Below are positions 1 through 64,000 of a DNA stretch of 64,000 bases, one piece after another. Origin of the DNA: Hexactinellida sp. DTS-2022 (Eukaryota; Porifera; Hexactinellida); NCBI GenBank assembly GCA_028753945.1, contig JAPNXP010000004.1:1364001-1428000 (forward strand), in the 5' to 3' direction. Both the position numbers and the translations under genes were made by a program. Position 1 is the first letter of the stretch. Each line of letters begins with the position of its first letter. Under the pieces are notes generated by a model. It did not search any database. It saw only the letters and a program-made list of their open reading frames with translations, and was not told the origin of the DNA.

Positions 1-3000
1 GCAGCTTTACCTGTAGGAGCTGTTAGCAGTACCTTAATAGCATCAGGCTTAGTGCCAGGTAGTGAATTCATAAATCTTACCAAACCTTCGTATAAGACTC
101 GTACCACCGTACTCTTACCAACACCAGCACCTCCTCCTATATAGAGATACATAGGTAGCTGCTTGATAGTCTTAAAGCAGTGCAGAGTGTGGAGGAATAC
201 AGTACGCTGAACCTTGTTCAAGCTGCGACACATCTCAAGGAATACCTCCTCAGTATTCATGTTAGGAATAGTGAAGAATCCTCCTACAGATTTAGTTCCG
301 GGGTCACTATTGGGATCTACAGTCCAGGGATCGTCGTTCCCTGGATTGTCTACCTGGAAGTCAGTATCCTCAATAACCACTGCACCCTCATTGTTCATTA
401 TTTCCTCAATAGCAATTCCATCAAAGTTGAGCTCATCAGGGTCCAAGTCCTCGAGGATATTAATAGCCGCGTCAATTGAGGATTGGTCTCTACTTTCAAA
501 TAATTCCCTATTCTGAGTAATCAGATTAAGATGGGTAGCATACATAGACTTAAAGTCAATATTGTCAGTATCACTACTGTCTGTTCTCCATGGTACAAAA
601 AGCATTAACTGTTCTCTATAAAAGTTAACTTCGTCCTGTATAATACTATACCTTCTAAATCGAATAATTTTAGCTTTACGACGAAGTCTCATAAAACCTG
701 TATCTTTGAGAGGAAATAATCTCGGATTATCGACCAGGGAAGCTGCCTCGTCTTCCATATTTTCCTCATCAAAGTCGGGATTAATTTTACATATTCGCTT
801 ACTAGATTGGAATTCATACCATGCGGCAAACTCAGCTAGGCATGTTTCCTCTAACTCATCAGGTCGTTGCATGTAGTGCTCAATTAGACCTGACAGAAGT
901 ATATCTACAGAATCCTGTTCCATACCCATTAGAACGGGTTTGGACTTGAGTATCCTAACCCGTTTATTAGCCGGATTGGTGTTAATATAGACATTAGCTC
1001 TACTGCACTTAGAGAGAGGGAGACTGAGGAGATGGTAAGAAACCTCCTGGGCTGATACCTCGCTACAGCTCTGAAATTTGTATGCAATTCCCCTCAGTCT
1101 CTCCTTAATAGTGGCATTGCCTGCTTTCAGATGCATCAAGGCATCTCTCAACAACTTAGACATCCCACGTTGGGACTTTCCGATATACGAAATAACATAA
1201 ACAGCACAAGCATATGGATCCAATATGTATTGGAGATCCATATTAGCTTTCCAGAGATGCAATATAGTCTTATTATGAGCATTGATTCGTATCTCATTCA
1301 AATTTCGTTTCAGAAATATAGTAGATCTATTTATACAAGATCTCAATGCAGTTATGTATTGCTCTTCGGTAACATAGAGTTCATTAAAGAAATCCTGTAT
1401 CGTTATACTACCCAAGTCAGTATCGCTCTTATCATAAGTGTCAATTAGAGTATATATTTTCTTAGCAGTCTCCTTAAGAGCTGCATTAGCTGCTATCTCC
1501 TCCTTGGTAGCCGTACTGGCATCAAACTCCAATGGTTCTAGAATTTTAGTTGATACCATTGGAGGGTACGGAATACCAAACCTACAGCGCCGAAACGACT
1601 TTTTCTTATAACACGTATTCGTGTGCTTATGTCGCTGTAACTTAATGTCATCCTCAGTTATTATACTAGTCTCATCTGGCAATTTAACTGAGATAGTACG
1701 ATCAATAAATTCTATTACTTCAGGTAACGAATTGTGGCCATACTTAGGGGCATCTTGTACCCAAAGTAAAGAATGCACATGTGGTGACCCTCTTTGCTGA
1801 AATTCTATTCTCAAATAGTAATCAGTCAATTTACCAAGGGGACTAACCTCTGATCGAAGCACCTTAAATAGCTCCTTGGAGCGGTGATCAAAGTACCTAG
1901 CACAAGTGACAGGATCTCTCCTTATCAGATCTGCTCTCTCGCTCCACTGGAATTCCAGAACCTCTTCAACAGACAGCTTAACGTCATCTAGGATCTGTTT
2001 CAGTATCCTTAGTAGCTCTAGCCATTTAGTCTCAGCAGCAGACAGAGTTAGAAAGAACGTGGGACATCCCAGCTGTCTTATCATAGACATCAGCTCTCTC
2101 TGTTTCTGCTGCCAGAATGCGGGGGTAGACCGGACTTGTTTCAAGAACTTAAAAGCCTCATCGTCCTCAACCATTCTCTCCAGATTATCGTCATTGAGAA
2201 CATCAGACACAGTTATAGCCTGTCCGTCTGTAGACTTTGTTTTTCTCATACAAATACTGATAGCACTGTTAAGACTAGCTGTCTCCACCAGTTTGTATTT
2301 GAGAAATAGAAGGGGGATGTTAGTGCTACATCTCCGATCATATCTAGTGAATTGTTTTATAGTTATTAAGTAAGGTAGTAATTACAAGAAACATATAATT
2401 TGACCATGGATACACATCTGAATTAGGCTAAAAATCCTTGGTTTAGTATAAAATTAAAATAATATTAGTAATTTAATAGTAAAGATTTAGAAATAAGTAT
2501 TGAGTATAACTAACCTCAAGATGTCAGACTTTGATTTCTTGAGGATAGACAAGTCCTCAGGTAAGTCTCTGCATTGACCAGCAAACACACAAGGGTAAGC
2601 TAGTTCCTCTATAAACTTATCCTGTGAGAAGTACAGAGGCTTCCTCCCTTCACCAGGAGCCAATTTCATTAGCAGGTTCTCATTAGACAGCAGCAGTGTG
2701 TCTAGAGAACCAGGGTTAATGGGGAGATCATCCTTGGTCTCATCCCAAGCATCAATCTCCTTTAACAACTCCTCAAGGTTATCGAAGAGCTCCTCGATAC
2801 CAGGAACAGTCTCAGAATTATGTTCCTCTTCATCTATAACTATATCAGAAGGCTCGTCATTCGGGTTAACAATAAAATTAACATTACCAGAACCAGTACG
2901 TGTAACAGAGTTAACCCAATTCTCTGAAACTACTACATTCTCTAGCTTGAAGAGCTCAGTGGTAGAGAGATAGAGAGCTGCTTCTAACACTACATTCGGT

Positions 3001-4747
3001 CTTATCGTTTCGTATAAATAGGGTTTCGCGAACGATAACTTACGAAACAATTGTAATTGAATAGTTTGGGACTGTAAGAACGTCCTAGGTAACCGATTAA
3101 CAGTCTTATCTACGTCTATGGGAACATTAACAACCATGCCATGCAGGCCGTGCTGTCTCTCCCTGCCCAGAGATCTGATGTTCATGAACTCGTGTCTGGG
3201 AGATACCAGTCTCTGTTCAATCACAGTCAGACCAGATAGCTCAGGAGGGATCTCGGGGAAAGACAAGCCACGGCATAAAGCTATCTTAGGGACTCTGCCA
3301 TCTTTGATGTTAATGAAACAGTTCTTACATACATACTCAATGTTAAGTGTCTCATAGAGAAAAACCTAAAGGAGTATAACAGATAATAATAATGTAATAG
3401 GATAACGCGCATATTATATTTGAGTATGTCTTTGATTAATTAATTATCTCTAAAATTAAATAATATTTTAGTAAAGAAATTATTTAAATATATAAAGTAT
3501 AAGAATATAATTACCTGTTTGACGAAATCAGAGTTGGAAAGATTCGTTGAAACAAGTTTCTCTCTCTTAAGAATAACAACTGTTTTCCTGAAATGGAGAC
3601 AACCACAACAAGAACAAACATACGTTGGACCTTGAGATATCTGGGAGAAATAACTTTGAATAACAGAGTTAACCTCCTCTCTATTAGTTCTATACTTCTC
3701 CAGAACATTTTTGTTGTGCTTTTCACGCACACCAGGATCCTTCAACCTCTCGGCCACAGCGTCATTATGCACAGCACGCTTTTCAGGATCCTTCAACCTC
3801 TCTGCTACAGCGCTATTATGCTCAGCACGCACATCAGGATCCTTCAACCTCTCGGCCACAGCGTCATTATGCACAGCACGCTTTTCAAGATCCTTCAACC
3901 TCTCGGCCACAGCGGCATTATTCATAGCACGCTTTTCAGGATCCTTCAACCTCTCGGCCACAGCGTCATTATGCACAGCACGCTTTTCAAGATCCTTCAA
4001 CCTCTCGGCCACAGCGATATTATGCTCAGCACGCACATTAGAATCCTTCAATCTCTCTGCTACAGCGATATTATGCTCAGCACGCTTTTCAGGATCCTTC
4101 AATCTCTCAGTCATAGCGTCTAGCTGCTGTTTATTATGTTCAGCACGCTTCTCAGGATCCTTCAATCTCTTTGTAATGTCTCGTAATTGATTTTCTTTGT
4201 GCTTAGATAGAAAATCGGGATCATCACAATCTTCATTGAAACGCTCAAGACGAGCCTCATTCTCAGTTTTACAAAACTCTGAGTCATCAGTTCGTCTCTT
4301 CTTGATAGCAGCTCGATTTCTATCTTTTCTAGCCCTGTACCCTTTTCTCTTCCGAGACTTAGGGGTAGAGATACTCTTCTCAGGAGTCATTGGGACATCA
4401 GAATACTGGCTAGACAAATCGAGGTCGTTTAGAGGTACAACTTGAGACGATATCGGAGTCTGTTGTACCGTTTGAGAGGAGGGGAATATAAACACATCTG
4501 GTTGGGAAGATTCCTCTATCTCCATAGAACAAATTTCCTCCTCCGTTGTTGAACCAGGCCCAGGATTTATTTCAATCCCACCGATTATCAATAAGGCGCT
4601 GATGGTATTAGCCTGTAGGCGGGTAGACATGCGCAACAATATGTCGAAACATAGACAAGACTTTTTGACTATACACTGGGATAGTGGGGACTTAGCACGC
4701 CCACCCCAGCCACTTATTCTTGCTCTATAGAGCTCGATTGATATCAT
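1..4747 (-). CDS. Helitron Rep/helicase polyprotein, 5' part, three exons, open to the window edge
   Basis: The product is a replication initiator/helicase for rolling-circle transposition. I model exon A 4,747-3,515, intron 3,514-3,366, exon B 3,365-2,515, intron 2,514-2,344 and exon C 2,343-1, with GT-AG borders that keep the frame. Exon A has a 2A-like N terminus, a basic stretch, nine RLKDP repeats and a CSCCGC zinc cluster. Exon B adds a second Cys pair (YVCKNC) and the PEIPPELSGL block typical of the DUF6570 region of Helitron proteins. Exon C holds the Helitron-like N domain (PTFFLTLSAAETKW), the HUH motif (PHVHSLLW), the two-tyrosine motif (YVISYIGK) and Walker A (GGAGVGKST). I found no stop in the parts of exon C that I translated. 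The start is the first ATG of the exon A frame; an ATG at codon 40 is an alternative. The endonuclease and OTU domains seen in copy 2 would lie beyond the window. Confidence 0.82.
3711..4175 (-). repeat. In-frame 51-bp minisatellite coding RLKDPEKRAEHNxAVAE repeats (9 units)
   Basis: Nine consecutive charged repeats of 17 residues (21 in the first, which ends KQQLDAMTE) lie between the basic region and the zinc cluster. Units differ by conservative changes (DPEKR, DLEKR, DPDVR, DSNVR). The pattern suits a helical linker or a nucleic-acid-binding arm. Copy 2 has only five units, so the array expands or contracts without breaking the frame. Confidence 0.85.
4553..4597 (-). other. 2A-like ribosome-skipping motif in the Helitron N terminus
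   Basis: Codons 51-65 of the Helitron protein read ALLIIGGIEINPGPG. A hydrophobic run followed by G-x-E-x-N-P-G-P is the layout of 2A peptides, which cause the ribosome to skip the Gly-Pro bond. Here the usual Asp before (V/I)E is Gly, so activity may be reduced or absent. Copy 2 keeps the motif as LLIIGGIEKNPGPG at 30,461-30,505. In invertebrate retrotransposons similar N-terminal motifs are known as 2A or as dual signal/2A sequences. Function here is inference. Confidence 0.55.
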
Positions 4748-5707
4748 ATCTAATTAGTAAGTTAAAGTATAAAGCGAAATATAAAATAGATTTACAGTAA
4801 ATACAGCAGTGAAAAAGAAAGTTTAATTAACTATATTATCATATTATTTTGTATTAATTAAAATTAAAATTGATTTAAAAATTCCGGTAGTAATTAATTA
4901 AACTTAATACACATAAGTTCTAGCAGGAACAGTAAATATTGAGAACGAATTGTGAGAAAGAAAAAGAAAGTGTATTAATAAATAGAATAGGAAAAACATT
5001 ACCTTCAAAAATAGAAGTTTACGACAATGATTCAAAAGAATAAAGGTAAAAAAGAATAAGTAAAAGTCAAATAATGAGAAAGATAGAAATTATTTAATTT
5101 ATACTTTTTGAAGAAACCTGTAAGAATAGATGTTCAATAAATATAATTATCGCAAGTTGAAACAATAGATAAGATTTAACAATTTGAATCAATATAATTA
5201 TTACAAGTTAAAACAATAAAATAGAAGCCAGCTCGAATTCACAAGTTAAAACAATATAATTGTAGCAAGTTGAAAGAATAGTGAAAGATTTAAAACAAGT
5301 TAAATCAATATAATTATTACAAGTTGAAACAATAGAAATAGATTTCACAGTTTTACTGAAATTGAAGTGTGAGTAAACAAAGAAATTTAAGCCCCCATTT
5401 GTGGCAGAAATTAAACCCCTTATTGAAAGATTTCTTCTCCCATCAGACGCAGAATTTTACGGTGAATCCAAATATGAAATAAAATTTGCGGGTTTAGTAA
5501 AACATATTTTGAGTTATGGACCAGACAAATTTTGAAAGGTGTTAAAGATGTGTCCAAAATTTGTTAATAAAAAATCGTAACCCCAGGTGCAAATTAGACG
5601 GTCCCATCGCACCTACATGCCAAGTTTCAGCCCATCAACAATTAAGCTCTGGCCATTGCACCGTCTACGGAGAAAAAAAAAAAAAATAATAAAAATAATA
5701 ATAATAA

Positions 5708-5917
5708 AGGCAGTGATTCCAATACTGGGCCACTATACTATAGTATAGTCGGCACAGTAATAAAAATAATAATAATAATAATATAAATAAAGGCAGTGAT
5801 TCCAATACTGGGCCACTATACTATAGTATAGTCGGCACAGTAAAAATAATAATAAAAATAATAAAGGCAGTGATTCTAATACTGGGCCACTATACTATAG
5901 TATAGTCGGCACAGTAA
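5708..5917 (+). repeat. Palindromic minisatellite, 3 units
   Basis: Three units, all with the flank GGCAGTGATTC(C/T)AATACTGGGCC, contain the 18-bp perfect palindrome ACTATACTATAGTATAGT followed by CGGCACAGTA. They are separated by TAA-rich spacers and run directly into the hairpin at 5,922. Confidence 0.9.
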
Positions 5918-6785
5918 AAAAAATCCAAAATTGCACCCTGTGCCGACGCATGTTCCTTTGGTGGCACTATATTTTGTTGGTTGTTTATTGATAGTGCCTC
6001 CAAAGGAACATGCTGTCGGCGCAGGCTGCAATTTTGGATTTTTTTTCGCCAAGTCATCAACGCCCAAGGTGTGAAGAAGCATTTGTTATTTGGTCCGAGT
6101 CACAAGGAACGGTAGATAAATTTGAAGTTTGTTTCTATCATAAACCATCTAGAGTTTAATGCCATTCATTCATTATGTATTGATAATGAATTATATTATT
6201 AGTTAGTTATTTTAGCAATGTTATCCACGGTGATTTGAGTTTAGTCAACAAATTCCTTATATTATATTATTTTATTTAATCCATTGTATAGTAATACTAG
6301 AATTAAATAGAAGCCAGCTGGAATTTATAAGTTGAATCAATTTAATTATCGCAAGTTGAAACAATAGTGAAAGCTTTAACAAGTTAAATCAATATAATTA
6401 TTACAAGTTGAAACAATGGAATTAGATTTCACAGTTTTATTGAAATTGAAGTGTTGAGTAAACAAAGGAATTTCAACCCCCATCTATGGCAGAAATTAAA
6501 ACAATTTTAACAAATTTTCTTCTCCCATCAGACGCAGAATTTTATGGTGAATCCAAATGTGAAATAAAATTTGGGGGTTTAGTAAAACATTTTTCTAGCT
6601 ATGGACCAGACAAATTTTGAAAGGTGTTAAAGATGTGTCAAAAATTTGTTAATAAAAAATCGTAACCCCAGGTGCAAATTAGACGGTCCATACGCACCTA
6701 CATGCCAAGTTTCAGCCCATCAACTATAAAGCTCAGGCCAGGGCACCGTCTACGGAGAAAAAATAAAAATAATAATAATAAAAAT

Positions 6786-6895
6786 AAAGGCAGTGATTCC
6801 AATACTGGGCCACTATACTATAGTATAGTCGGCACAGTAATAAAGGCAGTAAGATTAGAACTGGGCCACTATACTATAGTATAGTCGGCACAGTA
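6786..6895 (+). repeat. Palindromic minisatellite, 2 units of different flank type
   Basis: The first unit has the GTGATTCCAATACTGGGCC flank and the second has GTAAGATTAGAACTGGGCC. Both carry an identical palindromic core. The block directly precedes the hairpin at 6,905. Confidence 0.9.
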
Positions 6896-9837
6896 ATAAT
6901 AAAAAATCCAAAATTGCAGCTGTGCCGACGCATGTTCCTTTGGTGGCACTATATTTTGGTGGTGGTTTATTGATAGTGCCTCCAATGGGACATGCTGTCA
7001 GCACAGCTGCAATTTTGGATTTTTTTTCGCCATGTCATCATCACTATGAAGGTGTTAAAATATATCAAAAGGTGTTACAGAAGGCATCGACCCTTAGAGT
7101 GGCGCAAGTTTCCATTTAGTTCACTTCATTTTAGAGATATTCAAGTTTGAGTAGAATATAATAGCTGATGACTCAGCATTTTTTATGTGTGTGTTGGGTC
7201 TTCACCCAACTTCAAATAACCCATTTTAAATATCGAATTCACAAAATTGTAAAAATACATTTTTTTGACGATGTCATCATCACCTCAAGGTGTCAAGACT
7301 CACTTGTATAGGTGGTACTTGGCATAAGGACCAATTGATAAATTGAAAGTTTGTTTCTATCTTGTATCATCTCTGAGATTAATGAAATTTAGCTAATTAG
7401 TATAAATATTTAATTAATAAAATAATAATTTAACATCATTATTATGTACAGCAAAATAAATAAAGTTCAATTATTTGCACTTATTATTAATTTAAATCGA
7501 ATTTCACTATCATATTTGAATTCAGCGCACTCGATAACCCCAATAATCCAATTGGAACCGTCTATAAGTTAAATACAAAAGGAATTAATTATAATAAATT
7601 ACGTCAGTCATTAATTGTGCAAGAATATTCTCGCGAAATAAATATAATCACTTTATCTGTCGTTGTTGTGGAATGTAAAATGTTAACGGTTCTATCATAA
7701 ACCATCTTTAGTTTAATGCCATTCATTACTTATTGATAATAAATTAAATTATTAGTTATTTATTTTAGCAATGTTATCCACGGTGAGTTGAGTAAAGTCA
7801 ACAAATTCCTTATATAAATTAATTTAATTTAATCCATTGTATAGTAATGCTAGAATTAAATAGAAGCCAGCTGGAATTTATGAGTTAAATCAATATAATT
7901 ATCGCAAGTTGAATCACTAGAGTAGGATTTAACAAGTTAAATCAATATAATTATCGCAAGTTGAATCACTAGAGTAGGATTTAACAAGTTAAATCAATAT
8001 AATTATTACAAGTTGAAACAATAGAATTAGATTTAACGCTTAACTGAAATTGAAGTGTGAGTAAACAAAGAAATTTTAACCCCCATTTTTGGCAGAAATT
8101 GACCCCTTTATTGAAAGATTTCTTCTCCCAACAGACGCAGAATTTTAAGATGAATCCAAATATGAAATAAAATTTGGGGGTTTAGTAAAACATATTTTGA
8201 GTTATGGACCAGACAAATTTTGAAAGGTGTTAAAAATGTGTGCAAAATCTCGTAATCAAAAATCGTAACCCCAGGTGCAAATTAGATGGGCACTTCGCAT
8301 CTACATGGCAAGTTTCAGCCCTCAATGTATAAAGGTGTAGCCAGGGTACCGTCTACGGAGAAAAAATAAAAAAAAAAAAATCCAAAATTGCAGCCTGTGC
8401 CGACGCATTATCCTTTGGTGGCACTATATTTTGTTGTTGGTTTATTGATAGTGCCTCCAAAGGAACATGCTGTCGGCACAGGCTGCAATTTTGGATTTTT
8501 TTTTTCGCCATATCATCACTATGAAGTTGTTAAATTATTTCAGAAAGGTGTTTCAGAAGGCAACGACCCTTTAGAGTGGTGGAAGTTTCCATTCAGCTCA
8601 CTTCATTAAAGAGATATTCAAGTTTCAGTAGAATATAATCTGTAATGACTCAGCATTTTTTAAGTGGGTGTTGGGTCATCAACCAACATTAACTAACCCA
8701 TTTTAAATATCGAATTAACAAAATTGTAAAAACACATTTTTTTAACGATGTCATCATCACCTCAAGGTGTCAAGACCCACTTGTATAGGTGGCACGTGTC
8801 ATAAGGACCAATTGATATATTGAAAGTTTGTTTCTATCTTCTATGATCTCTGAGATTTATGATATTTAATTAATTAGTATAAATAATTATTAATATTATT
8901 TATAATATGACACCAATTTCAATGTCAACATACAATTATTAAGTTCAATTATTTTGTCATAAATAATTAATTTATTAATTTATCTATCAAATTTCAATTC
9001 CGCACACTCGATAACCTCTAATATACAAATTGGAAGCTTCTATATAAGTTAAATACAAACTGAATTATTTATAATTAATTACGTCAGTATATTAACAGTG
9101 CAATTATATTCTCGCAGAAGTAAATATAATCACATAATATGTCGTTGTTATGAAATATATAATCTTAATTTTCAATTGCAAAATAGAAGCCAGCTTGAAT
9201 TCACAAGTTAAATCAATATAATTATAGCAAGTTGAATCACTAGAGTAGGATTTAACAAGTTAAATCAATATAATTATTACAAGTTGAAACAATGGAATTA
9301 GATTTAACACTTTTACTGAAATTGAAGTGTGAGTAAACAAATAAATTTCAACCCCCATTTATGGCAGAAATTAAACCATTTATTGAAAATTTTCTTCACC
9401 CATCAAACGCAGAATTTTATGGTGAATCCAAGTATGAAAAAAATCGTTACCCCAGGTGCAAATTAGACGGTCCCATCGCACCTACATGCAAAGTTTAAGC
9501 CCATCAACTATAAAGCTCTGGCCAGGGCACCGTCTACGGAGAAAAAATAATAATAAAAATAAAAATAAAGGCAGTGATTCTAATACTGGGCCACTATACT
9601 ATAGTATAGTCGGCACAGTAAAAAATTTGGGGGTTTAGTAAAACAATTTTTGAGTTATGGACCAGACAAAATTTGAAAGGTGTTAAAGATGTGTCAAAAA
9701 TTTCTTAATCAAAAATCGTTACCCCAGGTGCAAATTAGACGGTCCCATCGCACCTACATGCAAAGTTTAAGCCCATCAACTATAAAGCTCTGGCCAGGGC
9801 ACCGTCTACGGAGAAAAAATAATAATAAAAATAAAAA

Positions 9838-10807
9838 TAAAGGCAGTGATTCTAATACTGGGCCACTATACTATAGTATAGTCGGCACAGTAATAAAAAT
9901 AATATAAATAAAGGCAGTGATTCCAATACTGGGCCACTATACTATAGTATAGTCGGCACAGTAATAATATTATTAAAGGCAGTAAGATTAGAACTGGGCC
10001 ACTATACTATAGTATAGTCGGCACAGTAATAATAACCAAGGCAGTAAGATTAGAACTGGGCCACTATACTATAGTATAGTCGGCACAGTAATAATAACCA
10101 AGGCAGTAAGATTAGAACTGGGCCACTATACTATAGTATAGTCGGCACAGTAATAATAATAACTAACCAAGGCACTGAGATTAGAACTGGGCCACTATAC
10201 TATAGTATAGTCGGCACAGTAATAATATACCAAAGCACTAAGACCAATACTGGGCCACTATACTATAGTATAGTCGGCACAGTAATAACTAACCAAAGCA
10301 CTAAGACCAATACTGGGCCACTATACTATAGTATAGTCGGCACAGTAATAATAACCAAGGCAGTAAGATTAGAACTGGGCCACTATACTATAGTATAGTC
10401 GGCACAGTAATAATAACCAAGGCACTAAGACCAATACTGGGCCACTATACTATAGTATAGTCGGCACAGTAATAATAATATACCAAAGCACTAAGACCAA
10501 TACTGGGCCACTATACTATAGTATAGTCGGCACAGTAATAATAACAACCAAAGCACTAAGACCAATACTGGGCCACTATACTATAGTATAGTTGGCACAG
10601 TAATAATAATAACCAAAGCACTAAGACCAATACTGGGCCACTATACTATAGTATAGTCGGCACAGTAATAATAATAATAATAACCAAGGCAGTATGATTA
10701 GAACTGGGCCACTATACTATAGTATAGTCGGCACAGTAATAATAATATACAATAAAGGCAGTGATTTCAATACTGGGCCACTATACTATAGTATAGTCGA
10801 CACAGTA
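9838..10807 (+). repeat. Long palindromic minisatellite array, 15 units
   Basis: Fifteen units of about 60-70 bp. Each has a TAA-rich spacer of variable length, a 25-bp flank of one of three types, and the core TGGGCC-ACTATACTATAGTATAGT-CGGCACAG. The flanks are A (GCAGTGATTCCAATAC), B (GCAGTAAGATTAGAAC) and C (GCACTAAGACCAATAC). Order is roughly A A B B B (B/C hybrid) C C B C C C C B A. The core is almost invariant: one CGG to TGG change in unit 12 and one CGGC to CGAC in unit 15. The near-perfect 37-bp inverted repeat could extrude as a cruciform. A lone unit at 9,566-9,621 precedes the array. Confidence 0.92.
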
Positions 10808-11753
10808 AAAAAATCTTAAATTACAGCTGTGCCGACAGCATTTCTTTTGGAGGCACTATAAATAAACCAACCACCAAAAGATAGTGTTTCATAGGAACAT
10901 GTAAATCTTATAGATCCTTTTAACTCCTAATCTTTTTTTACTTTTACAGATTGGATGATATTTATTGTTAATTGATAAATATAGAGATTGTATCTCATAA
11001 TTATATGATATTTTGTTAATTTGTTTGCAAGAATAGTATATGTATAATTTTGGACTGTTTGTTCATTAGCTATGAAATTGTTGTTGTTGTTGCTGTTTAT
11101 TTCTTGTATTGAGTCATCTCATGGACAAGGTTTGTTCAATATTATATACATATTATGACGATACTTATTTGTGTCCTCTCTAGACAACATCATATCATTC
11201 TCTCCCAATGAGCCTCTCTGCATAGGAGAGGAGGTACAGATGGTTTGCTACATTGTGCCCCCTCCTACTACCACGTTTATAGTCGATACGGCTTATGTCT
11301 CCTTCAACGGATCAGAGCCTGCTAGTATTGCTGTTATCAACGGCAACAGCGTACTATGGGGATATACTTTAGCCGGTACGTCTGCTAACATAGATACATT
11401 TGGTGTAACCAGCAGCAGAGCTGGAATTAGACTGATAATAGCTAGCTACATTATTTCTGACAGTGACATTCTATACCAGCGGTTCTTAACCTTTTTTATG
11501 TTATTTCCCCTTTTGACCAGTTCTCTCTACTCGATTTCCCCCCTTATTTGGATAAGGAAAAAAGTAGCCGTGAACATTCAGTTTATTAGCTGTTTGCAGC
11601 ATTGTTAGCAAACAATAATGCGATAGTTAGTATGATAATGAACAAATAATCAATAATAATTCTCATTACTAGGAAGTTAGCTTCAATGGGATGGCTGAAA
11701 CTGTTTCTTTGCTACCAGCTCATCGATGTTAGGGGAAGTAATAGAGATCGCGC

Positions 11754-13090
11754 TCAACGCATGTCGTTATCCACTTCTAGCTTGTTTCGTGCTTTAGACT
11801 TGATTGTAAGCATAGATGAAAAACCAGACTCACACAGATACGTTGAGGAAAATAAAGTGAGGACTTTCAAAGCAATCACACTCAGTCGTGGGTAGGCTCC
11901 GCGCATATTAACCCAGAAGTCCTCGAGGTCTTGAACACGAAACTCATCCTTTGTAGAGGAGTCGTGTGTGAGCTCCACGAACTAGTCTTGAAGTTCGTCA
12001 GGGACATCATCCAGCAGACACATGAATGGATTCCTCGCCAAACTCATTGCAATGCACGCGGTGTCGATGCCAGGGAAATAACGTTTGAACTCATCCCCCA
12101 AATGTTCAAGGTGATCAAGTATTTCTTCCTTCAACTGGTCACTGATGTCGTCCTCACCATGTAGGTCGATAAGACGCTGAAAAGAAGCAAGATTCCCATT
12201 TCTCATTCTTTTTCCCCAAAGTTGGAGTTTTGCCATGAAAGCACTGATGGCATCAGTATGAACGATTACGTTGCTTCCTCGCCCCTGCATTTTCTTGTTC
12301 AGTTCATTCAAGGCTTCAAAGATGTCGGCAAGATAAGCCAGCCTTGCTTCGAAACCTTCATTGTTGTGGATCATGCAGTGCGTCCCTTCCACAGCAGGAT
12401 TCTTATGCTTCACGAGAGCAACAAATCCTGATCGTGAACCAAGCATAGCAGGAGCACCATCAGTACAAACCCCTACAAGTTTTGTCCAACTAATCCCGGT
12501 ATCTTTGAAAAAATCGGTTAGTACTTCCATAATTCGGCCGCCTTCGTTGTCGTTTTTAAAGCGCGGCAAAAAAGAAAGTCCCCCTCGATTCCTTGAGAGG
12601 TAATGTAGCGGCAGAAAACAATTAGTTGTGCAATGTTGGCCACATCCGTTGATTCGTCCAGCTGAAGGGCAAAGAATGGAGACGACAATATCTTTGATAC
12701 TACTTGTCCTTTGATGTTGTCAGACATTTCTTCGATTCTGTTCTTGATGGTGTCGTTTGACAGGGATATCTGCTTCATCTTTTTCGATTCTTCCTCACCT
12801 AGTACAAGCCTCACGCTCTCCAGAATGCACGGTTTCACGAGGATTTCACCAATTGTGTGAGCCTTCTTTGTTCTGGCCACCTGAAGAGCGATGAAATATG
12901 ACGCATGCACGATGTTCTTCTTGGTTTGCTGATAAGTCCCAGTTGCGTCCAACTTCAATCTTTTCAAGCTGGATAATTTGCACTCAAAGAACCCACGGTC
13001 CATATCTTTCATTTGTGGATGAGTATTTATCATATGCTGTTTCATTTGAAAAGGTTTCATGGTGCTGTTCGAGAAGGTTTTAAAGCACGT
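11754..13090 (-). pseudogene. hAT transposase (BED-finger/ZBED5-like type), decayed
   Basis: Read from 13,090 leftwards, the first part has a partial BED-type zinc finger (CFKTF, MKPFQMKQHM). It is followed by a stretch ending in the LDESTD motif of the hAT catalytic core. The frame changes near 12,540. The next segment holds VCTDGAPAMLGSR, a hallmark of this hAT lineage. A TAG at 11,982-11,984 interrupts it, and the same frame then continues into the C-terminal dimerisation region (FSSTYLCESGFSSM). With a frameshift, a nonsense codon and no complete zinc finger, it cannot make an active protein as it stands. Confidence 0.9.
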
Positions 13091-13167
13091 GACTCATTGA
13101 GGGATTTGAACACCGTCCTTGACAACATAACTGAACCCATGTCTTAATAACTATCATGGTAGAACCT

Positions 13168-13459
13168 TCTCTTTTGCGACATCTGACAGATGACTTGAAC
13201 AATATATGTATCTAAGTTGGATAATTCATTGATAACGAAAATGAATTATGAATATTTAATGAGTAATTCATTTTTTGAATTTTCTTAATTTAGATACAAT
13301 TATATGGTGTGTATCTCTTTTGCGACATCTGACAGATGACTTGAACAATATATGTATCTAAGTTGGATAATTCATTGATAACGAAAATGAATTATGAATA
13401 TTTAATGAGTAATTCATTTTTTGAATTTTATTAATTTAGATACAATTATATGGTGTGTA
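13168..13459 (+). repeat. Tandem duplication inside the hAT element (2 x 146 bp)
   Basis: Two adjacent copies beginning TCTCTTTTGCGACATCTGAC lie between the transposase start and the right terminus. They differ at very few positions. This looks like a recent local duplication of subterminal sequence. Confidence 0.9.
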
Positions 13460-14058
13460 TTGTTTAATTTTTCCTTAAGTTTGATTATTGTTATTTATTT
13501 TTCCCAAAAAATAAATTTCCCCCTTATATTCTTGAATTTCCCCCCAGGGGGAAATTTCCCCCAGGTTAAGAACTACTGTTCTATACGGTTGTCATGGATT
13601 CTTTCCTAATACAAGTATATCTGATTCCCTAGTATCTGGAATGCCTATGGGTTTAGCTGGTGAGTATTCTTATTCATGTAGTTTTGTTAGTATGTTTATT
13701 TTATAATTATCAGTTTTAGAAATATATTCGAAAATCCTCTAGCTCCTCCCTCCGCTCCCACCATTACTCCATCTCTCTCCTCTCTGTCTCCTACTAACTG
13801 TACTTACACACTAATAAGCTGGCCATCTCCTGCTAGCGACAGAGCTATAGAGAGATACTACGTGTTCCATAACAGCTCTCTCCTGGCTGATATTCCTGCT
13901 AGTAACACTCAGTACACAGATACTACAGATCAGCTGATGGTTAATACTCCCTACATTTACTCTGTTATAGCCAACAGCTGTGCTGGCAACTCCAGTGCAG
14001 GAGTAGATACTGTTGTTATAACAGGTGAGAAGTATAGTTGTGTGATGACATCACATAA

Positions 14059-14168
14059 AAAATCTAAAATTACTGCTGTGCTGACAACTTTTTCTTTGGA
14101 GGCACTATTCACCAAAATGTAGTGCCTCCAAAGGAACATGTTGTCGGCACAGTAGTAATTTTAGATTT
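14059..14168. mobile_element. Hairpin MITE in intron 3 of receptor gene A
   Basis: An inverted repeat beginning AATCTAAAATTACTG with the inner arms GGAGGCACTA and TAGTGCCTCC. It is a diverged member of the hairpin family that fills the satellite blocks, here standing alone in an intron. The paralogous intron of gene B carries one too. Confidence 0.85.
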
Positions 14169-14383
14169 TTTGTTGTTGGTTGGTATTCAGGGAGGCGTAG
14201 AGACTGTTACTATAATGTTTGGAAGGTCTTAATGAATGGTTGCATTGCTGTGTCTAGGCTATCAGTTGTCGGACTCTCCTCCTTTCTTCATTAACTACAG
14301 CAGCTCCGACAGTATGCTACTGGTTGATTGGGTGAGTGAGACATCTTGGTTCCGGTTCCAATATCCACTAACATTCCTTAGAC

Positions 14384-14580
14384 CAGTGGTTCTCAACCGG
14401 GGGTGCGAGGTACGATTCTTGGGGGTGCGGGAAAAGAGTACAAGTACTGTTTATAGTAAAAAATAAACGATATTACGTTTACCAGGGGGTGGGAGAGTTG
14501 ATTTTGAAAGCTAAAGGGGTGCGGAAGTTGAATTTGAAAGCTGAAGGGGTGCGGAAGTTTAAAAAGGTTAAGAAACACTG
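14384..14580. mobile_element. hAT-type MITE at the exon 5 splice acceptor of gene A
   Basis: A 197-bp element with ends CAGTGGTTCTCAACC and GGTTAAGAAACACTG. An exact 8-bp duplication CCTTAGAC lies at 14,376-14,383 and 14,581-14,588. The duplicated bases include the acceptor AG, so a CCTTAG acceptor survives right of the element (exon from 14,587), but the original branch-point and pyrimidine context is now 200 bp away. Confidence 0.92.
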
Positions 14581-15740
14581 CCTTAGACCCTCAAGCCTAA
14601 CCCTGGAGCTCCTATTCTCCTCCAGTACAGTCTCATTCTGCAGTACTCTCACTCCCGAGAGGGCACTAACTACTCGTTCTCTCTCTCCACTCAGTTCCCC
14701 TGCTATCCTCTGGTGGCTCTATGCGCTCCGCTGCTATCACTGCGCACAACTTCAGTTCGGAGGACGGACTGCAGACGCAGGTCGCTGCCTACCTTAGCAT
14801 TGTGCAGCAGTGCTGGACCTCCTTCCAGGGAGCGCAGCTGCGGGCTGACTACAACTCATGTAACTCATACACTCCGTACTCTTGTTGTTGTTGTTGACTG
14901 TTGTTGTTGTTGTTTGTTCTAGCTAATCCACCTACAAGACCTACCACCACTGATCCTCCTCTCACGACACCTAATGGCACTCCTATGTCATCACCAGCAA
15001 CACCAGCAATAATGACATCAACACGACCACGTGAGTTCTTTTATTAGATCCCGTAACACTAACCATAATAAGACATGTGATGCAAATACCAATCTATATT
15101 ACGTATTGAGTGTGGAAGTCCTAGTGCGTTTTGTCTAATGGGACTAAATCCATTGAATGTTGAAACGTACCTCAAGAACTATTCTATATGCTTTCGTCCT
15201 GTTAGGTCCTGTTAACCAATCCTCTTTGGAACTCGTATTAATTATCCTCCTTAACTGATAATTCTCGTACTTCTCTCTATAATACTCGTGATGGGGATAT
15301 GTATGTTTGTTATGTACAGAAAGATCAAATACCTACAGTCTCTCCCAAAAGAGGCCCCTCATCCCTACGAGTACATATATCTAAATATAGTATCCCCCTT
15401 GTCACCTGATATCCCCTCTCCCCCTAATTACTCTGCTTACTACTCCCATATGCAGTCTGTAGGCACTCAGAACACCAGTGATACTCCCAACTACGCTAAC
15501 CTTAAGTGATGCTGTGTTGTGGTGGTATTGCTATTTTGAATATTTTTGCTGTTTTTGAACTCTAATTGTGCATATTTGCAAGCTTTTAATTTTATTTATA
15601 AATATACATGTTTTTAACTCTTTTAAATTTTCACAAATTTGCAAAATTGACAAGATACTAATGGCGAATTTAGGTATTTATCTACTTTTAATACCACACA
15701 ATAGGACAAAATAGGAAATTTGGAACCTTCAAAAAAAAGG

Positions 15741-15972
15741 TAGTTAAAGGCTTCAGATTAGTAGACTATTCATAAAGAGGTGTTAAAAGGATTTATATGT
15801 ACATATAAAATCTAAAATTACAGCTGTGCCGACAGCATTCCTTTTGGAGCAAAATATAGTGTCTTCATAGGAACATGCTATCGGCACAGCTGTAATTTTA
15901 GATTTTTATATGTAAATATAATCCTATTAACACCTCTTTATGAATGCTCTACTAATCTGAAGCCTTTAACTA
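15741..15972. repeat. Intergenic extended palindrome with hairpin MITE at its centre
   Basis: Between genes A and B, a ~95-bp hairpin (15,808-15,905) sits at the middle of a longer inverted repeat. Its outer arms are TTAAAGGCTTCAGATTAGTA at left and the complement at right. The whole is a ~230-bp imperfect palindrome. Otherwise 15,509-16,226 is AT-rich and shows no gene. Confidence 0.88.
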
Positions 15973-16226
15973 TTTCCTGGTTCAAAATTTGACCCTTTCA
16001 TATTACATTTGTGTGACATAATCATCATCTAACTGGATACCAGATGAACATTGTATATTAAGTATATACAGATTACAATTACTGTTTTTTCTTAAATGAA
16101 ACAATTCATTACAAATTTAGTTATTTATAATAGATTTAGATGTCCTTTAAACCTGTCTATGTTTGTATCTATCAATTGCTATGGATATTAACTGTCTCTA
16201 GACAATAGAACGATAGAGTTAAAGAA

Positions 16227-17451
16227 ATGAATGTGTTACTTGGGATACTCTTAATCTTGCTATGTAACTTGGTATCTGTTCAACTCCAAGGTAAATATAA
16301 ACAATAATATGTGGTCACATTATTCTATTCATTTAGTCAAACAACTATTTAGGAATTCTGTTACAAACTTTCCACTTTCATTGATTACTTTATATCTATT
16401 CTTTCTCCCCAGACAACATCTTCACATTCTTCCCTTCTGAATTGGTGTGTATTGGAGAGACAGTAACTCTCACTTGCTATGTGTACCCCCCTGTAGGGGA
16501 TAGTTTTACTCCCTTTGCTCTTCTCTCCTTCAACGGATCTTCTCCTCGTTTCGTTGCCTTTATTAACGATCCCACTAATGGGCTGACTGCAATCGGCTAC
16601 TCAGCTACTGTGGACACCTTAGTTATTCCAGTTATGGGGGACAGTGCTAGAATTCAACTCACTATAAGCAGCTATCAGATCTCCGATAGGAACACTATAT
16701 TTTCAGGTTATGGAGTTTTTGAGAACAATGGGAGCAATTTCTTTATTATTGAGTCTCTGGCCCTTCTATAGCAGGTACTCTTTATTCTATTATCTAGTTG
16801 TGTCTCTTTGTAATTAACTATCCATTCAGCTCCCCCTTCGGAAGTTAGTCTGTCCGTCTCGCTGACTTCTCTCATTCCCGCCACTTGTTCCGGAGTGGTT
16901 AGAGTGGCATGGACACCTGGCGCTACCGACAGGCCCATACTCTCCTATTCCCTGTCCCTCGACGGAGATACTCTGGGGATATTCAGCCCTTCTGTTACAA
17001 GCAATGATAGCAGTCTTAGCGTAGCAACGGATACGGTGTATAGGTATTCTGTTATAGCTAGCAGCTGTGCTGGCACCTCTACTCCTTCCTACGGAGTCAA
17101 TATATCTGTTCAGAGTAAGTTGTTGTTGTTGTTGTTGCTACTTCCCGAAACATGTTTGTGAAATGGTTTGACACCACTAGCTCTATAGTAATGATGACAT
17201 AACAAAAAATCTGAAATTACTGCTGTGCAGACACAGCAGTTTCTTTTCCTTTTGGAGGCACTACCTTACCCGACCAACAAATTATAGTGCCTCAAAGGAA
17301 CATTCTGTCGGCACAGCTGTAATTTTAGATTTTTTCTTGTTGGATTTTTAAACATTAACAATTATATTATAGGCTATTCATTGGTTAACTCTCCTCCTTT
17401 GTATCTCTCATATAACCAGTCGACTAGCATGCTAACTGTTGATTGGGTAAG

Positions 17452-17498
<47 letters not shown>

Positions 17499-18985
17499 TC
17501 TATGACATATTACTGACAGGGTTTGGTTCCAAGGAACGAGCCTCTCCTCCTTGGCTACTCGCTACAGCTTAACTATTCCCATTCTCAGTATGGGACTACT
17601 AACCAGTTTGCTAACTCATCTTCTTTCTCCCTTATCTCTGACACCAGTCTCTATTCCGTACCACTAACTCCCCATGGCTTCTCTACATCAGACGGAGTAG
17701 TGACTAACATCACAGCTTGCATCACTATAGTTAGCCAGTGTGGCACTTCATTCAGTGGAGATATGATATGTGGATTCTTTAACTCAGGTAGTTTTATAAA
17801 AGTAAAATTTTGTAAAAAAATTATAATAAAGCAAAATTTTGTTGATTTTATTTTTGTGGCCCGAGGCTTTTATTTACAAAGATTTTGATATTTATTTATA
17901 GAGAATCCTCATACCACTACTCAGCCCACTACTGCTACCGTTATTGTGACAACGACACCTGCTATAGTGACCACTGGTAAGGTCAATTCCTATTATTCAA
18001 TTCGTATGTTTGAGTAGGTGGTAGTGAGGAGTATATTAACTCTGTTATTGTTATTGTTATTATTTCTTTAGAAACTAGTCGACCTCCTAAAACTACTCCA
18101 CCCACTGAAGCGCTCCCTGTTGGTGAGTTTATTATATTTGATATCCAGTAACTCTACTGAACAGTACTCATATACTGTGATATAAAGCCTTGTCACAATT
18201 TAGATTTTGAGACAATGATTACATAAGTCACTCGTTTATTATCTCTATTTCACAATATTATTGTTATTATTATTTGTAGGTTTAATAGGATTAACAGTAG
18301 TAGCAGGGGCTGTAGTACTATTCATATTAATTATAATCCTCGTTGTTATTATGCTGTGTATCTGTTGTGGTATGAAATCCAAAGGTGAGTACTAGTTATC
18401 GTTTTATGCGTTTCTACTGTTACTATTAATACAGTAGAACTCGGTTGGGAATAAGTACGTATTATCCGAGTTTACCCTACACATAGAAATACATACTGCT
18501 TTATATATATTAGTACAATGGATGCCGGTTATAAGCATATCGTCGGGAACACTGCACTTAATCTTCTTATAACCAACATGTTCTTATAACCGGCATAAAT
18601 TATACAGGGTATATGGCAACCGTTTTCCAACATAGTGTTCTTATATCCGATATGTTCTTATAACCGGTGTGCTTATATCCGACATTTACTATATGTACAA
18701 ACCCAGGTACGTTATAACCGAGTTCTACTGTGATATAATCTCATAGATCATTCCTCGACTGTACAAAAGCAACCAATTAACTTCTATGATGAGATTAACG
18801 AGATGACACCTGTTCACTATGACTATATAGATATTAATACTCTTTCTAACAAGAATAACAGTACACATAAACCTCCGTTAGTTAAACTGAAGCCTGGAGA
18901 CACGCATACATACGCACACATGAATCCAGTTACCAGTGATCAAATGGTTCTACCGTCTCCTTATGAAAATCTAGCTCCTAGCTAG
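16227..18985 (+). CDS. Receptor gene B: Ig-like/FN3 transmembrane receptor with tyrosine-rich tail
   Basis: Nine exons: 16,227-16,290, 16,413-16,706, 16,830-17,114, 17,373-17,446, 17,520-17,787, 17,902-17,976, 18,072-18,122, 18,280-18,384 and 18,747-18,985. They total 1,455 nt with all phases matching (484 residues). The order is signal peptide (MNVLLGILLILLC), Ig-like domain, FN3-like domain (exon 3), second FN3-like domain (exons 4-5), Thr/Pro stalk (exons 6-7), TM helix (exon 8) and cytoplasmic tail with YDEI, YDYI, YAHM and YENL. The tail motifs resemble SH2-docking or ITIM-like sites, suggesting a signalling receptor; ligand unknown. The exon 2 donor chosen is CAG|GTTATG at 16,707. A later donor at 16,775 would include an in-frame TAG (16,769-16,771). 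With the chosen donor the Ig domain lacks the second cysteine found in gene A. It is a tandem duplicate of gene A with the same exon order and phases up to the stalk. Confidence 0.82.
17204..17332. mobile_element. Hairpin MITE in intron 3 of receptor gene B
   Basis: An inverted repeat of the hairpin family: AATCTGAAATTACTGCTGTG at left, CTGTAATTTTAGATT at right, inner arms GGAGGCACTA and TAGTGCCTC. Its position matches the hairpin in intron 3 of gene A. Confidence 0.85.
17450..17494 (+). repeat. (TTG)n microsatellite in intron 4 of gene B
   Basis: About 15 TTG triplets run from the donor of exon 4. Shorter TTG runs occur in intron 3 of gene B (17,117-17,137) and at 14,881-14,920 in gene A. 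They may act as pyrimidine-poor spacers; no function is implied. Confidence 0.95.
18432..18731. mobile_element. pogo/Tigger-like MITE in intron 8 of gene B
   Basis: The ends CAGTAGAACTCGGTT and AACCGAGTTCTACTG are inverted repeats. The flanks are TA at left and TG at right, suggesting a TA target with one changed base. The interior repeats CTTATAACCGG-type words. No coding capacity. A related sequence lies at 55,548-56,055. Confidence 0.7.
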
Positions 18986-19257
18986 TAATATGATACTATA
19001 TCAAATGTACATTCTAAATGCTTGTTTAATTCTGTATATAATTTGGTTTTTTAAGAGATTGGACATTTGCTTTTATAAATATTTGCAATAAATTTATATT
19101 AAAACTCGATTGTTGTTTGTTTGTTTGTTTGTTTGTCCGGATTATATTAAAGTGATGGGAGAATAAAAAGAGCATTTATCATCATAAACAAATAAAATTA
19201 TTTAATTGATTGCTTTGTGAGAATAAATTCGAGAAGTAACTTAGGAGTGTAAAATAA
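18986..19257 (+). other. 3' flank of gene B with candidate polyadenylation signal
   Basis: AATAAA at 19,087-19,092 lies 102 bp after the stop and is the best candidate poly(A) signal. A (TTTG)n run follows at 19,111-19,135. Beyond this the sequence is AT-rich until the satellite starts. Confidence 0.5.
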
Positions 19258-20440
19258 AAAAAATCCAAAATTGCAGCTGTGCCGACGCATGTTCCTTTGG
19301 TGGCACAATATTTTGGTGGTGGTTTATAGATAGTGCCTCCAAAGGTACATGCTGTCGGCTAAGCTGCAATTTTGGATCTTTTTGACATGTCATCATCACC
19401 ATGAAGGTGTTAAAATATTTCAGAAAGGTGTTTCAGAAGGCATCGACCCTTAGAGTGGTGGAAGTTTCCATTTAGCTCACTTAATTTTAGAGATATTCAA
19501 GTTTCAGTTGAATATAATAGTTGATGTCTCAGCATTTTTTATGTGATTGTTGGATGATCACCCAACTCCAACCAACCCATTCGAATTATATAATTCACAA
19601 AATTGTAAAAACACATATTTTTAACGATGTCATCATCACCTCAAGGTGTCAAGACCCACTTGTATATGTGGTACGTGCCATAAGGATCAATTGATAAATT
19701 GAAAGTTTGTTTCTATCTTACATCATTTCTGAGTTTAATGAAATTTAGCTAATTAGTATAAATATTTAATTAATCTATTAATAATATAACACCAATATTG
19801 TGTACAGCAAAATAAATTAAGTTCAATTATTTGCAATAATTATTTATCTAAATTGAATTTCACTATGATATTTTAATTCAGCGCACCCAAGTCAGTATAT
19901 TAATAGTACTAGAGTGTAAAATGAAATATATTCACTTAGTCTGTCGTTGTTATGGAATGTAGAATCTTAGTTTTCAATTAGAAAATAGAAGCCTCGATTT
20001 CACAAGTTGAATCAATATAATAATCACGAGTCGAAACAATAGAATTAGATATAACACTTCAATTGAACTGAAGTGTTAGTAAACAAAGGAAATTTGCAAC
20101 TCAATTGTGGCACAAACGAAGCCCAATTTGAAAATTCGTGCACTGTGAAAAGGTGTAGAATTTAATTCTCTATCGAATGCAAATAACTTGAATATTCGGG
20201 CACCATTTATTGTTCCCTTTCTAACATTAAACAAGTTTAAAAATATGTCCAAAAAACTGTAATCAAAAATTGTGACCCCAGGTGCACATCTGTAACCCAT
20301 GAGACACCTGTCCTGAAAATTTCAGTTCTTAGTAAATATAACTCTGTTCTGTGGAGGATACGGAAGGATAATAACCAAGGCAGTAAGATTAGAACTGGGC
20401 CACTATACTATAGTATGTATAGTCGGCACAGTAAAAATAT
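19258..20440 (+). repeat. Hairpin satellite, plus orientation, ending in one palindromic unit
   Basis: The block starts with a hairpin (19,263-19,377). It continues with the long-type downstream tract (TCATCATCACCATGAAGGTG, CACTTGTATA) and a diverged monomer containing CACTGTGAAAAGGTGTAGAA and CCCCAGGTGCACATC. It ends in a single minisatellite unit (20,368-20,435), in which the palindrome is lengthened by GTAT. The diverged monomer is repeated in reverse at 21,960-22,330, so the two face each other across 20,441-21,593. Confidence 0.82.
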
Positions 20441-20553
20441 ATATAATATATATCCACCAAAATTACGCATAAACTATTTTATTATATAACTGAAACAATT
20501 TGAGGTTGCATTTTGATATTCTTAATTACAATTATCTGCAATTGTGCGTAATT

Positions 20554-20865
20554 ATGGACGAAAGTGAAGAGGAATTATCTTCAGCTGACTTGCTAGATTT
20601 AGAAGATATTTTTGTTAGTGATGAATTATTCAACAAATGTATCCAAATATTACCCAAATGTTCGGAGATTTCAGCTGACATGTTCTCCTCTCAAGATTTG
20701 AGAGGTATTGTTCGACAGGAAAGTAAACTAATAAGTAATCAACAGTATGTATTACACATCATATATTTGAATTGGAAGCTGTGTCGTAAGGGAAATGAAT
20801 CAATACCAGCGCCCGTATTCACTAAGAAGTTAAGTACTAGTATGTACTTAAGTCGTATTCACTAA
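20554..20865 (+). CDS. Small acidic ORF of unknown function, possible first exon
   Basis: The ATG at 20,554 opens an acidic start (MDESEEELSSADLLDLEDIF) followed by SSQDLRGIVRQESKLISNQQ. A GTATGT at 20,744 could be a splice donor. Beyond it the frame runs into the palindromic tract and loses protein character. I do not recognise the family. It could be an exon fragment of a captured host gene or of a transposon. Confidence 0.3.
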   Translation: MDESEEELSSADLLDLEDIFVSDELFNKCIQILPKCSEISADMFSSQDLRGIVRQESKLISNQQYVLHIIYLNWKLCRKGNESIPAPVFTKKLSTSMYLSRIH

Positions 20866-21370
20866 GATTGGTATTCACTAAGATTTAAGTGTGTACTTAA
20901 GTACATACTTAAGTACAAAACTTAAGTAACCTACTAAGTTAACTTAACTTATAAGAAATTACTTTTATTGACTCTTTAGACGTTGGTGTTTAATTAGAAC
21001 ATTGTAATAGATTTCTAGTAGTAGTTGCTTTACTTTAGGGGAAGTTTATGATTCTATTTTCAACATTTATTACTATTGGTTGTTATTTTCTAAAAGTTCT
21101 GTTTTTTCTCAAGCACACAAATCACAGGAACTTCATTGAGAATATTCTTTTTAAAGTTAAAAGAATACACCAAGCTATTACAATAGCATTCATACACTAA
21201 TATGCTATGCTATTAAATAAAATTGAATAAATATAATTCAATTTCGTACTTAAGTACGTACTTAGTTAAGTATGTACTTAAGTACAACAATATTTCTTAG
21301 TGAATACGACTTAAGTATTTAACTAAGTACGTACTTAGTACTTAAGTATAATACTTAGTACTTAAGTGTT
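20811..21370. repeat. TTAAGTAC-rich palindromic tract with GTATTCACTAAG ends
   Basis: GTATTCACTAAG occurs three times at the left (near 20,816, 20,854 and 20,868), and its complement CTTAGTGAATAC appears at 21,295. In between and beyond are many CTTAAGTAC and GTACTTAAG palindromes. The arrangement suggests one or more nested MITEs. GTGAATACGGGCCC at 55,485 is a related end. Confidence 0.65.
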
Positions 21371-21593
21371 GTATGTCAGTTTACTACCATGACAGACTTA
21401 CTACCTCTATTACTAGTACCATGGATGTTCTCTATCCATGACAGATTTACTACCTTACATGACAGAATTACTACCCTTTGATCATGACTTGAGTATTACT
21501 ATGCACTTTTAATGGCTTCTTTCTTTCTTCTACTTGACTAAATACAAACAGCATGTATTCAAAATATTAGGAAATGGTAATTCATTTATATTA

Positions 21594-21958
21594 TTACTGT
21601 GCCGACTATACTATAGTATAGTGGCCCAGTATTGGAATCACTGCCTTTATTACTGTGCCGACTATACTATAGTATAGTGGCCCAGTATTGAAATCACTGC
21701 CTTTATTACTGTGCCGACTATACTATAGTATAGTGGCCCAGTTCTAATCTTACTGCCTTTATTACTGTGCCGACTATACTATAGTATAGTGGCCCAGTAT
21801 TGGAATCACTGCCTTTATTATTATTACTGTGCCGACTATACTATAGTATAGTGGCCCAGTTCTAATCTTACTGCCTTGGTTATTATTACTGTGCCGACTA
21901 TACTATAGTATAGTGGCCCAGTTCTAATCTCAGTGCCTTGGTTAGTTATTATTATTAG
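21594..21958 (-). repeat. Palindromic minisatellite, 6 reversed units
   Basis: Six units read TACTGTGCCGAC-ACTATAC...-GGCCCAGT, followed by type A or type B flanks (A A B A B B). Spacers are TTATT-rich. The block marks the left edge of the minus-oriented satellite. Confidence 0.9.
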
Positions 21959-24900
21959 TCCGTATTCTCTCCACAGAACAGAGTTTAATTAACTAAGAGC
22001 CCAAATTTTCTTGATATGTGTCTCATGGGTTACAGATGTGCACCTGGGGTCACGATTTTTTATTACATTTTTTGGACACATTTTTGCACCTGTTTAATAT
22101 TGAAACAGGAACAATAAATAGTACCCGAAAATTAAATTTATATGCATTCGATAGAGAATTAAATTCTACACCTTTTCACAGTGCACGAATTTTCAAATTG
22201 TACTTAGTTTGTGCCACAATTGAGTTGCAAGTTTCCTTTGTTTACTAACACTTCAGTACAATTGAAAGTGTTAAATCTAATTCTATTGTTTCAACTCGTT
22301 ATTATTATATTGATTCAACTTGTGAGATCGAGTAGGCTTCTATTTTCCAATTGAAAACTAAGATTCTACATTCCATAACAACGACAGATTATGTGATTAT
22401 ATTTCCTTCTGCAAGAATACTCTTACACTGTTAATATACTGACGTAATTAATAATAATTAATTAAGTCAGTATATGACTTATATAGATGCTCCCAATTTG
22501 TTTATTAGGGGTTATCGAGTGTGTGGAATTGAAATTTGATAGCCAAATTAATTAATTAATTATTTATGACAAAATAATTAAACTTAATAATTGTAAGTTG
22601 ACATTGAAATTGGTGTTAAATTATAAATAATATTAATTATTATTTATACTAATTAATTAAATATCAGAAATCTCAGAAATCAAATAAGGTAGAAACAAAC
22701 TTCCAATTTATCAATTGATCCTTGTGCCACGTAACACCTCTACAAATGGGTCTTGACACCTTGAGGTGATGATGACATCGTCAAAAAAATGTGTTTTTAC
22801 AATTTTGTTAATTCGATATTTAAAATAGGTTAGTGGAAGTTGGGTGATGACCCAACACTCACATAAAAAATGCTGAGTCATCAGCTATTATATTCTACTC
22901 AAACTTGAATATCTCTAAAATTAAGTGAACTAAATGGAAACTTCCACCACTCTAAGGGTCGATGCCTTCTGTAACACCCTTTTGAAATAATTTAACACCT
23001 TCATAGTGATGATGACATGGCGAAAAAAAAATCCAAAATTGCAGCTGTGCCGACAGCATGTTCCATTGGAGGCACTATCAATAAACCACCACCAAAATAT
23101 AGTGCCACCAAAGGAACATGCGTCGGCACAGCTGCAATTTTGGATTTTTATTATTAGTCCGTAGATGGTCCACAGAACAGAGTTTTATCAACTAAGAGCC
23201 CAAATTTTTAGGATGGGTGTCTCATGGGTTACAGATGTGCACCTGGGGTTACGATTTTTTATTTACAAATTTTGGACACATGTTTAACACCTTTCAAAAT
23301 TTGTCTGGACCATAACTCAAGAAATGTTATATTAAAGTCAAAAAAATTTTAACTAATGGATTCACGATAAAATTCTGCGTCTGATGGGAAAAAATGCAAA
23401 TTTTTAAAATTGGTAATTCATGCCATAAATGGGGGTTAAAATTTCTTTGTTTACTGACACTTCAGTTCAATTGAAAGTGTTAAATCTAATTCTATTGTTT
23501 CAACTTGTGATTATTATATTGATTCAACTTGTGAGATCGAGTAGGCTTCTATTTTCCAATTGAAAACTAAGATTCTACATTGCATAACAACGACAGATTA
23601 TTTGATTATATTTATTTCTGCTTAGAATAATATTACACAATGGATACATGACATATTTAATTCTAATTAATTCGCTCTGTGTTTAACTTATAGAGACGGT
23701 TCCAATTTGATTATTGGGGTTATCGAATGCTTTGAATTCAACTATGATAGTGAAATTCAGTTTAAAATAATAATAAGTGCAAATAATTGATTTTATATTT
23801 TTTTATGTACATAACAATGGTGTTAAATTATTAATTTATTAAATAAGTATTTATTCTAATCAGCTAAATTTCATTAATCTTAGAGATGATACAAGATAGA
23901 AACAAACTTTCAATTTATCAATTGTTCCTTATGCCACGTACCACCTTTACAAGTGGGTCTTGACACCATGAGGTGATGATGACATTGTTAAAAAAATGTG
24001 TTTTTAGAATTTTGTTAATTCGAAATTAAAAATGGGTTAGTTGGTGTTGGGTGATGACCAAACACTCACATAAAAAATACTGAGTCATCAGCTATTATAT
24101 TCTACTGAAACTTGAATATCTCTAAAATGAAGTGAACTAAATGGAAACTTCCACCACTCTAAGGGTCGATGTCTTCTGTAACACCTTTTTGAATTAATTT
24201 AACACCTTCATAGTGATGATGACAATGCGAAAAAAAATCCAAAATTGCAGCCTGGGCCGACAGCATGTTCCTTTGGAGGCACTATCAATTAACCACCACT
24301 AAAATATAGTGCCACCAAAGGAACATGCGTCGGCACAGGCTGCAATTTTGGATTTTTTTATTATTTTTATTATTTTTATTTTTTCTCCGTAGACGGTGCC
24401 CTGGCCACACCTTTATACATAGAGAGCTGAAACTTAGCATGTAGGTGCGATGGGAGCGTCTAATTTGCACCTGGGGTTACGATTTTTTATTAACAAATTT
24501 TTGACACATCTTTAACACCTTTCAAATTTTGTCTGGTCCATAACTCAAAAATTGTTTTACTAAACCCCCAAATTTTATTTCACATTTGGATTCGCCATAA
24601 AATTCTGCGTCTGATGGGAGAAGTAATTTTTCAATAAAGGGATCAATTTCTGCCATAAATGGGGGTTGAAATTTCTTTGTTTACTCACACTTCAATTTCA
24701 GTAAAACTGTGAAATCTAATTCCATTGTTTCAACTTGTAATAATTATATTGATTTAACTTGTTAAATCCTACTCTAGTGATTCAACTTGCGATAATTATA
24801 TTGATATAACTTATAAATTCCAGCTGCGTTCAATTTAATTAATTGTAGTATTACTATACAATGGATTGAATAAAATAATATATATAAGGAATTTGTTGAC

Positions 24901-25802
24901 TCAACTCAACCAACCATGGATAACATTGCTAAAATATATAACAAATAATATAACATATTATCAATACATAATGAATGAATGGCATTAAACTCAAGATGGT
25001 TTATGATAGAATTGTTAAGATTTTACATTCCACAACTACGACAGATTAAGTGATTATATTTATTTCGGCGAGAATATTCTTGCACAATTAATGTACTGAC
25101 GTAATTAATTATAATTAATTCCTTTTGTATTTAACTTATAGACGGTTCCAATTGGATTATTGGGGTTATCGAGTGCGTAGAATTCAAATTTATAGTGAAA
25201 ATCAATTTAAATTAATAATAATTGCAAATAATTGAACTTAATTTATTTTGCTGTATATAATAATGGTGTTAAATAATTATAAATTAATTAAATATTTATA
25301 CTAATTACCTAAATTTCATTAATTTCAGAGATGATACAAGATAGAAACAAACTTTCAATTTATCAATTGGTCCTTATGGTACGTGCCACCTATACAAGTG
25401 GGTCTTGACACCTTGAGGTGATGATGACTTCGTTAAAAAAATGTGTTTTTACAATTTTGTTAATTCGACATTTAAAATGGGTTAGTTGGTGTTGGGTGAT
25501 GACCCAACACTCACATAAAAAATGCTGAGTCATCAGCTATTATATTATACTCAAAATTGAATATCTTTGAAATGAAGTAAACTAAAACGAAACTTCCACC
25601 ACTCTAAGGGTCGATGCCTTCTGAAACACCTTTTTGAAATAATTTAACACCTTCATAGTGATGATGACATGGCGGAAGAAAAAATCCAAAATTGCAGCTG
25701 TTCCGACAGCATGTTCCATTGGAGGCACTATCAATAAGCCACCACCAAAATATAGTGCCACCAAAGGAACATGCGTCGGCACAGCTGCAATTTTGGATTT
25801 TT

Positions 25803-25922
25803 TTATTACTGTGCCGACTATACTATAGTATAGTGGCCCAGTATTGGAATCACTGCCTTTATTACTGTGCCGACTATACTATAGTATAGTGCCCCAGTAT
25901 TGGTCTTAGTGCTTTGGTAATT
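25803..25922 (-). repeat. Palindromic minisatellite, 2 reversed units
   Basis: One type A and one type C flank with the same palindromic core. The second core has GTGCCCCAG in place of GTGGCCCAG. The block lies just after the hairpin ending at 25,800. Confidence 0.9.
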
Positions 25923-28582
25923 ATTAATATTATTAGACCGTAGCCTCTCTACTGACCAGAGTTTTATTAACTAAGAACCCAAAATATAAGAATATGTGTC
26001 TCATGGGTTACAGATGTGCACCTGGGGTCACGATTTTTTATCAGATTTTTTTGGACACATTTTTGCACCTGTTTAATATTGAAACAGGAACAATAAATGG
26101 TACCCGAAAATTAAATTTATATGCAATCGATAGAGAATTAAATTCTACACCTTTTCACAGTGCACGAATTTTCAAATTGTACTTAGTTTGTGCCACAATT
26201 GAGTTGAAATTTCCTTTGTTTACTAACACTTCAGTTCAATTGAAAGTGTTAAATCAAATTCTATTGTTTCAACTCGTTATTATTATATTGATTCAACTTG
26301 TGAGATCGAGTAGGCTTCTATTTTCTAATTGAAAACTAAGATTTTACATTCCTTAACAACGACAGATTATGTGATTATATTTATTTCTGCTTAGAATATT
26401 CTTGAACAATGGATACATGACATATTTAATTCAAATTAATTCGCTCTCTGTTTAACTTATAGAGACGGTTCGAATTAGATTATTGGGGTTATCGAGTGCG
26501 CTGAATTCAAATATCACAGTGAAATTAAATTTAAATTAATAATAATTGCAAATAATTAAACTTAATTTAGTTTGCTGTACATAATAATGGTGTTAAATAA
26601 TTAATAAAATTGTTAGATATTAATACTAATTACCTAAATTTCATTAATCTCAGAGATGTTACAAGATAGAAACAAACTTTCTATTTATCAATTGGTCCTT
26701 ATGGCAAGTGCCACCTATACAAGTGGGTCTTGACACCTTGAGGTGATGATGACATCGTTAAAAAAATGTTTTTTTACAATTTTGTTAATTCAATATTTAA
26801 ATGGGTTAGTTGATGTTGGGTGATGACCCAACACTCACTTAAAAAATGCTGAGTCATCGGCTATTATATTCTACTTTAACTTGAATATCTCTAAAATTAA
26901 GTGAACTAAATGGAAATTTCCACCACTCTAAGGGTCGATGCCTTCTGTAACACCTTTTTGAAATAATTTAACACCTTCATAGTGATGATGACATGGCGAA
27001 AAAAAATCCAAAATTGTAGCCTGTGCCGACAGCATGTTCCTTTGGAGGCACTATCAATAAACAACCAACAATATATAGTGCCACCGAAGGAACATGCGTC
27101 GGCACAGGCTGCAATTTGGATTTTGTAATCGATATTATTATTATTTCTCCGTAGACGGTGCCCTGCCCACACCTCTATAGATAAAGATGCGAAACTTGGC
27201 ATGTAGGTGCTCTGTTACCGTATAATTTGCACCTGGGGTTACGATTTGTGATTAATAAATTTTTGACACATCTTTAACACCTTTCAAAATTTGTCTGGTC
27301 CATAACCAAAATATGTTCTACTAAACCCCCAAATTTTATTTCATATTTGGATTCACCATAAAATCCTGCGTCTGATGGGAAAAGAAATCTTTCAATAAGC
27401 GGCTTAATTTCTGCCACAAATGGAGGTTGAAATTTCTTTGTTTACTCACACTTCAATTTCAGTAAAACTGTGAAATCTAATTCCATTGTTTCAACTTGCG
27501 ATAATTATATTGATTCAACTTATAAATTCCAGCTGGCTTCTATTTAATTGTAGTATTACTATACAATGGATTAAATTAAATAATATAATACAAGGAATTG
27601 TTGACTCAACTCAACCAACCGTGGATAACATTGCTAAAATAAATAACTAATAATATATTTTATTGTCAATATATAATGAATGAATGGCATTAAACTCTTG
27701 ATGGTTTATGATAGAAACAAACTTCAAATTTATCTACCGTTCCTTGTGACTCCGACCAATTAACAAATGGATCTTCACACCTTGGGCGTTGATGACTTGG
27801 CGAAAAAAATCCAAAATTGCAGCATGTGCCGACAGCATGTTCCTTTGGAGGCACTATTAATAAACCACCAACAAAATATAGTGCCACCACAGGAACATGC
27901 GTCGGCACAGGCTGCAATTTTGGATTTTATTATTATTTTTTTCTCCGTAGACGGTGCCCTGGCCAGAGCTTAATTGTTGATGGGCTGAAACTTGGCATGT
28001 AGGTGCGATGGCAACCTGGGGTTACGATTTTTGATTTACAAATTTTTGACAAATTTTTAGCACCTTTCAAAATTTGTCTGGTCCATAACTCAAAAAATGT
28101 TTTAGTAAACCCCCAAATTTTATTTCAAATTTGGATTCACCATAAAATTCTGCGTCTGATGGGTAAAGAAATCTTTCAAAAAGGGATTTAATTTCTGCCA
28201 CAAATGGGGGTTGAAATATCTTTGTTTACTCACACTTCAATTTCAGTAAAACTGTGAAATCTAATTCCATTGTTTAAACTTGTAATAATTATATTGATTT
28301 AACTTGTTAAATCCTACTCTATTGAATCAACTTGCGATAATTATATTGATTTACTTGTGAATTCGAGTTGGCTTTTATATAATTGTTTCAACTTGTAATA
28401 ATTAAATTGATTCAAATTGTTTGATCTTAATCTATTCTTTCAACTTGCGATAGTTATATTTATTGAACTTCTATTCTTGCAGTTTTCTATTCTATATTTT
28501 GTATGGTATTTGTTATATTTTAAAAGTATAAATTAAAAGAATTTCTATCTTTATCATTATTTGACTTTTTAGTGTGCTTCTT

Positions 28583-29530
28583 CTAGTAAAAAACATTATA
28601 GTAGGGTCCTACTATAGTTTTATACTAATAAGTGCACACTATTGAATTTACCTCTGTCGGACTTCCGGCCGGCCGGCCGTACGCGATGGCCTGACTAAAC
28701 CATTGGTGATAGAGATTTAAAATTTGGACAGGAGATATAGAATTTTCTGGAGATGATCACCTCGAAGCCTGATTTCTCAATTTCGCTTTTGTTCGTCAGT
28801 TATATCGAAATTTGTATTCTGGTCCAGTGACTCTTTAATAATTCGAATTAGTTATTGAAAATATAGAGGTTGTATTCTCCTAACAGTGCCGTAGCCACCA
28901 ATTAAAAGTGGTCAGGTTAGACCGGGCTGGATACAGTACCAACAGGACCAAGGGTTCAGGTTAACCTGTCCAACCAACCAAAAGTGGTCAGGTTGAAACC
29001 TGACCAACCTGACCAGTGGCTACGGCCCTGCCTAAGGATGTTCTTTCTATTTATCAATTAAATTTATTAGGTCGCTAATCAATTCTACGTTTTATTAACG
29101 ATTATTTACATAAATCAGCCATCTCTATATTGTAATTACTCTATACTATAGTATACTAATACAATAGAACATATTACATTACTAAAGATAATGACTGTTA
29201 TTGATTGGTTTGTAAGTGAATATGTGTTTCATACAAGTGCAATTAAAACACTTGGAAGTTGGAATATTTTACAAGTTGATGATGATGTCAATTTATTATT
29301 CAAAATAGTAACGTAAATACTAGCACGTATTCCTAATTTCTATTTGTAATAATTAATCTTTAATTAATTTAATTAAACATTTGAAGTCTTCACAATTCAA
29401 ACATTAATTAAATTGTATTACACTAAGATGAAATATAATTTGAATATTGAAATTATAGTTAAATTAAACATTGGGGAAGTGTAATCAGAAGGAGCACACT
29501 CCCATCCCGTCTGTGAGGGTTTTTTTTTTT
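28583..29530. other. Insertion in the leader of Helentron copy 2
   Basis: About 0.95 kb absent from the leader of copy 1. It holds a short palindrome (TATAGTAGGGTCCTACTATA at 28,599), CCGGCCGGCCGGCC at 28,667, a stretch resembling the 52,613-54,760 repeat (TAAACCATTGG, CACCTCGAAGCCTGATTTCTCAATTTCG), and the MITE at 28,884. No ORF of interest. Ends not defined. Confidence 0.5.
28884..29030. mobile_element. 147-bp MITE with 5-bp target duplication
   Basis: The ends CAGTGCCGTAGCCAC and GTGGCTACGGCCCTG are inverted. They are flanked by CCTAA at 28,879-28,883 and 29,031-29,035. The interior repeats AAAGTGGTCAGGTT. The CAGGGCCGT-type terminus is shared with 39,563-39,993. Confidence 0.85.
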
Positions 29531-29864
29531 ACTTTATTCTTTTTCTTTTTGGACTTAATCTTTTGAATCATTGTGATAAACTTCTATTTTTGAAGGCAAT
29601 GGTTTTCCTATTCTATTATTAACACAATTTATTTTTCTTTCTCGCTATTTAGTATTTACTGTTACAACTAGAATTTATGTGTATTAAGTTTAATTAAACT
29701 ACAACTAATATGAAAAAGGAAAAACTTTTTTTTTCACTGCTGTATTTACTGTAAATGTATTTTATATTTCGCTTTATATTTTTACTCACTAATTAGATAT
29801 GATATCAATCGAGCTCTATAGAGCAAGAATAAGTGGCTGGGGTGGGCGTGCTAAGTCCCCACTA

Positions 29865-30370
29865 CAGTGCTGCCAACCCTCCCGATTTCGGCGGGAGGGT
29901 CCCGCTTTTTCATGTTTCCTCCCGCTCTCCCGCCTCCCCTCTCAAACCTCCCGCTTTTTGGATGATTGTATATGTTAGTAAACTTGTCTTTTTCCTATAG
30001 AAATATGTCAAAATGACTTTAACAATCTAATTTTAAGTATATAAGAGTGCTAATCAATCTCCAAAACGAGCCTTCGAGTCTATGTAGTGAGGAGGGAAAG
30101 GGGGGGGGGGGGGGGGGGTGACCCGCATCGGACCATCTCAAACTTGGGAGGTATGTAACAAAATGCCATCTGCTACAAATATTTCAATATGAGAGGGTAG
30201 AAACGCCTTTTATAATGCCTATAATGCCTTTTATTCAGGTATTCTTGCTAATTTAACTAAAATACTGACCTCCCGCTTTTTCTCCCGCTTTTATAGTATC
30301 AACCTCCCGATTTTAGATGAATCTCCCGCCACAGGTCCCACTTTTGGGATATTTTAGGTTGGCAGCACTA
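29865..30370. mobile_element. 506-bp non-autonomous element in exon A of Helentron copy 2
   Basis: The ends CAGTGCTGCCAACC and GGTTGGCAGCACTA are inverted. CCACTA is duplicated at 29,859-29,864 and 30,371-30,376. The interior is rich in CTCCCGC words and includes a run of about 20 G near 30,100. Absent from copy 1. Superfamily uncertain (hAT-like ends, but I see only six duplicated bases). Confidence 0.8.
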
Positions 30371-30460
30371 CCACTATCCCAGTGTATAGTCAAAAAGTCT
30401 TGTCTATGTTTCGACATATTGTTGCGCATGTCTACCCGTCTATAGGCTAACACCATCAGC

Positions 30461-30505
30461 GCCTTATTGATAATCGGTGGGATTGAAAAAAATCCTGGGC
30501 CTGGT
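30461..30505 (+). other. 2A-like motif, copy 2
   Basis: Reads ALLIIGGIEKNPGPG. It is preceded in frame by a TAG at 30,442-30,444 that copy 1 lacks. Conserved from L-L to N-P-G-P with one substitution (I to K) relative to copy 1. Confidence 0.55.
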
Positions 30506-30867
30506 TCAACAACGGAGGAGGAAATTTGTTCTATGGAGATAGAGGAATCTTCCCAACCAGATGTGTTTATATTCCCCTCCTCTCAAACGGTACAACAGAC
30601 TCCGATATCGTCTCAAGTTGTACCTTTAAACGACCTCGATTTGTCTAGCCAGTATTCTGATGTACCAATGACTCCTGAGAAGGGAATCTCTACCCCTAAG
30701 TCTCGGAAGAGAAAAGGGTACAGGGCTAGAAAAGATAGAAATCGAGCTGCTATCAAGAAGAGACGAACTGATGACTCAGAGTTTTGTGAAACTGAGAATG
30801 AGGCTCGTCTTGAGCGTTTCAATGAGGATTGTGATGATCCCGATTTTCTATCTAAGCACAAAGAAAA

Positions 30868-31160
30868 TCAATTACGAGACATTACAAAGCGATTGAAGGA
30901 TCCTGAGAAGCGTGCTGAACATAATAAACAGCAGCTAGAATCTATGACTGAGAAATTGAAGGATCCTGAAAAGCGTGCTGAGCATAATAAACAACAGCTA
31001 GACGCTATGACTGAGAGATTGAAGGATCCTGAAAAACGTGCTAAGCATAATATCGCTGTAGCCGAGAGATTGAAGGATCCTGAAAAGCGTACTGTGCATA
31101 ATACCGCTGTATTAGAAAGGTTGAAGGATCCTGATGTGCGTGAAAAGCACAACAAAAGTG
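30868..31160 (+). repeat. RLKDP repeat array in copy 2 (5 units)
   Basis: Five units; the first two are the 21-residue form ending KQQLxxMTE. Copy 1 has nine units, eight of the 17-residue form. Confidence 0.85.
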
Positions 31161-32172
31161 TTCTGGAGAAATATAGAACAAATAGAGAGGAGGTTAACTC
31201 TGTTATTCAAGGTTATTTCTCCCAGATTTCTCAAGGTCCAACGTATGTTTGTTCTTGTTGTGGATGTCTCCATTTCAGGAAAAACAGTTGTTATTCTTAA
31301 AAGAGAAAAACTTGTTTCAACGAATCTTTCCAACTCTGATTTCGTCAAACAGGTAATTATATTCTTTACTTTAAATATTTTAATAATTTCTTTTGCTAAA
31401 GTATTATCTAATTAGAGATAATTAATTAATCAAAGACATACTCAAATATAATATGCGGGATAACTTATCTTATTGTTACATTATTATTATCTATTATTCC
31501 CCTTTAGGTTTTTCTCTATGAGACAGTCAACATAGAATATGTATGTAAGACCTGTCTGGTTAACATCAAAGATGGCAGAGTCCCTAAAATTGCGTTGTGC
31601 CGTGGCTTGACTTTTCCCGAGATCCCTCCTGAGCTATCTGGTCTGACTGTGATTGAACAGAGACTGGTATCTCCCAGACACGAGTTCATGAACATCAGAT
31701 CTCTGGGCAGGGAGAGACAGCACGGACTGCATGGCATGGTTGTTAATGTTCCCATAGACATAGATAAGACTGTTAATCGGTTACCTAGGACATTCCTACA
31801 GTCCCAAACTATTCAGTTACAATTGTTTCGTAAGTTATCGTTCGCGAAACCCTATTTATACGAAACGATCAGACCGAATGTAGTGTTAGAAGCCGCTCGC
31901 TATCTCTCTACCACTGAGCTCTTCAAGCTAGAGAAGGTAGTAGTTTCAGAGGATTGGGTTAATTCTGTTCCACGAACTGGTTCTGGTAATGTTAATTTTA
32001 TTGTTAACCCGAATGACGAGCCTTCTGATGTAGTTGTAGACGAAGAGGAACAGGGTTCTGAGACTGTTCCTGGTATCGAGCAGCTCTTCGATAACCTTGA
32101 GGAGTTGTTGAGGAGATTGATGATTGGGATGAGACCAAGGATGATCTCCCCATTAACCCTGGTTCTCTAGAC

Positions 32173-32440
32173 CAGTGGTTCCCACACTTTTTTTATCTCA
32201 TTCCCCCTTTTTCAACACCATTTTTTTGCATTCCCCCTTCCCAAGATTGTACAAATTAATTTAATGTTTGTATACTAAGGATACTTTAATGTCAAGGATA
32301 AGAATAGTGTATAATGAACTAATGACCCAAAAGTATGCATAAATCTGCTGAAAAAATGTAAATTTACACCGCAGCCATCCCCCCTAAAAAGTGCCAAATT
32401 CCCCCCCAGGGGGGAATTCCCCCCCCTTTGGGAACCACTG
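32173..32440. mobile_element. hAT-type MITE in exon B of Helentron copy 2
   Basis: The ends CAGTGGTTCCCACAC and TTTGGGAACCACTG carry an exact 8-bp duplication CTCTAGAC (32,165-32,172 and 32,441-32,448). 268 bp, no ORF. Splits the codons for GSLDTLLLS. Confidence 0.92.
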
Positions 32441-33163
32441 CTCTAGACACACTGCTGCTGTCCAATGAGAACCTGCTAATGAAATTGGCTCCTGGAGAAG
32501 GGAGGAAGCCTCTGTACTTCTCACAGGATAAGTTTATAGAGGAACTAGCTTACCCTTGTGTGTTTGCTGGTCAATGCAAAGACTTACCTGAGGACCTGTC
32601 GATCCTCAAGAAATCAAAGTCTGACATTTTGAGGTTAGTTATACTCAATACTTATTTCTAAATCTTTACTATTAAATTACAAATATTATTTTCATTGTTA
32701 TACTAAACAATGGATTTTTAGTCTAATTCAGATGTGTATCCATGGTCAAATTATATGTTTCTTGTAATTACTATCTTACTAATAACTACAAAACAATTCA
32801 CTAGATATGATCGGAGATGTAGCACTAACATTCCCCTTCTATTTCTCAAATACAAACTGGTAGAGTCAACTAGCTTGAACAATGCTATCAACATTTGTAT
32901 GAGAAAAACAAAGTCTACAGACGGACAGGCTATAACTGTGTCTGATGTTCTCAATGACGATAATCTGGAGAGAATGGTTGAGGACGATGAAGCTTTTAAG
33001 TTCTTGAAGCAAGTCCGGTCTACCCCTGCATTCTGGCAGCAGAAACAGAGAGAGCTGATGTCTATGATAAGACAGCTGGGATGTCCCACGTTCTTTCTAA
33101 CTCTGTCTGCTGCTGAGACTAAATGGCTAGAGCTATTGAGAATACTGAAACAGATCCTAGATG

Positions 33164-34117
33164 CAGTGGCGCCCAAGTTTCCAAAATGTCGGGATGGGGC
33201 TCACTTGATTTGTGCTAATATTTAATAGGAAAACACGGGCGTCGCACGGCTCTGAAAACTCTCCGGCCAAACAGTTAAAGTGGTCCGGCCATAACCGGAC
33301 CCTCCTATATAATATAGTAGAATAAATTAAAACTGGTCCGGCGCCGGACCAGCCGGACCGCGTGCTACGCCTATGTTATATATAACAGCATAACCACAAT
33401 TCTCTAAATTTAAAATTTAAATTAGATATCAATAGTTTAAAATAGCCTAATAATGAATCCATACTCGTCAATATAAATTCTAACTATTTACTCTATTTGG
33501 CGGAAGTTCTATTATAAGTGCAAGTTTAACTCTACTATATTATTAGAAGTAATTATGCCGCACAAAATTTACGATATAGATTAAATTCTTTATTCTATAG
33601 ATTTTCAAATAATAACTCGATTTTATGAGAATTTTGGCATTATATAATTATTAACTCTAGAACTTTGTATTAAAGTTGAAAATCGACACGGCATAATCAC
33701 AAGAACAACTAATAAGGATCATTTTTTAGGGAAAGATTTCGCTCCACGACTTATGCATTTTGAGATATGCAATGGTATTCAAAGGTCACTCCCAGGAAAT
33801 TTTGCGGATTATTTTTTACAAAATGTCTGCGATTTTGACCTCTAGTGGCGTCAAAAGGTTAAAGAAATGTCAGAATTAAATTTTTCTTTCGGATTTGGAT
33901 AGATTGCATCTTACAGTATATTTAGAAATAGTAATAGATTAAATGTTGCCATAGTTGATTTCCTGAAATCGACATTCCATCTCCTTAATTGTGTTTGTAA
34001 GTAATCGCAGATTTCCTCCATTCGACAGATTCTCGGGATGGGAATCCTTACATTCCCATCCCAGGAAAAATCTCGAGATGGGGGCCCCATCCCAGAATGG
34101 CAAGTTGGGCGCCAGTG
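33164..34117. mobile_element. 954-bp non-autonomous element in the Rep region of copy 2
   Basis: The ends CAGTGGCGCCCAAGTTT and CAAGTTGGGCGCCAGTG are inverted apart from one base near the tip. AGATG is duplicated at 33,159-33,163 and 34,118-34,122. Inside are the subterminal inverted words GGGATGGGGC and GCCCCATCCC. At 33,237-33,370 is a GGTCCGG-rich piece (GGCGTCGCACGG at left, CCGCGTGCTACGCC at right) that may be a nested MITE. No coding capacity. Confidence 0.85.
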
Positions 34118-35032
34118 AGATGACGTTGAGCTGTCTGTTGAAGAGGTTCTGGAATTCCAGTGGAGCGAGAGAGCAGATCTGATAAGGAGAGATCCTGTCA
34201 CTTGTGCTAGGTACTTTGATCACCGCTCCAAGGAGCTATTTAAGGTGCTTCGATCAGAGGTTAGTCCCCTTGGTAAATTGACTGATTACTATTTAAGAAT
34301 AGAATTTCAACAAAGAGGGTCACCACATGTGCATTCGTTACTTTGGGTACAAGATGCACCTAAGTATGGCCACAATCCGTTAAATGAAGTAATAGAATTT
34401 ATTGATCGTACTATCTCATGTAAATTGCCAGATGAGACTAGTATAATAACTGAGGATGATATTAAGTTACAGCGACATAAGCACACAAACACGTGTTACA
34501 AGAAAAAGTCGTTTCGGCGCTGTAGGTTTGGTATTCCGTACCCTCCAATGGTATCAACTAAAATTCTAGAACCATTGAAGTTTGATGCCAGTACGGCTAC
34601 CACAGAGGAGATAGCTGCTAATGCAGCTCTTAGGGAGACTGCTAAGAAAATATATACTCTAATTGACACCTATGATAAGAGCGATACTGAATTAGGTAGT
34701 ATAACGATACAGGATTTCTTTAATGAACTCTATGTTACCGAAGAGCAATACATAACTGCATTGAGATCTTGTATTAATAGACCAACTATATTTCTGAAAC
34801 GAAATTTGAATGAGATACGAATCAATGCTCATAATAAGACTATATTGCATCTCTGGAAAGCTAATATGGATCTCCAATACATATTGGATCCATACGCTTG
34901 TGCTGTTTACGTTATTTCGTATATCGGAAAGTCCCAGCGTGGGATGTCTAAGTTATTGAGAGATGCCTTCACAGTGGTTCAAAAAGCCAAATCAGAGGAA
35001 GTAGGCATTTACGATCAAGTTAGACGCTAACG

Positions 35033-35300
35033 ATGTATTATTAATGTATAGTATATCGGCCATAGGGAATCGTTTTCTTTAGTAAGATCACTTATCCGAT
35101 CCCTAATTTATTAATTATGACGTCATAACACTTTTGTCGAATTAGTTAATCTGCCTAAATTGATACCAAAATTCGTGTTGGGCCCAAAAAATGTATTATT
35201 AATGTATAGTATATCGGTCATTTGAAATCGTTTCCTCTAGTAAGAATACTTATATGACTTCTAGTTTATTAATTATGACGTCATCACAAATCTGCTAAAA
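35033..35300 (+). repeat. Direct repeat next to the Transib left end (offset ~155 bp)
   Basis: ATGTATTATTAATGTATAGT, followed by ATATCGG, occurs at 35,034 and 35,189. Each copy is followed by a CGTTT(T/C)CT tract and TTATTAATTATGACGTCAT. It lies between the transposase stop and the CACAGTG tip. Confidence 0.85.
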
Positions 35301-35394
35301 AATTATAATCAAGTATAAACTTTAATTATGATTTATATTGAACCTAAAGTGTACAATCAATACATAGCATAAAGAAATATGTGTTATATATAGA

Positions 35395-37540
35395 TTAGGT
35401 TTCAATTATCAGGGAAAAGAAAAGTTTATCTTGTGTAGACATTGTGTAAGGATTATTAGCTGAGGACTTTCTTTTGCTTTTAAATTGACATCTATCTCTT
35501 AAAGATATCTGACCATAATCACTGAATGGTTCCAGGCGCACCATAACATCTCGTAAATTCTCTTGAAATGAAGTTTTTCGGGACAGGTTTTCTCTAAACT
35601 TACGAAGATATTTGTTGCAAGCTTCGAGGGCTTCCTCTGAAAAACACTTAAGACCATGGCCATTGTTGTAGTCACTTATTACCTCAACTACATGCGCCAA
35701 CAGCTTATGTAAAGTCGGTGTTATACTTGCCCATGGGTAGTTTGAAATAATGTATTCGTAAGTACTCTTACAGTGAAAATCAAGATGAAGGGTGTCAACT
35801 TTTAAGCTAGAGTTCATGACTCGCAAAGTTACTGCTAGATTTCGATGAATAGTAGCAATAAAATCGCGATCATGCTCTTCAAGAAGTGTAAGGATCCAAA
35901 ATAGAAAATCATGTTGGTTATCTTCATGACGAATAAAACATGTTCGAGCAATATTGCCAGTGGTGCTGGTACCTCCTTGGCTGTTAGGATAATCTATCTT
36001 CAGTCCTGTATGTTCTCGTACAAATTCTTGGATGAATTTTTTCGACTTTTCTACATTGGGATGACTTGGCGACCACTCCTTTTTATGTCCAGCGTGCAAA
36101 TGATATATTAATGTCATAAACCAACCAAAGACCCTTAAGTAACTATGGAGTGGCGAAACTGGAAGAATATCATGTTGTGAAGTAAACTTTTGTGTAATTC
36201 CAAAACGTTGTTCAGATGGAAGGGATAAAAAATCATCAATATCCACTTCTTAAAATATTTGTTTTGCACTTTGAATAGTTCTATTTATTGGAAAACCATT
36301 CCTGATAAAGTATAGATCTTTTAAATTGGATTTAGTCGCAGTGCATAATTGACATGCAGCTCCTCCAGCGCCATCAAGTAGTTTAGCCATTTTGCCATCA
36401 ATCATTGATCGAACTATCTTAATATATATATTTTTCTGATTCACAACGATACCCTCTTTCTCAAGTAACTCTGCTTCTTGGTTGATAATGTTGTCCATGA
36501 TGAATTTTACATTCTCATGAGTTTCCTCTAGAGCGAGCAAGGCGATAGGTCTCAATACAAAGGGAGAATTTGGCATAGGATTCGTCCAGCAAATCTGTGG
36601 TATGTCGGACGAGTCAGTGATAGAGATAATTTTGAAACCAAATAATATGAAGTTTTTTGTACTAATTTCAGGGTGTGGTGGAAGTTGATTATAGAGTCGA
36701 TGGCAACCAGATCCATCCAAACCATCACATATCTCTATTTTAAGAGGGAAAACCCATAAGTTATTTTTGGGTATGCTTTCAAGTAACCTGGTTGTTGTTT
36801 GGATTACAATCTTACGATAAGAGATAGCTATACCAATTGGTACTAAGAACTTTTTATACTGAATATAGTAAAACTCATTCACTAGCCCAACACCATGACG
36901 ATGCTTAGTCAACTTTACAAATGAAGGAAAAGTTATATTTTCAGTGAGACAAAGACGACGCATTTCAGTATATTTACGCCGGCCAATTTCTAACATATCA
37001 ACCAAGTACGAGGCTTTGTCAAGTGGTAATACAGTTGAAGTTCTAGAAAATCCTCCATGTTCAATATTCTTGCATAGATTAATTAGCAGCATTGTAGTCA
37101 TGATCTTCATTAGCGATTAGATGTAATGCATACGCAGCGAGAGCTTTAGGCGATATGTTTTCAAGACCTGCTAATGCATTTATATGTATGAGGAGGATAT
37201 TGAGTCGTGTTTTTACTTGTCGAATAGATATTTCTGACAGAGGTTTCCTCCTTTCTCTACTCGGGTCTTCAATAAATACGTATGTTTCATTGGGTGAGCT
37301 CAAAGTTAACGACTCAAATTTCTCACAAGGATTGGATTGATAGAATAGCGATTCTTCCCATGTAAGGAGATCATTATTCTTGATAAATATCTTGCGTGAT
37401 TCGACCAGTTTTGTAAATTTATAGCGAAATGAATTGTAATCCGTCTGAGGAAGTCCATTAATTTGTAAGAAATGGTGTATAGTTTTCGATAAATTCGATT
37501 CATTGGAATAAAATAAATCAATTGCTTCTTTCTTATTCAT
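35395..37540 (-). pseudogene. Transib transposase (RAG1-related), decayed
   Basis: Read from 37,540 leftwards: an N-terminal part to ~37,090, a one-base frame change (37,079-37,110), a middle part to a TAA at 36,250-36,252, then the same frame on to the stop at 35,395. Together about 710 codons, the usual size for Transib. Family features: SYLVDMLEIGRRKYTEMR in the N-terminal half; CDGLDGSGCHRLYNQ with the first catalytic Asp (36,724-36,726); CQLC zinc pair; SPLHSYLRVF; GGTSTTGNIAR; YPWASITPTLHKLLAH; and SEEALEACNKYLRKFRE holding the catalytic Glu. Transib enzymes share the RAG1 recombinase core. I could not place the second catalytic Asp with confidence. One frameshift and one nonsense codon make this copy inactive. 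Confidence 0.85.
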
Positions 37541-39562
37541 TTGAATTAGAATGTATATTTAGTATCGTGATAAACATCCATCGATTGAAAGTATATATAT
37601 ATTTATATATATTTCACTCTCTTAATGAATTCTTATTATTCAACCACAATATTAACAGATCATTAAATTTGGGAATTATTGTCCGGTGGATGGTTTTCAA
37701 GCCATTTCTGACCTCAATCGCTGCATTTCGCGGTAATCAAACTAAGTAAAACTTTAAGTATATCGAAGAAGCTTGCATTTAAACATAATTTTAGAGCACG
37801 CATCAAAATGCCTCGATAATTCCGGCTTGCATGAAATTATCAAAAATCATTTTTTTGCTAGCAAAGGTAGTACTGAGTAATTGCATCGTAATTCGATTTA
37901 CCTTAATAACTATGTTACACTATTTGATTTATCTGAATATCACAAAATTATACACTGATTCATCATACTTATTTGTTGAAAAGTGGAACCAAGCGTTCGA
38001 TTGGAAGCCATTAAATTACTGTACATATCTTAAGGCCTAAAAATGAATTAAAACAACAGGATCATCACTTACGCGCGCGCCTTAATGCATCTGAAAGCAG
38101 GCAATGCCACTATTAAAGAGAGACTGAGGGGAATTGCATACAAATTTCAGAGCTGTAGCGAGGTATTAGCTCAGGAGGTTTCTTACCATCTCCTCAGTCT
38201 CCCTCTCTCTAAGTGCAGTAGAGCCAATGTCTATATTAACACCAATCCTGCTAATAAACGAGTTAGGATACTCAAGTCCAAACCCGTTCTAATGGGTATG
38301 GAACAGGATTCTGTAGATATACTTTTGTCAGGTCTAATTGAGCACTACATGCAACGACCTGATGAGTTAGAGGAAACATGCCTAGCAGAGTTTGCCGCTT
38401 GGTATGAATTCCAATCTAGTAAGCGAATATGTAAAATTAATCCCGACTTTGAGGAGGAAAATATGGAAGACGAGGCAGCTTCCCTGGTCGATAATCCGAG
38501 ACTATTTCCTCTCAAAGATACAGGTTTTATGAGACTTCGTCGAAAAGCTAAAATTATCCGATTTAGAAGGTATAGTATTATACAGGACGAAGTTAACTTT
38601 TATAGAGAACAGTTAATGCTGTTTGTACCATGGAAAACTGACAGTAGTGATACTGACAATATCGACTTTAAGTCTATGTATGCTACCCATCTTAATCTGA
38701 TTACTCAGAATAGGGAATTGTTTGAAAGTAGAGACCAATCCTCAATTGACGAGGCTATTAATATCCTTGAAGACTTGGACCCTGATGAGCTCAACTTTGA
38801 TGGGATTGCTATAGAGGAAATAATGAACAATGAGGGTGCAGTGGTTATTGAGGATACTGACTTCCAGGTAGACAATCCAGGGAACGACAATCCCTGGACT
38901 GGAGATCCCAATAGTGACCCCGGAACTAAATCTGTGGGAGGATTCTTCACTATTCCTAACATGAATACTGAGGAGGTATTCCTTCAGATGTGTCGCAGCC
39001 TCAACAAAGTTCAGCGTACAGTATTCCTCCACACTCTGCACTGCTTTAAGACTATGAAGCAGCTGCCTATGTATCTCTATATAGGAGGAGGTGCTGGTGT
39101 TGGTAAGAGTACGGTGGTACGAGTCTTATACGAAGGTTTGGTAAGATTTATGAATTCACTACCTGGCACTAAACCTGATGCTATTAAGGTACTGCTAACA
39201 GCTCCTACAGGTAAAGCTGCTTTTAATATCCGTGGTATGATACTACATTCTGCATTTGCTTTACCTGTAACGGAGTTTAACGGCGAAATGCCCAACTTAT
39301 CTTCTGATGTTTGTAACACACTAAGAAGTAAGCTAAGCTGTTTGAAAGTTATCATAATAGTGTCTCAGGTTAATAAGCGATTGAAAGCCATTATGGACAA
39401 TTCACTGGACTTTGGTGGTGTCTCCATCATCTGTGTTGGAGATTTCCATCAGTTACGTCCGGTTATGGATACCTATGTATTTCAAATTTCAGGATCCAGT
39501 GCCAATAATTACGACGGACTGGTTGGTCCGTACCTTTGGGAAAAATTCTCATATATAGAACT

Positions 39563-39993
39563 CAGGGCCGTGCCACTAATGCAAACTGACCAGGTCAAAC
39601 CTGGGCAGATTTTTTCCAGACCAGGTTCTGACCAGGTTGACCTTGTCATTTAACCAGGTCAACCTGTTCATTTAATCAGGGTAACCTGTTCATATAACTA
39701 GGTCAACCTGGTCATTTAACCAGGTTCTAACTAGAGAGAGATATTTTCAGTGCTTTATACGTATATTATATATTTAATACTCAATAGTCATAACAATAAT
39801 AATTGTTTTGAAACTCATCAGCTAGTGAGAACCTGGTTAAATGTCCAGGTTGACCTAGTTATATGAACAGGTTACCCTGATAAAATGAACAGGTTGACCT
39901 GATTAAATGACTAGGTCAACCTGGTCAGAACCTGGTCTGGAAAAAATCTGCCCTGGTTTGACCTGGTCAGTTTGCATTAGTGGCACGGCCCTG
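39563..39993. mobile_element. 431-bp palindromic MITE in the helicase of copy 2
   Basis: The ends CAGGGCCGTGCCACTAATGC and its complement have arms that stay complementary for over 100 bp (ACCAGGTC and GACCTGGT words repeated). GAACT is duplicated at 39,558-39,562 and 39,994-39,998. It splits YIEL|TEIMRQK. Same CAGGGCCGT terminus and 5-bp target as 28,884-29,030. Confidence 0.92.
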
Positions 39994-42310
39994 GAACTGA
40001 CGGAAATAATGAGACAAAAAGATGATCAGAAGTTTGCATTAGCATTGAACAATTTTGCTAACTGTTGTTTAACTGAGGATGACACAAATCTATTTACTAG
40101 TAGAATTATTGCGAAAGATTCTTATGAGAATCTTCCCATAAAATCTATCCATCTGTTTAGTACAAACGCCAGTGTTAATGCTCATAACGAGATTGTTCTC
40201 AATGCATTAACCACTGAAGGTTTTAGATTTATAGCTATTGATTCTTTAGTAGGAGACAATGCTGGAGGTATTACTGACAAACTGAATAACCTTATTCAAC
40301 ACCTAAAGGTATGTGACACCCAGGGACTACCCTATGAGCTCTTCTTGAAGCTAGGCGCTAGATACCTCATGACAGTGAATAACGATATACAAGATGGTCT
40401 GGTTAATGGAGCTACTGGCCTCTTGAAGAAAATAGTTTATGGTACCAAGAGCGATTCTCTGGAACGAGTTCCCTGTATTCTCTGGATGGAGTTTGACGAT
40501 CCAACAGTAGGAAAGGATAAACGAGCAAAGTCTCACCATCGTTATCTTAGAGATAATGCAATTCCAAGGAACTGGACTCCTATTGGATTGGAAACACGAC
40601 GTTTCCAGAGAGGGAAAGGTGTGAGTTCCTATAAGATAGTTAGGAAGCAGTTTCCTTTCATAGTAGCCGAAGCTCTTACAATTCATTAGAGTCAAGGCGA
40701 TACTTACGATTGTGTTGTAGTCCATATAGAAGTACGTTTGCTACGTAATGCGTTATACACCGCGCTCAGTAGGGCTAAATCGGCATCTGGTCTGTTTGTA
40801 GTTGGTAATCTAAAACTAACTAATAAGTTATCTGAAAAAGATCCTGTCCACTTAGAACTTAAGCGGTTACGAGAACACTGTGCTATTATGTGGTCTATTC
40901 CACTAACTAGTCCAGATATCTATGTACACAATGTTCGTTCATTGAACAAACACTGGGAAGACTTGACCTTAGATCCACTCATATTGCAATCCCAAGTGTT
41001 AATCTTACATGAGACAATGACTTTAGCCACTGATAACTTTAATATCCCTGGTCATACTCTCATTGGTAGAATTGATAGTAGTGCTAGAATCCCTGGTTCT
41101 GGTACACACATATACTCCCGAAATCCAGCGGTGTGTAAGTCTTAGGATCGAGATATTGATTATCCAGTTCTATGATCCCATGATAATCGATAAGCCTATC
41201 GTTGTAATGTCTATATACCGATCACCACAATCCCTAATGAAGGAATTTTACTCTGAACTTGATCAGGTTCTATGTAAAATTGATAACTCTGATTCCTTGA
41301 TAGTTACTGGGGACTTCAATATAGATTTATTTTCGCGATCTCTTGAGAGAGATACCCTGGTAAAGTATTTTTCAAATAAAGGGATGATGCAATCTTTGTC
41401 TGGAGTATCCACTAACTATGGATCTCAGCTGGATTGTGTATTCACTAAAAACTTGATCTGTTCATCTGGTTTTTATGAATCATACTTTAGTGATCATAAG
41501 CCAATGTTGATTTCTCTTGGAACTGTTGTTAGTGACTGTAATAATGTGGATAATCAACCAATTATATCACATGCTACTAGTCAACATGATATTATTGATA
41601 TTGACCAAATATCAAATGATAATACAACCAAGGATATTCAGGATGTAATTGTTAGTCATGTACACATCCCTACTCCTGTGCTGTCTCCCGTAAATACATA
41701 TGACAATGCTAATTCATTCACATTTTCGATGAGACAGTCATTAGCAGCATGCATTAATCTACAGAGAATACCTTTAAGACCGACTAACTATACTGGGTCT
41801 AGAGTCTCTGCTACTAGTTATTACGATTTTATGCGTACAAATATAAGAGATCGGTTTAATTTCAGGATAGTTCCTGTAATAAGTGATGGGAATTGTTTCT
41901 TTAGAACATTGTCTCACATTATTTTCGGTGATGAAAGTGAGCATCATAATATCCGTGGTTCTCTAATAGACACATTTGAACAAAGTCCTTATGTTGCTGC
42001 TTTCTGTGGCCACCAAGGCTATAATGCAGTTACTATTCAGCAACACTTGAGTAATATGAAGCGTAATTACTCTTGAGGAACTGTGAATGAACTTATTATG
42101 TTAGGCATTTTAGCCCGCATTAATGTAAGTTATATTAATGCTCCTGATACAGACCCGTCTAAATGGGTGATTACTGATGTATATAATGCAAATAATCTAG
42201 GTATACCCAATGATCCTATCTATCAAGGAAAGTCATTAATAGTTCTATTTCATTCCATTAATCATTGTGGAAGTGGTGCGAACCACTATGATGCAATCTA
42301 CATGATTTAA

Positions 42311-43130
42311 TAGTATTTTAGCTATTGGCGTTTATTTTCTTATATAGAATTTCTTGACAAATAATGGATTATGCTATTTCATAGCTTTATGAGATTCCAA
42401 ATTTTCCTGGAGTTGATACTATAATTGTTTGTCATTATGAGTACAATCAGGTTTAATAATACTTTGCTAATTAATACATGTAACTGTTACTAAGTGTGCG
42501 ACGCATATGGCCTCTATGAGGTGTGTGAGATAGCATGTGGCTTGCTTTTTTGGCAAGTGTGCCAGGCATATGGCTTGTCTGTATGATAAGTGTGCCGTTT
42601 TGCATATGGCTTATGTAACAGGGATCATGGTGCAATTAGTAATTTATGGGTTATTTTCGGGGAAAGGTACTGAGGTGTGTCCCAAGTGCACCCACTGATT
42701 CTTATCAGCAGCCCTTGAGGGACCGAATTGAAATTCTCCATAGATTTAAAGCAGTATCTTATTTATGGGTTAATTTCGGGGAAAAGGTACTGAGGTGTGT
42801 TCCAAGTGCACCCACTGATTCTTATCAGCAGCCCTTGAGGGACCAAATTGAAATTCTCCATAGATTTAAAGCAGTATTCTGTAATTATCTTGTATATGGG
42901 GGTAATTGTGAAAGGTGAATTCAAGTAATACATCTTAATTGATGTTAAATTATTGGTTGATAATGAATTAAGGTGTTTTTGAAAATACCAGGAAATATAC
43001 TTATTGCACAAGGTATACGTATATTCAATTTGATCCGAAATTATTTTAATTTCAATTGATAACATGATATATTTAGAGTTTTAATTATATAGTATACGTA
43101 TGTAGTAATAAGAAAAGAATTAAGCTAATA
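42311..43130 (+). other. 3' flank of Helentron copy 2
   Basis: No gene seen. AAGTGTGCCxxGCATATGGC words recur at 42,495-42,610, followed by the 119-bp duplication and an AT-rich stretch up to the satellite. The Helentron 3' end probably lies here, but I cannot place it. Confidence 0.4.
42642..42879 (+). repeat. Tandem duplication (2 x 119 bp)
   Basis: Two adjacent copies starting ATTTATGGGTTA and containing GGTACTGAGGTGTGT and GCCCTTGAGGGACC. They differ at only a few positions. The inner GCCCTTGAGGG is itself palindromic. Confidence 0.93.
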
Positions 43131-45045
43131 AGAATGTTATTTATGTAAATGTTCTAAGGGTCGTTGCCTTCCGAAACACGTTTCTGAAATATGTAAACAC
43201 CTTCATAATGATGATGACTGGGCGAAAAAAAATCCAAAATTGCAGCCTGCGCCGAGAGCATGTTCCTTTGGAGGCACTATCAATAAACAACCAACAAAAT
43301 ATAGTGCCACCAAAGGAACATGCGTCGGCACAGGCTGCAATTTTGGATTTTTTTTCTCCGTAGACGGTGCCCTGGCCAGAGCTTTATACATTGAGGGCTG
43401 AAACTTGGCATGTAGGTTCGGAGTGACCGTCTAATTTGCACCTGGGGTTACGATTTTTGATAAAATAATTTTAACACCTATTTAAACTAATTATGGCTCA
43501 TTGCATGAAATATTTAAAATTGAGCTTGATAAGATTTACATGTACAGATAGAGAATTAAATTCTACACCTTTTCCCCATGCACGAATTTTTAAATTGGGT
43601 TTAGTTAATGCCACAAAAGATTTGCAACTTTCCTTTGTTTACTAACACTTCAGTTCAATTGAAAGTGATAAATCTAATTCTATTGTTTCAACTTGCTATA
43701 ATTAAATTGATTTAACTTATAAATTGCAGCTGGCTTCTATTTAATTGTAGTATTACTATTTAATGAATTAAAACAAATTAAATTAAATAAGGAATTTGTT
43801 GACTTAATTCTACTCAACCGTGGATAACATTGCTAAAATAAATAACTAATAATATAATTTATTATCAATTCATAATGAATGAATGGCATTAAACTCAACA
43901 TGGTTTATGATAGAAACAAACTTCAAATTTGTCTACCGTTCCTTGTGACTCGGGCCAATTAACAAATGGATCTTGACACCTTGAGGCGTTGATGACTGGG
44001 CGAGAAAAAAATCCCAAATTGCAGCCTGTGCCGACAGCATGTTCCTTTGGAGGCACTATCAATAAAAAACCAACAAAATATAGTGCTACCAAAGGAACAT
44101 ACGTCGGCACAGGCTGCAATTTTGGATTTTTTTTTCTATTTTTCTCCGTAGACTGTGCCCTAGCCAGAGCTTGATATTTGATAGGTTAAAACTTGGCATA
44201 TAGGTGCGGTGTTACCGTCTAATTTGCACCTGGGGTTACGATTTTTGATTAACATATTTTGGACACATTTTTAACACCTTTCAAAGATTTTCTGGTCCAT
44301 AACTCAAAAAATGTTATACTAAACCCCCAATTTTTATTACACCATTGGATTCACCATATAATTCTGCGTATAATGGGAGAACACAAATTTTGATAATGGG
44401 TTTAATTCAAGCCATAAATGGAGGTTTAAATTCCCTTGGTTTACTAACACTTCAGCTCAATTAAAAGTGTTAAATCAAATTCTATTGTTCCAACTTGTAA
44501 TAATTATATTGATTAAACTTGTTAAATCTTACACTATTGTTTAAATTTGCGATAATCATATTGATTCCACTTGTGAAATCGAGTAGGCTTCTATTTAATA
44601 ATTGAAAACTAAGATTTTACTTTCCATAACAACAACATATTATGTGATTATATTTACTTCTGCGTGAATATTCTGCACAATGGATACACTGACATAACTA
44701 ATCGCTCTGTCTTTAACTTATAGAGACTGTTCCAATTAGATTATTGGGGTTATCGAGTGCGCTGAATTCAAATATGATAGTGAAATTCAATTTAAATTAA
44801 TAATAAACTTGTGCAAATTATTGAACTTAATTTATTTGCTGTACATAATAATGGTGTTAAATAATTAATAAATTAATTAAATATTTATGCTAATTAGCTA
44901 AATTTCATTAATCGCAGACATGATACAAGATAGAAACAAACTTTCAATTTATCAATTGATCCTTATGCCACGTACCACCTATACAAGTGGGTCTTGACAC
45001 CTTGAGGTGATGATGACGTCGTCAAGAAAATGTATTTTACAATTT
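43131..45045 (-). repeat. Hairpin satellite, minus orientation
   Basis: Hairpins at 43,231-43,347 and 44,011-44,128 in reverse, with reversed landmarks CTCCGTAGAC, CACCTGGGGTTACGATTT and GACACCTTGAGG. The block ends at GATGACGTCGTC, right before a plus-oriented hairpin, so the orientation flips at 45,045-45,055. No host gene. Confidence 0.85.
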
Positions 45046-45054
45046 TGTGAATTA

Positions 45055-48000
45055 AAAAATCCAAAATTGCAGCTGTGCCGACGCATGTCCCTTTGGTGGC
45101 ACTATATTTTGTTGGTGGTGTATTGATAGTGCCTCCAAAGGAACATGCTGTCGGCGCAGGCTGCAATTTTGGATTTTTTTTCGCCAAGTCATCAACGCCC
45201 AAGGTGTGAAGAACCATTTGTTAATTGGTCGGAGTCACAAGGAACGATTGTTGAATTTGAACTTTGTTTCTATCATAAACCATCTAGAGTTTAATGCCAT
45301 TCATTCATTATGTATTGATAATAAATTATATTATTAGTAATTTATTTTAGCAATTTTATCCACGGTGAGTTGAATTAAGTCAACAAATTCCTTATTTAAT
45401 TTAATTTGTTTTAATTAATAAATAGTAATACTACAATTAAATAGAAGCCAGCTGCAATTTATAAGTTAAATCAATTTAATTATCGCAAGTTGAATCAATA
45501 GAGTAGGATTTAACAAGTTAAATCAATATAATTATTACAAGTTGAAACAATGGAATTAGATTTCACAGTTTACTGAAATTGAAGTGTGAGTAAACAAAGA
45601 AATTTCAACCCCCATTTATACAAGAAATAAAACTCTTTTTTGAAAGTTTTCTTCTCCCATCAGACGCAGAATTTTATGGTGAATCCAAATATGAAATAAA
45701 ATTGGGGTTTTAGTAAAACATTTTTTTAGTTATGGACCAGACAAATTTTGAAAGGTGTCAAAAAATGTGTGCAAGATGTGTTAATCAAAAATCGTAACCC
45801 CAGGTGCAAATTAGACGGTACATACGCACCTACATGCCAATTCTTAGCCCATCAACTCTAAAGCTCTGGCCAGGGCACCGTCTACGGAGAAAAATAGAAA
45901 AAATAATAATAATAATAAAAAAAAATCCAAAATTGCAGCCTGTGCCGACGCATGTTCCTTTGGTGGCACTATATTTTGTTGGTTGTTTATTGATAGTGCC
46001 TCCAAAGGAGCATGCTGTCGGCACAGGCTGAAATTTTGGATTTTTTTCGCCAAGTCATCAACGCCTCAAGGTGTCAAGAACCATTTGTTAATTGGTCCGA
46101 GTCACAAGGAATGGTAGATAATTTTGAAGTTAGTTTCTATCTTAAACCATCTTGAGTTTAATGCCATTAATCCATTATGTATTGATAATAAATTATATTA
46201 TTAGTTATTTATTTTAGCAATGTTATCCACGGTTGAGTTGAATTAAGTCAACAAATTCCTTATTTAATTTAATTTGTTTTAATTCATAAATAGTAATACT
46301 ACAATTAAATAGAAGCCAGCTGCAATTTATAAGTTAAATCAATTTAATTATCGCAAGTTGAATCAATAGAGTAGGATTTAACAAGTTAAATCAATATAAT
46401 TATTACAAGTTGAAACAATCGAATTAGATTTCACAGTTTTACTGAAATTGAATGTGAGTAAACAAAGAAATTTCAATTCCCATTTATACAAGAAATAAAA
46501 CTCTTTTTTGAAAGTTTTCTTCTCCCATCAGACGCAGAATTTTATGGTGAATCCAAATGTGAAATAAAATTTTGGGGTTTAGTAAAACATTTTTCTAGTT
46601 ATGGACCAGACAAATTTTGAAAGGTGTTAAAGATGTGTCCAAAATTTGTTGATCAAAAATCGCAACCCCAGGTGCAAATTAGACGGTCCCATCGCACCTA
46701 CATGCCAAGTTTAAGCCCACCAACTATAAAGCTCTGGCCAGGGCACCGTCTACGGAGAAAAAATAAAAATCCAAAATTGTAGCCTGTGCCGACGCATGTT
46801 CCTTTGGTGGCACTATCTTTTTGTGTTGTTTATTGATAGTGCCTCCAAAGGAACATGCTGTCGGCCCAGGCTGCAATTTTTGTTTTTTTTCGCCAAGTCA
46901 TCAACGCCCAAGGTGTGAAGGACCATTTGTTAATTGGTCCGAGTCACAAGGAACGGTAGATAAATTTGAAGTTAGTTTCCATCATAAACTATCTTGAGTA
47001 TAATGCCATTCATTCATTATGTATTGATAATAAATTATATTATTAGTTATTTATTTTAGCAATTTTATCCACGGTGATTTGAGTTTAGTCAACAAATTCC
47101 TTATATTATTATATTTTAATTAATCCATTGTATAGTAATACTAGAATTATTAAATAGAAGCCAGCTGGAATTTATAAGTTGAATCAATATAATTATCGCA
47201 AGTTGAATCATTAGAGTAGGATTTAACAAGTTAAATCAATAGAATTATTACAAGTTGAAACAATGGAATTAGATTTAACACTTTTACACAAATTGAAGTG
47301 TGAGTAAACAAAGAGATTTCAACCCCTATTCATGGCAGAAATTAAACATATTTTTGAAATTTTTATTTTCCCATCAGACGCAGAATTTTACGGTGAATCC
47401 AAATATGAAATATAATTTGCGGGTTTAGTAAAACATTTTTTGAGTTATGGACCAGACAAATTTTTAAAGGTGTTAAAGATGTGTCAAAAATTTGTTAACG
47501 AATAATCGTAACCCCAGGTGCAAATTAGACGGTCCCATCGCACCTACATGCCAAGTTTCAGCCCATCAACAATTAAGCTCTGGCCAGGGCACCGTCTACG
47601 GAGAAAAAAAAAATCCAAAATTGCAGCCTGTGCCGACGCATGTTCCTTTGGTGGCACTATATTTTGTGTTGTTTATTGATAGTGCCTCCAAAGGAACATG
47701 CTGTCGGCACAGGCTGTAATTTTGGATTTTTTCGCCAAGTCATCAACGCCTCAAGGTGTCAAGAACCATTTGTTAATTGGTCCGAGTCACAAGGAATAGT
47801 AGATAATTTTGAAGTTAGTTTCTATCTTAAACCATCTAGAGTTTAATGTCATTCATTCATTATGTATTGATAATAAATTATATTATTAGTTAGTTATTTT
47901 AGCAATGTTATCCACGGTGATTTGAGTTTAGTCAACAAATTCCTTATATTATTATATTTTATTTAATCCATTGTATAGTAATACTAGAATTAAATAGAAG

Positions 48001-51000
48001 CCAGCTGGAATTTATAAGTTGAATCAATTTGATTATCCCAAGTTGAAACAATAGTGAAAGCTTTAACAAGTTAAATCAATATAATTATTACAAGTTGAAA
48101 CAATGGAATTAGATTAAATATAATTATTACAAGTTGAAACAATAGAATTAGATTTAACAGTTTTACTGAATCTCAAGTGTGAAGAAACACAGGAGATTGG
48201 CACCCCAATTAAGGCACAAATCTAGGCCAAATTGAACATTTTTGATTTGCTAAAAGGTGTAGAATTTAATTCTCTATCAGTACATGTAAATTTTATCAAG
48301 CTCACTATTAATTATTTAATGCTATGAGCCATAATTAGTTTAAGTAGGTGTTAAAATTATTTGATCGAAAATCGTAACCCCGGGTGCAAATTAGACGTCG
48401 ACTCCGAACCTACATGCCAAGTTTCAGCCCTCTAAGTATATAGGTGTGGCCAGGGCACCTGCTACGGAGAAATAATAAAAATAATAAAAAATCCAGAATT
48501 GCAGCCTGTGCCGACGCATGTATCTTTGGTGGCACTTATTTTGTTGGTGGTTTATTGATAGTGCCTCCATAGGAACATGCTGTCGGCGCAGGCTGCAATT
48601 TTGGATTTTTTTTCGCCAAGTCATCATCACTATAAAGGTGTTCAATTATTTCAGAAAGGTGTTTCAGAAGGCTACGACCCTTAGAGTGGTGGAAGTTTCT
48701 ATTTAGCTCACTTCATTTGAGAGATATTCAAGTTTCAGTAGAATATAATATGTTGCTGAGTCAGCATTTTTTAGGTGCGTGTTGGGTATTCACCCAACTC
48801 CAACCAACCCATGCGAATTATTCAATTCACAAAATTGCAAAAATACATTTTTTTGACGATGTCATGATCACCTCAAGGTGTCAAGACCCACTTGTATAGG
48901 TGGTACCTGGCATAAGGACCAATTGATAAATTGAAAGTTTGTTTCTATCTGGTATCATCTCTGAGATTAATGAAATTTAGCTAATTAGTATAAAAATTTA
49001 ATTAATGTATTAATAATTTAACACCATTATTATATACAGCAAAATAAATTAAGTTCAATTATTTGCACTTATTATTAATTTAAATCGAATTTCACTATCA
49101 TATTTGAATTCAGCGCACTCAATAACCCCAATAATCCAATTGGAACCGTCTATAAGTTAAATACAAAAGGAATTAATTATAATAAATTACGTCAGTACAT
49201 TAATTGTGCAAGAATATTCTCGCCGAAATAAATATAATCACTTAATCTGTCGTTGTTGTGGAATGTAAAATCTTAACGGTTCTATCATAAACCATCTTTA
49301 GTTTAATGCCATTCATTCATTACTTATTGATAATAAATTAAATTTTTAGTTATTTATTTTAGCAATGTTATCCACGATTAGTTGAGTAAAGTCAACAAAT
49401 TCCTTATATTATATTATTATATTTAATCCATTGTATAGTAATACTACAATTAAATAGAAGCCAGCTGGAATTTATAAGTTAAATCAATATAATTATCGCA
49501 AGTTGAAACAATAGAATAAGATTTAACAAGTCAAATCAATAGAATTATTACAAGTTGAAACAATAGAATTAGATATAACACTTTCAATGGAACTGAAGTG
49601 TTAGTAAACAAAGGAAACTTGCAACTCTATTGTGGCACTAACGAAACCCAATTAAAAAATTCGTGCACTGTGAAAAGGTGTAGAATTTAATTCTCTATCC
49701 GTACATGTAAATTTTATCAAGCTCAATATTAATTATTCCATGTTATGAGCCATAATAGTTTAAATAGGTGTTGAAATCATTTGATAAAAAATCGTAACCC
49801 CAGGTGCAAATTAGACGGTCACTCCGCAACTACATGGCAAGTTTCAGCCCTCAATGTATACAGGTGTGGCCAGGGCACCTGCTACGGAGAAAAAATAATA
49901 ATAATAATAAAAAAATCCAAAATTGCAGCCTGTGCCGACGCATGTTCCTTTGGTGGCACTATATTTTGTTGGTGGTTTATTGATAGTGCCTCCAATGGAC
50001 CATGCTGTCGGACAGGCTGCAATTTTGGATTTTTTTTCGCCATGTCATCATCACTATGAAGGTGTTAGATTATTTCAGAAAGGTGTTTCAGAGGGATACG
50101 ACCCTTAGAGTGGTGGAAGTTGCCATTTAGCTCACTTCATTTGAGAGATATTCAAGTTTCAGTTGAATATAATAGTTGATGACTCAGCATATTTTATGTG
50201 CGTGTTGGGTGATCACCCAACACCAACCAACCCATTCGAAATATAGAATTCACAAAATTGTAAAAACACATTTTTTGACGATGTCATCATCACCTCAAGG
50301 TGTCAAGATCCACTTTTATAGGTGGTACGTGGCATAGGGATCAATTGATAATTTGAAAGTTTGTTTCTATCTTATATCATTTCTGAGTTTAATGAAATTT
50401 AGCTAATTAGTATAAATATTTAATTAATCTATCAATAATATAACACCAATATTATGTACATCAAAATAAATTAAGTTCAATTATTTGCAATAATTATTAA
50501 TTTAAATTGAATTTCACTATAATATTTGAATTCAGCGCACTCAATAACCCCCATAATCTAATTGGAACCGTCTCTATAATTAAATACAAACTGAATTAAT
50601 CATATTTAAATATGTCAGTGTATCCATTGTGCAAGAATATTCTCGGAGAAGTAAATATAATCACATAATCTGTCGTTGTTATGGGATGTAAAATCTTAGT
50701 TTTCAATTAGAAAATAGAAGCCTACTCGATCTCACAAGTTGAATCACTATAATAATAACGAGTTGAAACAATAGAATTAGATTTCACACTTTCAATTGAA
50801 CTGAAGTGTTAGTAAACAAAGGAAACTTGCAACTCAATTGTGGCGCAAACTAAGTACAATTTGAAAATTCGTGCACTGTGAAAAGGTGTAGAATTTAATT
50901 CTCTATCGAATGCATATAAATTTAATTTTCGGGTACTATTTATTGTTCCTGTTTCAATATTAAACAGGTGCAAAAATGTGTCCAAAAAAATGTGATAAAA

Positions 51001-51125
51001 AATCGTGACCCCAGGTGCACATCTGTAACCCATGAGACACATATCCTGAAAATTTGGCCTCTTAGTTAATAATACTCTGTACTGTGGAGAGGATACGGAA
51101 GGATAATAATAATAATAATAATAAT
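45055..51125 (+). repeat. Tandem hairpin satellite, plus orientation
   Basis: The clearest tandem array in the window. Hairpins at 45,056-45,175, 45,925-46,041, 46,767-46,880, 47,611-47,728, 48,489-48,606 and 49,913-50,030 give spacings of 869, 842, 844, 878 and 1,424 bp. The first four monomers are of the short type (GCCAAGTCATCAACGCC after the hairpin); the last two have the long downstream tract (TGATGACTCAGCAT, CACTTGTATAGG). Within the short monomers similarity is high, pointing to unequal exchange or rolling-circle amplification. No host gene. Confidence 0.88.
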
Positions 51126-51364
51126 ATACCAAAGCACTAAGACCAATACTGGGCCACTATACTATAGTATAGTCGGCACAGTAATAAAGGCAGTGATTTC
51201 AATACTGGGCCACTATACTATAGTATAGTCGGCACAGTAATAAAGGCAGTGATTCCAATACTGGGCCACTATACTATAGTATAGTCGGCACAGTAATAAT
51301 AACTAACCAAGGCAGTAAGATTAGAACTGGGCCACTATACTATAGTATAGTCGGCACAGTAATA
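51126..51364 (+). repeat. Palindromic minisatellite, 4 units
   Basis: Flank types C, A, A, B. Core identical to the array at 9,838-10,807. The satellite orientation reverses immediately after the last unit. Confidence 0.9.
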
Positions 51365-52612
51365 ATTCGCATGGGTTGGTTGGAGTTGGGTGAATACCCA
51401 ACACGCACTTAAAAAATGCTGAGTCATCACAGATTATATTATACTGAAACTTGAATATCTCTAAAATGAAGTGAACTAAATGGAAACTTCCACCACTCCA
51501 AGGGTCGTTGCCTTCTGAAAAACCTTGCTAAGATAATTTAACACCTTCATTGTGATGATGACTTGGCGAAAAAAAATCCAAAATTGCAGCCTGTGCCGAT
51601 AGCATGTTCCTTTGGAGGCACTATCAATGAACAACCAACAAAATATAGTGCCACCAAAGGAACATGCATCGGTACAGGCTGCAATTTTGGATTTTTTATT
51701 ATTATTATTATTATTATTTCTCCGTAGCAGGTGCCCTGGTCACACCTATAAACTTGGCATGTAGGTTCGGAGTCGACGTCTAATTTGCACCTGGGGTTAC
51801 GATTTTTAATTAACCAATTTTGGACACATTTTTGACACCTTTCAAAATTTGTCTGGTCCATAACTCAAAATATGTTTTAATAAACCTCATAATTTTATTT
51901 CATATTTAGATTTATCTTAAAATTCTGCATCTGATGGGGGAAGAAAATTTGTTAAAATTGGTTTAATTTCTGCCATAAATGGGGGTTGAAATTCCTCTGT
52001 TTACTCAACACTTCAATTTCAATAAAACTGTGAAATCTAATTCCATTGTTAAAACTTGTAATAATTATATTGATTTAACTTTTTAAATCTTTCACTATTG
52101 TTTCAACTTGCGATAATTAAATTGATTCAACTTATAAATTCCAGCTGGCTTCTATTTAATTCTAGTATTACTATACAATGGATTAAATAAAATATAATAA
52201 TATAAGGAATTTGTTGACTAAACTTAAATCACCGTGGATAACATTGCTAAAATACAGAACTAATAATATTATTTATTATCAATACATAATTAATGAATGG
52301 CATTAAACTCAAGATGGTTTATGATAGAAACAAACTTCAAATTTATCTACCGTTCCTTGTGACTCGGACCAAAACACAAATGCTTCTTCACACCTTGGGC
52401 GTTGATGACTTGGCGAAAAAAAATCCAAAATTGCAGCCTACGCCGACAGCATGTTCCTTTGGAGGCACTATCAATAAACCAACAACAAAATATAGTGCCA
52501 CCAAAGGAACATGCGTCGGCACAGGTTGCAATTTTGGATTTTTTACTGTGTCGACTATACTATACTATAGTGGCCCAGTATTGGTCTTAGTGCTTTGGTT
52601 TTTTTTTTTTTC
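51365..52612 (-). repeat. Hairpin satellite, minus orientation
   Basis: Hairpins at 51,576-51,692 and 52,424-52,541 in reverse. A single degenerate minisatellite unit (GTGTCGACTATAC) follows at 52,545-52,600. The block starts inside a long-type monomer (CGCATGGGTTGG, CTGAGTCATCA), cut by the orientation switch at 51,365. Confidence 0.83.
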
Positions 52613-54760
52613 TCCGTGTCGCCTCCTCAGGCTAAACCATAAGTGCTAGAGCTCTGAGATTTTCAGGATAGGTATCTGGTTGTTGATTAATGTGCACTTC
52701 GTGGCCTGATTTTTCAATTTCGACTTGGAAAAACTTTTAACGGGACTTTTAGCTTTTTATCTCCCATAAGAAAATAAATGTAATAACAAAATCTTTTAGA
52801 ATTATTAGTTTCAGAAAAGTATTTTGCAACTGATAGCTCTTCAAGATTTTTTAAATTCGTCCACATTTTCCTGATAATTAGGCTCAAAGTTGCCACAATT
52901 TACCCTTAACTTTCTAAAATCGTAAATTCATTAATATTCTATTATGCAAATATTTCGTGGTTACGATGAATAACTATATTTATGAATAATTCAATTAGAT
53001 TCAGTGTTATTTCGATTCAAGTTATTGTTGATATCATAATTACAATAAAGAATTCTAGTATATATGAATAATTAATTTACATTCAATAGCTATTACTATA
53101 CAAATCAATTTCTGATATCATAGTTACAATAAAGTATTCTATTTATATGAATAATTCAATTTGATTCAATAGCTGCTACTATATAAATCGATTTATAATA
53201 CATAGTTGTATTAAAGTTTTCTCTCCTATATGAAATTCAATTTCACTCAACAGTTATTCAATTTCAGAACGATTTCTGATATTCAAACAATGGATTAATG
53301 AGATAGAATATCTATTTGTATAAATATTTGTCTATGTGTGTGCTTGGTGCCCGAAATGTATTAGAGTGTAAGGGGGGGTTTATAATGCATTAATAATGGA
53401 AATATAAACTTAATCACATATGTCATTCTGAGTAAACAAGTATGCTGATTTCAATTTCGAAACGATAACTGATATATAAACAATGGATTATTGAGATGGA
53501 ATTTCTAGTTTATGACTAATCGTTTGTGTGCTTGTTTGGTGCCCGAATTGTATTAGAGTGATAGGGGGGGTCTAAAACGCATTTATAATGGGAATATAAA
53601 CTTAAACTCAAGATGGTTTAAGATAGAAATAAACTTCAAATTCAACAATCATTCCTTTGTCCCGTACAAATTGTTAAATGAGTCTAAACACCATGTGATG
53701 TTCATGACATGTCGAAAAAAATCCAAAATTCTCCGTGTCGCCTCCAAAGGCTAAACCATAAGTGCTAGAGCTCTGAGATTTTCAGGATAGGTGTCTGGTT
53801 GTTGATTAATGTGCACTTCGTGGCCGGATTTTTCAATTTCGACTTGGGAAAATTTTTAATGGGACTTTTTTGTTTTTTTGTCCCATAAGAAAATAAATGC
53901 AATAACAAGAAAAATTTTAGAATCATTAGTATCAGAAAAGTATTTTGCAACTGATAGCTCTTCACGATCTTTTTAATCCGTCCTCATTTTCCTGAGAATT
54001 TGGCTCAAAGTTGCCACAATCCACCCTTAACTTTCTAAAATAGTAAATTCATTAATATTCAATTATGCAATTATTTCGTGGTTTCGATGAAGATCTACTA
54101 TTTATGAATAATTCAATCTATTCAGTGTTATTTCGATTCAAGTTATTGTTGATATTATAATCACAATAAAGAATTCTAGTATATATGAATAATTAATTTA
54201 CATTCAATAGCTATTACTATACAAATCAATTTCTGATATCATAGTTACAATAATTTATTCTATTTATATGAAAATTCAATTTCATTCAATAGCTGCTACT
54301 ATATAAATTGATTTCTAATACAATAGTTGTATTAAAGTTTTCTCCTATATGAAAATTCAATTTCACTCAACAGTTATTCAATTTCAGAACGATTTCTGAT
54401 ATTCAAACAATGACTGATTTATAAACAATAGATAATTGAGATGGAATTTCTAGTTCATGACTATTCGTTTGTGTGCTTGTTTGGTCCCCGAATTGTATTT
54501 ATAATGGAAATAGTATAAAGATGGTTTAAGATAGAAATAAACTTCAAATTCAACAATCATTCCTTTGTCCCGTACAAATTGTTAAATGAGTCTAAACACC
54601 ATGTGATGTTCATGACATGGCGAAAAAAATCCAAAATTGCAGCCTGTGTCGACAGCATGTTCCATTGGAGGCACTATCAATAGACCAAGACCAAAATATA
54701 GTGCCACCAAAGGAACATGCGTCGGCACAGGCTGCAATTTTGGATTTTTTTTAACTCATC
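52613..54760 (-). repeat. Diverged satellite subfamily, direct repeat of ~1.1 kb
   Basis: Two direct copies start at ~52,612 and ~53,731 with CTCCGTGTCGCCTCC and share AAGTGCTAGAGCTCTGAGAT, CTGGTTGTTGATTAATGTGC and several TCAATTT(C/T)A(C/T)TCAA blocks. The second ends with a standard reversed hairpin (54,630-54,748); the first ends with only the tip AATCCAAAATT (53,718). It has the same layout as the main satellite (CTCCGT next to the hairpin) with unrelated interior. No host gene. Confidence 0.8.
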
Positions 54761-55545
54761 GATTTAAGAAAGTACACAAATTATAGTCTTGATTCAAGAA
54801 ATCACATACAATAATGAATATCTCTGAATATTTAAAGCTTGTGAATTTTCTTTCCCATGTAATTTTTCCGAGCGATTTATTGAACTCAACAAAATTCGCG
54901 AGACGAAATTTCAAAGTGCGTGCCTCAGGCTATCAACTTGGTGAAGTTATTAACATGATACATAGTCGTACTACAACTTTTTTACGCAGACAGCTTCAGT
55001 GATGCAATGATTATTGAGTAGAGAGATACGGTTTTTGACAGCTAATATATTCTCAGATTCTCAATAGGTTATGTATCGTTAAATCCATTAAAAGGTCCTA
55101 TCTCCGATGTTAGAATAATTATCTATTTGCTATACCGTTCACAATGCTATACATATTAATTTACCTAGTGAATAATGAATACGGGGAAGGCGGATGTGGA
55201 AATGTCAATTATATAAATAATTGAGCAAGTCAAATTCAATAAAAATTTTTAAAGATACAAGTAAATATTTCCTATATTGAATACATGCTGTTTGTATTTA
55301 GTCAAGTAGAAGAAAGAAAGAAGCCATTAAAAGTGCATAGTAATACTCAAGTCATGATCAAAGGGTAGTAATTCTGTCATGTAAGGTAGTAAATCTGTCA
55401 TGGATAGAGAACATCCATGGTACTAGTAATAGAGGTAGTAAGTCTGTCATGGTAGTAAACTGTCATACAACAGTATTAGTGAATACGGGCCCTGATCCAA
55501 TTTCCATACGCCTAAATCACAATGTTACGGTATAGGAGAGGATTC
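54761..55545. other. AT-rich interval with an inverted copy of 21,360-21,580
   Basis: About 55,260-55,500 is the reverse complement of 21,360-21,580, including the TGACAGA repeats, and ends GTGAATACGGGCCCTG. An ORF at 54,814-55,002 (MNISEYLKLVNFLSHVIF...) has no recognisable feature. Nothing else is seen. Confidence 0.5.
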
Positions 55546-55547
55546 AA

Positions 55548-56055
55548 ATAAAGTAGAACTCGGTTAGTACGTACCCCCTCGGGAGAGAAAATTAGTACGT
55601 ATTATCCGAGTGTACGTACTAACCGAGTTGACACTACATATAGAAATTGACAACCATTGTTTATACGAATTAGTACGTACTAACCGTTACTGTATTCGCT
55701 TTCCGAATTAATATTTTTCCAAAAATCATACTCCAAAAGGAGCGTCTCGCGCTCCTGGATAATTCCTTGCTACCTTCCTTGGAAGCGTTACGTAACGTTG
55801 AAATGCCCTTATGTTGAATGGACGGAAATTGACCATTGGCTTTATCACCCATTGAAACTTCGATAGTATAGCATAAGAGTTTGTAAGGACGAACATTTTA
55901 AAATGTTAGTACAGTGGTCAATACATTACAGTTACTACAGTGGTGTTCGCATTATATCATACTCTAGTGACCTTAGGATAGTTAGGAGTGTTCAATTCTA
56001 GTCTGTCTAATACCCTGGTTATAATGTTGTCCGTATTATCCGAGTTTAAGTACAG
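55548..56055. mobile_element. Degenerate pogo-like MITE(s)
   Basis: AAGTAGAACTCGGTTAGTACG and ACTAACCGAGTT (55,615-55,630) are inverted, and TTATCCGAGTTTAAGTACAGTG closes the region at 56,036-56,053. It shares GTACGTATTATCCGAGT with the MITE in receptor gene B. Boundaries and target duplication are unclear. Confidence 0.45.
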
Positions 56056-57159
56056 TGATGCGGTACTATTTGAAGGAGTTAATTAAATTCGGCAACTAAA
56101 TTAAGTGCCAACTCGGCACCTAAATCAAATCACACTGCAAGCACCTTGGCTCAAACAATATGTTTGCAAATGGGAGTGAATTGTATCAAAATCCTGTGTG
56201 GATGAGAATAGAAATCTAAATGTTAGAATATAATTATTTAATAGTATAATTATTTAATAGTATAATTATTAAGCAGGGATTGTTGTCTGTAACATAGCAC
56301 GTTCTTATGAACCAGGGGTCTTAGGAAGTTAAACCGGTGTAAGCGGGTTTTAGGGACCAAAGGTAAGTTGTAATATACCAAAGTAAGTTGAAAAGTAAGT
56401 GGAAACCTTTACCAAACGACGTGTAATAGTCGAGAACCTGGACGTAAATATAAGATTGAAAAATTCAACATTTGTGAATAGTTATAACGTTATTTTATCA
56501 ACTAATCAAATGCTTTGCGGAAATCACGTGACATTTGTCCAACAACCAATCAAATGCTTTCGGGACATCAGCCTATTAAATACGGCTTTTTTGTATAAAT
56601 AGCTATGTAGATATAAATTGACATTTAATTAATATATATTAACTTTTGTAAAATTGTTTGTTACTACCGTGTTACGGAATCCCAATGATGATTTTCTTAT
56701 CTTACAAAGAAGTCAAAGGTGACATTATGAAGCATTATACTGAGCCTGTAGAAGAGTCGATTATCGGAACAAAGGTAAAAAAACCGATTGGCGAATATGC
56801 GGAGTATAGCGACGGGTATGTAAACAGGTATTTATTATTTATCGATTCTTACTTACTAATACTGTTAGGTGTAACACATGTATTCTGCGGACATTTTCAG
56901 CAAACATTATTTGTAAAAGACTTTAGATTAAATCCGAACTATCCATGCTATATAGGTCCATTTTAGTTGAAATTCATATTAAAAATTAGTCATCCCATAA
57001 CTTATTGCCATAGAAAATTGTAAGAATTCCAAACTAAACACTTTAATCAACTGAAAAGAAAGCTAAACAACAACAACAAGTCACTCTAGGTAAGTTAGGC
57101 ATCTATGTTGTGACACACGATAGGATTATACGAGTATAGCTGTACTGAGATATGCCACT
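56056..57159. other. No confident gene
   Basis: AT-rich sequence with a short tandem ATTTAATAGTATAATT (56,228-56,275) and a repeated CAATCAAATGCTTT (56,502 and 56,545). An open frame at 56,658-56,966 codes for a stretch with a hydrophobic segment (YLLILLGVTHVF), but it lacks a good start and family features. It may be an exon fragment. Confidence 0.4.
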
Positions 57160-59228
57160 TCAGAGTCTCTGTAGACAGTTCTCCTCCTTCATGTCACAGA
57201 CGGTAATGAGTCCTGATTCTTCTACGAATATTCCAGTCGGATGGAAGATCTGTCCCAACTCAAAGCCCTTTCCTGAAAACGTTTCTATGAATCCTCCTGC
57301 CATGTCAAACACCTTTATAGCACTGTCCCAAAAGTCCGTTATGTAAATAAGCCATTCTCTTGTGACAGGATTCCTGAACAGGTTGAAATGATAAGCTCCC
57401 ACTATCTTATCTTCTGTTAGGATGGATCTAAGGAGTTTTCCTTCAAATGAGAATTCTTGCAAAGGAGAAGGAGATCCTGTGAAGAGACAGAAGATGGAAT
57501 AGTATGCGGCTTTCATATCCTGTAACCAAGGATATCTGTTCTTGTTGTTAGAGTAGCGAATGGGTTTTAGTGGATACTCATTTTGTATTAGGTGAGTATA
57601 TCTGTCTATATGGATGAGACTTGGTTTGAGAGTTCCAACAAACAAACCAGAACAAGTAAAAGCCTCATAGGTATCATAAAAAGCTGTACAGCAGAGTTGG
57701 GGTATTTCAATGGAAGTTTTGAATAGGATACGGTGTACATTAAATTCATCATCCCACGGCAAGCGATATTTCACGAATTCATTGTTATAGCACGCGAATA
57801 ATGAACATTCAAAGGCTGTTTCAAAGACTGTTAGAGAAACTGGAGTGTCAGCTGTTTCAAAATTCAAGATCCATCCAAGTGCCGTCAGATCACTATCTCT
57901 GTAGTATGTGACTAAATGCCCACATTTGTCTGCTACATACACATTATTTTTAAACACAAGGACAGAAGCTGGAGTGACTAACTGCAACCCTTCAGTTGCC
58001 CCTCTGTCTACTCCAGACGCAATCGGTATGTCCCTTTCTGATTTGGGTGGAGCTACGAGGATTGGTTCTCTTATACAGTCTAAAGCAGCAGATGGTATGT
58101 TAATCCTGTTGTAATAGAAATGACGGATTCGTCTCAGAAGCATTTCGTATATTTCTTTCAATAAGGCGTCGTCTTCATTCTTGTTGACTAGGTAATCCAG
58201 GGACCTTCCATCCCTGTACAAGAGAGGAAGTTCTTCAAACGCAAAGTTAACATCAAACTCAATTCCTGCAAACAACTCTTGAAAACTTTCCAGTTTGCTT
58301 CTAATATTGCTAACATGCCTTGCTATTAACTTTTCACTAGCTACTATTGACTCCCTTTTCATCCTGTCAATTCTGGAGTCGTATATCTGACGAGTTAGTC
58401 CCCCGGGCAGTGTGTCTCGCTCACACAGGATCAGAGGTATCATGTCCTCCCTATGCCAGGATGCACGAAGAATATGAACTCTCCCTTGATTAAATGAGTT
58501 AATCCCTGTCGCATGCAATGTGAGCGCCAAGGCTCCAGTATGGGATAGGTCCTCAGTTTAAGGATTTCAGCTCTCAGCTTTTTGTAAAGAGATTCGTATT
58601 TCTCGATTAATGCTCGTGCTAACTCCAGTGGGATTGACATAATAAAGTTTTTTATTTTGTGTATCTTCTCCCGAGCAGTGTCCCTCCACATGATTAAGTG
58701 CGGGAGTGAATACAAATGAGGTTCCTCCAGAGTCTTCTCTATCAGGTCAATGCTGTCTGCGACTTCTACATTCAGGAACTGATCCGTAACCTCTTTGTCT
58801 AGCCGCTGGAGTTCTGTTTCGATTCTGGCTATTACGTGCGGTTTGTCGTAGTTATTGATTATTAGATTTGGCCTTAATTCTTCCAATACCTGTCTCGCTG
58901 TAGTTATTCGTGTCTCAAAAGGAGCTACATGTATTTTGTAAATTGGAGCTTTCATTTTAGCTAGCTCTGATATTGAACTATGGCATTTCACAAAATTTGT
59001 ACACTGTTGTATAAGATCGCGATATCGAAGATTCAGTAACACGTGTAGATCCTCCGGCATTTTTGATCCCTTCTTACAGTCTAGCTCTGCATTTATTACT
59101 AACTCAAAGATTAATTCATGTAGCCATTCCAATTGTACATTCAAATCCTCAATACAAGTAATATATCTCAGTCTCACTTCGTACCGAGCAAATTTTCTTT
59201 CAGCTTTGGTGCTTTGCTTAGCTCCCAT
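57160..59228 (-). pseudogene. Coiled-coil/NHL-repeat protein with N-myristoylation signal, frame change in the middle
   Basis: ATG at 59,228 (MGAKQSTKAERKF) gives an N-terminal MGxxxS, the consensus for N-myristoylation, so a membrane-attached protein is likely. Residues ~10-250 are helical and charged (coiled coil). This frame ends at 58,440. A second frame, open from 58,530 to 57,160, continues with a helical segment (IARHVSNIRSKLESFQELF), then a beta-propeller-like part ending in an NHL motif (GQIFHPTGIFVEESGLITVCD). The frames overlap for 91 bp and are offset by one base. The simplest reading is one ~690-residue gene with an indel near 58,450-58,530. A sequencing error, an unseen short intron or programmed frameshifting are alternatives. 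The architecture recalls TRIM-like NHL proteins without RING or B-box. Confidence 0.6.
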
Positions 59229-59623
59229 TTCAATTATCAATTCAAAATTTAACTTTCATTAATTGTGTTGATTAACAAATTTATAACTACCTATTTATAG
59301 AGTCAGTAAAATATACCATTACGTATCTACATAGAGAATAGTGTATTGTGTCTGCTCTAATTAGCCACATTACTTCATATGGAAAGCTATTCTATTAATA
59401 TAATCAGAATATACTACTATATTGTGATAGTGAAATAACCTCAAATTATTATTCAAACAAGTCATGAGAATTATGACAACAAATGATAAACTATAAACGG
59501 ATATAATTCGAAAATGAAAGAATTAATAGTTCAATTTTCTATTTCATAGAAAGTAACAGGAAAATAACTATAACGCGGGATGGTTGTGAAGTTAGCAGCG
59601 AAGTTAGCAGCGAAATATTCCAT

Positions 59624-60130
59624 GTCACATTTAACACCTTATAACTTTGCAACCGCTGACTCAATGGACATTCCACTTGGCACAGGCCTAAGTGAGACTA
59701 GGAGGATTATGTCATTTCAAATAGAAATCCATCTGACACCTCCTAATCGCACAATGACTCAGCAAAAATTATGTTCAATTTTCTGAAATCGTGTCACATT
59801 TAACACCTTATAACTTTGCAACCGCTGACTCAATGGACATTCCACTTGGCACAGGCCTAAGTGAGACTAGGAGGATTATGTCATTTCAAATAGAAATCCA
59901 TCTGACACCTCCTAATCGCACAATGACTCAGCAAAAATTATGTTCAATTTTCTGAAATCGTGTCACATTTAACACCTTATAACTTTGCAACCGCTGACTC
60001 AATGGACATTCCACTTGGCACAGGCCTAAGTGAGACTAGGAGGATTATGTCATTTCAAATAGAAATCCATCTGACACCTCCTAATCGCACAATGACTCAG
60101 CAAAAATTATGTTCAATTTTCTGAAATCGT
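59624..60130 (+). repeat. Three 169-bp tandem repeats, left arm
   Basis: Units begin GTCACATTTAACACCTTATA at 59,624, 59,793 and 59,962, with a fourth partial start at 60,131. They contain CAATGGACATTCCACTTGGC and ATGACTCAGCAAAAATT. Subterminal repeats of this kind are candidate transposase binding sites. Confidence 0.95.
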
Positions 60131-60422
60131 GTCACATTTAATGACGTTTCAAATTTCATTTCGATTCTGTTGCTCTTACTACTTCCTTAATTTCTCTTTA
60201 TTTACACCTATCAAAAGTCTGATAGTTCATACTTTTTTGATAATGATGCTATAAAATTGATGTACTACTACACAATGTAACACTAGTATTCCCGAATTTT
60301 TTTAATCACTAAATATATTCTAAAGCTATCTAAATCATCTATGTGATGCGAATACATCATACATGCAATATCTATTTCTAATAAAATTCTATTGATTGAC
60401 ATGTAAAGTGAATTTTCGGCAA

Positions 60423-61610
60423 CTAACACGAGAGTTCTTCCTTATATTGTTCGTTTAGCACCTTTTCCTTAGTGTTTACTTTCAATATTGGTTGGAAGTG
60501 GTTGAAATACAGACGAATATATATTCTCTCTTCTGTTAAATCGTGTACGTTACGTTTATCATTGAAACCGAGTGCTGAAAATCTGTTCCAAGTATGGTCT
60601 GTATCTTTGTATACAAATATATCTGTTTTTAGAATTTGTGCTGATAAGAATAATTCTAGATCTGTTCCCCAGGACCCAACACGAGCCATCATACTATTCT
60701 GAATATATTCTTCAATTGTGTTGCATTGATGTTCTGGGAGTAGACTATAATGCGCAGCACAATAATTTGTGCAAATTTCTCGATAATCTTTTCTCATATT
60801 ATGGATTAGTAATTCCCGAATTTCTTTGTGGTGATGGTCGGATCCAGTTAGAATATAAGAAAGAGAACTAAAAAGGCAATTCCCATCTGGTAATATCCTT
60901 TTTTCCTTTGAGGGAGCTAATTTTATAAGTTCTAGGGTCTTGTCAGAAGCTTCATTCTCGTAGATAACGCCTCCTACAAATGTAAACATCATTTCCTTAC
61001 ACTTTTGGCGTTGCCATCGTGAGTGTACAGGACAGAACTGTCCCTGGTAATGTAGGTTGATATCCTTTGACATTTCGAATATACTGTCATCGCTTGATAA
61101 CTCATTTAAATCCATTTTTTGAGAATGACCACTTCGAATGTTTGATGAAAAATTATCCAGACATTTGGGATTCTTTTTATGGCATTTAGACAATTTTTTA
61201 TGACTAGTTTTCGATGTAATCGAATTTCTTGTTTTCGATATCTGATAGGGCTTAAAATATCCACGCTTTTTTTTACGTCTCTCCCAAATTTCTTCAACCT
61301 GCGAGTCATCTATTCTATTAATTTTCTCAATTTTCCTTTTCTTTATGACTTTACAGCTAATTGGGAGGAAAGCGAAGTCAAAAGCTTTAATTCTTCCCGA
61401 AATACCTTCATACATTCTTCGGATAAAATCCCCTGGGCGTAACTTTGATTCGTCGTTTAATATATTCTTTTTAACAATTCTCATCCAATTCTCTGCTACT
61501 GAGTTGGTAAAAGTTGCATTGACCTTTCCAGGAAATTTTGAAGGACCAATGATCAAACCGGTCCATAGAGGACATATTGGCATATAATTTGTGGCTAGAA
61601 ATTCTTGCAT
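60423..61610 (-). CDS. OTU-domain protein fused to a transposase C-terminal remnant (left arm)
   Basis: 395 residues from the ATG at 61,610, inside the loop. Residues ~10-75 (CPLWTGLIIGPSKFPGKVNA, NSVAENWMRIVKKN) resemble the C-terminal end of NOF/Mutator-type transposases as I know them. Residues ~80-180 are basic and Ser-rich, possibly nuclear-localising. From ~225 there is an OTU fold: DGNCLFSSLSYILTG with catalytic Asp and Cys, VGSWGTDLELF with the conserved Trp, and FNHFQPI with a candidate catalytic His. OTU proteins are usually ubiquitin-cleaving cysteine proteases. The frame is intact and the key residues are kept, so the product could be active. A protective or regulatory role for the transposon is inference. 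Confidence 0.75.
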   Translation of the reverse strand: MQEFLATNYMPICPLWTGLIIGPSKFPGKVNATFTNSVAENWMRIVKKNILNDESKLRPGDFIRRMYEGISGRIKAFDFAFLPISCKVIKKRKIEKINRIDDSQVEEIWERRKKKRGYFKPYQISKTRNSITSKTSHKKLSKCHKKNPKCLDNFSSNIRSGHSQKMDLNELSSDDSIFEMSKDINLHYQGQFCPVHSRWQRQKCKEMMFTFVGGVIYENEASDKTLELIKLAPSKEKRILPDGNCLFSSLSYILTGSDHHHKEIRELLIHNMRKDYREICTNYCAAHYSLLPEHQCNTIEEYIQNSMMARVGSWGTDLELFLSAQILKTDIFVYKDTDHTWNRFSALGFNDKRNVHDLTEERIYIRLYFNHFQPILKVNTKEKVLNEQYKEELSC

Positions 61611-62812
61611 ATTATTGTCCTAATTTACCAGAAATTCTAGCCACAAATTATATGCCAATATGTCCTCTATGGACCGGTTTGATCATTGGTCCTTCAAAAT
61701 TTCCTGGAAAGGTCAATGCAACTTTTACCAACTCAGTAGCAGAGAATTGGATGAGAATTGTTAAAAAGAATATATTAAACGACGAATCAAAGTTACGCCT
61801 AGGGGATTTTATCCGAAGAATGTATGAAGGTATTTCGGGAAGAATTAAAGCTTTTGACTTCGCTTTCCTCCCAATTAGCTGTAAAGTCATAAAGAAAAGG
61901 AAAATTGAGAAAATTAATAGAATAGATGACTCGCAGGTTGAAGAAATTTGGGAGAGACGTAAAAAAAAGCGTGGATATTTTAAGCCCTATCAGATATCGA
62001 AAACAAGAAATTCGATTACATCGAAAACTAGTCATAAAAAATTGTCTAAATGCCATAAAAAGAATCCCAAATGTCTGGATAATTTTTCATCAAACATTCG
62101 AAGTGGTCATTCTCAAAAAATGGATTTAAATGAGTTATCAAGCGATGACAGTATATTCGAAATGTCAAAGGATATCAACCTACATTACCAGGGACAGTTC
62201 TGTCCTGTACACTCACGATGGCAACGCCAAAAGTGTAAGGAAATGATGTTTACATTTGTAGGAGGCGTTATCTACGAGAATGAAGCTTCTGACAAGACCC
62301 TAGAACTTATAAAATTAGCTCCCTCAAAGGAAAAAAGGATATTACCAGATGGGAATTGCCTTTTTAGTTCTCTTTCTTATATTCTAACTGGATCCGACCA
62401 TCACCACAAAGAAATTCGGGAATTACTAATCCATAATATGAGAAAAGATTATCGAGAAATTTGCACAAATTATTGTGCTGCGCATTATAGTCTACTCCCA
62501 GAACATCAATGCAACACAATTGAAGAATATATTCAGAATAGTATGATGGCTCGTGTTGGGTCCTGGGGAACAGATCTAGAATTATTCTTATCAGCACAAA
62601 TTCTAAAAACAGATATATTTGTATACAAAGATACAGACCATACTTGGAACAGATTTTCAGCACTCGGTTTCAATGATAAACGTAACGTACACGATTTAAC
62701 AGAAGAGAGAATATATATTCGTCTGTATTTCAACCACTTCCAACCAATATTGAAAGTAAACACTAAGGAAAAGGTGCTAAACGAACAATATAAGGAAGAA
62801 CTCTCGTGTTAG
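61577..62812 (+). CDS. OTU-domain protein fused to a transposase C-terminal remnant (right arm)
   Basis: Mirror copy of the left-arm gene. The frame is open from 61,577, crosses the loop (LAYYCPNLPEILATNY) and then repeats the left-arm protein; the first ATG is at 61,652. I see one residue difference: Leu here for Pro at RxGDFIRRMYEG. Because the loop continues the transposase-like sequence upstream, the right arm probably keeps the original gene orientation and the left arm is the added inverted copy. Active-site residues as in the left arm. The two genes are divergent, back to back across the loop. Confidence 0.75.
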   Translation: MAYNLWLEILAYYCPNLPEILATNYMPICPLWTGLIIGPSKFPGKVNATFTNSVAENWMRIVKKNILNDESKLRLGDFIRRMYEGISGRIKAFDFAFLPISCKVIKKRKIEKINRIDDSQVEEIWERRKKKRGYFKPYQISKTRNSITSKTSHKKLSKCHKKNPKCLDNFSSNIRSGHSQKMDLNELSSDDSIFEMSKDINLHYQGQFCPVHSRWQRQKCKEMMFTFVGGVIYENEASDKTLELIKLAPSKEKRILPDGNCLFSSLSYILTGSDHHHKEIRELLIHNMRKDYREICTNYCAAHYSLLPEHQCNTIEEYIQNSMMARVGSWGTDLELFLSAQILKTDIFVYKDTDHTWNRFSALGFNDKRNVHDLTEERIYIRLYFNHFQPILKVNTKEKVLNEQYKEELSC

Positions 62813-63104
62813 TTGCCGAAAATTCACTTTACATGTCAATCAATAGAATTTTATTAGAAATAGATATTGCATGTATGATGTATTCGCATCACATAGATGA
62901 TTTAGATAGCTTTAGAATATATTTAGTGATTAAAAAAATTCGGGAATACTAGTGTTACATTGTGTAGTAGTACATCAATTTTATAGCATCATTATCAAAA
63001 AAGTATGAACTATCAGACTTTTGATAGGTGTAAATAAAGAGAAATTAAGGAAGTAGTAAGAGCAACAGAATCGAAATGAAATTTGAAACGTCATTAAATG
63101 TGAC

Positions 63105-63611
63105 ACGATTTCAGAAAATTGAACATAATTTTTGCTGAGTCATTGTGCGATTAGGAGGTGTCAGATGGATTTCTATTTGAAATGACATAATCCTCCTAGT
63201 CTCACTTAGGCCTGTGCCAAGTGGAATGTCCATTGAGTCAGCGGTTGCAAAGTTATAAGGTGTTAAATGTGACACGATTTCAGAAAATTGAACATAATTT
63301 TTGCTGAGTCATTGTGCGATTAGGAGGTGTCAGATGGATTTCTATTTGAAATGACATAATCCTCCTAGTCTCACTTAGGCCTGTGCCAAGTGGAATGTCC
63401 ATTGAGTCAGCGGTTGCAAAGTTATAAGGTGTTAAATGTGACACGATTTCAGAAAATTGAACATAATTTTTGCTGAGTCATTGTGCGATTAGGAGGTGTC
63501 AGATGGATTTCTATTTGAAATGACATAATGCTCCTAGTCTCACTTAGGCCTGTGCCAAGTGGAATGTCCATTGAGTCAGCGGTTGCAAAGTTATAAGGTG
63601 TTAAATGTGAC
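63105..63611 (-). repeat. Three 169-bp tandem repeats, right arm
   Basis: Reverse complement of 59,624-60,130. One substitution distinguishes the outermost unit (ATAATGCTCC at 63,525-63,534 in place of ATAATCCTCC). Confidence 0.95.
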
Positions 63612-63655
63612 ATGGAATATTTCGCTGCTAACTTCGCTGCTAACTTCACAACCAT

Positions 63656-64000
63656 TAACGCGGGAGTATCACCAAGTATGGCTCGACTTGCAAAAGTGGT
63701 GAATTGTATGATCACTATGTGCATAAAAAACTTACATTATCGTGCCTAAATTACATAAATAAAAAGACATTGCAAACAGATTTCTTTAACCAGTTTGCAG
63801 GTCTGTTGAAAATTAGCGGTGTTATTAGAAATTATTGTATAATTACAGTCAGGTTCTTTTATTATGAACATTCAAGGGGCCAAAACTTATGTTCATAATA
63901 GAGATACTTCATAATAAGCGAACCCAACTTAATACAAACCCTATGTAAGTTGTCAAATTGGGACCATAGGGCTTGTTCATAATAAAAAATCTTCATATTA
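63656..64000. other. Right flank of the foldback element
   Basis: Begins with the right target duplication. No recognisable gene. TTCTTTTATTATGAACATTC at 63,854 and GTTCATAATAAAAAATC near the end face each other and may be the ends of a small MITE. A short open frame at 63,704-63,898 has no family features. Confidence 0.4.

Follow-up and report, generated by a model that had tools for sequence, protein, structure and literature searches.

The feature at positions 59580-63655 of the window (i.e. the whole 64-kb stretch of DNA analysed) is, to judge from its sequence, a non-autonomous palindromic derivative of a DNA transposon of about 6.5 kb. The gene belonging to this transposon codes for a large protein that carries an OTU domain at its C-terminus. 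Self-comparison of the arms delimits two inverted copies of 2026 bp separated by a loop of 24 nt and flanked by TAACGCGGG. This nine-base motif is found in the 64 kb at 59571 and 63656 only, and two copies of it were obtained in none of 100 dinucleotide-preserving shuffles of the window. The first-pass annotation had described an element made almost wholly of inverted repeat, with very similar arms and with ends coinciding with a 9-bp direct duplication, and this description proved exact, including the coordinates of the duplication. The 34-bp loop and the two base differences that it reported correspond to the same structure, but they derive from arms taken as 2021 bp long: the true loop is 24 nt and the arms differ at three positions (126, 1856 and 2022, numbered from the outer end). 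At all three, the right arm is the changed one, the left arm and the copy found on C11 serving as references (for position 126, the other repeats). The doubled-end palindromic structure is well supported and comprises the following features:

57765..59579, no strand: left flank, 88% identical to the insertion-free C16 paralog
59571..59579, no strand: left target-site duplication TAACGCGGG, present as a single copy at the empty site C16:346881-346889
59580..61605, + strand: left arm, 2026 bp
59580..60428, + strand: left TIR proper, arm positions 1-849, common to both ends of the C11 relative
59623..60141, + strand: left array of 169-bp tandem repeats, 3.1 copies
60423..61610, - strand: 395-aa ORF, C-terminal part of the putative transposase gene with OTU domain (PF02338, E 2.1e-11)
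61606..61629, no strand: 24-nt loop, parental sequence in single copy, which directly adjoins the right-arm sequence in the C11 relative
61630..63655, - strand: right arm, 2026 bp, bearing the three arm-specific changes
61652..62812, + strand: 386-aa ORF, second C-terminal part of the putative transposase with OTU domain (PF02338, E 1.9e-11)
62807..63655, - strand: right TIR proper, arm positions 849-1
63094..63612, - strand: right array of 169-bp tandem repeats, 3.1 copies
63656..63664, no strand: right target-site duplication TAACGCGGG
63656..63985, no strand: right flank, 95.5% identical to the C16 paralog, where it is joined to the left flank

The left TIR proper reaches as far as the end of the transposase-OTU ORF, whose stop codon is at arm position 844, and the 395-aa ORF is truncated in 5' at the palindrome junction. 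Two adjacent ORFs lie in the left flank (window 57160-59228); the one at 57160-58443 has a weak NHL repeat match and, from 57765 on, this region has a second copy on C16.

A search of the host genome with one arm gave at least 50 DNA matches, including the window's own (40 of 56 candidates scored), and a protein search with the window ORF gave at least 112 match rows (104 of 955 candidates scored), some of them being pieces of one element. Leaving the palindrome aside, the most similar of the matches listed is an element of 6.5 kb on C11. It lies between copies of AGCACCATC, the left one being placed 4 bp outside the aligned element end. Both ends of this element share arm positions 1-849, and its TIRs (511 and 1525 bp) differ in repeat number. 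Its left end extends into the 3' portion of a long gene, which terminates in OTU. The window arm is 99.5% identical to this left end and gene part over 1654 bp, up to the joint, with seven mismatches, three of which are at the joint itself. The reading frame of the C11 copy is broken and the palindrome therefore does not derive from an unchanged C11 copy. Only the C11 and C18 copies reach 99-100% identity to the arm among the matches listed; the others are three fragments at 81-93% and a remainder at 77% or less. The target duplication is 9 bp long in the window, C18 and C11 copies, and tandem repeats of 142 to 187 bp are an ordinary component of the inverted ends of the relatives. A search for relatives in viral contigs found none. 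The C18 copy (C18:1993723-1994655, i.e. L030 3723-4655) belongs to the same family; it is a deletion derivative of 933 bp and has the 9-bp duplication TCATGAACA. At its left terminus, ATGGTTGT precedes a 54-bp piece of the end in inverted orientation, which makes this another rearranged end.

The window ORFs carry an OTU domain according to Pfam (PF02338, see above) and to DGNC and HF motifs, which are found in both arms and in the relatives; the DGNC and His motif residues are presumably the catalytic residues of OTU proteases. Matches to solved OTU proteins are weak (best E 0.00035). A distant relative, which shares 36% identity with the window ORF, has the complete gene as a single open frame of 1255 aa. 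The OTU gene, viewed in the first-pass annotation as intact cargo, appears instead as the 3' part of a transposase-OTU gene, as in the C11 relative and the 1255-aa relative. Capture of an OTU gene as cargo was thus ruled out, since OTU sits inside the large element gene in the relatives. On this comparison, the window OTU ORF represents the 3' terminal part of the gene proper to the element, interrupted at the palindrome centre. We infer that the large protein is a DDE transposase, in which D, D, CxxH and E positions are conserved as judged by eye only; the window ORF is devoid of the first two of the three conserved acidic positions (alignment examined by eye). The intact 1255-aa relative (L051 218-3982, on C5), with its C-terminal OTU, retains D, D, CxxH and E by eye but gave no match to a Pfam transposase. 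Proteins of the L051 type possibly represent a transposase lineage not previously described.

Fusion of an OTU protease to a transposon protein also occurs in Ginger1, which has a C-terminal OTU domain, and in animal Helitrons, as described in excerpts of PMC2836005. Unlike these elements, the protein found here gave neither an integrase nor a Helitron domain in Pfam. The literature (titles and abstract openings, with few subscription papers covered) yielded no OTU-bearing transposase of the Mutator or a similar type, and the word OTU is absent from the main text of the MULE surveys PMC6446971 and PMC13359780. The interest of this transposase-OTU family lies in its at least 112 match rows, the 9-bp duplications of the copies checked, its ends built of repeats and its lack of a Pfam transposase match.

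With their target duplication and long TIRs, the elements resemble Mutator or Rehavkus, an outgroup of the latter. The 9 bp found here fall within the 8-11 bp given for Mutator (MULE) duplications in the available part of PMC6446971, and the C11 copy has long TIRs (511 and 1525 bp). Membership in Mutator, as considered in the first-pass annotation, is therefore compatible with these two characters, but Pfam MULE (PF10551) had no match in seven ORF pieces from six related loci, some of which are without the core, and a Pfam-based assignment to Mutator was dropped. PF10551 gave at least 150 rows elsewhere in the same genome (150 of 961 candidates scored), none of which overlaps the rows matched by the OTU-ORF protein (by eye). 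When the transposase was compared by hhalign with two small MULE sets drawn from this genome, the scores were at chance level, but the MULE-MULE control failed as well. One relative showed a sub-threshold match to HTH_NOL4_2nd (E 0.04). Rehavkus is described in PMC6446971, as far as its excerpts go, with a 9-bp TSD, a minisatellite before the 3' TIR and a PHD finger. The elements studied here have a 9-bp duplication, and their tandem repeats lie in both TIRs; no PHD was detected in Pfam scans.

The flanks were searched in the host genome (112.4 Mb, 18 contigs). The left flank has a second location at C16:346572-346889 (93%) and the right flank at C16:346881-347208 (95%); homology on the left side reaches at least 1.8 kb at 88%. 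The two C16 matches share nine bases, and the sequence there passes without interruption from the left flank through a single TAACGCGGG into the right flank (C16:346572-347208). Since this paralog holds both flanks around one TAACGCGGG, the window locus has gained the element by insertion, and the comparison identifies a genuine insertion that duplicated nine bases. Most simply, it would postdate the separation of the window and C16 paralogs. The first-pass annotation had proposed to look for an empty site with a single TAACGCGGG, and such a site is present on C16, as a paralogous one.

Both arms are copies of the same end. The 169-bp repeat is present in 3.1 copies in each window arm. The tandem-repeat scan of 11 relatives' loci, five of which (L030, L031, L032, L039 and L040) were not countable at both ends, gave unequal numbers in the six of six that were: 1 vs 7.1 for the C11 element (the count of 1 being a single left unit from a separate end comparison), 2.9 vs 3.9 for L033, 2.8 vs 1.9 for L034, 4.6 vs 2.2 for L036, 2.6 vs 4.2 for L037 and 1.8 vs 5.2 for L038. 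Because the counts are equal in the window and unequal in all these relatives, the window arms descend from one (3') element end, including the last ~1.2 kb of the gene. In the parental sequence, the loop and the right arm are contiguous and the left arm ends 24 nt short. The switch point displays a 3-nt microhomology, AGA, common to both strands, and an imperfect 8-nt inverted match (7/8) across it, both noted by eye. The palindrome is apparently young, but its dating is weak: about 7 substitutions in 1697 positions separate the arm from C11 (two of them in ambiguously aligned repeats) and 3 in 2026 separate the arms from each other (Fisher p 0.20). The near-identity of the arms may reflect either recent formation or arm-to-arm conversion.

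The palindrome probably results from a break in an OTU-transposon, an inverted joining and an insertion as a unit. A break would have arisen inside one element and the same broken half would have been joined to itself in inverted orientation with slight trimming, by fold-back priming or sister-chromatid fusion. The joining would yield a unit with two identical and correctly oriented ends, which a transposase supplied in trans by another copy could excise and insert at the window locus. If a transposase moved the unit in this way, the exact coincidence of the mirror with the transposon termini would be accounted for, as would the intact target duplication. In yeast, fold-back joints with a 10-nt imperfect inverted microhomology and a 41-nt spacer have been described (excerpts of PMC11724301), but the products reported there are much shorter, from 2 to about 150 bp.

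An origin in place is unlikely, although it is the likeliest of the rivals. A full-length element would have inserted and been excised, and the gap refilled with the same TIR on both sides; in a variant, inward gene conversion from TIR to TIR would have been followed by a deletion. Either course would produce a target duplication and a pair of identical ends like those observed, the long near-identical TIRs would permit mispairing, and the presence of internal and ORF sequence in both TIRs of Galileo has been attributed to such conversion in the available parts of PMC3573991 and PMC4168063. Furthermore, the C16 site demonstrates an insertion, and a full element later rebuilt in place would fit it too. 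However, copying tracts that stopped independently would seldom do so as little as 24 nt apart: inner ends 30 nt or less apart are expected in 2.4% of cases if independent over 2.5 kb, under an assumed simple uniform model. Since the inner ends differ by 24 nt only, a single break is favoured over repair in place.

The Drosophila element Galileo (P superfamily) is one of the most similar known systems, according to the excerpts consulted. Its 2RT or extended-TIR copies are TSD-flanked and non-autonomous, have internal and ORF sequence at both ends and contain tandem repeats in some TIRs. Arms of long-TIR copies are 95.2% and 97.5% identical, and identities of 98-100% between TIRs of one copy are also mentioned. 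Galileo differs by its superfamily and by the 7- or 8-bp duplications of D. willistoni.

Membership in a foldback family that propagates itself, with the palindrome as its usual form and the OTU gene as cargo, is very unlikely. Tm1 (Mutator/Foldback, root-knot nematodes) provides a precedent, with composite long TIRs and 9-bp duplications as described in part of PMC3169594. The 496-aa putative transposase of Tm1 is likened there to Phantom, whereas the protein found here is much larger (1255 aa in the distant relative), carries OTU and lacks a Pfam transposase match. The first-pass annotation had presented the feature as a foldback element and suggested a search for other copies; among the matches listed (at least 50 DNA and at least 112 protein matches, pairs being sought by eye), this search gave one exact palindrome, without a second copy, beside the C11 and 0.93-kb C18 copies. 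In addition, the C11 relative of 6.5 kb has the conventional structure of a TIR element, and its OTU sequence forms part of the large gene of the element. In the protein rows listed, the only other close inverted pair seen by eye is on C5, with scores of 225 vs 173 bits. The palindrome therefore looks like a one-off derivative rather than a member of a foldback family. It is ordinary in kind; its perfection and the readability of its origin are unusual. No sequenced TSD-bounded perfect palindrome of a comparable kind was found in the literature (titles and abstract openings, with few subscription papers covered, so that absence is unproven). The element offers a clean snapshot of the passage from transposon to perfect palindrome, as one genome contains the parent type, the joint, the target duplication and the empty site.

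Near-perfect palindromes are a classic artefact of long reads, but an assembly artefact, be it from a hairpin read or from an inverted duplication left unresolved, is extremely improbable here, since the mirror ends exactly at the transposon termini with unmirrored flanks, the target duplication lies on both sides with an empty site elsewhere (the existence of which excludes a simple assembly hairpin), the loop is off-centre and three bases are arm-specific.

The palindromic structure may also have consequences for related elements. Both partial ORFs are directed outward from the palindrome centre. Since one half mirrors the other, every transcript that runs across the element would be self-complementary over 2 kb; a transcript entering from either end could contain one arm in antisense and the other in sense, and form a 2-kb hairpin. 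By analogy with what has been proposed for maize Mu killer (Muk), such a hairpin could feed siRNA against close relatives, but this is a guess. In the excerpts available of PMC3440606, Muk is described as two copies of one TIR with an inverted part of the transposase gene that silence its family, and the proposed hairpin is of about 4 kb. Here also, a transposon end and a part of the putative transposase gene are duplicated in inverted orientation. The two loci differ in several ways according to the same excerpts: the end duplicated in Muk is the one beside the mudrA start and it is the 3' end that is duplicated here; the centre of Muk could not be sequenced and that of the present palindrome is resolved; silencing by Muk was shown genetically and the present architecture is known from sequence alone. 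Furthermore, the element described here is a TSD-bounded unit with a known empty site, of which those excerpts make no mention for Muk. They also report that Muk-silenced plants contain short antisense transcripts unable to make large hairpins, so that the hairpin model is debated even for Muk.

That the element is a Mu killer-like silencer from another transposase lineage (itself without a Pfam model), which broke, was copied back, moved as a palindrome and whose 2-kb hairpin would give small RNAs against its near-identical relatives, seems improbable. Near-identical targets are few: among the matches listed, they are the C11 and C18 copies only, which lowers this probability and argues against broad silencing. 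The host has RNAi-type genes, with 15 Argonaute/Piwi, 10 RdRP and 3 Dicer_dimer match rows (some being pieces of one gene), and promoters are said to lie within long Mutator TIRs in excerpts of PMC3310237. Palindromic elements of this kind can seed the silencing of transposon families and, if small RNAs map here, the onset of silencing would become testable from DNA structure.

To look for other inverted arrangements, four pairs of MULEs lying near each other in opposite orientation were chosen by eye among the at least 150 PF10551 rows; three of them (L043, L044 and L052) were examined, the fourth being a 13-kb pair on C6. L043 1409-8356 (C11:4485909-4492856) is an inverted duplication around a Pfam-MULE gene, with 2442-bp arms 100% identical and a 2064-bp spacer. 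L044 2412-5485 (C12:576412-579485) is an inverted partial MULE duplication with convergent genes, arms of ~1.3 kb 98.4% identical and a 472-bp spacer. No target duplication was found within 4 bp of the arm ends of L043 and L044, and the inverted arms listed for L052 did not exceed about 230 bp.

The window also contains two Helitron-like elements in opposite orientation, recognised by eye from their ORFs (3-4753, - strand, and 30446-42076, + strand). The second one is interrupted by other sequence, and its terminal ORF is endonuclease- and OTU-like. Moreover, a dispersed minisatellite, whose unit includes the palindrome CTATACTATAGTATAG, occupies positions 5679-5924, 9857-10808, 21589-21922 and 51144-51365 of the window, and the unit containing CTATACTATAGTATAG is also found at the inner arm ends of L043.
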